Shown in pieces: positions 1 through 64,000 of a stretch of 64,000 bases of DNA. Source of the DNA: Paragyromitra xinjiangensis (Eukaryota; Ascomycota; Pezizomycetes; Pezizales; Discinaceae); NCBI GenBank assembly GCA_038503065.1, contig JBCAMK010000005.1, positions 1,240,001 to 1,304,000 on the forward strand, in the 5' to 3' direction. A program made the position numbers and the translations under genes. The notes under the pieces are model-generated. The model did no database searches. It was given only the letters and a program-made list of their open reading frames with translations, and had not been told where the DNA came from. How positions within the stretch are numbered: the stretch's first letter is position 1; every line of letters starts with the position of its first letter.

Positions 1-116
1 TCACATGACCCAATGAACCAGCAGACACCTTCCTCACGCAATTCCAACACGAAATCACCTCTGCCTGCACACTACTCAAAATTCCCATCACCAACACCAG
101 AGTTAACAGCAGATGG
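1..116 (+). pseudogene. LINE ORF1 fragment (same family as LINEs B and C)
   Basis: The third forward frame reads HEITSACTLLKIPIT followed by NSRW, matching the middle of ORF1 of the two LINEs further right (HEITSACNLLKIPIT...NSRW). It lies on the opposite strand to them. The fragment is cut by the window edge on the left and by an LTR end at 117 on the right, and it already carries an in-frame TGA near position 5. It is a relict of another copy of the same Tad-like LINE family. Confidence 0.75.
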
Positions 117-141
117 TGTAACGGGTACACCGTTACTGCCT
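117..141 (-). repeat. 3' end of LTR1, separated from its body by LINEs B and C
   Basis: On the minus strand this reads GGCAGTAACGG then GTACCCGTTACA, the same 3' terminus as the intact LTR at 14,050-14,750. The rest of this LTR lies at 12,510-13,195. Positions 134-141 (TACTGCCT) are the target duplicate of LINE B. LTR1 reassembled from both pieces is about 700 bp, matching the intact copy at 701 bp. Its outer flanks (GATGG here, GCTTT at 13,196) do not match, so it is not a simple solo insertion. Confidence 0.75.
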
Positions 142-354
142 CTAGCGTTTTAGTGTTTTAGTGTTTTAATTCTACGGCCCTAATACTAAAGTATATCGCC
201 TCATCCGCCGCCAACTACAAAATAAACCCTCCCCGTTAAAAATAACTAACTAAATAATAAATAATAAAAGAAAAGTAAATAATAATAAAAATTTCCCAAG
301 GAAAGAAAGATAACCGAAAAGACAAATCAATCATTCCCTACTATTCGCGCGTAC

Positions 355-3300
355 TTATAATCCAATAGAATCAATATAGGAAAAAAAATCAGAAAAATTT
401 AACTTAGGCGAAAAGAAAATATCCCAATTTGGTTCCGAATCTTTAAAGAAATCTTGTCGTTCTTTATTTCTAAATTTGCAAATCATAATGCGGTGATGGG
501 AGCCATCCTGTTCACCGCATGCGCATGTGAGGGGGTCAGTGAATCCGGTGGGATCAATGAAATGTACTTGGTTGCGTATTTTCGCGAGTTTGGAAAATCG
601 TTTTCGTGAAAGCGGTGTGAGGTGTTGTGCGATGTGGAATGCGGTGGGCTCTGTGGTGTTGGAAGCCCATGTTTTAAGTAGGTGTTTTTTGGGTAAGAGT
701 GAGAGGTGTCCAAGGGTGAGGCAGTGCCATGGGCATAGGGGTTTGTTGTGGGCGATCGTGGCTAGTTGATCGGCTTTTTCGTTACCGAATATTTGTGTCT
801 GGGAAGGGGTCCATACTCCGTGAATGGAGCAGCCTATGTTCTGGAGTGAGTTGCATGCGTTGAGTGCGTGCCATAGATATTCTTTGTTGTGTGTAGGTCC
901 TCCTGTGAGTGACTTGAGGGCGTTTTGGTTATCGACGCATAGGTAGATGGGTGTTGGATAAATAATGTGTTGAAGTAATAAAGATAGAGCTTCTTGCATG
1001 GCGTGGATTTCAGCATCTTCATTTTCGGCATGATGTCCGAGAGTGCAAGAGTGTGTGTAGGTTTGGGTGGTGATGCCGTAGCGTATGTGGGCGATGTAGA
1101 CTCCAGAAGATGTGTGTCCGTTTTCGTTGAGGGAACCATCAGTGTATAGAAGCCAGGTGTTTGTGAGGGTGCCTGTCCAGCTGATGTGTTGTGTGGCTGT
1201 TTGTTGTTTGGAGAGTTGGGAAATTCGTAGGGAATTTGGTGTGAGGAAGTGTGGTTGAAAAGGATAATCAAGTCTTTCGAGGGGTTGATTGTTGATGAGG
1301 GGTTGAAGTAGGGAGGCTATTCTTTTGAGCCCTGTGCCTTTGTAGTTTGTTTTTTGTGGAAGGATTTTTAGTAATGGGAGGAAGGCTGGATTATGCGCGT
1401 TATTTTTTAAAATGCGGATGCCATATTTTTGTGTGTGATAATCTAGGAGTAGATTAAGTGGTGGTAAGGAGGCTTCACGTAGTAGTTGGGGGATTTTGGT
1501 GTTCCTGGGAAGACCAGTGATGAGGCGAGCAAGGCTGTGATATGCTGGTTGAATATTGTCTATGATGGTGGGGGCGCCCGTCCACCATATGGGGGAGCCC
1601 CATAGCATTTTGGGAATGTGAACTATGTGCAGTATGTGATGTATCGTGGTGGGGGTGAGGTGTATGGATTTGAGAAGGGGATAGATGATTCCTTTGGTTT
1701 TGAGAAGGGAAGCAACAATGTGATGAGTGTGTTGGTGAAAGGTTAATCTTCGATTGATTATGAGGCCAAGCATGCGGTTTTGTTCAGAGGGTAGGATGCT
1801 TTGATCGTAAAGTGTGATGGGGGTAGGTGTGGGATCTTTTGCTCTAGAGCTGAGTCGTAAGTGTTATACCTATGGCTATAGGCGTGCAGTGGTCTCCCTG
1901 TTACCCTACCTACGTAGGGAGTTACCCTACCTTCCATTTGGTCACCTTCCCGTCTTCGTTGGACCCCTCTGTGGCTGCCTGTTGCAATAATGGCTTCCAG
2001 GCAGTCACCCTGCCTTCCCCGGTTACCCGGCCGTTACCCTGCCTTCGCTTGCGCTGCCTGCAGCGCTGGATCGAGAAGGGGGGACACCCGCAAAATATCC
2101 GCGTCCCGGAGACTAAAAGTAACCCTTTGGTCGTCAACGGCGCCCTTCCCGCGGAACGTGACCCGGAGGGTATGTATGAGAGGTCTTCATAGGGCAACTT
2201 GGGGCGCCGAGTCACGTGGGCTATTCGGATTAGTCATCAGAGGTCTCCTGCCCGCGCTACGGGGCTCCAAACACCAGCTGTCGCAACAAAACGATATCGT
2301 GTAACCACCTACTCGATCGGGCGAACGCAACCGTCGCAACCGTATCATCGCCACGTCGAACCGAGGCGATCTGAGGATTACTGAACGAGGGGTAAGCGTC
2401 GGAAGTTGGAGATATCGGCTTCGCCGATAGGATGTCGGATAAATGGATAAGCGAGTTAGTTCAATTTGTAATAGTAGATAGTTTAGTCCGTCGACCCAAG
2501 CTACAAAGAACACACAGTAGTAAAGAGGACGGGATATAAATACTCTTGCATTGGACGTCAATTCTGAGTCGATCATCATCGAGGAAGAACGAGCCTTATC
2601 AATATTATTTTGTTACCAACATACTTTGTTCCGTGATAAATTCTCCATCGTATCGAGTTGTTTAGCATAGCTTCGCGCTTCAACACTTGTGTCCTTCCTA
2701 TTGAGAAAGTTCTTTCAACGGAACAGCCCCGACCCTTATCTCGCTTAAACTATCGTTGCCTTTGTGCGGTTCATAAGAAGTTGTCAGGACGTGCGCTCGG
2801 GTATTGTGCTACGGATAGTAGCCGGTCGAGTTACAGAGTCTAGAGAGCTATCTAAAGCTTCGCTTAGAATTCAGTAGTGGTGCGAAGTACCGGTCTTACA
2901 GTAAGTGCATGAGTTCTGTTTTTGGCGGGGAAAAGAGGATGTTGAGGTATGATCCTCTTTGGATTTTAGAATTTAGGCGTTGTTGTAGTGTCATGGTGGC
3001 GAACTTTTGCGAGAAGCTTGCTTGTAGCATGGCGTTATCATCAATGTAGGTGTTGGAGTAAGTGAGATTAGAGGGTGAGGGTTCGGTGTCTAGGGCAGCG
3101 CTGTATATGGTAAAGGCAATGGACGAAACGGCGGATCCTTGTGGGAGTCCACTGTTGAAGGGTGTTGTTGGGCTTGTGGTGTTATTGAATCTGAAGGCTA
3201 TGGTTCGGTTGGTAGTGAAGGTTCGGTACCATTGTATGAGGTACGTGGGGAATTTGAAATGGAGGAAGATAGCAATCATTTGTTGATGGATGACGCAGTT

Positions 3301-5091
3301 GAATGCTCCTTCGATGTCTGTGGTGAGGATGGAGGGTCGGAGTTGTTTTTGGTGTCCTGTTGTGGCAGGAGTGTCGAGCCAGGATTGAGAAGGTGTGATG
3401 ATTTGTTGCAGGGCATCTATTGCTGAGATTCCTGTACGTCCACCTGTGTGCTGGTGGTTAATTGCACCTGAGTTTATTGCAGCAAGTTCTAATTGTCTGG
3501 TAATGATGCGTTCTAGTAGCTTGCCGAGGCATGATAGCAGTGAAATGGGCCAATAGGCATTGGGTTTGGCGTAGTCATCTTTGCCTGATTTGGGTATGGG
3601 TGTGACAATTGCTTGTTTCCATATATCAGGGAAGGCGCCAAAGTGGAGGGCGGCTGTGAAAATTTTGGGTATGAGTGAGGGGGCGGCTTGATGGACGTGT
3701 TGTATGTGAGGGTAGAGGATCCCATCCGGTCCTGGTGCAGACGCAGGAGAGGTTTTGGCGAGTAATTTTGAAATTAATTCTGAGGTGATGTGGGGTGTGT
3801 TGAGGGATTGATCTGATGCGGGTGGAGGGAGCCAGTTTGGTGGTAGTGGCTGAGGGGAGGCAGTGATGGGGGGAAAGAAGGTAGTTTTAAAAGCGTTGCA
3901 TTGTGATTCAAAGTTGGGTGCGTTATGTAATGTTTGTATGGTGGTGGGGGGTCTTCGGCCATTGGTTTGTTTGATGGCTTGCCATATTTGCCTGGGGTCG
4001 TTGGTGGAGAGACGTTGGTGCCAGTGATGTTTTTTTGCTTCGATGATTTCGGATTTCCATTGTGTGCGGAGGAATTGAAGGGTTTTCCTGGCGTTTTGTG
4101 GTGGGTTGGGTAATCTGAGTGTGTGATTTATGGTGTTTATTTTCCTTTTGAGTTTGGAAAGTTCGTTAGTCCACCAACCTTTGGAGTGTTGGCTGGGCTT
4201 TGATAGTGGTATGGCTGTGATTGTGGCGAATTGTATGAGAGATGTGAGCTGTTCGCATTCTTTTGTGGTTTCGCTGGCGTTGGTGGGTTGGGATTTGTTG
4301 AGTGCTGACTGTTGTATTATGGTGTGGAATAAGGTCCAGTTTGCTTTGCTGAGGTTACGTTTGGGTGTGGCTGTGGGTTTTGGTGGAAGAAATATTGTTG
4401 TTGTGATTAGGGTGTGGTCAGAGTTGTCCCTGAGGTTCTGATCAGATTGCCACGTTATGAGATATTGTTGTATGTTTCTGAAGAGGGTGAGGTCGATGAT
4501 GGAATTTTTGTTGCCGTTTCTAGGAAAGTGTGTGAAGGTTCCTGGGTGGTTGATGAGTTGGTAGTTGTGATCTTCGAGCCAGTCAACGAGCTGGTTGGCC
4601 GTTGGTCTGGTGTTGTTGATGGAGGAGGTGTGATAATCAGTTTCAGAGCCGTACCACCATGTGTGGTGTAGGTTGGTGTCTGCTAGTATCATGTGCATGG
4701 GGAGGAAGTTGTGCATGTTGAGGTAGGTGTGTGTTGTTGGTGTGTGGTTGGCGTAGATGTTGGAGATTTCGATCTCACCTATCGCTGTGGTTATGATGAT
4801 TGAAATGGCGTTGTTGAAATAAGAGGTTGAAATGCGCGGGTTTAGATTCATGTTTGCGTTTATGTAGGTGACGCATTTGGGATTTTGGTTGGTTGGTGAA
4901 AAGCGGTGAAAGTTTGGGATGTTAGGTGGTAGGCCTTGGGTTTCTGACCATGGGTCCTGTAGTGCGAGTATGGCGAGTTGAGTGTTTGTGTTTGCATGAT
5001 GGAGTACTGAGAGAGTGGAGGCCTTTCCTTTAGCGCAATTCAGTTGTTGCACTTGGGCTATGCCTGTGATGTGTGTTGTGTGCTTAATCAT
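355..5091 (-). pseudogene. LINE B ORF2: endonuclease-reverse transcriptase-RNase H, split by an LTR
   Basis: The N-terminal part (5,091 down to 2,906) holds an AP-endonuclease-like domain (ADTNLHH, DLTLF, SDHTLI) and reverse transcriptase motifs APGPDG, TDIEGAFN, GLPQGS and the YIDD catalytic box. The C-terminal part (1,856 down to 355) holds RNase H motifs YTDGS, ENEDAEIHA, CVDNQNAL and GNEKADQLA. The frame runs TELMHL, then is cut by the LTR at 2,900, and resumes RLSSRAKD below 1,861. Removing the LTR and one GTAAG restores the frame exactly. The start is the ATG that overlaps the ORF1 stop (ATGATTAA, 5,091-5,084). One RT motif has W where copy C has R (YWPISLL versus YRPISLL). Confidence 0.85.
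1862..2900 (+). mobile_element. Solo LTR, 1,039 bp, inserted in LINE B ORF2
   Basis: It begins TGTTATACC and ends GGTCTTACA, the canonical TG...CA of LTRs, and is flanked by a perfect 5 bp duplication GTAAG (1,857-1,861 and 2,901-2,905). A TATAAAT box at 2,535-2,541 suggests that U3 lies to the left and the LTR reads on the plus strand. No long ORF, primer-binding site or polypurine tract is present, so internal sequences were lost by LTR-LTR recombination. I cannot tell Ty3 from Ty1 type. Confidence 0.85.
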
Positions 5092-6520
5092 TATGGTTGT
5101 TGAATTTATGTGCGCGTTGAGCAAGGTAGAGTGCTCTGGTTTTCATTTTTTCGGGGCAGTCGATGGCGGTGTGTTGATTGGTGTTGCAGCATGTGCATCT
5201 GAGGGGCATGTGCGTGCATCTGGCGCCTCCTTTGCAGGTGATTTGATCGCATCTGTGGTCTTTGGTATGGTGAGCGAGTGCGCAGATGGCGCAGGCGACT
5301 TCTTGTTTGCCTGTGGCGTCATGGTGTCCTAGTTTTTGACAGTTGCGACATTGGGTGGTTGGATTTATAGGGTGATATTCGCGTATTTTGCATGTGGCGT
5401 TTAGGATGTTGAGGTAGGTGAAGCCCAGGGATTTGAGGGTGTGTCTGGCTGGTAAGGCGATGACGATGGAGGAGGCTTTCTTGCCGACTCGCTTTTCTTC
5501 TGTGGAGAGCCATCTTGGGGCTTGGGCTAGCTGTACGTCGGGAATGGCGGCTTGGAGGGCGTTGGTGATAGTGGTGGGTGTAACAGGTTCGAGGTTGAAG
5601 TTGAGGGGGACGGCGTCGATGATGAATTTAGACCATCTGCTGTTGACTCTGATGTTGGTGATTGGAATTTTGAGAAGGTTGCATGCTGAGGTGATTTCAT
5701 GTTCAAATTGTTCGATGAATTTGTCAGCGGCTTCATTTGGTTTGGTGGGGAGGATGAGGTTGTCATTATTGGTTTTTCGGACTGCCAGGATGCATGTATT
5801 GACGGATCCTAATCGGTTGTTGATGGCGTTCAGTATGGAATCTGGGGTAGCTGAGGTGGGTAGGGGTTCTGTGAGTTCGATGATGATTTCCCTTTTATCA
5901 GTGGTGAACTCAGGTTTGTATAGTGGCTGGATTTTCGGGGTCTTTTTGTTGGTGACGGTTGTGAAATTTGCTTCGCCAGGTGCAGTTGTGATTTTGCTGG
6001 CGTAGGATTCTTGCGTTTTGGCGGGGTTGATGGGTGGTTTGGTGGTGTTTGTGGTGGTGGAAGGTTTGTTGTTTGTGGTGGAAGGGGTGATTTGAACGTT
6101 TTGGTTGGTTTGGATATGGAGGAGTCTGGCGTCTAAGGAGCGGACTGTGTTTTGGAGGGAAATGTTTTGTGCCTTGATTTCGGCGAGTTTTGAGTTGGTG
6201 TTCGTGTTTTGGATGTTGTTGAATTTGATTTGGGCTTGGAGGCTGTCCATTTGTCTTTCAAATTCATCTTTCATGGTGTTGAATTGGGTTTGGATGAACC
6301 AGGCGAGGTAATTGGTGGAGGTGGCATTGGTCATGTTCGCCATGTCTTCGGCGGGGATTTGAGTGAAGTTGAAGTTAGAATTGTATTCTTGGCCTCCGAC
6401 GCTTTCGTCGTCATCGTGTACGCTGGAGGAGCTGCTGTGGTTGGAGGTGGGTTTGTCTTCCATTGGGAGATCGGTGGGATCAAAGGCGGAGAGGGCGGTG
6501 CTGCCTTCAGGTGCAGACAT
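5084..6520 (-). CDS. LINE B ORF1: gag-like zinc-knuckle nucleic-acid-binding protein
   Basis: The start is placed at the Met of MSAPEGSTALS (6,520) because the same Met heads ORF1 of copy C. The frame stays open upstream to an ATG at 6,844 whose counterpart in copy C is ACG. An acidic, Ser-rich N-terminus is followed by a probable coiled coil (FERQMDSLQAQI, then LAEIKAQ) and a C-terminal zinc-knuckle block. The first knuckle, CRNCQKLGHHDATG, has Gly where copy C has the last zinc-binding Cys, so one finger is probably dead. ORF1 proteins coat LINE RNA. The stop overlaps the ORF2 start. Confidence 0.8.
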   Translation of the reverse strand: MSAPEGSTALSAFDPTDLPMEDKPTSNHSSSSSVHDDDESVGGQEYNSNFNFTQIPAEDMANMTNATSTNYLAWFIQTQFNTMKDEFERQMDSLQAQIKFNNIQNTNTNSKLAEIKAQNISLQNTVRSLDARLLHIQTNQNVQITPSTTNNKPSTTTNTTKPPINPAKTQESYASKITTAPGEANFTTVTNKKTPKIQPLYKPEFTTDKREIIIELTEPLPTSATPDSILNAINNRLGSVNTCILAVRKTNNDNLILPTKPNEAADKFIEQFEHEITSACNLLKIPITNIRVNSRWSKFIIDAVPLNFNLEPVTPTTITNALQAAIPDVQLAQAPRWLSTEEKRVGKKASSIVIALPARHTLKSLGFTYLNILNATCKIREYHPINPTTQCRNCQKLGHHDATGKQEVACAICALAHHTKDHRCDQITCKGGARCTHMPLRCTCCNTNQHTAIDCPEKMKTRALYLAQRAHKFNNHND

Positions 6521-6852
6521 GTTGGAGGTGCGGGTGAGGTGGGGAGAAAGGTGGCTGGAGGTGCGTTTGCGCCCAGCGAGAGGTGTGGATGTGATGGGTG
6601 CCCAAACAAGTCGGACGGGAGTTGCAGGTGGTGATGGCGATGCTCTGGGAGGAGTATTGGGAGCCAGGTTGATGGGGGAGCGATGGGAGTGATGAGTTCC
6701 CAGAAGCGAGGTGGGGTGTGGTGATACACGAGGCCAAAGGGATGAAGACTTTTGGTTTCGTGAGGTTCTGGGAGAGGTAGTTTGTGGTGTTGAGTTTGCG
6801 GTCGGAGGTGATGGAGGAGAAGTAGAAGCGAGGTGGGCGGTCACTTGTTATA

Positions 6853-6860
6853 TACTGCCC
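6853..6860. other. Shared target-site duplicate between LINE B and LINE C
   Basis: TACTGCCC lies exactly between the 5' end of LINE B and the 3' end of LINE C. The same octamer (TACTGCCT) borders the outer ends at 134-141 and 12,510-12,517. In the uninterrupted LTR copy at 14,050-14,750 the matching site reads, on the minus strand, TTACTGCC, and it is unoccupied. Confidence 0.75.
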
Positions 6861-7061
6861 CTAGTGTTTTAGTGTTTTTAGTGTTTTTATTCTACGGCCC
6901 TAATACTAAAGTATATCGCCTCATCCCCCGCCATACTACATAAAGCCTCCCCTAAAACGAAACATAAAATAACTTTCCAATCGATACGAAATGAAATCAT
7001 TAGAACAAAGAAAATAAAAGAAAAACCCTCGTTTCCCAATCCTGATTTCTCGATAATGCAC

Positions 7062-10000
7062 TTATAACTCAAGTTTACTAATGAAGGAGAAAAATTCTGA
7101 CAAATTTAACTGAGATGAAAAGAAGAGATTCCAGTCTAAGTTGGAATCTTTGAAAAATTCCTCGCGCTTGGTTGTTCGTAATTTGCAAAGCATAATGCGA
7201 TGATGAGATGAATCGAGTTCCCCACATTTGCAGTGTTTGGGATCAGTGAAGTTGGTGGGATCAATATGGTGTAGGTGGTTTCGTATTCGCATAAGTTTGG
7301 AACATCGTTTGCGTGATAGATGTGTTAAGTGTTTTGGAATTTTTAAAGCGATGGGGTGAATGGAATTTATTGACCATTGTTTGATTAGATGCTTGCGTGG
7401 AAGGAGAGAAAGGTGTCCTAGTGTGAGGCGTTGCCATGAGCAGGAGGGTTTGTTGTGAGCAAGTGTGGCGAGGCGATCAGCTTCCTCGTTGCCTGGAATT
7501 TTGGTGTGCGATGGTGTCCAGATGCCATATATGGAGCATCCAATGTCTGTTAGGGTTTTACAAGCGTTGAGAACATGCCATAAGTATTCTTTGTTCTGTG
7601 TGGGTCCTCCAAAGAGGGCGCGTAATGCGTTTTGGTTGTCCACGCAGAGATAAATATCGGCTGGGAAGATGATGTTTTGTAGGAGCAAGGTGAGAGCTTC
7701 TTGTATGGCGTGGATTTCTGCGTCTTCGTTTTCAGCATGGAAGCCAAGGGCGCATGATTGTTGGTAATTTTGTGTGGGGATGCCGTGTCTGATGTGGATG
7801 ATGTTTGCTGCTGCGGAGGTGTGCTCGTCATCTCGTTGGGAGCCGTCGGAGTAGAGGAGCCATGCATCGGTGAGAGAGCCTATCCAGGAATTATGTTGTT
7901 GTGCGGTCGCTTCCTTGGAGAGCGTGGAAATAATGAGTTGTTGTATGGGTAGGTGGGTGTTTTGAAAGGTGAAGTTTAGTCTTTCTAGTGGTAAGTTGCT
8001 TGTGAGGTTGTGGAGTAGGGATGCAATTCTTTTGAGGCCTGTGCCCTTGTATTCGGTTGTTTGTGGTATGAATTGCAAGAGTGGGAGAAAGGCTGGATTG
8101 TTGGCATTGCTTTTGAGTATGCGAATGCCATACTTTTGGGAATGGTAATCGAGGAGTAGATTTAGTGGTGGGAGGGCTGCTTCCCGTAGGAGATCTGGTA
8201 TGTGAGTATGTTTGGGGAGCCCTGTGATGAGCCGGGCGAGGTTGTTGTAGGAGGGTTGGATGTTTTTGAGGACAGTGGGTGTGCCTGTCCACCAGATGGG
8301 GGAGCCCCATAACATTTTGGGTATGTGGATTGATTGTACGATATGATGAATGTTGGCGGGTGTGAGGTGAACGGAGTGAAGGAGGGGGTAGATGGTTCCT
8401 CTTGCTTTCAGCAATGAGGCGGTAATGTGGTCGGTGTGTTTGTGAAAATTAATTGTTTGGTCTATGATAAGGCCCAGCACTACGCTGTGTTTGGTTGGTA
8501 GGATTTGTTGATCATAGAGAGTGATGGATATGGGTAACAGGTCTTTGATTCTGAAAGGCAATCTAAGGTGCATGAGTTCGGTTTTGGGGGGGGAAAAGGT
8601 GATGTTTAGCAGGGAGCCTCGTTCAATTTTTTGGTTGAGGCGTTGTTGGAGTGTTATGGTGGCGAATTTCTGCGAAAAGCTTGCTTGTAGCATGGCGTTG
8701 TCGTCGATGTAAGTATTGGAACGCGTTAAATTGGAGGCAGTGGGTGCTGTGTCTAGGGCCGCGCTGTAAATTGTGAAGGCGATGGAGGAAATTGGTGAGC
8801 CTTGGGGAAGACCGCTGTTGAAGGAGAATATGTCGCTGGTGGTGTTATTGAAGCGAAATGAGATGGTTCTGTTTGCTGTGAAGCTGAGATACCATTTGAT
8901 GAGATAGGCCGGAAATCTATAATGTGTAAAGATATTTGCCATTTGTTTATGTATGACGCAGTTGAAGGCTCCTTCTATGTCTGTGGTTAGAAGGGATGGT
9001 CGGAGTTGTTTTTGATGTCCAGTTGTGGCAGGAGTATCCAGCCACTCTTGTGCTGGGGTGATGATTTGTTGTAGTGCGTCAATGGCAGAGATGCCTGTGC
9101 GCCCTCCTGTATGCTGTTGATTTATCGCGCCTGAGTTGAGTGCTGCTATTTCGAGTTGTTTTGTGACCAAGCGTTCGAGTAGTTTGCCTAGGCATGAGAG
9201 AAGTGAAATCGGGCGGTAGGATTTGGGCTTGGAGTAATCACTTTTGCCTGCTTTTGGGATTGGCGTGATGATGGCTTGTTTCCAAATGTCGGGAAAGATG
9301 CCAAATTTTAATGCTGCGGTAAATATTTTTGGAATGAGAAGGGGGGAGGCCTGGTGTGCTCTTGAAATGTGAGGGTAGAGTATGCCGTCTGCACCAGGAG
9401 AGGATGCAGGTTAGGTTTTGGTGAGGAGTTTGGAGATGAGTTGTGGGGTGATTAGAGGTGTGGTGTGGAATTGATTTGAAATGTGGGGGGGAAGCCAGTT
9501 ATTTGGTAATTCTTGTGCGGTATTTGTTACTGGTGGAAAGAAAGTTGAGTGGAAGAGGTTGCATTGTGCGTTGAAGTCTGATGCATTTAAAAGAGGTTGT
9601 ACGATGGTGGGGGGTCGCCTGCCGTTTGTTTGTTTAATGGCTTGCCATATTTGTTTTGGATCATTGGAGGAGAGGCGTTGGTGCCAGTGGTGTCTCTTGG
9701 CTTCTAGGATTTCGTTTTTCCATTGTTTCCTTAGAGCTTTGAGTGTGTTTTGAATGTGTGGTGAGTGAGGGAGGTGCGTCAATCTATTGATTGCGTTTAT
9801 TTTCTTTTTAAGTTTCGAAAGTTCGTTGGTCCACCAACCTTTTGATTTGCTATTAGGCTTGGAGAGTGGGATGGCTGATGTAGTTGCTTGTTGTATTAGT
9901 GATGAGAGGAGTTGGCATTCGCGCGTGGCTTCGGCTTCGTTGTTTGGAATTGAGTGATTGAGTGGTGATTGTGTTATGATGTTGTCGAAGAGGGTCCAGT

Positions 10001-10751
10001 TTGCTTTGTGCAGTGAGCGTTTTGGGGTGGCTGTGGGTGTAGGTGGTAAGAAGAGTGTGGTGGTGAGAAGGGCGTGGTCTGAGCAGTCTCTAAGATCCTG
10101 ATCTGCGTGCCATGCTACGAGGTATTGTTGTAGGTTTCTGAAGAGTGAAAGATCAATGACAGAGGATTTGTGGCCATTTCTGGGGAAGTGTGTGAGGATG
10201 CCAGGTGAATTGGCAAGGTAGTAGTTTTGGTCTTCAAGTAGTTGTACTAATTGATTCGCGGGTATGCTTGTGTTTCTTATGGAGGTGATGTGATTTTCGG
10301 CTTCGCTGCCGTACCACCATACGTGGTGTAGGTTGGTGTCGGCTAGGATGATGTGTTTGGTGAGGAAGTTGAATGTGGTTAGATAGGTGTGGGTTGTTGG
10401 AAGGTGATTGGCGTATATGTTTGTGATTTCGATGTTGCCAATGGCTGTGGTGACTGTGATGGATAAAGCATTATTGAAGAAAGTGTGTGAAATTTGTGGG
10501 TTAAAGTTCATGTTGGCGTTGATGTATGTGACGCATTTGGGATTGGTAGGGGTAGGTGAAAAACGATGAAAGTTTGAAATGTTAGGTGGAAGGCTGTTAT
10601 GTTCGGACCATGGATCCTGTAGTGCAAGGAAAGCTAATTGTGGATTGTTGTTGGCGTGGTGTAGTACTGAAAGTGTGGTGGCTTTGCCTTTGGCGCAGTT
10701 CAGTTGCTGTGCTTGGGCTATGCCTGCAGTTTGTTTGTTGTAATTAATCAT
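7062..10751 (-). pseudogene. LINE C ORF2: endonuclease-reverse transcriptase-RNase H with one nonsense codon
   Basis: A single frame runs from the ATG at 10,751 to the stop at 7,062 except for one TAA at 9,411-9,413, just before the first RT motif (PASSPGADG). Copy B has a Ser codon there. The N-terminal endonuclease domain shows ADTNLHHVWW, DLSLF and SDHALL. The RT shows YRPISLLSCLGKLLER, TDIEGAFN, GLPQGSPIS and YIDD. RNase H shows YSDGS, ENEDAEIHA, CVDNQNAL and GNEEADRLA. The start codon overlaps the ORF1 stop (ATGATTAA), suggesting reinitiation after ORF1. The stop could be a sequencing error or a true mutation. Confidence 0.85.
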
Positions 10752-12177
10752 GTTGTTTGTTTGATTTTTGAGCGCGTTGGGCTAGATATAGGGCTCTTGT
10801 TTTGAATTTTTCTGGGCAATCGATGGCTGTGTGTTGGTTGGTGTTGCAGCAGGCACATCTTAGTGGCATGTGTGTGCATCTGGCGCCTCCTTTGCAGGAG
10901 ATTTGGTCACATTTGTGGTCTTTGGTGTGGTGTGCAAGTGCGCATATGGCGCAGGCTACTTCTTGTTTGCAGGTAGCATCGTGATGTCCGAGCTTTTGGC
11001 ATTTTCGGCATTGTGTTGTCGGGTTAATGGGGTGATATTCTCGTATTTTGCAGGTAGCATTAAGGATGTTAAGGTATGTAAAGCCGAGGGTTTTGAGAGT
11101 GTGTCTGGCTGGTAATGCGATGACAATGGAGGAAGCTTTTTTGCCGTTGCGTTTTTCCTCCGTGGATAGCCATCTTGGGGCTTGGGCTAGTTGGACGTCA
11201 GGGAGGGCAGCTTGTAGGGCGTTGGTGATTGTTGTGGGCGTGACGGGTTCGAGGTTGAAATTAAGGGGGACAGCGTCGATGATGAATTTGGACCATCTAC
11301 TGTTGATTCTGATGTTGGTGATGGGGATCTTGAGTAGGTTGCAGGCTGAGGTGATTTCATGTTCGTATTGTTCGATGAATTTGTCTGCAGCTTCATTTGG
11401 TCTGGTGGTGAGAATGATGTTGTCATTGTTGGTTTTGCGTGCGGCTAATATGCTTGTGTTAACTGGGCCAAGTCGGTTGTTGATTGCGTTGAGGATGGAG
11501 TCTGGGGTGGCGGAGGTGGGGAGGGGTTCTGTGAGCTCAATTATGATTTCTCTTTTATCAGTCGTGAAGTCGGGCTTGTACAGTGGTTGGATCTTGGGTG
11601 TTTTCTTGTTTGTTACGGTGGTGAAGTTGCTTTCGCCAGGTGCTGCTGAGGCTTTGTTGGCGTAGGTTTCTTGTGGCTTGTTGCTGGTGGTGTTGGTGGG
11701 TTTGTTGGTGTTTTGCGTGGTGTTTTTGTTTGGGGCAGGAGGGTTGGTTTTGTTGGTTTGGTTGGTTTGGATGTGAAGTAGTCTGGCGTCTAGAGATCGT
11801 ACCGTGTTTTGTAGAGAGATGTTTTGTGCCTTGATCTCAGCGAGTTTGGAGGTGGTGTTTGTGTTCTGGATGTTGTTGAATTTGATTTGGGCTTGGAGGC
11901 TATCCATTTGCCTTTCGAATTCGTCTTTCATGGTGTTGAATTGGGTTTGTATGAACCAAGTGAGGTAATTGGTGGAAGTGGCGTTGGACATGTTTGCCAT
12001 TTCTTCGGCGGGGATTTGGGTGAAGTTGAGGTTGGAGTTGTATTCCTGGCCTCCAACGCTTTCATCGTCGTCGTGTTCACTGGAAGAGTTGCTGTGGTTG
12101 GATGCGAGTTTGTCTTCCATGGGAAGATCTGTGGAGTCAAAAGCAGAAAGGGCGGTGCTGCCCTCGGGTGCAGACAT
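10744..12177 (-). CDS. LINE C ORF1: gag-like zinc-knuckle protein
   Basis: An intact 477-residue protein starting MSAPEGSTALSAF. It has an acidic Ser-rich head, a predicted coiled-coil stretch around residues 75-130, a Thr/Asn-rich linker, a conserved central region (TDKREIIIELTEPLP) and a C-terminal cluster of CCHC knuckles (CRKCQKLGHHDATC, CAICALAHHTKDHKC, CCNTNQHTAIDC). The complete first knuckle contrasts with the mutated one in copy B. It should bind the element's RNA in the retrotransposition particle. The stop codon is nested in the ORF2 start. Confidence 0.85.
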   Translation of the reverse strand: MSAPEGSTALSAFDSTDLPMEDKLASNHSNSSSEHDDDESVGGQEYNSNLNFTQIPAEEMANMSNATSTNYLTWFIQTQFNTMKDEFERQMDSLQAQIKFNNIQNTNTTSKLAEIKAQNISLQNTVRSLDARLLHIQTNQTNKTNPPAPNKNTTQNTNKPTNTTSNKPQETYANKASAAPGESNFTTVTNKKTPKIQPLYKPDFTTDKREIIIELTEPLPTSATPDSILNAINNRLGPVNTSILAARKTNNDNIILTTRPNEAADKFIEQYEHEITSACNLLKIPITNIRINSRWSKFIIDAVPLNFNLEPVTPTTITNALQAALPDVQLAQAPRWLSTEEKRNGKKASSIVIALPARHTLKTLGFTYLNILNATCKIREYHPINPTTQCRKCQKLGHHDATCKQEVACAICALAHHTKDHKCDQISCKGGARCTHMPLRCACCNTNQHTAIDCPEKFKTRALYLAQRAQKSNKQHD

Positions 12178-12509
12178 GTTGGAGGTTCTGGTGAGGTGGG
12201 GGGAGAGGTGGCTGGACGTGCGTTTGCGCCCAGCGAGAGGTGTGGGTGTGATGGGTGCCCAAACAAGTCGGACAGGAGTTGCGGGTGGTGATGGCGATAC
12301 TCTGGGAGGAGTATTGGGAGCCAGGTTGATGGGGGAGCAGTGGGAGTGATGAGTTCCCAGATGCGGAGTGGGGTGTGATGATAAACGAGGCCAAAGAGAT
12401 AGAGACTTTTGGTATCGTGGGATTCTGAGAGAGGTGGTTTGTGGTGTTGAGTTTGCGGTCGGAGATGATGGAGGAGAAGTAGAAGCGAGGTGGGTGGTCG
12501 TGTGTTATA

Positions 12510-13195
12510 TACTGCCTCCAGTATGTGAGTAGATCAGGGCCAGACTGATGGGACAGTAGGAGCCTGCATTGGTGGGGTTGCTCCCACATGCAGAGAGCTA
12601 CCGTGTCCCACTGATCTGGTTGATACAGAGGAACCGCATGTGTGTCAGCTGACGAGCTGGCAACGCATAGACGGCTGCATCTACCACTCCGAGGAAGTGG
12701 TAGAGTTCTGAATCAATCTGTGCAGTATGCATCAGCGAAAGCTGATAGGCAACGCACTGGCAGTGCTATCTACTAGTAAAACACATACGAATTAGACTGA
12801 ACTGTGCCGTGCATGTAGGACTGCAGTGTGCAGGACTATGCCGGTGGTTCATAGAGTCTAGAGTGGTCAGATTGCTGATGGAGGTGCGGCAGCTCCTGGA
12901 GCATAGCCCCCGGAAGTACGGAAGGTCTTCCGGAGTAGAACACCAGTCCATTTGGCAATGGGACTCCGGGTCAAACCCAGTCTCCCACTAGAGCACGGCA
13001 GAGCGAGGACTGCGGAACGCAGGTGTTAAATACATCGCGAATGCTCCACCCTGCTGCTCTGTTCTTCAAGCGATAGTTGAGCCCTTAAGATTCTTGAGTA
13101 AGTTTGCACGAAAGAATCAGATTCTGAACCTGATCTATATCCATTTCGCAACGGCCGTACACCTAGCCTACCTACCTAGGCCTACCCCCGTTACA
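12510..13195 (-). repeat. LTR1 body (minus orientation)
   Basis: About 690 bp closely matching, in reverse, the complete LTR at 14,050-14,750. It starts at 13,195 with TGTAACGGGGGTAGG on the minus strand and runs to the LINE insertion point GGAGGCAGTA. Its last part lies at 117-133, beyond the two LINEs. The two LTR copies form a large inverted repeat around a transposase fragment. The two outer flanks differ, pointing to recombination or rearrangement after insertion. Confidence 0.8.
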
Positions 13196-13225
13196 GCTTT
13201 CTACAATTGCTTTCAGGTTTAGCAA

Positions 13226-15199
13226 TCACATCTCGAAGGCTTGACGACGGGCATATATATCAAGGATCTGGAGCGTGGCATCAACTTTGTTGGATGCCTT
13301 ATAGCTATCTTTGATTTGCTCTTTGTGTGCAAGCTCGCTAATATCAGTAGAGAACATGGGTATGTTACCAAATCGTTCCACATGCTGGCAGAAGTGCGTG
13401 AGGAGATGCATCTTGATAAAGTTGAAATGAGAGGCTTGACGGATTTCTTGAAGCTCCTCAAGGCTGCGGTCAAGGCTCCCTGAGCCATCCTGGGTCTTCC
13501 TCCGCTTGTTGCCTCGGGCTGTGTTGGTTGCGGCCGACGCGGAGGTGGAAGGAGCCTGCAGAGCATCCATTAGTGCCTTTGTTCGTTCCTTTGCTGCTTT
13601 CTTCGTCTTCTTATATGCTCGGAATTCCAGAAACACATCTTTATGCTCGTGGAAATCCTCCAAATACCCCTTCATATATCCCTACGTTTCCGAAGTGTGG
13701 GTGTTGTATTGCGCCATAAGGTGAAAGTCCACAAATGAGCAAACACATATCAGCGCCTTCTTGAAGATATCTTTGTACTTTTTCGGGGGATCCCTGAGAG
13801 CTATGGCAAAGGCTCCCAGGACTATCCTCCCAAGATTACGCATCTCCTTCCCCTGCCACTGCGTTACCTCCCTATAAGCCTTCGTAGGGACTGAAAATCC
13901 TGGATATGGTGGCATCGATCGCCATGCTTCGTCAAATTGCGCTAGACAACCATACTTCCCTAAAAACGACTGGATCCATTCCATCATATGCTTCAATACT
14001 CCCAAATAAATATTGTGCAGCAGGTCAAGCTTATGCAACTCGTGCACGATGTAACGGGGGTAGGCCTAGGTAGATAGGCTAGGTGTACGGCCGTTGCGAA
14101 ATGGATATAGATCAAGTTCAGAATCTGATTCTTTTCGTGCAAACTACTCAAGAATCTTAAGGGCTCAACTATCGCTAAAGAAAGAGCAGCAGGGTGGAGC
14201 ATTCGCGATGTATTTAACACCTGTGTTCCGCAGTCCTCACTCTGCCGTGCTCTAGTGGGGGACTGGGTTTGACCCGGAGTCCCATTGCCAAATGAACTGG
14301 TGTTCTACTCCGGAGGACCTTCCGTACTTCCGGGGGCTATGCTTCAAGAGCTGCCGCACCTCCATTAGCAATCTGACCACTCTAGACTCTATGAACCACC
14401 GGCACAGTCCTGCACACTGCAGTCCTACATGCACGGCGCAGTTCAGTCTAATCCGCATGTGTTTTACTAGTAGATAGCGCTGCCAGTGCGTTGCCTATCA
14501 GCTTGCGCTGATGCATACTGCACAGGTTGATTCAGAACTCTACCACTTCCTCGGAGTGGCGGATGCAGCCGTCAATGTGCCGTCAGCTCGTCAACTGACG
14601 CACATGCGGTTCCTCTGTATCAACCAGATCAGTGGGACGCGGTAGCTCTCTGCATGTGGGAGCAACCCCACCAATGCAGGCTCCTACTGTCCCATCAGTC
14701 TGGCCCTGATCTACTCACATGCTGGAGGCAGTAACGGCGTACCCGTTACACACGAGGACATTGGGGAAAGCCCAGAGAGCATTGTAGAGAGTTTTGACGA
14801 ACTTTGAGACGAGGTATTCAATTGGAGCTGTGTTTGTAGGGTCCTGGCGGAATTGCTGTATCTTGGCTCGATAGATTGGGTGATTGCACGGAGGGAATTC
14901 GGCAAAGTCCCCAAGGCTATCAAAATCAACTTCACACTTTGCACATGCCTGGCTTTGAATATTATGGAAGGTGGCATGCTCTTTTTGATCTGCAATCCAA
15001 GCACATAGTATAGGGAAGCAGAGACGCTGGTGACCATCCGCGCAGTCCATAAGTTCTCCGCTCTCGCCAGGGCTCTGAAGGCCTTCGAGAATCTCTTCCA
15101 GGACCTGGTGTATAGCTTGTTGGCTCTGCCGCCGCTGGACATTCGAGAAAGCAGACTCCTTCCCAAGCTTCGGGGGTACTGGCAGCAACGCCAGGAGTA
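13226..15199 (-). pseudogene. Plavaka-type transposase relict (family 2), interrupted by a solo LTR
   Basis: Read leftwards from 15,199 the frame gives LLALLPVPPKLG, ADGHQRL, LCAWIADQ and ACAKC, then at 14,756 is cut by the LTR and resumes at 14,044 with KLDLLHNIYLGVLKH, QWQGKEMRNLGRI, DFHLMAQYNTHTSET and FIKMHLLTHF. This is the order of conserved blocks in fungal Plavaka (CACTA-superfamily) transposases. Lesions are a missing N-terminus (cut at 15,200 by a CATCAGCAAAA element), the LTR, a TAG at about 13,682 after THTSET, and a truncated C-terminus near LTR1. It is closely related to the plus-strand relict at 17,206. It cannot encode a working enzyme. Confidence 0.75.
14050..14750 (+). mobile_element. 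Solo LTR2, 701 bp, inserted in the transposase relict
   Basis: It starts TGTAACGGGGGTAGG and ends GTACCCGTTACA, so its tips are inverted repeats (TGTAACGGG/CCCGTTACA). A perfect 5 bp duplication CACGA flanks it (14,045-14,049 and 14,751-14,755). Removing it joins LWAFPNVLVH to ELHKLDLLHN of the transposase reading frame. It matches LTR1 in the opposite orientation and still has the unoccupied LINE target GGAGGCAGTA near 14,723-14,732. Confidence 0.88.
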
Positions 15200-17205
15200 C
15201 ATCAGCAAAACTGATTCTGATCCAGGCTTGCGCTTCCAGGTCCCACATCTTCCAGGATGTCTGAGCGTTGGTGTGGGAAGGTCCTGAGCGCAACTGGATC
15301 AACCACCCGTGTTGTGGCGCACCCTGGTACCTGCAGGAATGAGGGACTGTGCTCCAGCACACCCCATGGACCTCGCTTGCATGGCCATGGACCTTCCTGG
15401 AGCTTCTGGAGCTCAGCTTCACGGTCCGTGGTCCTCTCTGGAGTTTCGTACCCATCTCCGGTGCCAATCAGGGTTCGCTTTTCTAGGTCCATGGTGCTCT
15501 CTGGATACCGCTGAAGTGCGTACCACCACTCCACCAGTGCCCTGAGGCATGTACCTGCCCTCTATTAGACCCACGAATTGCGCACCGCGCTGACAGGAGA
15601 TCGCAGGACTCGGACCTCGCTTGCAAGCAACAATGAATAACCCTGACCTTAGGGACTTAGCGAATTTTTGGCAAATGCCTTTTGCTGCCACCCGTACCCT
15701 ACCATTGCCACGTTACCCCTATTCTCCAACTCCCACCCATCCACTCCCATTCACACCCACACCCCCTATTGCCCTTCCCTCCCTACTTTGCAGTTATATG
15801 AACTTAGCTAACATCGTGACTTCAGTTCCCACATCCCACATACATTCAGACATCATTGACAGCATACATAAGACCCTATTACATCGGACCTCGCTTGGTC
15901 GGACCCCTTCAGCCGCAGACCCCTTCAGCAGCAGACCTTGCTCGCTTCCACAGCCTGCTGAATCGACTGCGTGAGAGCCTCCCGAGCAGCCTCCGAATCG
16001 GCTGTTTCTTAGCCTCCGAATTGACTGCTGAATTGACTCCTGAATAGACACCAAATAGACTCCCGAATAGACTCTGAATAGACTCCGAATAGACTGCGGA
16101 ATAGGCTCCTGAATAGACTCCGAATCTGCCGTTTCTAAGCCTCCGAATCCTGCTGAATTGACTGCTCAATTGACTCCTGAATAGACTCTGAATCAGCCGT
16201 TTCTAAGCCTCCGAATCCTGCCAAATTGACTGCTGAATTGACTGCTGAATTTACTGCTGAATAGACTCCTGAATAGACTCCGAATCGACGCCCGAACCAC
16301 TGCCGAATAGGCTCCTGAATTGACTCCCGAATTGACTCCGAATCCTGCCAAATTGACTGCCGAATAGGCTCCTGAATTGACTCCCGAATTGACTCCGAAT
16401 CCTGCCAAATTGACTGCCAAATTGACTGCCGAATAGACTCCGAATCGACGCCCGAACCGCTGCCAAATAGACTCCCAAATAGACTCCGAATTGACTGCGG
16501 AATATGATCCTGAATAGACTCCGAATCGGCCGTTTCTAAGCCTCCGAATCCTGCTGAATTGACTGCTGAATTGACTGCTGAATTGGCTCCCGAATAGACT
16601 CCGAATCAGCTGTTTCTAAGCCTCCGAATCCTGCTGAATCGACTGCCGAATCAACTCTGAATCAGCAGTTTCTAAGCCTCCGAATCCTGCCGAATTGACT
16701 GCTCAATTGACTGCTGAATAGACTCCAAATCGACTGCGTGCCAGCGCCTGAAACAACTGCTGAATAGCAGACCAAACAATTGATTTAGGCACAGGCGGGT
16801 TTAGTGTGGGGGGGGGTTGCCTCTAGTGGCGACTGCTTGATTTTGTACATAGAGATCCTAAAGTGTAGCTTTTCAATATACGTAGCCAAATTGATACCAA
16901 TAATCATGAACATTCGCGTACCCCTAGTAGTATTATTATTGGCGCCCTACAGCCGCCCTATAAGCGACCTACAAGCGACAGTGTGGTCCACAGGAATTGA
17001 TAGAGCTCCAGGAAGGTCCGCCATCTATGGTAGGTGGTCCAGGGAGGTCCACGAGGGTCTGTGAGAAGTGGTGTGTGGTCCAGGAACCGTGTGCAAGGGT
17101 CCTTGGGATATGGCTGTTCCATGGACTGGCACTTGCCTCCATCTGGTCCGCGCCGTCCATGAGGGTCCGGGAGCGCCCGGGAGCCGAGAATCGGTTTTGC
17201 TGATG
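15200..17205. mobile_element. CATCAGCAAAA-ended element, copy 1 (2.0 kb, non-autonomous)
   Basis: It begins CATCAGCAAAACTGATTCT and ends, in reverse complement, CATCAGCAAAACCGATTCT, giving ~19 bp terminal inverted repeats with one mismatch. The centre is a minisatellite (15,978-16,780), and I see no transposase inside. It shares its ends and much of its length with copy 2 (27,820-28,219 plus 41,306-43,006). Flanking dinucleotides (TA left, GA right) do not match. On either side lie two inverted transposase relicts that are not continuous with each other, so the locus was rearranged after insertion. Confidence 0.7.
15978..16780. repeat. Minisatellite of ~12 bp GAATTGACTGCT-like units (copy 1)
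   Basis: Dozens of imperfect 12 bp units alternate (CTGAATTGACTG, CGAATAGACTCC) with a recurring longer block around GTTTCTAAGCCTCCGAATCC. This gives higher-order repeats of varying length. Spurious ORFs with SIQESIQQ and AVNSAVNS repeats arise from it. The same array type occupies the same place in copy 2 (41,705-42,560). Confidence 0.85.
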
Positions 17206-18955
17206 GATGGCTGACCACGCAGAGCATTGCCAACTCCACAACCTGCAGCAAAACGCCTGCCCAAAGTGCAAGGTCAAACCAGACCAACTTGGTGAGCAAG
17301 CCAGCAGCCCGAAACGAAACGATAAGGAGTATCAGGAAGTGGCGCAATCCTTCGCCGATACTGGAGATCCTCAGGAGTTGGAGTATCTTGTCGAACGAGG
17401 GCTGAAAGCGCCATTCAATGTCTTTTGGGGGATGCCACACCTCCCTCGCGCTGGGGACCTCCACAAGCCAGACCTCCTACATAACATCTATCTCGGTTTA
17501 TTGAAGCATCTGATGGAGTGGATAGAGAGCTTCCTTGAGAAACACAAGAGGCTGCAAGCATTTGACGAAGTCTGGATGTCAATACCCCCCTTCCCAGGCC
17601 TGGCTAGGCCAACTAAAGCCTATCGAGAGGTTTCCCAGTGGCAGGGCAAGGAGATGCGCAATCTCGGCCGTATCCTTCTTGGAGCCTTTGCAATTGCGCT
17701 GCTCCATTCGTCGAAGGATGAGCTATATCCTTTCAAGCGAGCTATCCTTTGCGTGCGGAGTTTTATCGATTTCCACCTTATGGCACAGTATCAGAGCCAT
17801 ACACCTGAAACCTTGCGATATATGGATCAATACCTCGTCGACTTCCACCAGCATAAGGATATCTTCCTAGAATTCAGAGCCTCGAAGAAGGCAAGCGCAA
17901 AGGCATGGGCAACAGTCAAGCGCTTGTAGCTATCGCAGGATGCCCGACCTCCTCTTGCAGGATCAAGAAAAAGACGATTGGAGGATGCAGATAGGCTTGA
18001 AAGGAGAGAGCTACTCGTTGAAACGCAGCAGGAAGAAAGCCACTTCAACTTTCCAAAGATGCACCTCCTAATGCACTTCCATGAGCATGTTGAGCGGTAT
18101 GGAGGGATCCCCATGTTTTCTACCGAGGTTGGGGAGACAGCACATTGGCAGCAGATCAAAGAAGGATATAGGGCATCCAATAAAATCGATTTGACGAAGC
18201 AAATCCTGCGCTACTATGCACGTTGACAAGCATTGGATATGCGTATATTGAACCTCCGGGCCCTTTCTAAGGATGCTGAACCTCCCAATTCGCAGCTGCA
18301 CAATATCCTTAGGCCCAGACGATCCGAGATCCAACATATAGGAGAAAGAGCATCCCTCCGGCGATTATGTGGTCGACAAGTGAAGATTTCCCTTCTGCAT
18401 GACATCATCTCCCTCATGAATATTCTGGATCTACCGGAATGAATACTATATTACAGCAGTCAGAACTTGAAGGATGAGCGTCGTCTTGAGGAGGATACAG
18501 AGGCTCTTCTTACATACCCAGCTGAGATGTTCTCTCACCTTCGAGTCCCTGTGCCTATGTTTCAGCGGCCTGAGGAGTTTGAGCTTCATCGTGTGAGATG
18601 CACAGGGGAGTGAGCGTTTAGGGGTTGAGCTCCACGAAACGATTGGGTGTGGGTCCAGGTAGGAGACGAGAGCCAGTTTGGTGCTCTTTGAGGACGCCTT
18701 CCAGCCAAGGTGCTTTGCCTCCTTAAGATTCGAGATCCTCATACAGAGTACACACATCGGCCAGTCCTTGTGAGGATGCTACGAGCCTTTCCAGGTGGAG
18801 GTAGGATTACAGACGTCCATGGGATGGTGAGAGTATCTACTAGGCTGAAGGATGATCGATTTGTTGTGGGGATAAAGAATATCATGGGAATCGTGCATCT
18901 CATTCTCGAGCAGCCGGAGCTCCAGGATTATTTATTTATTGCTCATATTGCATAA
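17206..18955 (+). pseudogene. Plavaka-type transposase relict (family 2), C-terminal part
   Basis: The frame starts at ADHAEHCQLHNLQQ and continues through CPKCKV, KPDLLHNIYLGLLKH, QWQGKEMRNLGRI, DFHLMAQYQSHTPETL, FPKMHLLMHFHEHVER, AHWQQIKEGYRASNK and a C-terminal block ending NIMGIVHLILEQ. It matches the relict at 13,226-15,199. In-frame stops occur at 17,927 (TAG), 18,224 (TGA), 18,440 (TGA) and several further TGA codons. At YYAR*QALD the other copy has Arg, so at least that stop fits CGA to TGA decay. The N-terminus is missing, cut by the element at 15,200-17,205. Confidence 0.75.
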
Positions 18956-19343
18956 ATCCGTAACGGATATGGCATACAATGAAAGGAAACCCCATGACCG
19001 TACAATAACTAACAAAAGAAAATCCTCCGCGAACATGAACCAACTAATTAGTAGATATCCACATCAGATATCCTTTTGCGAAAACAAAAAATAAATCAAA
19101 ACAAAATAACAAAAGGAAAATAACAAAAAAGGAAATAACAATTTTTATCTCAGAGTTCTACCGAACAGTAGAAACGAACGGATTATCAGTCAACAGGGTA
19201 AAATCATAGGGAAATACTCAAACAGTTTTTATAATCAGAAATCCTCCACGCGGTCATGTTCCATCTCACCCCACTTTCAGGGTATTCATCAGTTTTCTAT
19301 CATCCTTCACCATCGCATGCTTTGGGCCTATAGCCCGTTCTTA

Positions 19344-22300
19344 CTAGCCGTTCTCTCTTTCTCTTTCGCTCTCTTCCTCTTCGTCATTGTAGAGGTATAT
19401 TCCTTGGTGGGAGTACCTGTTGTCTTCTTGTCGTTCCAGGGTCCAATTTCTGGTAGCGATTTGGGTAGGTGTGAGGAATGTTTCAATGGTGGCAGCCAGG
19501 CCAGCATTGGTATGCATCGCAGTTCTCCATGTGAGTGGCATTGGTTTGAGGGCTGCTTTGAGTGCTTTGCGATAGGTAGGAAGTGGTTCCTGGCCACACT
19601 CTAGCAGTAGGTGTTGAGGTGTTTGGTTATCGAAGCCACATTTACATTTGGTGTCTTCAATGTTGTTGGTGGGGATTCTGGCAAGGTAGGATTTGGTGTA
19701 TCCATGTCCGGTTCTCATTTGAATGATGGTGGAGGCTGTTCTTCTGGGGATGTTTCCCCTCAGCGGGGCACTTGGTTTCAGTGCTGGTTGTCCGTAGTAG
19801 CTGCGGCCTTTCTTTGCCTGCTTCCATTTGGCTTTCCATGTCATCAGGGAGTGTTCCTTGATGTTTCTCTTGAGGTATGTGATGGAGGTGAGGACATCTG
19901 ATTCTATCCTGGTTCCTTGGGCTCCTATCTTGGCAAGCTTATCAGCTAGCTCGTTGCCGGCAACATTGACATGTCCTGGTACCCAATAGACATGGGTTTT
20001 TATGCCACTGTCTTCGAGTTGAAGCAAGTTGTTGCGCGCTTCAATGACCAGGTGTTGGCCAGGCATGGGGAGGGGTGTGGTCATTCGTTGCACTGCTGCT
20101 TGGTTGTCACAGTAGATGTAGACATCGTTCGTCAGGTGAGGTGATCGCTGTACTTCTAGGATTGCATGCTTAGTGGCTTTTGCAATACCATAAAGTTCTG
20201 CGTCAAAGACTTCGTTTTCTTTGCCGAGGTGGTAGGATTTGTTGACGACAGAGTGACCTCTGCGGAAACCAGCAACTCCAGCTCCTGTTTTGCCTTCCAG
20301 GAGGGAGCCATCAGTGTAGAAGACTAGGCGATCAGTCCTAGTACTGTCTCCAGCTGTGTGGTTCCGATGGTTTTCTGCTGCTGCGTCTTTATCTGCAGGG
20401 TCGATGTAGATGTCAATGGTGTTTTGGTGCCATGGTGGACAAGCCAGATTATCCACGCATTCAATCTCTGATTGTGGCTGGATCCATTTGTTGGTAGATG
20501 CCAGTATCCTATGTAGTCTTGTTTCATATTTGGGGGAGGTGGTGGTGGCTTGGTGCCATGTAGTGTTGTTGGAGTTATCTGGGTTGTCGTTTTCCTGGGT
20601 TGAAGGCCAGGAATCAGGGCAGAGGGAGGTGATGGGATGGGTGTTTGGTAGGGAAAGGACTCGGAGTGCATATTTCCTTTGCAGCTCGTCCAATCTGATT
20701 GGGGTAGGGAGGAGTCCTGTCTCTGCTTCCAGGGCATGAACAGGTGAGGTTCTGAAGGCTCCAGCAATCTTGCGCATTGCTTGATTCTGGACTTTCTGGA
20801 TGGTGTTGCTGAGTCCAATCTGTCCTGTTCCACCACACTTCAGCTCCGAAGTCACTGATGGTGGCTACACAGGTTTGGTAGAGTTGGCGGAGTGCCTTGT
20901 AACTCAGTCCTTTTTCTGTGTTTGCGAGACGGGAGATAGCCATGAAGGCTCTAAGTGCGGAGGCAGCTTTGGTCTTGACATGATGTTTGAATGTGAGTTT
21001 GCGGTCAAACCAGACACCCAGCCAACGCTGGACATCTGCAGCCTCAATTACGTTGCCGTCAGGCATTGTGACTTTGGCTTCATCAGAAGTGTCAGTTGTT
21101 CGTCTGGAGTGGAAGTGGGTGAGTTCTGTCTTTGGATTGTCAAAGTACAAGGCATTTTTCTCACCCCATTCGGAGGAGGTGAGTGCCATTGCTTCCAGGG
21201 TTCGAGAGTTTTCTGCTTCAGATTTTCCTGTAACCAGGAGGCCTACATCATCGACGTAGCTTGGGCAGGTGGAATCAGGATATTTTTCTTCTAGCTCGTT
21301 GAACAATGGAGCCAGGTATAAGAGGAAGAGGATAGGGGATGTAGGAGATCCTTGTGGGATACCAGTTTGAATGGGTGCCATGGCTTCAATTTCACCGTCG
21401 AATGCCATACAGGCTGTTCGATTGCTGAGGAAGGAGTCCACCCATCGGCAGATGGGAAGTGGGAGGTCCAGTTCTATCATGGTCTTGATCAGTCGTCGTT
21501 TGAATACAAAGTCATATGCACCTTTCACGTCCATGCAAAGTGCAGAGAGTGTTAGGCCTTTTTTTTTGGCTGAATCTGCAAGTGTGCTGATAAGCATACA
21601 AGCGTCGACAGCTGATCTTTTTGGTCGACCTCCAATTTGCCATCTATGGAGAAGATGATATCTTTCTGCCATGAAGGCTAATCGGGTTGCTATGATCTTT
21701 TCTGAGACTTTGCCGAGGCAGTTGAGGAGTGATACTGGTCGGTAGGCTTTTGCTATCGTATAGTCAGGTTTATTGGCCTTTCTAATGATTGCAATTGTAG
21801 CTTCACGCCATATGGTTGGGTGGTATCCTGCTTTCATGGTGGCCTTGTAGAAGGAGTTGAACTGGGTCGGGTCAACTTGATATGCTTTTTGAATGCATAG
21901 GAAGCCAATTCCATCTGGTCCAGGTGCTTTCTTTGGTGCTGAGGTCATGATTGCTTTCCGAATCTCATCGTTGGTGAGGTCTTTCCATGGGATCTTGTGT
22001 TTTCCTGCTGGAACAGGTTCATCAAGCTCCACTGAGGGAGGGGGAGGGAATAGGGTAGCTCGGAAGAGATTGGCTTTCTCTTCAAAGGTTTTGGATTCTT
22101 GGAGGGTGGTGGGATTGTGTAGGGTGGGGGTGCGTTCACATCTGCGAGGCTTGGTGTACCTCATTGCTGTGAAGACATCTTTTCCGTGAGCTTCTTCTAG
22201 GAATGTATTCCAGTGTTCACTCTTTGCTGTCCGGATTCGTCTGAAGTAGGATGTTCGCAGGTTTTTGAATCTTCGCCACATGGCTGGAGTCTGATCTGTT

Positions 22301-23352
22301 CTCCAGTCCCTGAGGGCTGTTTTCATGTGTCTGCGTCCTTCTCTGATGTCTTCATTCCACCAAGGTTTGGCGAATGGCGATGGTTTTCGTTTCGGTACAT
22401 GGATGTTGGCAGCTGCTATGATTGAATCTCGTAGGTGTTGAGCTGCTTCGTCAAGGTTTGAATGGGTTGGGTGGGAGTGTAGGAACTCCCAGGTGTCTTT
22501 TGTGGTGATGGAGGAGAGGGTGAAAGTTTGTTGGAAGCCGTCCCAGTCCGCCTTGGCCCAATTAAATTGTTCCGTTGATGGTGGGGGGGCACATTCCAAA
22601 GAGTCAGAGGCAATTTCAAACTGAACAACTTCATGGTCGGATCCTGTTGCAAGGTCTTCCATGACTGCCCAGTTCATAATCAAGTCTGTCATCGGTGAGG
22701 AGGAGAAGGCAAGATCCAAAACGGATCTGCCAGTGCCTGTAGGGTAGTTGTAGGTATAAATATCAGGCTCGTTAATGAGGGTGTAGTTGAACTCTTCTAG
22801 TATAGCTAGGAGTGCTTCATGTCGTTTTGGTGAACGGACTCGTGAGTCCCAGAGAGGATGGTGGGCATTAAAGTCACCTGCCATGATACAGCGTTCTGGT
22901 AGCCTTAGTCCCACAAGTACACGTTCAACTGTGTATTGTGGGTGGCTGTCAGGAACTTGTTGTGATGCTGCAGGTTGTTCATTGTAAATGTTGAGAAGGG
23001 TAAAAGCAGGAATGGAGAGGGTTGACAGCTCTATGGCCTGTACATCCTCATTATTGATGATGTCGGGTCTTGGCTGATATTTCAGGAAGAGGTTGGATTT
23101 CGATATAAAGGTCATGGTTCGAGGGCGGTTAATGCTGGTTGGAATCATCCTTGCGAATGACCCATGTGATATTGATGTCCAGGAGTTTGGTGGTGCGTCA
23201 GGGGAAGTATCGGGCATAACAAAGGGTTCTTGAATAATAACTATATCAGCCGTTTCTGAGGCTGAGTCGAGGAGGGATAGCATGACATTTTGGTTTCTTC
23301 GGCAGTTATGTTGCATCAGGCGGATCTTGTGTGGGTTTGGTTGCACAATCAT
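19344..23352 (-). pseudogene. LINE D ORF2: endonuclease-reverse transcriptase-RNase H, one frameshift
   Basis: The start at 23,352 overlaps the ORF1 stop by ATGA. An AP-endonuclease domain (RLMQHNCRRN, AGDFNAHHPLW, LDLAFSS, GSDHEVV) is followed by RT motifs KAPGPDG, YRPVSLLNCLGK, MDVKGAYD, GIPQGSPTS and YVDD, then RNase H (YTDGSLLEG, FDAELYGI, CDNQAAVQ, AGNELADKLA). The frame slips near 20,830-20,855, between ATISDFGAEVWW and CGGTGQIGLSNT; downstream it runs intact to 19,344. The C-terminus has a C-H-C motif (CKCGFDNQTPQHLLLEC). Confidence 0.85.
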
Positions 23353-24952
23353 TGTTCCACCATGATGTCTTTTTCAGTTCGGGAGAGGTCTGGGCGTGCA
23401 ACACAGGATCTGTCAGTGGCTTTATGTGTGCCACCACAGTTGATGCATTTGGGAGGCATGTGGGCGCAGGAGTCAGTGGCTCTGCAAGTCCCACAGAAGT
23501 GCTTGTTGGTAGCATGTTCGTGTCCACAATAGGCACAGGCTGGCTTGGAGGAGGGGCATCTCTGGAACTTGTGTCCAAACTTTTGACAGTTAGAACATTG
23601 GTCACCAGGGCGCGCAGTCAAGTAAGCTCCGGTCCTGTGTCTTTGGTCAAGATGAGGATCCCGTTTTTGATCAGTTTGTTGTACATGCTTTTGCTGGTGA
23701 TGGCAATCATCACCGAGCTGTGGGACTTTCCATTTCTCTTGTCAGGGTGGGTCATGTAGCGAGGAGGTGCTGCCAGTTTGAGATCACTGTTTTGGTATTC
23801 CAGTTCATTTTGCAGGTCGCTCATGCCGGTACGATTGTCAGGGTATTCCATGATTGGGACTCCGTGAATGGCAACCTTGTGCCAGGACTCCTGTTTGGAG
23901 AGAAAGAGAGCTTTCTCATCGCTTTCTTTCACAACTTTCTCAATGGTGGCCTTGTGAAGGTCAAAGTCAGTGCTGGTGAATCCATTGCGAGTGTAAAGCA
24001 GAAGATTTGCTTTCAGGTTCCAGGAGATTCCTGAGATCTGGAGGCTTTCTGGTGCTTTGGCAGTCAGGAGTTCTTTGTTGATGGTGTTGCGCAGGACAAG
24101 GAGGTTGAGGCTTTCTTCTTTCTGATCACCACTGCGCTGGACAATCATGTTCTTGGTGAGTTCTGGGGTTGGGGTTGTGGGGGTATCAGTGTTGGCCTTC
24201 GCAGGCTTTCCATCTTTCGCCACAGTGGCCCAAGTCTTTGGTGCAGGAGGTGGAGGGGGGGGAGGAGGTGCTGGCGCGTTTTCAGTTGCCTTTCCCTTTC
24301 CCTTGTTCTTCTTGGGTTGTTGGGGAGCGGTGGGGATTGTTGTTGCTGTGATTGCTGGTACGACAGGAGTTGCTTTCAGGGTGCGGTGGATTGAATCCAC
24401 TTTCCCGATCACAGTGTGGCTCATGGAGCCCAGGGAGGTTGAGATTTGGGTGGTGAGATTGCTAACCATCAACTTAAGCTCAGCGATTTCCTTATTCAGG
24501 TGTTCGTTCTGTGCCATAAGGTGTTGGTTGACGTCGTTTTGACTCATTGGGAGTGCAAAGTAGCTGGGAGTGCGTTTGGGAGGGGGAGCAGATTGTTGTT
24601 GGTTGCCAAAGGTTCTCTTTGACGGGCCAGCTGCGGATCTGGTCCTGGTCATTGGTTCTGGCTCGTAGGTGAGGTCAATTCCTCCCAAAGTGTTCCTAAA
24701 TGATAGAGGATGTGTGGGGGAGTTGCCTGCTGAGGAGAAGAATGGTGGAGGGAGTGTAATCTTGCGAGCAAATGGTGCTGGGAGAGGTTTGGTGGTGGAG
24801 GAAATAGGGTCGCTGCTCATGATGTCTGGAGCATGCTGGCTGACGTTCAGGAATCGGTTTGTGGCCGTCATGGTAGGGCTGGAGGGAGGTGAAGATGGAG
24901 GCACGATGGGAAGTTCCGTATCGTCTTGCATTTCATCCCCATGGGCCGACAT
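23349..24952 (-). pseudogene. LINE D ORF1: gag-like zinc-knuckle protein, one frameshift
   Basis: It starts MSAHGDEMQDDTELP with a Pro/Ser-rich head, a short coiled coil (NEHLNKEIAELKLMV), a Lys/Ala/Pro-rich linker and a conserved core. The frame stops at DTGPELT (about 23,618), and the zinc-knuckle end (CSNCQKFGHKFQRC, CAYCGHEHATNKHFC, CINCGGTHKATDRSC) continues in another frame. A 5 bp duplication-like ACTTG-ACTG sequence sits at the slip. The ORF ends in TGA overlapping the ORF2 ATG. Confidence 0.82.
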
Positions 24953-24990
24953 GGTTCCGGAAATTTTCGGAAATTTTCGTGTAACGGATA

Positions 24991-25829
24991 CTAAAAATAA
25001 ATTGCCGAGACAAAAGTTGATTGGACGTTGAAGACCGGAGGCTGATTGGGTTCCACCGATGGAATGTTCCAGAAGGTAGCAGGTGATGTGCTGTTAGTCA
25101 GAATTGTAATATTCCGAGATTTCTGGCGATTTCTGGCGATAAAATGAGTACTACTCGGGCGCCTGTGGGCCGATTTGGCTGAAACTAAAAATCCTGGGCC
25201 GTAGTATGTAGGCGGCGTAGATGTGCAAGTTTCAAGTCAATCGGACAAGAACTGGTTGACTGGCGACGATTTTGAGGGGGGGCTCGGCGGGTTTTTTGGT
25301 GGGGTGAGCCCCAAAGAGGGGAAATGAAGGGGAAAATCACAACAACTTCTGTAATAGAAGAGATGGATTTCCCAGGAGGTGTAGAAGGGGGTAAAAGGGG
25401 GCGCTGATTCCGAATATGAAGTCGGTTTGATGATATCTCTGTTGGTTATGGAGTTATTTTCGAAAATTCGTCCTGGTAGAATGGTTGTCGCTAATCCGGA
25501 GCTCCAGGAGAATAATACTAAATGGCTGGTCAACAACCAAATTGACCTTACAACGTTCAATGAGATCTATACATTAGAGAATTGAGGATGCTGAGTATCC
25601 TCGCAAGACTAGGAACTTGGAAGCATGAGTGGATTGGGAAACTGGGCATTTTCGAGGATTAGGAGCTTGTACATAGTCAGGGACTCGGACTCGGAGAACA
25701 TAGAGTAGACGAAGGATGAGAGTAGGAGTGAGATGGAAGTAGGCATAGGATGCTTAACATCCTACGTGGCAACACTGCATCATTTGAACGAATAGAGCCA
25801 ATAAAATCTAAATACTGTGTACTTGGCTG
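24991..25829. other. Unassigned spacer, no gene recognised
   Basis: About 0.84 kb between LINE D and the next transposon. There is a short direct repeat of TTTCTGGCGA near 25,121-25,140. A 107-codon open frame on the minus strand has no recognisable features. It probably continues the older repeat into which LINE D inserted. Confidence 0.4.
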
Positions 25830-25831
25830 CA

Positions 25832-27772
25832 CATCAGCAAAAAAACGGATTGTCACCTAGTCCGCCCAATGCATCAGGCGCCCCAGGCGGTCTGGGCGGA
25901 ATATAGCCCTCCCTCAGGCTGTAAAATTTGCCCTTCACGTCTGGGCGACAGCTTACCAGAGGTCGGCATGGGGGCGCCCTAGGTCCAGGAGGCTATTCTC
26001 TGGGCGACCACGGAGGGTTGACGAGCGTCTGGAGGACAGCGGGGGGAGAGCAGTGCGCCCACAGAATCACATTTTCAGCAGGTCGCCCTATGGGCTAGTT
26101 TGGGAGTTTTCACCTGGCCTGGCACCATATGCTTGTTTACAATCGTTCTATTATTTCTATGGATCTATATATAGTTCTATATGTACATGTATCAGTTCGT
26201 ACTCTATGGGTAGGGGGGGGTTGAGCATCGAATCGACGACCTGGCGGAGGCGGCGGAAGCTCAGGCAGCGAATTGACCATATGGCGCAGGCAGCGGAGGC
26301 TGCTGCAGCGAATTGACCATGTGGCGCAGGCAGCGGAAGCTCAGGCAGCGAATCGACCATATGGCGGAAGCTCAGGAAGCTCAAGCAGCGGATCGACCAT
26401 ATGGCGGAGGCGCAAGAAGCTCAGGCAGCGAATTGACGACCTCCAGGAGGCGGCGGAAGCTCAGGCAGCGGATCGACCATATGGCGGAGGCTGCAGAGGC
26501 TGCAGCAGCGAATCGATCAATTGGCGGAGGCGGCGGAAGCTCAGGCAGCGAATTGACCATATGGCGGAGGCAGTGGAGGCTGCAGCAGCGAATTGACCAT
26601 ATGGCGCAGGCAGCGGAAGCTGCTGCAGCTGTGGTGGAGGCGGAGGCGGCGGAAGCTCAGGCAGCGGATCGACCATATGGCGCAGGCAGCGGAGGCTGCA
26701 GCAGCGAATTGACCATATGGCGCAGGCAGCGGAAGCTGCTGCAGCTGTGGTGGAGGCGGAGGCGGCGGAAGCTCAGGCAGCGGATCGACCATATGGCGCA
26801 GGCAGCGGAGGCTGCTGCAGCGAATCGATCAATTGACTGAGGCGGCGGAAGCTCAGGCAGCGAATTGACCATATGGCGGAGGCAGCGAATTGACCAATTG
26901 GCGGAGGTGGAGGAAGCTCAGGCAGCGAATCGACCATATGGCGGAGGTGGAGGAAGCTCAAGCAGCGGATCGACGACTTCCAGGAGGCGGCGGAAGCTCA
27001 GGCAGCGGATCGACCATATGGCAGAGGCAGCGAATCAATCAATTGACTGAGGCAGCGGAAGCTCAGGCAGCGAATTGACCATATGGCGGAGGCAGCGGAG
27101 GCTGCTGCAGCGAATCGATCAGCATATTGAGCTCGCTTAGGCGGAAGCAGAGGAAGCTGAACCAGTGGATCGAAGCGAGTCTAGGAGGCATATCAGCGGT
27201 AGTCAAATAAACGGAATCAAGACGTTACCTGGGAGGTTCTTTGCAAGCAGAGCTCGTTACTTCGAACCTAAATGTCACGATGTCAGCGGTACAGCGAGGT
27301 AGGGGATGGGTGGGAGTGAATAGGGGATGGGTGGGAGGGAATAGGGGGAAGCAATAGTAGGAAGGACGGGAGAGGTGGAGATTGGTGTCTTATTAGGCGT
27401 TGCTTTGGCGACGGCATGGCAACTACTAAGCGATGACTAAGCGACCTGGAGATTTTTGAAAATCGCTAAGTGCCTGGGGGGAGGCGAGGTGAATTTTGCT
27501 AAGTCCCGAGGTTTCAGGGACTTAGAGAAAAAAAAAAAAATTCAATCGGGCAGCCTGCTGAATTTCGCTAAGTGCCACATCCGGGTGTGGGTGGTCGCAG
27601 CTAAGCTGCAGCCGAGCGCCAGGAGGCCGGAGCGCTGTGCAGCCTGCGCCCACACAGGCCAGCGCTTGGAGCAGCTCGCCTAGGCGATCTGGAAGGCCAC
27701 AAACGCAGCGGGCGGAATATGGCCTTCCAGAAGACAGGATAGTGTCAGGGCGACATTTTTTTTTTGCTGATG
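25832..27772. mobile_element. CATCAGCAAAA-ended element, copy 3 (1.94 kb, divergent subfamily)
   Basis: It begins CATCAGCAAAAAAACGG and ends in the reverse complement CATCAGCAAAAAAAAAA. The flanks are CA on both sides (25,830-25,831 and 27,773-27,774), a 2 bp target duplication. Both subterminal regions carry related GGGCGACA/CCGCCCAGAC sequences. The middle is a ~40 bp minisatellite. No transposase is encoded, so it depends on an enzyme elsewhere. Parts near 27,300-27,400 resemble, in reverse, the GGGTGGGAG-type segment of copies 1 and 2. Confidence 0.72.
26222..27125 (+). repeat. Minisatellite of ~40 bp GCGGAAGCTCAGGCAGCG-type units
   Basis: More than 20 imperfect units carry variants of GGAAGCTCAGGCAGCG, AATTGACCATATGGCG and AATCGATCAATTGGCG. 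Period slips between about 30 and 60 bp make composite units. Artefact ORFs on both strands encode Ala/Glu/Arg-rich repeats and should not be treated as genes. It lies centrally in the CATCAGCAAAA element, as the unrelated-looking array does in copies 1 and 2. Confidence 0.88.
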
Positions 27773-27819
27773 CAATTACTAAGCAAAGCACTTGAAAATT
27801 TGCAGGAAAGAAAAGCATT

Positions 27820-28219
27820 CATCAGCAAAACTGATTCTGATCCTGGCTTCTACTTCCCGGTCCCACGTTCTCCTGGAGGTCTGAGCGTTGGTGTGGGAGA
27901 GTCCTGAATGCAACTGGATCAGCCACCCGTCTTGTGGTCTATTTTGGTTACTACAGGACGGAAGGACTGTGCTCCCGTACACACTGTGGACCTCACCTAC
28001 AAACCCATGGACCCTCCTGGAGCTTCCTGGAGCTGAGCTGCACAGTCCATGGTGCTCTCCGGAGTTGCGTATCTCCCCCCAGTACCGATCAGGGTCCGCT
28101 TTCTTAGCTCCATGGCGCTCTCTGGAGCTGTGTACCTTCCCCCAGTACCGATCTGAACACCACTGAAGTGCGTACCTGCCCTCCCCCAGTCCCCTGAAGT
28201 GCAAACCTCCACTCCACCA
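27820..28219. mobile_element. CATCAGCAAAA-ended element, copy 2, left part
   Basis: It starts CATCAGCAAAACTGATTCT with TT before it and follows copy 1 (15,200-15,560) closely. It is interrupted at 28,219/28,220 by the 13.1 kb Plavaka-type element and continues at 41,306. Together the two parts are ~2.1 kb, close to the 2.0 kb of copy 1. A ~70 bp segment with CTCCATGG and GTACCGATC is locally duplicated within it. Confidence 0.78.
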
Positions 28220-28232
28220 CGTCGCGAAAAGC
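28220..28232 (+). repeat. Left terminal inverted repeat of the 13.1 kb element
   Basis: CGTCGCGAAAAGC, the exact reverse complement of 41,291-41,303. It is preceded by the CA target duplicate. Confidence 0.78.
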
Positions 28233-28445
28233 CCCAAAAAAGTCGTAGGCCGCGGTAAAATTTAGCAATTTCCGGTAGCCTCGCCTAACATATGGGTCCT
28301 ACCACACGCCTCCCATAGCATATCCGTGCTTTTGGTAGTCTCTCAAAGCGCATGGCGCCTTTAGCGAGCAATCTCGTAGCCTTCCCGTATACTTTCGGGA
28401 GGCTTTGTGTGTTAGCTCTCCTTTCATGGTCTTTCGCGATGCCCG

Positions 28446-28800
28446 CCAATATCCGTGCACTCTACCACCCACTCTGACGTGCCCACCATTTTGCTACCAT
28501 TGCTACCATGGGCTTTCACCGGGCTTGCTAATATCTGTGCAACTCTGACATGTCTACCATTTTGCTACCTTTGCTACCGCGGGCTTTCACCATGCTCGCT
28601 AATATCCGTGCACTCTACCGCTAACTCTGACATGTCTACCATTTTGCTACCTTTGCTACCGCGGGCTTTTACTATGCTCGCTAATATCCGTGCACTCTAC
28701 TGCTAACTCTGACATGTCTACCATTTTGCTACCACTAACTCTGACATGCCTACTATTTTACGTGCTTTCGCTATGTTTGCTAGTTTAAGTCCTTTGATTC
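28446..28800 (+). repeat. Left subterminal repeats carrying CTCTGACATG
   Basis: Four to five units of 72-82 bp each contain GCTAATATCCGTGCACTCTA, AACTCTGACATGTCTACC, ATTTTGCTACC and GGGCTTTCAC. Unit starts are near 28,446, 28,526, 28,598 and 28,680. Subterminal arrays with a fixed core motif are typical of CACTA elements, where an element protein binds them. Here the core would be CTCTGACA. A nearby GGGAGGCTTTGTGT (28,400) recurs inverted at the right end. Confidence 0.7.
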
Positions 28801-28883
28801 GCTACTAGACGTGCTTTCGCTATGTTCGCTACCAGTATGCCACAAGAAACAGAAACACCCCAAGTACTAGCTAAAGACCTATC

Positions 28884-29790
28884 CTAATCCAACATGAATA
28901 TGACAAAATTCCCTGTAATAACGTCCTGCGGTTGCCATCTGATCTACTGGGAACCGCCACGAAGACTAAGGACCAAGTGCAAAGTCGACTCCTTCTGGGT
29001 GGCCTAGCTTGCCGTCGAAAATGAGACGCTGCTGGTCTGGAGGAATGCCTTCCTTGTTCTCATCCAACATGAATATGAAAACATTTCCCGTAATCGCGTC
29101 CTGCAGTGCCATCTAATCTACTAGGAACCGCCACGAAGACTGAGGACCAAGTGCAAAGTCGACTCCTTCTGAGTAGCCTAGCTTGCCGTCGAAAATGAGA
29201 CGCTGCTGGTCTGGAGGAATGCCTTCCTTGTTCTCATCCAACATGAATATGAAAACATTTCCCGTAATCGCGTCCTGCGGTTGCCATCTGATCTACTGGG
29301 AACCGCCACGAAGACTAAGGACCAAGTGCAAAGTCGACTCCTTCTGAGTAGCCTAGCTTGCCGTCGAAAATGAGACGCTGCTGGTCTGGGGGAATGCCTT
29401 CCTTGTTCTCATCCAACATGAATATGAAAACATTTCCCGTAATCGCGTCCTGCAGTGCCATCCGATCTACTGGGAACCACCACGAAGGCTAAGGACCAAG
29501 TGCAAAGTCGACTCCTTCTGAGTAGCCTAGCTTGCCGTCGAAAATGGGACGCTGCTGGTCTGGAGGAATGCCTTCCTTGTTCTCATCCAACATGAATATG
29601 AAAACATTTCCCGTAATCGCGTCCTGCAGTTGCCATCCGATCTACTGGGAACCACCACGAAGGCTAAGGACCAAGTGCAAAGTCGACTCCTTCTGAGTAG
29701 CCTAGCTTGCCGTCGAAAATGAGACGCTGCTGGTCTGGAGGAATTCCCTCTTTGTTGTCCTCAATCTCGACACACTCGGACTTCGCCTCT
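28884..29790 (-). repeat. Tandem array of ubiquitin-derived ~174 bp units
   Basis: Five units with a period of 174 or 175 bp start at 28,884, 29,059, 29,233, 29,408 and 29,582. On the minus strand each encodes NKEGIPPDQQRLIFDGKLG, almost identical to the ubiquitin segment DKEGIPPDQQRLIFAGKQ. The most complete frame (29,849-29,664) reads SECVEIEDNKEGIPPDQQ. The 174 bp units equal 58 codons; units with one extra T shift frame, and some have TAG, so no long polyprotein is open. The array lies just downstream of the transposase on the same strand. A captured and amplified host ubiquitin fragment is the best explanation; whether it is expressed is unknown. Confidence 0.75.
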
Positions 29791-29872
29791 GACACCAACA
29801 CTCTGACACCAACTCTGACACCAACACTCTGACACCGACCCTCTGACACCGACCCTCTAACGCCGACCTCGC

Positions 29873-32735
29873 CTAATAAACCGTGTTAAACATCTCTAGA
29901 TCGATGTAGTTGTTGATGAAATATCGCCCTTTTTTGCCTGCTTCTGCAGCGATGAGGTGAACAGCACGGGATATACGGCTCACTGGAATAATTCTCCGCT
30001 TTGTCGTGACTCTGGTATCCGATAGCTCCGATTGTTTACGGACTTCTATCATGCCGCTGTTTGGGTTAGGCCTACCGGCATTCATCACAGTCAGATATTC
30101 CACCAACGCCAGTTCGTGGCCTATTTTGCGAAACTTTGGACGACCGTTGTCTTTATTTCCATCGGGGACCTTGTCGATGAAGGTGAAAACACAAATGAGC
30201 TCTGCCGGCTTCAAGCCAGTCTCATTGAAGTAGCTCTGGTTAGGCCCACTAACCCCAGGCTCTGTTTGAATGAGGACGTGGTCGTACTGGGAGCCATCTC
30301 CCCTCCAATCGGTCACACATCGCGCAAATTCTGTGCAGAATTCCTCGGGGTCGTTGTGAGAAGGGAAGCTGGCCACCACTCCTGTGCCCATCGTAACCTT
30401 TTGTGCTGCAATCCAGGGGATACTGCTTCGATATTGTGTCAAATGATAACTAGTGTTCGCCCCGGATTGGATTGTAAAGAGATAATCCCGTACAAGCTTC
30501 AGCAACTCTGACGCGGACGCCAACTCTGACGTGGGCGCCAACTCTGACGTGGGCGCCAGCTCTGACGTGGGGGCCAGCTCTGACGTGGGGGCCAGCTCTG
30601 ACGTGGGCGTCAACTCTGACGCTGACACGTTGATGTGGCGCGGTAGCTGCAGTTTTCCCATCAAAACTTGCTTGGGAATATGCCCACTTATGACAGTTTT
30701 CCTTTCTTTCCGACCGACTCGTAACTCATCCACAAGAGATAAACAGACTGTTGCCCATCGTGAGCCGGTCTTTATCAGATGTTGCAGCAGCGTGGTTCGT
30801 GCTTTAAGTTTGAACAATCTATCCTCCCATCTTAGCATTTGCAAAAGCGGCTTTACCTTGTTCGTTGATCGATAGGCCTCTTTGATCATCCAGGAATGCG
30901 CGGCTTCACTTTGCTCTGTGTCAGAGTTGTCACATGATCCGAAGTCGCGTATACTCTCGGTGTAATGGCGCATCATGTGAAGCTTTGGTATGCGGTCAAA
31001 GTTTCCAGAGTCCCTGGATTCCACGAAGTTCCCCAAAAGAGACTCGTAGCCCGCCATTGCTTTATCCATCATTTCCAGGGTGTTCTCTGTATGGGAGTGA
31101 TAGCCGGCAAACATAATGAATTCAGTAAGATGTTTCAGACATCTCAAGTGCTCCGGTCGTCTTTTAAAAAATGGTGCTAAGACCCCGATCCACACCTTCA
31201 GCATGTGCTTGTATTCTGCCCCCGTCCACTGAGAAATCTGGGAAAATTTGTGACCGAAGTTCTTCAGATCACTAAACAGGGGTATCTCTGCGAACCGCTG
31301 ATCAATCTCCGCGATGACGTGTGGTCCATGCTCCTGTACGAGATATGTACATACCCACTTCCATGTATGGTCCTTCAGGACGCCCTTGAGTAATTGATGA
31401 AGCCGGTCTGGATTGATTGCATGATAGATATTGCAGTGAACGTGGTGGGCGGTAAAGTTTTCGAAATCAAATCTCCACTGCCCTACGGCTTCGAGCTCCG
31501 CTGTCGACATTAGAGCATAGCGGGTGGGATCTCTGGGGGTAGGCGGGACCCCAGTCAGAGTACTTAAGTTGTCGGGGTGCATTCGCACCTAGGGCACCAC
31601 ATAGACTTTACCAATGTCAGAGTGACCATTTCTGGGTAATCGGCTATCCATGTCGCGATGCGGGGAAAGACTTTCCTTGTATATCCGTCTGCACAAACGA
31701 CATCTGCCCCTTCCTGGCCTGTGGATTCAAAAGGGCGCAACATCTGCCGGATTGCCTCGTGAAAGGTCTTTCTCGTCGTTTCTCTTGCTGGGTTCTTTGG
31801 GATTTTAGGGAGGATTCCAAGCAAGACCAACCCATTCATTCTGACGGCTCGTCGTTTCTTTTTCGCGAGGTTTCCAACCGACATATATACTGGCCATGCA
31901 CTCTTATCACCGCTCAATGTGGATAGCATTGTTTTGTCGCTACCGATAATAATCGGTGCAATCGTTGCCCCCTTGGGAGCGTTCTCCTAGTTTGAAGTCA
32001 ATATAAACATTGGTGTCAGTGTCAGTGTCAGTGTCAGTGTCAGTGTCAGAGTCAGGGAGCCGAGACTAGAAGGGCTTTTACCTGTTGCCGCCACCACCAG
32101 TTGCCTGTCCACATCTCAGAATATAATCGTTTGCCGTCGGAACCATAATCCTTTATCGGAGAATAAGTCAAGTGGTCTTTGAAAGGTAGGTGGCCGAAAA
32201 GATATCTTAGGATTGCCATTGGATCTCGATACCAGTATTCCACCTCTTCACCTTCGATATTAACCATACCCTCCATCCATTCGCAGTCAAGTCCGTCATC
32301 CATAGCATGTATCAACTCGCGGAAATGATCGGCACTTTTAATATTGATCTTATCATTGAATATTCCACGACGTATCATACGATCCAGGGCGGCCTTTCCC
32401 ATATTCTCCTCTACATGGGTACGGCAGAAGTCCCATTGTAACTTTGATTCGAAAGGAAACAAAGGATGCCAATCGGGGCTATCACATGGATGAGTTACTG
32501 GTGGGCATGGTAGAGCGATGCCCGCATCAGGAAAAGTATCTGGTCTTCGGGGCGCACCCTCCTCCTCCTCCTCCTCCTCCTGTCCGGGACAGCTATTGTC
32601 CGCGTCGTCTTCATCGAACCTTACACGATCTCGGGACTGCTTATTGTGAGTTCGACGATGATGGACAGTCAAGCCACCTGGGCTAACAAAGGACTTTCCG
32701 CAGATTCCACAAAGAAAATCCAGTCCAGAGGGCAT
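29873..32735 (-). CDS. Plavaka-type transposase with N-terminal C2H2 finger (one frame break)
   Basis: The start is set at the Met of MPSGLDFLCGIC (32,735). A C2H2 finger (CGICGKSF...HHRRTH) and an acidic linker precede blocks typical of fungal Plavaka transposases: WYRDPMAILRYLFGHLPF, then after an intron (32,081-31,987) APIIIGSDKTMLSTLSGDKS, PVYMSVGNLAKKKRR, ADGYTRKVFPRIATWIAD, WCPRCE, FTAHHVHCNIYHAINPDRLH, FAGYHSHTENTLE and RIPKLHMMRHY. The frame changes near 31,580 after WCPRCECTP. A one-base indel is most likely; a 56 nt intron with an ACTCTGACT branch site could also bridge it. SELAPT repeats near 30,500-30,620 are encoded by the CTCTGAC minisatellite. The enzyme would cut at the element's inverted ends. 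Confidence 0.78.
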
Positions 32736-33289
32736 TGAAAGGGCGGCGGGATCGCTGCTTGAAGTTAGACAATCAAACAAACGAAGCAAAAACAAAGGGT
32801 TCTAGCTCTGACACTGACACTGACACTGACACCAACCGACTCTAACTCTGACGTGGTGAGATCTGGGCGGACGTATATAAGCTGGATTGTAGGTCAGATT
32901 CGTTGGTGGCTGTTGACTGCCTTTGTTTGCTTGTTAAAGGGATAAGCCGAATCGGGAAACGAGGCTGCAGCCGGAAGCACCTAACCTGGCTAGACCAGCC
33001 GCCAACGTCATTGAACAAACACAGCAACCTCAACCTCCGCTTCCGCCTCGCCATCACTACCACCACCACCACCACCACCACCACAACCACCACCACCCTT
33101 GCAATCTCGGGAAGCAGCATTTGGGCATCAGAGACATCGAACAATCAACGTCAGAGGACTATACCCCGCTATGTATATAAAGAGACCGCTCGCCCGGCTA
33201 GCTGCAAGTCTATACTCGCCTATCCGAGTCCTCCACCCAAGCGACTTCTTTGACAGCACTAGCATACCTACTCTGATAGCGACTTGACA
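32736..33289. promoter_or_regulatory. Divergent promoter region between transposase and helicase
   Basis: About 550 bp between two oppositely reading genes. It contains CTCTGACACTGACACTGACA and further CTCTGACG copies (32,804-32,855), a TATATAAG box at about 32,875, a CAC/CCA microsatellite (33,056-33,095) and a second TATATAAAG box at about 33,174, about 115 bp before the helicase ATG. Motif copies here would let a motif-binding element protein control both genes; that is inference. Confidence 0.5.
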
Positions 33290-36200
33290 ATGGCACAAGC
33301 AGGTGGTAATATTCGAGAGTGGCCGATAGCCGCATCTAATTATACCGTCGAAAATGTGAGAACTGCCTTTAAGTTGGACAAGTCGGAGACGCAGGAATTT
33401 CTCGGCTCAGATGCTGTTACCGATGCCGTTTCAGAGCTAGTAGCATGGAAGACGAAGTATGCCACTGCTCAGTCGCCTTCACTAGCGCAAGTTACCACAA
33501 GGAATATTGTCCCCGCCGGCCAGCAACCTGTGGGAAAACTTCAGGTATATCAATCTAAACACCCACTCTGACATCACGTACTCTGACATCGGTTATCTCT
33601 GACATCGCACACTCTGACATCGCACACTCTGACATCTCTTGATATAAATAGGAATATATGACCATACTCGAGGGCCTAGTCGATGGTGCTCGGGTTTTTT
33701 TTGCTCTTGGTCCCAATGACCCCGTAGTTCTCAACGATATTCGCGATGCCCATCGGGTTCTAGGCTGTGCTGCTCGGCAGGCCGTACGCAGTGGCGGCAC
33801 CCCGGCTGCCACCCCGAGACGGCCAGCGGCTCCAGCTCCGGCTTCTGTAGCTACTACTCCAAGGGCATCTCGACGATCAGCAACCGCAGGCACTTCTTCT
33901 TCGTCTGCCACTCCTTCGACCGCCACCTCAAGTGCGAGAAGGCCAGCAACCCGGGCCCCTTCTACCTCTCAAGCCTCTCCTTCGACCCAGGTCGGTGCTA
34001 GAAGAAGCACTGGTGCTAGGAGTACTTCTCGGTCTCGAACTTTGGCAAGGCGCGATGCCGTCCCTGCAGCCCGTACAGCTCCATCCCAGCGAGACTCTGG
34101 GAGCCCACCACGCAGCAGGATTCGAGTGGAAGACCGTGGAGATCCGGAACCCACGATTGAGAAACGAGTCGATCTTCAAATGGTATGGGATAATCACCCA
34201 CCGGAAGTGCCGAAAAGGAGCGCCCTAAAGTTTCAGGCAAACATCCAACGCCGCCTGCAGTACTGGGGTGACTTCGAGCGCTGGGTAGAGACCGAATATG
34301 GCCTATCTTTCCTTGGGTTACGAGTCGCTCAGTACTTGGCCAGCACCACGCCATCACCGCAACCGAAGTTTGATCTGGACGATTATGAGCTTACAGAGGC
34401 GGATTGGGAGTTTGCTGTATCCAATGCTAGCCGCATGGGGATCTTAATGGTATCACTCACGACCGCTCCACAAGCTCCAGCTCCAGCCCCAGCACCTCCC
34501 CATGTGTCAGTGTCAGAGTCGGCAGCGCAGCCCGAAACCAACGATACCGCAGACAATGAGGAGAGGGAGAGGGAGAGGGAGAGGGAGAGGGAGAGGACCG
34601 ACCAAAGCCTCCGGCGATCCACCAGCAGAGTGGCAAACCTTCGCATTGGCAACGAAGCTCCTGAAGATCAAGATGTTGAAATGCCTGACCGGCCCCAGGA
34701 GACGCTATCCCCCGCGCGCAACCCGGCTAGGCAATCAGGCCTGGCTGCTAGAACACCCACACCCATTGATGAGCAGGACCCGATGGAGGATGAAACAGAA
34801 GATCAGGGCGCAGCTGAAGGGAAGGGGAAGCAGAGGGAGGAAGGGAGGGGAGGGGAGGATCAGGGCGCAGCTGGAGGGAAGGGGAAGCAGAAGGAGGAGG
34901 GGGAGGAAGGGAAGGAGGAAGGGGGAGGAAGGGGGAGGAGGGGGGGAGGGGGATAACCCACCGGCGGATAGCAGCGAAGATTCGGCCAGTTCGCAGTCGG
35001 AACCAGATATCGGTGAAATAGTGAAACCCACGCGGCGTCTCACCGGCATTGGCCGGGGCGGGCCTGACAGCCAGGTTAAACCCAGGCCGAAGGTTCTGAT
35101 CAACACAGATGCCGACTTTGATCTAATTGCCGGGGCTCCATTCGATAAAATAGTTCTTGGTGAGACTGGAGATGATTCTCGGAAGGAAGGGCCCGATGAC
35201 GCCGAAGGAGATACAGCTAGTGTTGAATGGTACGAGTCATGCTCTGACAACCCACTCTGACAGTACACTCTGACAGTCGGCGTTTAATTTAGGTTGCACA
35301 GAATCCTGGATAACGAGATCTTCCAAAGGGAGAATCTCCAAGAGTCGTTCACTGCCTTGGGCATAGACCCGGCGACACGGGCTTTTCCATTGATCAAACC
35401 TCCATTCAAATTTATGGACCACCAGATAATCGGCATCAATTGGATGAAGGAAAAGGAAGAGGGTTTAGCATATGGGGGACTCCTCGCTGATGACTGTGGC
35501 ACGGGTAAAGTAAGTGTTCAATCAAACCGTTCCACATCACTCTGATATTATTTCTTATTCCTGACTCGGACCAACCAGACAATGACACTGCTGGGACTAC
35601 TGTGTATTCAAGCTCATGAGTACGAAGCACGTCGGGTCCAGCAAAACTTGACTACGGAATTCTACCAGCAGGCTCTCGGGACCTACGAACGATCCAAAAG
35701 GGAAGGGACACTCAAGGAGGGAGATATGAAGCCCCGGAACCCGGATAAGATCTTCATGGGACCGACGTTGATAATCTGGTACCAATAACTCTGACACTCA
35801 CTCTGACACTGTCAGTACTGACTCTGACGTTTGTGATCTTTAGTCCGGTTCCAATGATTTCGGAATGGCAAGAGGCAATTCGTAGCAACACTCTACTCAC
35901 TCCGATTCTCCACTATGGCAACACTTTTTTCGATAGGAGGGCTTGGCACCAAATCAACTCTGCCAGCAAATTCCCGTGGCGCCATGTCATCATTACCACA
36001 AAGGAAACGTTGATGAAACGTTGGAACACCAAGGACTTCCGGGGCCGAAGATTTTGGGGTACTGAAGACTTGCTTCTTCAGCGTTTAGTACTCGACGAAG
36101 CTCATCGCTTCCGAGTGTCCGGCGCCCCCCCAGCAGGCGTCATTAGCCCCACCACAGGATTACTTTCCCGCAGCGACCCAAACAATGCCATGGCAATGTG

Positions 36201-37887
36201 GGCAAAAAATTTGGACTCGCTAAATCCAGAGGCCAAATGGATGTTAACGGCCACCCCTCTAGTAAGTACCATGTCAGACCTCCGGTGGGTATGTCGGTTC
36301 CTACAACGGCCTGAGTGGCTATCGGACAACCTGCCCCCAGATACGTTTGCCAATAAACACGACATCGAGTTAGGAGCGTGGTTCCAAAACCCTGATCGAC
36401 CCAGCGAGGACGGAAATAATCTGGATGCAGCCTTTACTCCTGTCGCAGATCCGTTCCGGGATTATAAGGCACATGGCTCTTATGTCCACTGCACAACAAA
36501 AGCCTGGAACGCCTTTATCTGGGGCAATCTCAATAATGCATCGAAGTTGCAGCACCTCCAGCGCACAGGAATGATCACCCCGAGCCAGCGGCAACATTTG
36601 TCAGACTCCTGCGGATAGTGGGAGGATATGCGCAAGAGATTTTGCGTACTCTGATACTCCGCCGCTCGATGGTCAGCAGGATTCCGTTTCGGGTGGGTAA
36701 GCCGATTATCGATATACCCGTCATGAAGACTGTCACCACTCGCCTGCAGTTCGCAGATGACGGATCCAAGGATGTTTATTCCTTCCTAGTCGACAATTAT
36801 GCCCAAATACGCGCTTCTTTTGGCAGGTCAATAGCAGAAGGGCAGCAAGCGCCAATTCCAGGCCATAAATTTGGCCCCCGTTGGCGTTATATTCGTTTGG
36901 TTTCATTGTCCCCTTTGCTTGCCTATGCTTCCTTTGCCGAGGAGTTTTCCACGGAGAACTTATTCAGCAAGGACCGGGCGGATGAAGGCCGTCCACACCG
37001 TTTGAAGGTGAAATCTCTGCTGACGAAGTTCCGCGAGCAAATGCCGGACAGGGGAACAGATTTCTACCCGGAATCTATGGCCAACATGAGCGATGAGGAT
37101 ATGGTCCGGGCAATGGAATTCTGCAGTCCAAAATTGGGTCGACTCAAAGATCGATTGCACGAATTGGTCACTTTGGGCGGGAAGAAGGTTATATTGTGGG
37201 TCTATTGGCCTCTGTCGCAATGGCTAATTCAAGAAGTAAGTAGCCTTCTGTCAGTGTCAGTGTCAGTGTCAGTGTCAGTGTCAGTGTCAGTGTCAGTGTT
37301 GGCGTCAGCGTCAGTGTCAGTGTTGGCGTCAGCGTCAGTGTTGGCGTCGGCGTCGGCCCCACTTGATCTCTTAATCGCTCGATCATGTTCTAACATAAAA
37401 CTAGTACGTTCGACTGCTCGGGATTACCTGCTTCGCTGTCTACAGTGGTCTAAGCAATAAGAATCGTGACAAAATAAAGGATTCATTCAATAAAACCAAG
37501 GACATCGACGTTCTGGTCCTCTCCTATCTCTGCAGCAACGAGGGCATCAATCTTCACTATCAATGCTCGGATACCATCATGGTAGAGCAAGGTCTTTCCT
37601 ATGCATCGGAGCATCAGGCATGGAGTCGGGTCCGCCGCATCGGGCAAAAGGAAGAGCAAAACACCGAGCGTCTAGTTAATCTCCAAACGATCGATACATT
37701 GATCGAGAAGGCCCAGCGGGAGCGCCAGAGCCCTATGCTATATGCATGGGGAATTATGGAGAGCCTCGGGGGAATAGCAGACACAGACGAGGTCTTTGAC
37801 ACGTTGATCGGCAAGATACCTCCAGCGGTTTTAAAAGACCAGATTATTGGACGCGGGGGCCCAGATGAGCTCGAAATAGAGGACTGA
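33290..37887 (+). CDS. SNF2-family helicase-like ATPase, multi-exon, element-borne
   Basis: Proposed exons: 33,290-33,544, 33,652-35,229, 35,293-35,509, 35,579-35,778, 35,844-37,235 and 37,405-37,887. The N-terminal half is Ser/Thr/Pro and Glu/Arg-rich, low complexity. The ATPase core follows: MDHQIIGINWMKE, Walker A as DCGTGK-TMTLLGLL across an intron, LIICPVPMISEWQ, the DEAH box LDEAHRF, TATPLVS, then VYSGLSNKN, VLVLSYLCSNEGINL and QAWSRVRRIGQ (motif VI). Two frame changes remain: in the GGGAGGA tract (34,890-34,955) and near 36,570-36,600. Several introns contain CTCTGAC repeats. SNF2 proteins translocate on DNA and remodel chromatin. A role in helping transposition is possible but unproven. 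Confidence 0.75.
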
Positions 37888-38647
37888 CTCGGCACTCGTC
37901 AGACTTCTATTCTGTCAGAGTTGCGCCGGTTAGGATATGGGTATTGGTTTTCTTTCTTGTTTTGTTCGGGTATTACTATGGGTACGGGATGGGTACGGGA
38001 TGGGTACGGGATGGGTACGGGATGGGTATCGGGGGACAGGGTATTGGTTTTCTTTTCTTTTGTCTGGGTGCTGCTGCGGGTACAGGTATCGGGGGGATAT
38101 GGGTATTCGTTTTCTTACTAGTTTTGTCCGGAGCCCGATGAGCTCGAAACAGGCGGCTGACTCGATATTTGTCAGACCTCCTATTCTGTCAGAGTTGCGC
38201 CGTCGGGGGTATCAGTTTCCCTTCTTATTTTGTCAGGATATTACTATAGGTATGGGACGGGTATCGGGGGCATATTTTTGGTTTTCTTTATTTCGTTTCT
38301 GTTTTTTCCATGGGTTATCTTTATTATGTGGCGGAGGGTTTACTTTTACTATGGGGACGGGCTCGGAGTACTGCAAATTTGTATTTATTGGGAGGAATAG
38401 GAAGGTTTTTTTCGAGTGAGAAGACATGATATTCGACTTGAGCCTAGCGTCGCAGATCCTTCCAGCTCCGCGGGTCTCAGGCCTCCCAGTACCGTGGATC
38501 CCCCTTTATCTATCCCCCTTTCTTCTTACGATCCCTCTCCCTCTTCTACCAACCATCATAGCCTTGCATTACTGCCTTCACTCCCCTGTTTCGCCCCATC
38601 ACCCTTGTTTCCCCCCCTTGATTGTATTTGTATTAAACATCCTCGCC
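37888..38647 (+). repeat. Spacer with a duplicated helicase 3' end and GGGTACGGGAT tandem repeats
   Basis: The stretch 37,858-37,980 (CAGATGAGCTCGAAATAG..., GTCAGAGTTGCGCCG, TTTTGTTCGGGTATTACTAT) recurs imperfectly at 38,128-38,262. The second copy therefore repeats the helicase stop-codon region. Between them five ~10 bp units of GGGTACGGGAT run from 37,979 to 38,030. No gene is seen; 38,430-38,640 is a pyrimidine-rich leader of the next gene. Confidence 0.7.
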
Positions 38648-40593
38648 ATGCCTCCAAAAAGTCAAGCAATATACCCTGATACACAACGAAAGACGCGTAA
38701 TTCAGCTGCATCGTCGTCTACAAATACTGACAGCAGACGTGGCAGAGTTTCGAGAAAACCCTTGGGTGGTCACGCGTCGACACGTCGAAGGGCCACCACT
38801 GCCCTGACACTACCAGACAGCCAGGCAGCCAGCCAGTCAGAGTACGACTCTGACACGGCGACGGGGGCAGATGTTCTCGCAAGTTCCAACATTTTGGTGC
38901 CAGCTACTCCTTTCGAACCTTCTACCATGCCACCTCCTCCTCCTCCTCCTCCTACTCCGCCACCTCCTCCCCCTACTCCGCCACCTCCTCCCCCTACTCT
39001 TCCTCCCCTTCGCAGACACCCCAAACCGAGCCCTTGAGCATACTATCGTCTCCTCCAGTTGCTGTCACCGCTACCCAACATCCGCCTTGTGCTCAGCGGA
39101 GTCCGAGAGAGCTAGACTTAACTCCCCAGACCCCGCTCCCCAGCATTCAGCAAAGCCCAGATCTAGGAGATTTTGAGGACTTGGGGCAACTAGAAGTGAT
39201 GATGATTCTTCCGGGCCGTACTTGCTATACTCTTCCAATAGAACTCCGACCCCATTTCAACCGCCTGTGAGGAAGTCTATTGGACCTGGCGTAAGCTATC
39301 CCCTTCAAATAGGATATGTATCCTGCATCGGCTTCAACTCTGACATTTACTCTGACATTGGCTTACTCATACTGATAGTCCTCCGTTTCCAATTTGTCTT
39401 CAAGCAGTGGACACGATAGTAATGGGAGCGGTAGCTATGCCGGCAGCAATTTCCGAAAAAGGAGGTCGGCCTCGACGCTGTCAGACTCGGTCCCGCCTAG
39501 TGAGGCAAGATCACGGGACAAGAGAAAAATAGGCACACTGAGGGATAGAGGTGAGCTTAATCCCAACTGGTCAATTGCAAGAGATATATTCGTACTACGA
39601 ATACAGACGGAAAACCCCTACCCCCGGCCAGACGTGCAGGAGATGATGGCTGTTTCTGTGTTTCGAGAGGCGTATGGGGAATCGGGCGATCGATTCGACC
39701 TCAGCGAGATCGGCGATACCGAAATTCACATGGTATCAACCTTCCTTTCCTGTACGCAGTTAGTGGAGGCTGACACTGAGGCTCTGGCATAAAGTTGGCA
39801 GACCGTATATCAACCTCCCGAGGGTACTTTGCCGAAGCGGCTAGGGAGTGTGTTTGTAAGGTGTACGGCCTTGATACATTGAAGGGAGACGACCTCCTTA
39901 ATCGCGTTCGTAGGCTTATACGCGATAACAGTCATCGTTTCCACTTTTCGGATGAGAAGAAAAAGGCGAGTTACCAGTAGTTTCCTTAACCGCTCGTCCT
40001 TCAGATCACAGTAGAGTGCTAACCCGAACACAGGTCCCGAAGAAAATGTTTTGCCATTTCGCAATCGCTAATGTAATTCACGGTGCTTGGGACGGCAAAA
40101 ACATATGCACGCCGACCTCACACCCGAAAATATAGCGACGAGATTAGCCCAGTGGCCTTGGTTTTGGCGACAGTAGCTATCCGGTACGCTCTTGACAATT
40201 GGTCTTCGGGAGTATCTTAGGAAAAACTTTGAAGGAGGGACGTTTAAAGGTGAGCCTGTGTGTATACCGTGTCCATTCGGAACGTCAGAGTCGGAACGTC
40301 AGAGTCGGCATGTCAGAGTCGGCATGTCAGAGTCTGCACGTCAGAGTCTGCAGGACGGGATATTGTACAATTATCAGAGCTGATTGCAAGGCGAAGGGGT
40401 CTACGATGAGTATACCAATCAGTGGAACACAATACCGAAAGAATCGCAGCGAATTATCCTCGGCATCCAACTAACGGAGGTAAAAAGGTTATCGGGATGG
40501 GAGACTGGCGATGGAGGGAAACCGGCGGTGGTGTGGAACCCGGAGGTGGATTTGCTTGCGGACGATAGCGATGATTCTGGTGACGGCTGTTGA
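38648..40593 (+). CDS. DUF6532-like protein gene, element-borne (frame breaks)
   Basis: It starts MPPKSQAIYPDTQRKTRN with a basic Ser-rich head and a long polyproline tract. The frame changes near 39,000-39,280. Plausible introns are 39,291-39,378, 39,733-39,794, 39,966-40,033 (GC donor) and 40,250-40,390. Downstream pieces read YFAEAARECVCKVYGL, FCHFAIANVIHGAWDG, SPVALVLATVAIRYALDNW and KGEGVYDEYTNQW, an order that resembles the fungal DUF6532 domain. A frame break remains near 40,090 in an A run. I recognise no catalytic residues. The last intron is filled with GTCAGAGTCGGC repeats. DUF6532 is a family of unknown function; the assignment is tentative. Confidence 0.45.
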
Positions 40594-41290
40594 TGGGAAT
40601 GGGATTTAGGGAAAGTATATTACAGCGTAGAATAGAATGATAGATTAGCATAGATTAGCATAGATTAGCGTAGCATAAAGCATAAAGCATAAAGCATAGC
40701 AGAATAGAAGAAATAAATATAATCTCCGGGCACAATGTATCACTCTGACAGCGTCAGAGTAGTATACGAAATGACAATTAGAGATTTGAGAACACTCACA
40801 GAAGACTATCGTCGCGTTCACGAAGCCTCCTAAAACACGCTCCGAAGCATATACAAAGCTTCCCCAATTCCCTCTGACAGTGTACGAGAACGCTCCCAAA
40901 AGACTATCATCACGTACACAAAGCCTCCCAACACACGCTCAGAAGTGTACACAAAGCCTCCCCAATTCACTCTGACAGCGTACAAGAATGCTCCTAGAGG
41001 ACTATCATCGCGTACAGGGAATCTACAGAATGGCTTCGAGGAGCCGCGCAAGTTACATTTCCAAAGGTCTCGATAGTTTACCTATTGGCTGTCAAAGCTT
41101 ATTGAAAGCACGGTGAAAGCACGGTAAAAGCACGGTCAAAGCAAATGAAAAACATGGGATATGCTTTTGGTTGTCTCTTGATAGACATTAAAAAGCTCGA
41201 TTGGTCGTTTTCGCCTATTTCGCCTATTTTTGTTACCATAGCGTGTCAAAGGCTATGGTAACACGCAAAAGGCGGGTGGTAGCAAATCAA
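40594..41290 (+). repeat. Right subterminal region with CTCTGACAG repeats
   Basis: Short tandem repeats GATTAGCATAG and CATAAAG (40,645-40,700) are followed by ~100-130 bp units around CTCTGACAG at 40,743, 40,872 and 40,970. Each carries GTACACAAAGCCTCCC and AAGACTATCATC. A final stretch has GAAAGCACGGT direct repeats (41,105-41,140). GGGAGGCTTTGTGT of the left end appears inverted here. No coding sequence is seen. Confidence 0.65.
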
Positions 41291-41303
41291 GCTTTTCGCG
41301 ACG
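41291..41303 (-). repeat. Right terminal inverted repeat of the 13.1 kb element
   Basis: GCTTTTCGCGACG, the exact reverse complement of the left terminus, followed by CA, the target duplicate. Confidence 0.78.
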
Positions 41304-41305
41304 CA

Positions 41306-43006
41306 GTATCTTGAAGCACATACCTGCTCTCTATTAGGGTCCCAAATTGCGCACCCTGGTGACAGGAGATCGCAGGATCTCGCTTGCAATTGAGTCAATA
41401 ACCCTGGCCCTAGAGACTTAGCAAATTTTTGGTAAAGGTCTTTTGCTGCCACTCGTATTGTTGCCACGTTATCCCTTTATCTTACTCCCACCCATCCACA
41501 CCCATCCACACCCATCCACACTCCCTATTACCCTTCCCTCCCTACTATGCAGTTACATGAACTTTGCTAACATCGTGACTTCAGTTCCAACATCCCACAT
41601 ACATTCGGACATCGTTGACAGCAGACATAGAACCCTATTACATCGGACCTCGCCTGGTTGGACCCCTTCAGCCACAGACCCCTTCAGCAGCAAACCTCGC
41701 TCGCTTCCACAGCCTGCTGAATCGACTGCCTGAGAGCCTCCCGAGCTGCCTCCGAATCGGCTGTTTCTAAGTCTCCGAATCCTGCTGAATTGACTGCCGA
41801 ATTGACTGCTGAATAGACTCCTGAATTGACTCCGAATCGGCTGTTTCTGAGCCTCTGAATCCTGCTGAATTGACTGCCGAATTGACTTCTGAATAGACTC
41901 CGAATCGGCTGTTTCTGAGTCTCCGAATCCACTGCTGAATTGACTGCTGAATTGACTGCTCAATAGACTCCAAATCGACTCCCGAATAGGCTCCGAATTG
42001 ACTGCTGAATAGGCTTCTAAATAGACTCCAAATCGACTCCAAATCAGCTGTTTCTAAGCCTCCGAATCCTGCTGAATTGACTCCTGAATTGACTCCGAAT
42101 CGGCTGTTTCTGAGCCTCCGAATCCACTGCTGAATTGACTGCCGAATAGACTCCGAATCGGCTCCGAATCGGCTGTTTCTAAGCCTCCAAATCCCACTGA
42201 ATTGACTGCTGAATTGACTGCTCAATCGACTCCCGAATAGGCTCCCGAATAGGCTCCCGAATAGGCTCCCGAATAGGCTCCAAATTGACTGCTGAATAGG
42301 CTCCTGAATAGGCTCCAAATTGACTGCTGAATTGAATGCCGAATAGGCTCCTAAATCGACTCCGAATTGACTCCGAATCAGCTGTTTCTAAGCCTCCGAA
42401 TCCTGCCGAATCCACTGCTGAATTGACTGCTGAATAGACTGCTGAATAGACTCCGAATTGACTGCGGAATTGACTGCTGAATAGACACCCAATTGATGCC
42501 TGAACCTCTTCCAAATCCACAGCCAAACCGCTGCCGAATCCACTGCCTGCCAGCGCCTGAAACAACTGCTGAATAGTAGACCAAACAATCAATTTTGGTC
42601 AGGTGAGTTTAGTGCGAGGGGGGGTTGATTTTGTACATATAGATCCCGTAGTGTAGCTTTTCAATATACATAGCCGAATTGATACCAATAATCATGAACA
42701 TTCGCGTACCCCCAGTAGTATAGGCAACCTACAAGTGGACCTACAAGCGGACCAACAAGTGGCCTACAAGCGACAGTGTGGTCCACAGGTATTGATAGAG
42801 CTCCAGGAACTTGAAGGTCCGCCACCTATGGTAAGTAGTCCAGGGAGGTCCATGAGGGTCTGTGAGAAGTGGTGTGTGGTCCAGGAACCGTGCACAAGGG
42901 TCCTTGGGATATGGCTGTTCCATGGACTGGCACTTGCCTCCATCTGGTCCGTGCAGTCCATGAGGGTCCGGGAGCGCCCAGGAGCCGAGAATCGGTTTTG
43001 CTGATG
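41306..43006. mobile_element. CATCAGCAAAA-ended element, copy 2, right part
   Basis: This continues the left part at 27,820-28,219 and follows copy 1 from about 15,540 to 17,205. It includes a well conserved ~95 bp block (42,625-42,720) matching 16,840-16,940. It ends GAATCGGTTTTGCTGATG and is followed by TT, matching the TT before 27,820, a 2 bp duplication. No transposase is seen. Confidence 0.78.
41705..42560. repeat. Minisatellite of ~12 bp GAATTGACTGCT-like units (copy 2)
   Basis: Same unit types as 15,978-16,780 but a different order and number of units, including four successive GAATAGGCTCCC units near 42,235-42,280. Unit shuffling between copies shows that the array evolves quickly. 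Confidence 0.85.
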
Positions 43007-43299
43007 TTATCCTCCTAGAGATATGAATAAGTTGTTAGGCGCTCCACGAGCTAACTGCAGCGACGAAGAGCACCCATTTCCTCCAGGAGATAGCTGGAGT
43101 CGAAAGGATTAGGTATATCCTCCAGGAGGAAATCGTAGTGCAACCACTCCTCAAGGAGGTCAGGGAGCACACGGAGGTTGAGGAGAAAATTGCCTCCCTG
43201 GGAGACATGCCCACACTCCAGGAGGCGATAATTATTTTTACTGATGTTCTGAAGAGACCCGCTCATGATCATTGACAGGATTCAGGGTTAACCGGATCC
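43007..43299. other. Spacer with CTCCAGGAGG palindromes
   Basis: About 290 bp with several near-palindromes (CCTCCAGGAG at about 43,080-43,090, CCTCCAGGAGG near 43,120, CTCAAGGAGG near 43,153, CTCCAGGAGG near 43,215). No convincing ORF or element ends were found. Confidence 0.45.
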
Positions 43300-43546
43300 C
43301 CCAGCTGAGTAGAACTGAGTAGAGGCGGTGAGCATGCAGTACTACAAGTACTGGCGAGCCCTGCCACCAGTTGCTCTTCTCCATCTTCAATCAGAGACCT
43401 AGTGACGAGAATTACCGAGTTCCACCCTTAAGATTATTGAGTATACTGCATGAAAATACTTTAAGATCTCAGCTTGACTTTAGTATAAGCAACGGCCATT
43501 TTCCTACCTAGCCTTAGCAGTTGTCTAGAGGATCACCCCCGTTACA
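43300..43546 (-). repeat. Diverged fragment related to LTR1/LTR2
   Basis: On the minus strand it starts TGTAACGGGGGTGATC and contains AACGGCC and a CTTAAGGGTGG-type segment in the same order as LTR1 (13,195 leftwards). Its far end is not defined. It marks the right edge of the repeat island. Confidence 0.5.
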
Positions 43547-44353
43547 GTCAAGTCATCACTCATGTCTCGGCACCCCCCTCAACATGTTAGGCAACCTTTA
43601 CCTTTGCCAAGAAAACACACAATCCCTTTATCCCACAAGAACAAAAGAGACAAGTACATATACTTCGAAGGTACCTAAAACGAGACTCCTTTTTGTGTGG
43701 AAACAAGTGCCGAACAAGTACAAATACCTAAACCTTTTTCCCTGACCTAACATAACATGCTATCCATGAAACTACCCTACCCTGTACAAAGCTATTCAGT
43801 TCCTACTACAAGGTTCTAGAGACCATATATCTTCCCTTATGTAATTTGGTTAACTGTGAAACTCGGCATTACAACTAGAAAAGGTGGTCGTGTTCTAAAA
43901 CTGCGCGTGCCATACATTCACACATCGCACGCCTATAAACCCCCGCACATCATCTCATAATTTTGCTCCGAAGAATTCTCCCAGACTTAGTCCTACCCCG
44001 ATTCGACTTTACTTGTTTTTAGACTCATACCCTGACGGACAAATACCCAAAACAATTAGTTTTGAACCAATAGACGGTTATTGATTTCACGGTTTTGGTC
44101 AGATTCTATCCACTATACCAGTGCAACTTCGTTCGCTCTTAGTGCTGCTGGAAGTCGTCCACCCTCCGTTGGCATACTCCTGTCTTGCCTGTTCGGCGCC
44201 GGATCTTCAAAGTCTGGCAAGTCAGCTTATACGGTAACATTTACCCGATACACACTAACCGCCATCCTTGTCTTGGCAAAAGCTTTCTTTTTCTTTTTCT
44301 TTTGGACCCGTTTGAGCTCCTTTCGATATTTGAACTGCACATTTCACGCAACC
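43547..44353. other. Spacer and 5' region of the PQ-loop gene
   Basis: No gene recognised in 43,547-44,353. The last few hundred bases are pyrimidine-rich with CTTTTTCTTTTTC just before the next ATG, usual for a fungal 5' leader. Confidence 0.4.
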
Positions 44354-45434
44354 ATGGGTATCATTACAATTCTAATTCAGAACATTGCTCCTGTCTTGTG
44401 AGTCCTCTCTTATTCTCCCTCTCCCTTCTTTCAATAGCTCACGGACAAGCTTCGGGACCCCCTAGTCTCGTCACTAGCCCACTGACTAGTTATGCTGATC
44501 AAGTGAGTACCTTCTCTCAAAATTGTTTTTACTCTACATCGAAGTCCCGCTAACTGATCTGATGGCCTCACACAGATACGAAATATACATGTCACGAAAT
44601 CTTCCAGGGGATTCTCATTAGATGTTTGTGGACACGGGAGTGTGCTGTCCTTTAAACTTATGAATTAATGTTTTTGGCTGACTTGGTTTGGAATTCATGG
44701 ACGGCAGACTCCGCTTATCATGCTTGTGGCTTCGGTTCTCAGGTGTTTCTATTGGCTTGGTGCCCGGTTTGAGACAAGTTTGCTTCTACAAAGTATACAT
44801 ACCGCTTTATATCTTACCTGACCTTATTTTACTAGAATGAATATTGATTCTGTAGCTTTTCAGGTCTCATCATGATTGTTGTGCAACTCGTCCTCCTCAA
44901 AGTGGCTCTAGATTACCGCTCATCCAATGATGGTGGGGTCCCATTTTCAGGCTTAGCACACCACACCAAACGGCCATATAATTTCTGGCAATGGAGATCA
45001 CAGAAACCGTACGTTTCCATCCGAATAGTTGTTTTCATGTTATTTCCAAGGTTGTTGATTTCGACCCAAAAAGGTACTGGGAATTTATGGCCTACTTTAT
45101 CGCCGTTACAACCATCTTGCATCTCTTTTTTGGTTCATCGGAATTCTTTGTGGGTCTTCTTGGCTACTGTGCATTGGGAGTTGAAGCTACCCTTCCCATA
45201 CCCCAGGTCCTTGCCAATCAAAAGGCGCGATCGTGCAAGGGCTTTCGGTTGTCGGTATTACTATCATGGCTCGTGGGAGATATCATGAAAACCGCCTTTT
45301 TCTTTTCCTCGGAGCACGTTGGCCTCCAGTTCAAACTGTGTGCTGGCGTCCAATTCGCACTGGATGCTTACCTCGGTGTTCAATTTTGTATGTTTGGGAA
45401 TGAAGATTCCACCAAAGACCTCGAGATGTCATGA
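44354..45434 (+). CDS. PQ-loop repeat membrane protein (Any1/SLC66A2-like)
   Basis: Six proposed exons: 44,354-44,397, 44,478-44,502 (least certain), 44,576-44,623, 44,708-44,792, 44,864-45,008 and 45,074-45,434, giving about 235 residues. Hydrophobic helices and two PQ-type motifs are visible: SYADQIRNIHVTKSSRGFSL with its helix TPLIMLVASVLRCFYWLGA, and EATLPIPQVLANQKARSCKG with VLLSWLVGDIMKTAFFF. This matches the small eukaryotic PQLC1/SLC66A2 and yeast Any1 group, seven-helix endomembrane proteins linked to phospholipid asymmetry in the Golgi/endosome system. It is the first host gene after the repeat island. Confidence 0.75.
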
Positions 45435-45823
45435 AAAACATGAACAAGACTTACTGCTGTAAATCTGGTTCTGTTAGGTTATGATAGCCCAAAAGTCGCC
45501 TTATTTCTTGAAATATAGGTCAGTAGCTGGAGCATAGATCTACGCGAAACAATTAGTAATCTGACCAATAATGGAATTAATGCCTCGAAACCGGAATCAT
45601 GTAGGCTGTGGCTGTTTTCCGTTTGGAGTGGTAATACATCACACGGTATGATCTTTGAGACATTTTAAATTTTCTAATATATCCTAGCTAAAAATTGATA
45701 TTATGGCCGTAAATACGATTTCCCGGGAATAAAATCAGTGCCTGGGGGCAATTTAGTCTATCAACTCATTGTGTTCAGGTATTTTTCGGTAATATCCTGC
45801 CTAAGTCAAATAAAAATTTCATT

Positions 45824-47556
45824 TTACACCTTCTGTATTGTCGTATCTTTAGCCGCAACACTCCCAAAGAACTCTCTGATATCTTCCAATAATTCATCGG
45901 GTCTAGTTTCTTACTTTCAGCGCACATCTTCCAAAGCGTCGAAGTTTATAACTTACCTCTCCCAGGCAGCGAAGTGGCCCCCTGCAGAGTGCTTCCGAAA
46001 GAACTTCAAGGGGTGGATACCCGCCGCAAAATCGGCCGGGAACGAACAAAGATCTTTTGGGAAAACACTATAGCCCAAGGGAACATCACTCCACTTTGAC
46101 CTAACATCGCCGAGCTCACCGTCACTCTCTCCGTTGAGTCCTTCTTTATAGAGACGAAGCCCATGGTACGGTCCGGGTGTCCAATACAACATAAACCATG
46201 TCAGTATCTCATCATGAGTCCATGGGTACTGTAAGCATAGCAATGATCTGTTTATCAGCAATCTATTGAAGAGAACGAGAACCAATCCACTAGAGCAACA
46301 GAAACTGAACATAAAACAAACATTATCTGCCCAAGTATGAAGTTTTTCTCTTATCAATGCCAAGAGCCCAACTGGGGAATCTGTCAACCCATAGGATAGT
46401 GTCAACGGTTTCGCCCGTTCAACTACTTGGTATCCAGATTCTTCTGCAAGAAAGCATTGAGTTGAGTTGAGCTTTAGGATTTCGTCTTGGGAATAACAGC
46501 CAGGAAACTTCCCATTTGACATGACGCTGGCAATCAGTTTGATGAATTTGATGGCTGTCGTGTTAACGATGGGAGATTCACGAAAAGCATATTCACGTGA
46601 ATCGCGCGGACGCTGTGGGGGTATCGAAGTGCCAGAGTGCGGCAAATCATATAACCCCAGTCTCCACCTTGTGCAACTGATTTTGCTATCAGAGCTGACC
46701 TCGTACGTTGAACCCGAACTTAGCTCACCATAATAGTCATATCCAAGGATCTTCATCAGCTTGTCTAGAGTCTCGGCGATTTTCCTCAGCCCAAACCCAG
46801 GCTTTTTCGGAGCATCAGAGAACGCAAAGCCAGGGAGTCTTTTGACACAAGCCGCAGAGCAGAAATCAGTGGATTACCAACTCATGAGCGTAAAAAGGCC
46901 GAAGAAAGGTACCAAAAAATTGAGAACAAAACACTTACGAGGGAACAATAACATGGAAGGCTGGAACTCCTGATCCATCTGAGGGGTTTCCGAGCGGCTC
47001 TAGTAGCTTGGAAAATTCTAAAAAGTTCCCTGGCCATCCATGAATCATTAGGAGGGGTATAGCATCCTTCCTCTCGCTCCTCTTCCACAAAAAGTGTATT
47101 CTTAGAGTTCCATAGCCTTCAACTTCGATGGGAACTCTGAAATTCGGTAGTTGATTAAGCAAGGCCTCTTGCTTACGCCAATCAAAACGCTCCTGCCCTA
47201 CACAATCTCAGTGCCAAGGATCAAGATGAAGGTTCTAGAGGATGGAGGCTAATGAATGCAAACAAACAATGATCGATAAGCTCCTCTACAACTCTCTTGG
47301 GGGCCCCGTCAACCCACTCTTGGCCTTCAGCCTGCTCAAAATCCTTCGGCAAGCGCGTAAGCTCAAACTTCTGGGTTGTTAGCTCAAGATATTTGGAGGC
47401 AACCTAACGCGTTATTCAATTGGACACGGCGTGTCAGTGTCTAAAACATAAAATCGTTTAGAATGTGCTCCCGCTGATGATACTGACGTGTATTATATAC
47501 GGTTGAGGCGCCTTATTTGTCTTTGCCGGGCGCACAAGAGATGGGCTCTGCGACAT
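45824..47556 (-). CDS. Epoxide hydrolase (EHN + alpha/beta hydrolase)
   Basis: Eight exons: 47,556-47,488, 47,403-47,268, 47,197-46,939, 46,838-46,729, 46,676-46,568, 46,526-46,322, 46,228-45,956 and 45,901-45,824, 412 residues. The N-terminal EHN part (FELTRLPKDFEQAEGQEW, FDWRKQEALLNQL) precedes an alpha/beta hydrolase with the oxyanion motif HGWPG, the nucleophile Asp in QGGDWGYM, YGLTDSPVGLLALI, YPWTHDEILTWF, and the catalytic His in GGHFAAWER. These are the hallmarks of juvenile-hormone/microsomal-type epoxide hydrolases, which open epoxides to diols in detoxification or secondary metabolism. The 41 nt intron 46,567-46,527 is very short; a frameshift there is the alternative. Confidence 0.83.
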
Positions 47557-49157
47557 ATTTGGATAGAGAGGAGCAGATCTCGGCCTTGAATCCGAAATAG
47601 TGGCTGATGGTGAATTGCGGTGATGTGGTCGTGGCGCCAGAGAGCACCCTCAACGTAGGCAATTATTCACAGCATGGCATCACTGGCATCGGTAGCCTAT
47701 CTACTAATCGCCAGACAAAAATAGCATGGAGCAGGAAATCACTTGACTCCAATAACCGCATCGGGCCACGGACACAGTTGAAACCCTAATAAGTGAGAAA
47801 CTTAATATTCAATTATTTACTTGGGGGTTCATTAAATACTGGGAAATTTTGCAACAAGCCACCACCAAACATCATAATGCAACCCCAAATGAACAAAATC
47901 GACCATTCCATGGAATCTAAACAATGGTTTGTGCTTGATGACCATCAACTACCGTATATACTGGTCAAATACGACTCGGCACTACCTGCGGACTAAAGCC
48001 GATATTGAATAGGTTGGGGCTTAGTTGTGGCAGTGAGAGAGAGAGAGGTAATACCAACGTCATAAAAGTGTACTAGTAGAGAAAAACATACGAGCAGATG
48101 AGAGTTTTTCACAGAATTACAACAATTCGCCTATTCGAAATTCAAATGAGCCACAACCCACCACCTACATTGGCCTTAGCTCACCGGTAGTGCCGGGTTG
48201 TATCTGACCAGTACATACGGTATGTGTAGTTGCTAGTATCTCACTGTTGCTATAGCCGATTTGGCTGCCTTGAAGCGATTTTCGGTGGGGCGGGCCCGCT
48301 GCAACATTTCCCAGCACTTAATGAACGCCTAAGTAGGTCATCTATGTAACTTGGCCGTTACCACCCGTAGCTCAAGTTTATTCTCTTCTTCCGCTTAAGC
48401 TTAGTAAACAAGAAACATACTAGCCTACGCCAACCTATGGCATTGAGAAATTCCAATACTAAGAATCGTTTATAAGCCGCCTTTAATAAAACCTGCAGGA
48501 TAAATACCCTCTTAGGGTCCATCCTTATGTAGCTAGTTGCTAGTTATATTAAACTGATTATAAAAAAATAAAGAAGCCTACTTGATCGGTATTATTGGGC
48601 ACCAAAAGCATTTATCTAGCTACACATGTAGTATCAGATTCTAAAACACAATACCATTACATATATTCAATCTCCCTGCGCAAACCCACCAGCTACGCTC
48701 CTACTGATCCACACGGTACAAAGCAGAATATACCATAGGCGATGCGATTAGTTGTATCTATATTAGTATTAAATCAATACTTAATAATCTCAATGGTTAC
48801 TGGGCAACAAAGCAGGTAGTGTGATCTATTAGAGTTTACCTGAGTGTCATATATCAGTAGAGCGCTTCTCTACAGCAGCCCTGCAATACGGTTTAAGTCT
48901 TGCCCGTTCTTTCGTTTATATAAACTAATCGACAAAATCCGCACCCAGTTAAATAGATCCTACAGCTGTACATACAATACTTGAAAGGTATACTCATAGT
49001 AGATTCGCGCACAATTTGCAAGGCTGCCAATCAGCAATACAGCATCTTTAGTTCTATATAGCTATATAGGATAAGGAACTCAGCCCAACCCACTTCCGAG
49101 AAACCTGAACACCCAACAAATCAATAAACCTTCCAAATTACAAGTTCTTCTTAAACT
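47557..49157. other. AT-rich spacer, no gene recognised
   Basis: 1.6 kb between the start of the epoxide hydrolase and the 3' end of the Hid1 gene. Only short open frames; a GA dinucleotide run at about 48,034-48,048. It may hold decayed repeats, but I saw no element ends. Confidence 0.4.
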
Positions 49158-52100
49158 TTACACTACCGCATGCCGTTCCATGCCCTCGGTACTAGTAGTA
49201 TCACTTGCACTAGGCTGCGGCTGCAGCTGTCCTCGCCCCAAACTTACATTCCCAAGCCTCTCGATTAAACTTGTTCCAATCGCATCCACGCCTCCTCTGG
49301 GTGCTAAAAGGCTAGGACCCTCAGGTACTGTTTCTTGAACTCTAAATAGCTTAACCGCCGTTCCGTTCCACACACCAACAGTACCTTTGGATACATGCCT
49401 CTCGGACACAAAAATAAAACCCCAAAGCAATGACTCATACCAGCCCAGAGCTAGAGTACTCCATTCAAACATGTGTGTCTTGATAAGGGAAGGTTCAATC
49501 CCGTGAATCTCAGTCGTTCGGATGCGCTCAAGCATCGAAGTTGCGTTCGATTCCTGATCGCCACGGCTATTGTTGGAAAGGACAGACCTTAACTGAGGTT
49601 GAAGCTGTTGGATCAAAACAAGAATTGTATGAAGAGGCAGATGCGGGAGCCATGTTTCAATCTAGCCGGTCCTTAGCATAATATACAACCAAACGAAAAT
49701 TTTGAACTCACCCAAACTGGTGATGGAGTAAACCCAGAATTTGATGCCACAGGATTGTTGGTACTAGCGTGGCTAGCTAAGCTAGTTGTACTACCTTGTC
49801 GCTGGAATGCACCTTCAGGAAGTTTTCCTCGTGCCTTTTCAGACATTCCTCGAAGTTGTAATGGAACAGCATCTTCAATTGGCGAAGATACTGAGCCATT
49901 TCCCGATGGAAGAGCCGGCAAGACAGCTCCGAGGGGTGTAACTGATGACTGACTGCTTTGTTTGATCTCTTCATCCGAATCCTCATCGTCGTCTCCGATC
50001 TCAAACTGGCTAGGAGATGTAGGTGTTTCGGTCTCAGTCACTATCCTACGAGGTTGCACCTGCAGCTCTTCGCTAAAAGATGATTTTACGGGACTTTCGA
50101 CCCCATTCTCGGCCCGATCCTTTCGTACTTTATTTTGGCGGTCTATTTCCTCTTGCCCACTCTCTAGGGTAAAATTTCGAAGAGCATCAAATCGCTTGTG
50201 TGACCGCAGCACTGCGTACACGAAATTTGGGTTTTCTAAGGGTTATTAGAACTGCTACCAACCGTCAAGACAACAGTATTCATGCTCACCTGAATATTGA
50301 TGTTCGATGATGGAATTCATCGACTCCAGTAACGAGTGAAGTAGTGAGTGATTCGTCTCATTTGCTAGCAAAAAGCCGGGAGCTGACATTGAGACGAAAA
50401 GTTGCACAAGTTTCGCGCTGGCTGCCGATGAAAGGTTTTGTATATGTGGAGCTACATTCGCCACAATAGCTAGTAGTGCAGGGTAGACCGCCCCTAGCTT
50501 GCCCTTACTGCTAGTGATTAAGCTGTAGATAGACTGTTTCACCTGTTAGAGCTACCCCTAAGATACCCATAATCATCGAGAAACTAACAATAATCAAGTA
50601 ATCAGCGTATGTCCCGCTGAAAGACGGTATTCTGACACTAGCCGGAAGCGTATTTTGCCCTTCAAAGCGTTTATTGAGACTCTTTCCGAACTTGGGCTCT
50701 GTTGATAATGTTTGTAGTACAAACACACACATACGTACTACTCCTGACTTTGAAGGATCCAATCTATGCTCTAATGCATAGTAGATAATTAAGATAACAA
50801 AGTCATGGACGCGGTTGGTATCAATTATGAAACTGCGAAACCGCTATTTAACCGTTAGCGATCTGGTCTCCGCCCGTCGAGGACACCATACCTTATTGCA
50901 CTGCAAACTCTCCCAGAAGAGCATAATCATTTCAGGCGCCCATTTGATTGTCTTCTGACTGCCAGGGAGATATGAGGTTGTAGCTTGAATCTGGCAAGGA
51001 TTAATAGTGAGAGGAGAGAAGCACACGCCAGGGAATGATACTTACAGGCTGATTCAGTACACGTGTCATTCCATCAACTAAGAATTGAAAGTCTTGAGTC
51101 CTATGCAGTCGCCCCAAGTAATGGCGGTAGTTATTCTTCGATTGCGTCCCACCTAGAGAGCCTTCGGGCACAGGATACAAAAGCAGGGCCAATAGTAATT
51201 GTAAGCAATATGTGACGAGCACTTGTCGAGGGTCCGTGAACACCACATGGTCATACGGAACCCTCCAGCTCGCGGGATTATACTTCAAGGTCTAAAGATT
51301 CAGTTATTAACTCCAAATAGTTTCTAAGATATGCAATTTCTCACCGTGTTCAAGAGGGAACATAACGTAGAAAGCACCACCTTCTTATCACCGCAAGTGA
51401 CCATATACGTCAACGCCTTCGTCCCTTTAATCGGTAATATATCTATTTCCTGTGCGTTAGTGGGGCCAAACGCGCAGCGATTTCTCATTTACAGGTAAGG
51501 GAAAACAAACTCGCAGGCATAAATACGGCCTTCGAAGTTATAGCCAACAATAATCTCAAGATCTCGATCTTATTCGACTCAAATTCTTTGGTAGTTCCGA
51601 CGGGTGTATTACAACCAACGCCGCTTTGCCAGATTGCAAATGTAACCTTCGCTTTTGATGAGAAACTTAGTGGCAAAGAGAAGCCTGAATAGAACAATAG
51701 ATCGACTAAAGTGTCTATTAATTCTTCCATAAGTGGAGGAGCAGGTTCGAACAGTTCTCTGGCGGTAGGAGATGCCGGGACGGCCACATTCTGCGGATTA
51801 GTTTCATCGAACAGAACTTCAGTCCTTCGCCTCTGCCGAGCACCCCAAAAGAAATTATCCTGCCATCCCTCAAGTTCATCTTTCTCGTAGATAAATGGAA
51901 GAACTCTAGTTAGGATCCTAATACAATTCAAGGCATCCCTCTCCGGAGCCACCTCTGGATCTGGAAACGATGTATGGTGCCGCAATACGAATAATCTAGA
52001 TGTTACGGCCAATATCAAGGTTTCGAGGTTCTCAGGATGCGCATCGCGGGTACGACGAATATCAGCAGCAGAGAAAAGGGTAAAGACATCCTCGGCAGAT

Positions 52101-52263
52101 TCAGGGAGCTCCCAGAATGACAACCAGTAAGGATCTTTTGCGGGTATATTCTAGGTTGTGTAAGTCTCGAGGAATAGGGACAGACCAGTTGGAACCTCAC
52201 ATGTTCTTCTGCGAGGCGAAAGACGCCCTTCTTGAAAGACAGCTTGCTGTCTCCAGCGCCCAT
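49158..52263 (-). CDS. Hid1 family protein (Golgi trafficking)
   Basis: Nine exons: 52,263-52,201, 52,150-51,515, 51,449-51,345, 51,291-51,046, 50,990-50,892, 50,843-50,589, 50,542-50,290, 50,235-49,712 and 49,661-49,158, summing to 894 residues. The N-terminus MGAGDSKLSFKKGVFRLAEE is the family signature and a likely N-myristoylation site (Gly2, Ser6). Other recognisable blocks are FWELPESAEDVFTLFS, LIDTLVDLLFYSGFSLP, GTKALTYMVTCGDKKVV and NPASWRVPYDHVVF. A long acidic/Ser-rich linker lies in exon 8. Hid1 proteins act at the Golgi in secretory sorting; the fission yeast member is ftp105. The intron 51,514-51,450 uses a GC donor (GCGAGT). Confidence 0.85.
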
Positions 52264-52952
52264 GGCGAGAGTTACGGCTGATGCTCGTGAAGTTGTTTCG
52301 ATGCGGCGTAAAGCGAGGGATCTGAGCAGACGATAAGCAGGAGATAGCTACGATCCTCCGAAGGAATGTGTTTAGAGATCTTATCGAGTTTTTCACAACA
52401 GCCGATATGAACCTTGGTGGTGTTCGTGACACTGGTGGGGGTTGCACATTGGTGAGCTATGTTACCCACAGACGACCACACACCAGCATTGGTCCACACT
52501 CCCAGAACATCGTTATTGATGGGGATGAATGAATTTCGGCTAAAACTCCACCTACAATATTGATATAGAATCCATGTACAAAATATTCGCAGTCTCCCGT
52601 CTGGTAGATGAACCATGTATACGCGTGCGCTTTAGGATATTTTAGTTGATAAGGAAGAAAACATCCATAAACGTAATCTAACCATTACATATCGATGTGA
52701 AGGGGAATACATCTATACATGTATGTACCTAGTGATTACACAAATAAATCCCCGGATCTATGTACCTCTTACCAAAACCTGAGGAGAGCACGTTCTATTT
52801 GGGTTGGTATAAGGGTATAGGGCACCTAGAAGGTCAGCTAGCCAGAAACAATTCAATAGACATCATTCATTCATACCCTGTGTTGCGAACCCTATCCCCA
52901 GAAAACCTATTGATCTCTATCTAATGACCGACCAACAAAACCCTAATTTGAT
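52264..52952. other. Spacer between Hid1 and the cyclotransferase gene
   Basis: 0.69 kb, serving as the Hid1 upstream region and the 3' region of the cyclotransferase gene; both genes read leftwards. No further gene is seen. Confidence 0.4.
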
Positions 52953-53712
52953 CTAAATAGCATTCTTAATCTCCTCTTCGTTTACCTCCTTTCTAGCTTC
53001 CCTTGGCCCCGAATTTCTCTCCCAGGGTTCAATCGCGCAGAATCCATTTTGCCACCAACGGCCTCCAAGAGGGTCGGCTTCATCAAGTTCTGCAATGGCC
53101 CATCAATACCGTTCATCTCTCTACTCTCACGGATTGAAACATACCACTGTACTCTTTTGAATCGCCTACCCATCTCGAAAGTTTTGACTTTACAAATTCC
53201 TGGAAATCCCATTCTTCCTTACTAAGGTTCTCTCGCCCAGCGACGTATACATATGTCTCTGTATCGATTTCTTCGCTTTCTCCTTTGCCGTTCTCCTCGA
53301 GGATCTTGATCTTGACCTTCTTGCGTTCGTATTCATCTCCCTCAAAGATATCAAGACGCCACAGATCTCCTTCTGTGAGGCCTTCGACGTACGTTCCACG
53401 AACAGTCTTCCCGGTCTCCGGAACGATTCCAGGATAGTCCACAAAGCATACTTGATAGCGGCAATACGAGTGGAGAACTGCAGGGCGAATTCGGAGTGTG
53501 GTAATCTGCCACGGTTCCGGAGTTGTGGTACCATAGATCACGCGGGAGAGAACAGGTGAGGCCATGAGAGTGCCTACGGGGGAACAACAAAGTCAATTGG
53601 GAGCGAGTAAATGGCAAAATAGTGAAATATAGAGTACTGCGATTAGAGGAGAAAAGCCAGACATACCATAGAAAAAGGCTGAATTTTCTGGAATTTGTGG
53701 ACGAGAAGACAT
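52953..53712 (-). CDS. AIG2-like gamma-glutamylcyclotransferase-fold protein
   Basis: Three exons: 53,712-53,667, 53,573-53,145 and 53,089-52,953, 203 residues. The fold's signature appears as FFYGTLMASPVLSRV, where YGTL forms the substrate loop, followed by YQVCFVDYPGIVPE, VRGTYVEGLTEGDLWRLD and FEGDEYERKKV. The Glu of GDEYE is a candidate for the catalytic acid. The C-terminus PLGGRWWQNGF is followed by a charged tail. Proteins of this group include cyclotransferases acting on gamma-glutamyl amines or peptides, but many fungal members are untested, so the substrate is open. It shares an upstream region with Cyk3. Confidence 0.82.
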
Positions 53713-54424
53713 CTTCTTCTCTCTACAATTAGTACGTGCACTCCTTCCCAAGGTACCTTCGATTCATGGGCTAAAGGCTAGACAAGAACTCTAGCGCAAC
53801 TGCTCGAGCCAAGTATAACGCTATATTATGCGTGATTGGAGGCGCAAGCGAGTTGCTTGTCCCAAGAGCCAGGCTGTGTGTGGAAAAAGGTCTCGGAACG
53901 GGAGATGGTGGGCTATCTACCTTATCTCATTCCATTCCCCTTGCCTCGATCGCTTCCCCTGATCCCCCCCACAGTTCGCAAGGCCACTCCCCGTCATATG
54001 CACCTATGCACGTCAATCCCCAGGCAAAAGAGAGGCGACTCAATTCCCTGCCATAAGTGGAAGCTTGTTGACGCGGCGGCTGCCAGGACAACCACGCAGC
54101 CGCAACCTACTGGCTTATTCCCTGTCTCGCGCCTCCCGTGTGACCCTGACCTGGCCATGTTGTTTACTCCTACCTTCTAAACCTCCCCCCCCCAGTAATC
54201 AAACCCCCATTAACCATATCTACAATTTCTCTCCGCACACCCACGCACCCATACGCCCCCCCTCATACCCAAACCTCTTGTTAATTCGATCCTTGGTTTG
54301 CCCTTATTTCACTCATTTCGACTTTAGGTACTTTATCAAACAGACTGCGCTTTCCACAACAATCCTACACAGCTTCCAAGCGCCGCAGAGCGACCAAAAA
54401 ATTAAAAAAAATTAAAGAAAAGAC
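53713..54424. promoter_or_regulatory. Divergent promoter region between the cyclotransferase and Cyk3 genes
   Basis: 0.71 kb between two start codons on opposite strands. The half next to Cyk3 (54,180-54,420) is a C/T-rich leader with CCCCCCCCC, typical of fungal core promoters. No clear TATA box was found. Confidence 0.45.
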
Positions 54425-57400
54425 ATGCCAGGCGAAGGCCCGCCTTTACCGAACAGGTTTCCCTGCTTGTGTAAGGCAATTTACTCGTGGAGTGGAGAGG
54501 TATTTTTTTGTCGATCTATGTACCATCATCCAGCGCTCAGAACTAATGATGCTCCACACTATCTTTCTAGACGAAACGCGATCTCGGCTTCGTCGAAGGC
54601 GATCTCATCGAATGCCTAAATGCCGGTGACGGGCAATGGTGGATGGGTCGCCTGCGCCGTAATAAACAGGTTGGCCTATTCCCATCGAACTTTGTGGAGG
54701 TTTTGGACGATCCTATACCGCCTTCAAGGCCAGCATCACGAAATGGAGCTCCAAGCCCCATGTTTGGAGGCGGAGGCAACATATCGAGAGCAGTATCTCC
54801 AGCGCCCACACACTATTCTAGAGCCCCCTCCCCGCAACCACCCGTGCACCATTACCTCGATAGCCACCGATCCCGCTCCCCCATTTACCATCAAGGCTAT
54901 CACTCAAGAGCGACCTCGCCAAATCCTTATCCTCGAGCTACCTCTCCCAATCCATACGTGAGAGGTTCTTCCCCAGCTCCGTCCATGTCAAGAAGGGAAT
55001 ATATCCCGAAATCTATATCCCCAACACCTCCGTCGCATTACCACTCGAGAGCTCCTTCGCCTGCTCCATCAGCCATGCAATATCATCGTGCCACTTCCCC
55101 GAACCCATATATGGATCATAATGACCACGACGAATCCATGTCGCCCCCAGCACCACCGCCACACAGGTATCAACGTGCACCCTCGCCATTACCATCTCAG
55201 GATGGGCGGCGTACGCCAGCCCCTTCCGGAGCTCATTCTCCGTCTATGTTAGGAAATACACCAAGCCCACTACGAAACGCCATGGAAGATGTAATGGAAA
55301 GCCTACAGCACATGACAGCCCGTGACGAAAATCGTCCCAAAACCCCTGTCGACCCTTGGTCCCCCGAGGCGTTTGCGCAAAAATATCATCAATCGCCATC
55401 AGCAAGAAAGGGCTATGCTAGACCCGAAACATCGCTCGGAATTGGAGACCGAGATAATGAATATCATGATGAGGGGCACGGCATGACAGTATATCCTGAT
55501 AACCAACGGCCCCCCAATTTCAACAACTACAGTGAGAGGATGGAAGATCGCTTGAAAAGATTTCAACTTTCAAACCATCCATCTGCACGCTATAGGCCCG
55601 ACGAAGATGATGTTCCCCCTCCGCCTCCCCCGAAGAATTCAGCCTATGATAATATGCGTCCCCAGACAGGAGATCCCATGTCATTAGGGAACCGGAAATC
55701 GCTGTATGACATTAATGATCGCCGAAGCCCAGGACCAAATAAGCTAGTTCGCCCTAGACCACTTTCTAGAACAACAACAATCAAGTCCAGTGCAACATCC
55801 AACCAATCAAGCAGCACCAACGCCACGACCTCAACTGCTCTGACCAGCGCCAGTATTATGAGTGGAATAAGTGCCGGTGGATTCTCGGCAACTAGCGCAG
55901 GAAGCTTGGCTCGTAGGAAGGAGAAGGCTGTAAGTGTCGTCGTCGGAAGTGGTATCGGTGTACAAAAGCAAATCTTCGGGGGCTTAGGGAGGTCGGAAAC
56001 CCCAACTTTTAGCTCCGGAAACGGTTCAGGGTCAGGATTAGGGGCGGTGGGTCCAAATATGTTGAAAAGGGGACAAACATGGGGTGCCCCAGAAGCTACT
56101 TCCGGCACTGGTGCGCTTGGTGGATTGGCGGCACCGAAGTCGGGAGTGAAGCCGAAGAAAACTGGGTTCCTGAAGAAGATTTTGAATAGCGCAAAAACGA
56201 GTACTGCTTCCGCCAGAAGTGTGGCAACGGGAATGAGCTCGCCAGCCTCAACCTCCATACCAAAAAACATTCCTGATGGCGTCAATGCGATTTCTGGTGG
56301 GTGGACACCAGTACAACAGCAGACTCAAGATTGGGTCCAAGTTCGAAGAGATGTCAATCGATCGAATACGCTGTCAAGGAACGAACGAATAGAGAGACAA
56401 GAGAAGCAGCAATTGATGGATCAGATCGTCCTCCGGCCGGTTGACGCTTTGGATGATGATGTGGATGGCGATGAAACCGCAGATGGACGTATTGTCGAGA
56501 ATCCTGCAGACTTCGATACAGCAAATCTAGCATTAGTTGATAAGGGTGCGAGATTCATCGGCAATTTACCTCCACTCACAACTCCGGAAAGCCTGGCAGC
56601 TCATCATGTTTGCCGCCCATATCGAAACGACCTACAACGACTACGCGCTATATTTACTTGGGTCTCAGAAAAAATTGCGTGGGAGCATCCAAGTGGGCCG
56701 CTAGATGGAGAGTTGGAACGAGGAGGGCTGGATTCCAGAAGCGTTATTCAGCAAAGAAGAGGAGGCCCAGCAGAGGTAGCTGAAGTAGTTATGGGAATGT
56801 GTAACGCTGTAGGGGTACACTGTGAGATTGTCCGGGGTTATCTGAAAATCCCTGGGGAAGCCTTGGATGTGGAATCATGTCCACAGCCCAATCATTGGTG
56901 GAATGCAGTAACCGTGGATGGGGAATGGAGATTTATGGACTGTTCACTCGCCTCGCCCACAAACCCAAGACGAGTGATGTATTCATCAGCTTCTACTACA
57001 CAGGCGGAATTCTTCTACTTCTTAACCAAACCCAGTCACCTTTGCTGGACACATGTACCATTGATAGCAGAGCAGCAGCACATGGTCCCTCCGTTACCCA
57101 TGGCGATATTATTAGCACTACCATGTGCTTGCCCGCCATTTTTCAAACATGGCCTACAGATGAACAATTTTGACACCAGCCTAACCAGAATTGAGAATCT
57201 TGAGGTTGCACAAATTGAATTCACCGTTCCAATAGACGTTGAATGTGTTGCAGAAGTTGAGGTACGCGGATTTGCGGTTGATCAGGACGGCGATGTGTTC
57301 GAGAGCGGAGTGGTTGTGAAGAAGAGATCGCTTTGCCAAGTCGTCTGGGAGAATGGAATCAAAACATACAGGGTCAAAGCAGTGCTTCCTGGAGACGAAG

Positions 57401-57941
57401 GTCATGGCGTTTTGAAGATTTATGCTGGGAAAAGAGGCCTGATCGTGAGTTACGCCCCTGCAGCGCACATAGTTTTAAGCCATTAACTAATATATATTGC
57501 TATTGGTAGCATTCGATAAGGGATAATCCATACCCGTTAGCTTTTGCCTTGCCGATAATCCATACAGGCGAAAACCCTCCGTACGACTTCTTGGTTCGGC
57601 ACCCTACCCCTCACGCGCAACGGCATGATCTCTACGTGTCACAGCCCCAATGTGCGAGACTAGCGGTCAACAATACTTTTGTGTTCGCAGTACGGCAACA
57701 CCCTAGCGAAGGGCTGACAAGTGACAGCTTGAACAACGGACCGAAGCCAGCGAAACTAGCTATTCAGACGCCAAGTGGCAAGATCCTGAGATTAATGAAG
57801 AAAGCTGATAGCATGGGATCTGATAACAGTATGATCTGGGAAACTATCATAAAGTGTGGAGAACGAGGTGCATGGAGAGCCTTGGTGTTGGCGGATAGGA
57901 GTGCTAGGTGGTGCGTTTATGCTGAATGGACTGTGGTATAG
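54425..57941 (+). CDS. cyk3: Cyk3-type cytokinesis protein (SH3 + transglutaminase-like)
   Basis: Three exons: 54,425-54,499, 54,571-57,444 and 57,510-57,941, 1,126 residues. The N-terminal SH3 domain (CLCKAIYSWSGE, then LGFVEGDLIECLN, WWMGRLRRNKQVGLFPSNF) is split by the first intron. A long Pro/Ser/Arg-rich disordered region with SRAPSP-type repeats and a polyproline PPPPPPPK follows. A transglutaminase-like domain begins near FIGNLPPLTTPESL with AIFTWVSEKIAWEH. The region matching the catalytic Cys reads RRGGPAEVAEV, while NHWWNAV and RFMDCSLA keep the His and Asp, so it is probably a pseudoenzyme, as described for Cyk3. Cyk3 works at the contractile ring and septum. Confidence 0.85.
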
Positions 57942-60636
57942 CCAATCCCTTAAACCCCTAATACCTTTTTTCTTTAATTTTTTACATTCATTTATGCACC
58001 TATGGCGTTGCACCTTTTCTGCATTTGCCCAGCTGTTTTGAGGGCTTTTTTTACATATCATTTTATTCTTGCACTTAAGGTTTTCATGAGCGATGGTAAC
58101 GAGGCAGGGCAAAATTATTGGGTTTTATGTATATTTGGGTGATTGTAGCCACGGGGGCTATTGATATATTTTCGTTCTTACAGACATTGGTTTGGGGTGG
58201 TAGAGTTAAGCTTTGTTTTTTGGACAGATACATTACTTAATTATTTCCCTTCCTGGAGTATGAATAATCGATCAATCAATCAAGCAAGTTCCTTGTAGAC
58301 AAGGAAAGTTGAGAGTGAGTGACAACTCATGATTGCCTACATATGTGTTGCTGTTATCACGCGATAACCCTACCCAAGGTTAGTTAGTCATGTGACAAAT
58401 ATCAAATCTTGGAAACAGACGCTTACTTATGGAGTAAAATAATCTCTCAAGTATGGTTTCTGAAAATGGTGAAGCTCTGAAATTTCCCTGAGGAAATCGC
58501 AAATACTAGAGGAGATTAAAGTATTTATTGGGGTACATTTGTTATGGAGCATGAAAGGCAAGTCATCTCGAATACCTAAAAAAATAGGACGGAACTAACG
58601 AAAGACTTAGCAAAAAAAGCATATAGCGAGATTTCGAGCGGCTTCCTAACGCTTGATCATTTGGGTACACTCTTAGACTATAATGAGCCCTGTCTCGCAC
58701 CTAGGGGAAGTTTAGTTCCTAAGTATATAATCTAGGTGTAAAATAGGCGACTGTGATCGAATGACGGGAAAGGTTTGCCAACTAAGATTTCTGTATGCAA
58801 CGATACCATAGCTACATGTATGGAGCATCCGTTAAAGTAGGTACTGCATGTGCTTATATTTTCTTGCAAGTACTAGGGTCTGGGGTATGAAGATGGTACA
58901 GGTCTCACATTATTTCTATTGTGACCCGATATATCGGATAAGCCTGCTATCCCATCTTCACACCCCAACCCCTAGTAAATTATTATGAACATGAGTAAAA
59001 TTTAGCAATATTAAAGAGCTTTGGCTTACAAACATGCCCAAAAATTTCTTAGCCAACTTGAATCTTAGGGGAACGAAGAAGCGGACGGATGTGAAATGAC
59101 TGGTTAGATATTTCCTAAGGCACGGAAAGTGAGGCACTTTCGCTTCTGTATGTAACTTTAATGTGATTTCATGCATCCTCCCTATGAATTTTCTATCGTA
59201 GCCCAAATTCTACCAAGTATGAAGACATCGTCACCACTAAAAGAGAGTAGTAGGTAGTTTAAATTTCTGTAGAGTGATGGAATTCGTATTAAAAGTGATT
59301 GTCGATGACTTCCTAAAGGTAAACAACAATCCCAAGTGGCTATAGATACTACCAGGGACAACTCTACAAGACTTATTAAGAAGAAGAAAAACTTAGGTAC
59401 ATGTATGTATACTCTACTAGCAAAAGTCTAACTCGCAGGCTCACCTCAGCAGTAACCAAGCCCTACGAGAAATCTGAGGCCCAGAACTAGAAGAAACCAC
59501 TTTCGTGGGTTTAAAAAGGTCTACATGGAAATTTTGAAGCATGTCCTGCCCTAGCTGAACCTACAAGCCAGGCTTCATTTTTTTCGTAGTACAGTTGCAC
59601 CCCGTTATAAAAAACGCCAGGATTCATTCATTTGTAGCTCGTTACATCAAGTGTATCTAGACACAAAATAAATCATTGTAACAACAATTTTCGGTTTCTT
59701 AAAGGAAATATCCCTTCCAGTGAAGTTCCCTATTATTTAACCAAAGAGCAATTTTTTTTTTGATTTAGGTACTGATAGCTCTAGGCACTTTATGCCATGG
59801 AAATTCCGTTTGTATTCAAACGCTAACCTAGCACGATACCTGCAACCCTCAAATTCTTGCATGATATTAGTTCAATTGGAGGGGAAGGACCGTTACCCCT
59901 CCTCTGAGCCAGATCGTGTGGCAATCTGTGCTAAACAAGCGCTCTAAAAGGCTAGTGGGAATGAAATTTGGGCACGAACGATGGGGTTGTGTAACACCGG
60001 TGTCTGCAAACGACGTCATATCACCTAGTTGGAGGCTTACGTAGGTACCTACTCTCAGGTGATGGGTGTTAAGACACAACGAACTGCAGGGACGCTTCTA
60101 GGAATATTTCATCCGTGTATACTCCGATACCCAAGGTGATGACAATTTCGGCGAGTAGATTATGAAGGCCGAAGCTGAAAGACTGGTGCCCATATGGCTG
60201 GTGAGAACAAAAAAAAAGCCAAGCCAACCCAAGGCTTAAAGCAATTGCGGAGCAAATGGTCTTGCGATCATCTCTCCCGCCGCCGATTGTTTCAGGACGT
60301 GCAAGGAAAAATCCCACACTGGTTGTTGCCCCACCTCTTGCTCTATTTATCACATCGTCGGTTGGCTATTTGATCCTTTGCTTGGTTTGAGAACGGTTGT
60401 TTAAGAGGCAAAGAGATATAACCTCATACTCTTTCTTTCTCATCTACATACTTCCTCCGCCTATCATACACACCAGACTTGACACCTTTCCCATCTCACT
60501 TTCTTTTCTTTCCACCTGGTTCCTACCCACAATTTTGATCAACTCTTTTCTCGAATTCGACTTCTGCTAGTTGCAAATAGCATCACCCCGCTCCAACTCC
60601 TCTGAAACCCGTCGGGCAGCAACGCCAGCAGCAAAT
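57942..60636. other. Spacer, no gene recognised
   Basis: 2.7 kb with low ORF content. The minus-strand frames of 60-94 codons near 59,000 and 60,000-60,350 have no recognisable motif. 60,420-60,560 is a C/T-rich leader of the next gene. I did not find a tRNA. Confidence 0.4.
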
Positions 60637-61684
60637 ATGTCCCACTCACCTCCAGACCTTGATGGCCCTGGCGGCAAGCGTCCCAGAGGCAAGCCCAACT
60701 ATTTTTGCCTTACCTAACTCTATCCTTTCAAACCCAAACTTCACTCCATGCTAACATGCATTACTAGGGATCCTAAAGAACTCAAACTCCTATCACCGCT
60801 CGCCAACCCAGAAACCAGTCACCATTCTACCTCTCTCGCCTTCCTCCGAAAATATCCCTTCATCCTCCCCCATGGAACATTCGCTCTCTGAGAAAGATGT
60901 TACTCTTCAAAATACTCTTCAAAATGCTGGGCGACGTCGCTCGTCGGCTGGTCAAACCCCTGTCCGCGTTGGCTCTCGCCGCGAATCCTACGTGAATAGT
61001 AGAGACGGAGATTCCGAAGACCAGGAGCCTTCCCCTCGCCTCAAGTGGGATGAAGCAAATCTTTATTTGACTGAGCAGCAAAAGTCAAGTACCATGAAAA
61101 TAACCGAACCAAAGACGCCGTACGCGAAACGCTATGACCCTCTCGAGGATGAAGCTGAATTCAGAACACTTGATGCGGAAGATTTGGTCGTAGATGAATT
61201 GGACGTTGTCAAAGCTAATGCTGGAGAGGGATCTAGTTCCGCCGGAAAGAGGACTAGGAAAGAGTACGCCATGCGGGAGGAGGACATCCCGGGATTAGAG
61301 CTTGGAGAACCAGAAGAGGCTGTACCATTAAAGCCCAAAGAAAGCCATTCACCGAAACAAGTCGTCGTGCAGGATGAGTACACAAGCGACCATCACGGAG
61401 AACCTGGGGATGACCTTGAAACACCGGAGGAAGAAGAAAAACACAGGAAGTTTGCCGAAATGAGAAAAAGACACTATGAAATGAAAGAAGTGGCCAATCT
61501 CTTGGGGCAAGTCTAATTCTCTTGTGTGGATTTACTTATAAAACTAATGACATGATATAGTCACCCTGAGGAGCTTGATGAAGATGAAGATGGCGATGTC
61601 ATGATTGAAGACGCACAAAACGGTGTTTCTGAGATCCCGAAACCTCTTCCCGAGCTTGCGAATGGCACCAAAGCTTCCGAGTAG
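60637..61684 (+). CDS. Protein phosphatase 1 inhibitor-2 family (Glc8-like)
   Basis: Three exons: 60,637-60,688, 60,768-61,506 and 61,561-61,684, 304 residues. The PP1-docking motif GILKN is formed across the first splice ([17 protein letters not shown]). Then come [29 protein letters not shown] with the conserved PxTPY kinase site, and the second PP1-binding block [19 protein letters not shown]. The tail is acidic ([17 protein letters not shown]). Inhibitor-2/Glc8 proteins bind and regulate type 1 phosphatase. Both introns have GC donors (GCAAGC at 60,689, GCAAGT at 61,507); only these splices restore frame and motifs. Confidence 0.87.
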
Positions 61685-63169
61685 CTGTTATGGAGCCAGA
61701 GGGAAACTGAAAATTAATAACTATCCTACCGCAAGCTCTACTTTATTCTTTTGAGTACACGAACCGGGGAGAGCTAGTGAGAAGGTTGTAATTAAGGGTT
61801 TACGAGCAGGGTTAAAGGGCATGTCACGTGATCCTGTTTCACAACTGACTTTTCCTGCTCTCCTGTTGCTATATCGTCTATCATGTAATCAACAAGCAGT
61901 CTCTAGTGGATGATTGGCTTTTTACCTTCCACCCCTTCCGGCCGTCCCTATGGTAACGAGACGAAGGCCAGGGATACATGTCGTACTGCGAAGCAACCGA
62001 GGATAGAATTAAGTGCCCTGAAAACACAGGTGATCCTGAACTGTAGGTCATCCGCCGCTCCAAGTCAGCTCGTGAACTATGCTATAATATGTAAAATCAA
62101 TCCAGATACGACAGATCTTATGTTCCAGGGCTGAACCTTGGAAACTACAGTGTAAAAGGGTATTGTCAACACTGAACACCAATGCCAGAAAGTACCAGTT
62201 TTGACCCCGTTTTGCTTCGATTAAAATAGTCCTTTGCTGTTGGCTGAGCTAGGTCCTTGCTAACTAAGGTAAGGCCCGGTCCCCAAGGGGTTGGCAGCCG
62301 TCTCCACTGAATTACGGCTGCGCACTCGGCTTAGGGGTAAAATACTGAGAACTTTAAGAGGGAAATACAAAGGCCGCACAGATTTATAACGGCGAAAAAC
62401 ATAGAAAAGTGCTGTAAAACACAACTATTGCAATAGCGCAATACTGTGGTAGCCCTGATACGCGACACCTCGGCAAGTCTGAATACTTTACTCCCGGCTT
62501 GAGCAGGTATCTGGTAGGTAGGTATTGCACGATGGAATAAAGTTTTCGTGTACATGTAGTTTCAAACATTAAAGACTTCGGATCTCAAGGCCTGTATCTA
62601 ATAATACATGTAATTCTACTCCTAGCCGCAATTATGCCTAAGGACAAATACCTGAAAGTAAGAGTATAGACCTTACCAACCAAGTCGTAGCGTGTGCCAT
62701 CAAAAGGCATTTTCAAGAAGAGCATGAGCAAATCTTAATCGATGCCAGTACCTTCAGTGTAGTCTCGTACCCAGCTCCAGTCCGTAGATCGTAGCCACAG
62801 CCGGTAGGAAATAAGAACCAGCCTACCTTCGGTTCCTCCCAAAAAATCTCAGGCCTAACTCACACAAAGGCAAACAGCGACTCCTGCAGCTACTCATACG
62901 TAGGCTCGTTCTCATCCTCTACTACCTGCGGCTGGTGCGCCGTAGGCATCAAGCTACGTGGATAGAGCTAGGCACGAGACTAACTCACATGTCCGTGATA
63001 ATGCTAAGCACCTTCTGTAGATGTTTGGCAAACCCTTTAGCTTACTAGTTATAGCCTTACCAGGACTCGCACCCAAATCTTACGATGAGACAAGGTGCTC
63101 ACATAACCATTTATTATTTTTAGACAATAGTTATATGATGGTAAACAAAATAAATAGAAAAAACATCAC
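61685..63169. other. Spacer, no gene recognised
   Basis: 1.5 kb after the Glc8-like gene. CACGTGAT at about 61,824 is the only regulatory-looking motif. Short open frames have no features. Confidence 0.4.
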
Positions 63170-63860
63170 GTTCGGTAATTATATAAGATATGTTTACTTC
63201 CTCTTAGGCCACACGTAGCTTTCTATTATTTGATCTTAATCTTTCCTCCACCTACGTAGGGTTTCTTAGTAATTTTGCTACTTTTTCAAGCATTTTCTTA
63301 GCTGTGTATTCTGGGGCGTATTCTGAGGCTGCTTTAGGCCTAGCAAAGTACGCTGACGAGCAATATGGTGGAAAGTGCCTAATTGATCAAACGACGATAT
63401 ATATGGGAACCTTTCTGCCTTCACTTCGTTTCTCTCTCCTCTACCGAAGATATTCACCTTTATAGGCCCATACTACAAATCTATTCATTTTATTCCGCAG
63501 GTTGTGTTGGATATATTTACTTCCTTTCGTGCCGCTTCCGGCCTTTCTCTATTATTTGGCTCTATTCTTTACTCCACCTACGTAGGGCTCCTATAGCATA
63601 AGTAGGCTTTCCTTCTATTCAGGTTTTTTTACTATTCCTTGCTGATTTGGCTTTCTTTGGCTATCAATTACTCACGCGGCTATTCTACTTATTCTACTTA
63701 TTCGGAGGCTGCTTTGGGCTTAGAGATGTAGCCTATGAAAGATATGGTGGAAAGCGCCTGATTGGCTGGGTATCTGTATATATACGAGTCTTTCCGTCTC
63801 TTCTTCGCCCTCCTTCTGTATCGAATATATCAAGTCTTCTGCCTTCTGTCTTCTACTTAA
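63170..63860 (+). repeat. Two diverged copies of an AT-rich ~330-380 bp repeat
   Basis: The strings ATATTTACTTCCT, CTATTATTTG and CTCCACCTACGTAGGG occur near 63,185-63,260 and again near 63,512-63,588. Segments AGGCTGCTTTRGGCYTAG and ATATGGTGGAAAG occur near 63,329-63,375 and again near 63,707-63,751. Both carry many differences. No ORF of note. Possibly a decayed transposon at the window edge. Confidence 0.6.
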
Positions 63861-64000
63861 GCAACAAATATCACATCTTATTACTTCAGATTGCTGGTAC
63901 GTAAGACGAGTAACACATAATAACTCACTACTTCTACTCAAAAAACTTCAAAAATGGAATACCAGAAGGCATTTCATGGGCCTTAGGAGCATTAAATTTT

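Follow-up and report, generated by a model that had tools for sequence, protein, structure and literature searches.

A Plavaka-type transposon of Paragyromitra xinjiangensis with an SNF2-type ATPase gene and a dispersed short DNA motif

Eukaryotic transposons are usually seen as dependent on the chromatin machinery of their hosts. Among the systems closest to the one described here, VANDAL elements are Mutator-like, with a transposase unrelated to that of Plavaka, and VANC is, to our knowledge, not an ATPase. In Arabidopsis, VANDAL families, which have VANC anti-silencing proteins, possess short noncoding motifs private to the family, in arrays whose unit number rises and falls, and related families have different motifs (PMC10398659). 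CACTA/EnSpm elements, which have TNPA-type proteins, carry many family-specific copies of short motifs; an element protein, believed to bind them, aids or suppresses excision (PMC2613891). Fungal transposons of the KDZ, Plavaka, Helitron and other groups can carry a TET/JBP methylcytosine oxidase, a chromatin-related enzyme thought to aid escape from silencing, and Plavaka families are known with and without such a captured dioxygenase (Kojima 2025, PMC12730594).

Here we describe a Plavaka-type DNA transposon of about 13 kb in the ascomycete Paragyromitra xinjiangensis. It lies within a window of 64,000 nucleotides, the whole stretch of DNA in which positions are given. Like the TET/JBP-carrying transposons it encodes a chromatin-related enzyme, but this is an SNF2 ATPase rather than an oxidase. 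The ATPase also sets it apart from VANDAL/VANC, which it resembles in the layout of its motif in the sequence. With CACTA/EnSpm it shares many family-specific short motifs and a transposase of a related clade (PMC12730594). The CACTA/EnSpm repeats are subterminal (PMC2613891), whereas those of the present element run through introns and the whole body, and the CAC..GTG termini and 3-bp duplication of that group (PMC12730594) contrast with CGTCG termini and 2 bp here. The main text of Kojima's Plavaka study (PMC12730594) mentions neither SNF2 nor DUF6532, both of which are present in our element, and we found no described Plavaka unit with an SNF2 gene in the open-access PMC literature.

The initial annotation had drawn a complete transposon at this site, and its outline holds (Table 1). 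The 13-bp perfect inverted ends are exact, the CA duplication is present on both sides, and, once the element is taken out, the sequence from its two sides aligns continuously to a related repeat in the window (73.8% over 1980 columns), which bears out the proposed empty site. The source genome, of 48.2 Mb, has 34 occurrences of the 13-mer CGTCGCGAAAAGC (16 forward, 18 reverse), against 2 of its reversed control. The transposase is transcribed leftward, and the SNF2-type ATPase and multi-exon DUF6532 genes rightward, as proposed; all three identities are confirmed by Pfam above cut-off, on proteins from more intact copies. The element is whole in structure; in coding capacity it is not, as small indels break the frames of all three genes in the window copy. 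Other family copies have frames open at these indel sites. The tandem repeat between the left end and the 3' end of the transposase gene varies in unit number among copies. In the DUF6532 gene model, intron bounds are approximate and the 3' exon structure is uncertain. An Rfam search of the window gave no match. That the element exists as described, with these three genes, we regard as practically certain.

Table 1. Positions of the element, its genes and its motif clusters in the window
Feature	Position	Strand	Basis
Related repeat without insertion (empty site)	15200..17008	+	Alignment of joined flanks
Left target-site duplication CA	28218..28219		Equals 41304-41305; empty site
Whole element	28220..41303		
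Left terminal inverted repeat CGTCGCGAAAAGC	28220..28232	+	Exact match; genome count; copy alignment
Left subterminal cluster, 5 CTCTGAC motifs	28472..28745	+	Motif mapping
Tandem repeat, unit ~175 bp, ~5 copies	28884..29756	+	Self-alignment (element positions 665-1537)
Plavaka transposase gene (exons 32082-32735, 29870-31986; intron 31987-32081), frame broken here	29870..32735	-	PF18759, gene model, dN/dS
In-frame motif array in transposase coding sequence, 7 motifs	30506..30620	-	Motif mapping
SNF2 ATPase gene, frame broken here	33290..37887	+	PF00176, Helicase_C, GT-AG introns, dN/dS
SNF2 exons	33290-33544, 33652-35229, 35293-35509, 35579-35778, 35844-37235, 37405-37887	+	
SNF2 intron 1 with 5 CTCTGAC motifs (example of intronic array)	33545..33651	+	Motif mapping
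DUF6532 gene, multi-exon, frame broken here	38648..40593	+	PF20149 on other copies, exon dN/dS
Array of 5 antisense motifs in DUF6532-gene intron	40284..40346	-	Motif mapping
Right subterminal cluster, 4 motifs (3 forward, 1 reverse)	40743..40976		Motif mapping
Right terminal inverted repeat	41291..41303	-	Exact match; genome count; copy alignment
Right target-site duplication CA	41304..41305		Equals 28218-28219

Searches with both ends, paired by position and orientation, identified 13 two-ended copies in the genome, a left end at C3:3640787 (1.5 kb from the contig end) and a right end at C11:1438441. A further eight two-ended elements are short, at 1.7-2.6 kb, and have the same termini as the big element. 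The expectation that copies share their ends and duplicate 2 bp was largely borne out. Termini are exact on both sides in eight of the nine two-ended copies aligned, the C20 copy having degenerate ends, and a 2-bp duplication (CA, TA, AT, TG, TT, TA, CG, GG) flanks eight of the 11 two-ended copies whose flanks were read (all but C22 and C13); none was seen in C17a, C17b or C20. Three of five short elements read have such a duplication, in each case TA. The two-ended copies, the duplications, the empty site and the short relatives with shared termini together indicate that the element is mobile. Copies ending between transposase and helicase, sought as counter-evidence, numbered none of the 13. 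Transposase, SNF2 and DUF6532 matches are all present in ten two-ended copies, and SNF2 matches in 11. The exceptions are the copy at C1:2668605, without a DUF6532 match; the C20 copy, which has a large internal replacement and neither SNF2 nor DUF6532 match; and the outer copy at C1:2001602, in which the ATPase match is absent and the first SNF2 exon retained.

Membership in Plavaka follows from the transposase, the terminal type being unlisted. An open frame of 931 amino acids in the C3 copy scores 279.6 bits against PF18759 (cut-off 26.3). The PF18759 transposase and the 2-bp duplications are shared with Plavaka of the CMCT clade, in which target sites of 2 bp (or 3 bp) are duplicated (PMC12730594). 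CPRC and HCNIYH, picked out by eye, are candidates for the C(2)C and H(3-4)H motifs that Plavaka transposases have between second D and last E, and an N-terminal C2H2 finger falls below the Pfam cut-off. The CGTCG..CGACG termini fit neither listed type, PlavakaA with TGT..ACA or PlavakaB with CATCA..TGATG (PMC12730594). They may be a variant of CATCA...TGATG. Another family of the same genome, F3, has TA-CATCA...TGATG-TA ends, equal to the termini reported for PlavakaB (PMC12730594). In our reading the element belongs to the Plavaka group of cut-and-paste DNA transposons and is self-sufficient.

A short motif is dispersed through the element. Its core, CTCTGAC, occurs 51 times, at densities of 23.0 per kb in introns, 5.2 per kb in intergenic sequence and 1.5 per kb in coding sequence, compared with three occurrences in the 50.9 kb outside the element (0.06 per kb). 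An A precedes the core at 41 of the 51 sites and an A or G follows it at 49, giving ACTCTGACR. Genome-wide, ACTCTGACA is found at 610 places, against 336 for the reversed control; among the first 100 of the 610, 76 lie on C1, 48 of these within family copies. The in-frame array of the transposase gene encodes a SELAPT-type linker. All five short elements read contain three to eight motifs, where mononucleotide shuffles have means of 0.2-0.35 and maxima of 2-4, although the element with three has no more than its shuffle maximum. All of these motifs lie outside the ends that can be aligned to the big element (about 170 bp on the left and 200 bp on the right).

Gene order at other Plavaka loci provides a wider context. 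The DUF6532 protein, proline-rich at its N-terminus, scores 38.6 and 73.4 bits against PF20149 (cut-off 24) in other copies, and none of 828 candidate relatives reached E <= 0.001. Of 83 other Plavaka loci, 51 have DUF6532 no more than 8 kb away, where 1000 random placements give a mean of 4.2 and a maximum of 11. A previously undescribed gene, here the middle gene, lies within 6 kb at 58 of 84 (random mean 2.6, maximum 9), divergent and upstream at 54 of the 58. The totals of 83 and 84 reflect differing bounds of the outer C1 copy, the locus counts are lower bounds with 123 of 168 candidates scored, and the distance limits of 8, 6 and 15 kb were picked after inspection of the data. DUF6532 and the middle gene are standard, divergent partners of Plavaka in this genome, which provides a context for DUF6532, a term that a single paper in the library searched contains. 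AlphaFold2 models of three middle-protein sequences had a mean pLDDT of 38.9.

In several diverged Plavaka lineages an SNF2 ATPase occupies the middle slot. Eight other sites hold ten further SNF2 genes or fragments of element type: nine (seven sites) have Plavaka no more than 15 kb away, seven (five sites) are divergent from it, and for none of the ten is there a middle gene at 6 kb or less. This list was assembled by hand from SNF2 matches and excludes weaker, host-like ones, as well as the second half of a split gene of family F2 (C6:1468131-1469410), which has no Plavaka match within 15 kb. Genome-wide, eight of 59 PF00176 matches have a Plavaka match at most 15 kb away, all of them element-type. 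The gene order of the element recurs in diverged Plavaka lineages of this genome, with exceptions among the SNF2 sites. At two of the seven sites linked to Plavaka (C10 and C17:1013103) the order is not divergent, and the Plavaka beside C17:1013103 has its own middle gene. With wider limits, SNF2 (<=12 kb) and a middle gene (<=6 kb) occur together at three Plavaka loci; at two of these, by position, one of the two genes belongs to a neighbour.

Both RecA-like lobes of the SNF2 protein pass their Pfam cut-offs in the C17a copy (PF00176, 88.3 bits against 24.9; PF00271 Helicase_C, 27.3 against 23.5), and the helicase motifs DDCGTGKT, DEAH, TATP and QAWSRVRRIGQ are visible. Its introns have GT-AG ends in all eight copies aligned, and the N-terminal half has no Pfam match. 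Between subfamilies, all three genes are under purifying selection: dN/dS is 0.18 for the transposase, 0.26 over 856 ATPase codons (leaving out the C3 copy, with stops in frame), 0.30 over 381 SNF2 N-terminal codons, and 0.13, 0.09 and 0.28 for individual DUF6532 exons. SNF2 matches of at least 50% identity all lie inside family copies except for the two F2 halves on C6, the first of which adjoins another Plavaka. A syntenic host gene without the transposase, again sought as counter-evidence, was not found in this genome. We consider the SNF2 gene very probably a selected, functional part of the element. A protein-level comparison across species revealed SNF2 relatives, one of them in Trichophaea hybrida, and an IMG/VR search for relatives gave five pattern matches, none of them confirmed. 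Homology between the SNF2 N-terminal half and the middle protein of family F5 looked plausible by eye but is not supported, with hhalign probabilities below 1% in all six small-alignment comparisons.

We think that the SNF2 protein remodels chromatin, and that its targets are the element's own copies. An element protein, with the DUF6532 protein or the SNF2 N-terminal half as the likeliest candidate, would recognise the dispersed ACTCTGACR sites and recruit the ATPase to them. The ATPase would then shift nucleosomes away from introns, promoter and subterminal regions, with two consequences: element genes could stay transcribed despite host silencing, and the transposase could reach the element ends. 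To the whole reading, a self-sufficient Plavaka transposon whose SNF2 protein remodels its own copies through a family-private motif and so counters silencing, in the manner of VANDAL/VANC anti-silencing or TNPA repeats, we assign a probability of roughly 0.5. The step in which remodelling is addressed by the motif is tentative, and by itself we put it slightly short of even odds. The combination of an own SNF2-type ATPase with a DNA word repeated in introns suggests a possible route by which a transposon keeps its copies open. If this is true, the SNF2 motor and the private motif code would solve, independently, the problem for which VANDAL elements and transposons with TET/JBP are believed to have their own solutions. 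Transposon escape from silencing would then become testable in a fungus.

Alternatively, the ATPase may serve the transposition reaction itself, by giving access to the cut ends, by freeing the transposase complex or by repairing the gap as a Rad5-like translocase might, and not relief from silencing. Arguing for this, the closest solved relative by sequence is Rad5 (6l8n, E 1.9e-13), a repair ATPase; similarity is low and RING is absent from the Pfam matches of the SNF2 protein. In addition, motifs cluster near both element ends and recur in every short element read. Counter to this, most motifs are deep inside and densest in introns, where they would be useless to a strand-transfer helper, and most Plavaka loci detected here have multiplied without a nearby SNF2 gene. 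We judge a role in the reaction itself unlikely.

One type of SNF2 remodeller, that of DDM1 and LSH, promotes silencing, and LSH and DDM1 chains are also among the structural-sequence matches. The SNF2 protein could be a means of self-restraint that silences its own copies and limits their number, which is modest (13 two-ended). Selection inside a transposon favours spread, and the motif in the short elements suggests help with mobilisation, so we find self-restraint quite improbable. We give similarly little weight to the idea that ACTCTGACR is a by-product of microsatellite growth, or a set of multiplied intron branch sites, and not a protein address. The CTGAC within it is compatible with a fungal branch-site consensus, and array lengths vary between copies, often by whole units. 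Yet the core is constant while flanks and spacings are unlike, the short elements carry the motif outside their aligned ends, there are 19 intergenic and 13 coding sites, one intron has the core in antisense and another the shorter antisense CTGACA, and the words of families F3 and F5 are not branch-like. Chance capture of the SNF2 gene as passenger cargo is already disfavoured and very improbable: in pairwise matches the ATPases of F1 and F3 resemble each other no more than they resemble host SNF2 genes, and they may therefore be separate captures, and two SNF2 sites lie outside the usual slot, but the gene's low dN/dS, its presence in most two-ended copies and the divergent order beside a transposase at five other sites speak against chance.

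Dispersed words also occur in other Plavaka families, CGGACC in F3, ATCCTYC in F5 and, weakly, one in a third family; two host control regions had none. F5 has its word and no SNF2 gene, and the word therefore cannot exist for the ATPase alone. Arrays of a family-private noncoding motif, as in VANDAL, characterise the element described here, but the F3 word shows no excess outside coding sequence. A more general proposal, which we regard as possible but doubtful, is that each Plavaka of this fungus has a private word through its body, read by an element protein, and that SNF2, in the slot between transposase and DUF6532 in several lineages, would be a sequence-addressed chromatin opener for the transposon's own copies that spares the host genome. 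Inverted ends were sought in F4 and F5 and none was convincing, so that the motif counts of these two families include some flank. At the F5 locus L037, the first 750 bases read as a retrotransposon frame.

The genome of Paragyromitra xinjiangensis contains at least 97 Plavaka loci after merging of matches. In this genome the usual Plavaka cassette is a transposase and, in the opposite direction, a middle gene and a DUF6532 gene, because each of the two partners adjoins most Plavaka loci outside the family of the window element, mainly in divergent order. DUF6532 matches lie within 8 kb of 51 of 83 non-family loci (mean 4.2, maximum 11 in 1000 random placements), in 44 cases upstream of the transposase and divergent from it. 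The middle gene is a further gene between transposase and DUF6532 in another Plavaka lineage, F5 (C7:1521500-1531499). Searching with the F5 protein places it beside 58 of 84 non-family loci (for example L037 and L047-L050), 54 of them divergent and upstream (random mean 2.6, maximum 9); 58 of 63 middle genes are near Plavaka. The middle protein could not be matched to any named one; in lineage F3, the N-terminal frame of a gene in the middle position gave no Pfam match. In the family of the window element, an SNF2 gene occupies this middle slot.

The window element had been drawn with 13-bp perfect inverted repeats and an empty site. The window corresponds to C5:1240001-1304000. The repeats are present exactly where they were placed, and the two flanks, once joined, align to window 15200-17008, a relative that carries no insertion. 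The terminal 13-mer has 34 sites in the 48.2-Mb genome (22 contigs), versus 2 for a reversed control. Matches of searches with the left and right ends, paired on position and orientation, yielded 13 two-ended copies, 2 further one-ended copies and 8 short two-ended elements of 1.7-2.6 kb. Copies ending between transposase and helicase, a layout raised in the initial annotation, were looked for, and none was found among the two-ended copies (n = 13).

Two-ended copies of the window element's family, by contig
Copy	Remark
Window copy on C5	
C6:599975-613045	
C3:655238-674729	
C14:1130154-1144378	
C11:213126-226164	
C1:2004272-2021973	
C1:2001602-2041677	encloses copy C1:2004272-2021973
C22:710088-732733	
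C1:2668605-2681580	
C17:967445-980170	
C17:897967-910675	
C13:862890-882820	
C20:973468-989550	

Nine of the 13 were compared side by side, with the window copy as reference. The C6, C11 and C1:2668605 copies align over the full length in one piece, both C17 copies align in several pieces covering nearly the whole length, the C3 and C14 alignments are interrupted by a nested insert, and C20 aligns only partially. Duplications of 2 bp occur at 8 of the 11 two-ended copies with flanks read. The two C17 copies are 99.7% identical, in opposite orientation and 57 kb apart; neither has a matching duplication, and of the crossed flank pairs one matches (CC) and the other does not. An inversion between them is possible, judging from these flanks. 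Nested in C1:2001602-2041677, besides the second family copy, is a Plavaka of another kind, which has matches to the middle gene and to DUF6532. The empty-site repeat has fragments of Plavaka transposase on either side (window 14820-15206, minus strand; 17198-17524, plus strand), so the insertion target may have been an older Plavaka-related repeat.

Pfam confirms the Plavaka transposase, SNF2 and DUF6532 genes first proposed, each above its curated cut-off, and adds a Helicase_C match in the SNF2 protein, likewise above cut-off. The description of the transposon as complete holds for its structure, but in the window copy all three genes are disrupted by small indels. The SNF2 model is based on GT-AG introns common to 8 aligned copies and the transposase model on a 931-aa open frame in the C3 copy; for the DUF6532 gene, the intron boundaries are placed approximately. 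Some copies, including C1:2668605, carry very many single-base gaps, possibly from decay or assembly error. Across the 13 two-ended copies, matches to transposase, SNF2 and DUF6532 are found in 13, 11 and 11, respectively, and all three together in 10. Between the main and C17 subfamilies (~95% identical; NG86, one pairwise comparison per value), the transposase (917 codons) has a dN/dS of 0.18. In SNF2 the ratio is 0.30 across the N-terminal part (381 codons) and 0.26 across the ATPase part (856 codons; dN 0.0204, dS 0.0786), and three DUF6532 exons gave 0.13, 0.09 and 0.28 (118, 57 and 73 codons). By these ratios the SNF2 gene is constrained like the element's other genes.

We compiled by hand, from search matches, 10 other element-type SNF2 genes or fragments at 8 sites. 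A Plavaka transposase lies within 15 kb of nine (7 sites), seven are in divergent order with it (5 sites), and no middle gene occurs within 6 kb of any of the ten. The order is not divergent at C10 and C17:1013103; the Plavaka adjoining C17:1013103 carries a middle gene itself. A PF00176 search of the genome gave 59 matches, of which 8 have a Plavaka match no more than 15 kb away; all 8 are element-type. Lineage F4 (C7:209500-228500) repeats the order of the window element's family: transposase, SNF2, DUF6532 match. F3 (C11:1525500-1544300) has inverted ends beginning TACATCAGC (21 bp including TA), two tandem SNF2 genes and a DUF6532 match. In F2 (C6:1424693), an SNF2 relative with its first half 50-71% identical to the element's SNF2 is preceded by a relative of the latter's N-terminal half (31%); its second half lies 35 kb off in opposite orientation (C6:1468131). 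The ATPases of the window element and F3 show no greater visible similarity to one another than either does to host SNF2 proteins, so a single old capture is no more likely than separate ones.

Scoring of 7993 candidates gave only 6 relatives of the SNF2 protein with E <= 0.001, of which 5 show 34-59% identity. Its best named relative is from Trichophaea hybrida and that of the transposase from Geopyxis carbonaria, both Pezizomycetes, which suggests a pezizomycete host. In one relative (P0002, 53% identity), the predicted protein has the appearance of intron read-through at both ends, where runs of LALALALTLT and ESDSDSD would be compatible with TCTGAC-like repeats in the DNA. Beside the tandem SNF2 genes of F3 (L033+L034; reverse-complement coordinates 13758-14732), a four-fragment array matches AAA_lid_3 (142.6 bits) and resembles a proteasome ATPase C-terminus. 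A lone match to the N-terminal half of the element's SNF2 (37%) lies at C19:222705-223043, with no Plavaka match listed nearby.

The motif CTCTGAC is dispersed through the window copy (n = 51; A precedes 41, A or G follows 49), at 23.0/kb in introns, 5.2/kb in intergenic and 1.5/kb in coding sequence, and occurs 3 times in the 50.9 kb of window outside the element. The core is constant and neighbouring bases differ between arrays. One array (window 30506-30620) is in frame within the transposase coding sequence, where it specifies a SELAPT-type linker whose length varies among copies, mostly in 18-bp units. Family copies carry 24-52 motifs (9 read, nested inserts included), and short elements 3-8 in single orientation (5 of 5 read), even though the latter align to the big element only over ~170 bp on the left (73-74%) and ~200 bp on the right (92-95%). 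Mononucleotide shuffles of short elements average 0.2-0.35 motifs (maxima 2-4); the 3-motif element equals its own shuffle maximum. Scored as the best 7-mer by 100-bp bins occupied, against the maximum of 40 first-order Markov simulations, dispersed words are found in the window element's family (29 versus 10), F5 (20 versus 12), F3 (17 versus 12) and F4 (16 versus 12; weak and in part tandem repeat). Two host regions gave no dispersed word (9 and 8 versus 10 each). The F3 and F5 words differ from CTCTGAC; that of F3 has no higher density outside coding sequence, and that of F5 occurs 28 times in 6.5 kb coding and 20 times in 2.7 kb noncoding.

Because F5 has a dispersed word without SNF2, the word is probably read by a protein that Plavaka elements share (transposase, DUF6532 or middle protein), and we favour DUF6532 or the middle-slot protein. 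A private address and an SNF2 motor would together provide the requirements for remodelling chromatin solely on the element's own copies, and we infer that SNF2 may do so. VANDAL elements possess an address and a protein causing loss of silent marks (PMC10398659), and CACTA elements encode a protein that binds their subterminal repeats (PMC2613891). For Plavaka, the ends, short duplications and captured TET/JBP genes have been described (PMC12730594). Plavaka with an SNF2 ATPase, the partnership with DUF6532 and dispersed family words in Plavaka were not found in the open-access PMC literature searched. An element-encoded SNF2 ATPase is not known from any other eukaryotic DNA transposon.

Among the first 100 of 610 places listed for ACTCTGACA, 76 are on C1, 48 of these inside three family copies. 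Eight listed places fall within 62 kb at C2:2939600-3001190, outside every family copy found; the left border of this cluster is just past a stretch that partly matches the right end of the element (C2:2936499-2938877). Arrays rich in ATTCGGAG and GAATTGAC fill the two short elements that were scanned for words (M2 and M7; L029-L032). Both words are also common in the window beyond the element, where repeat arrays lie at 41713-42500 and 15955-16740.
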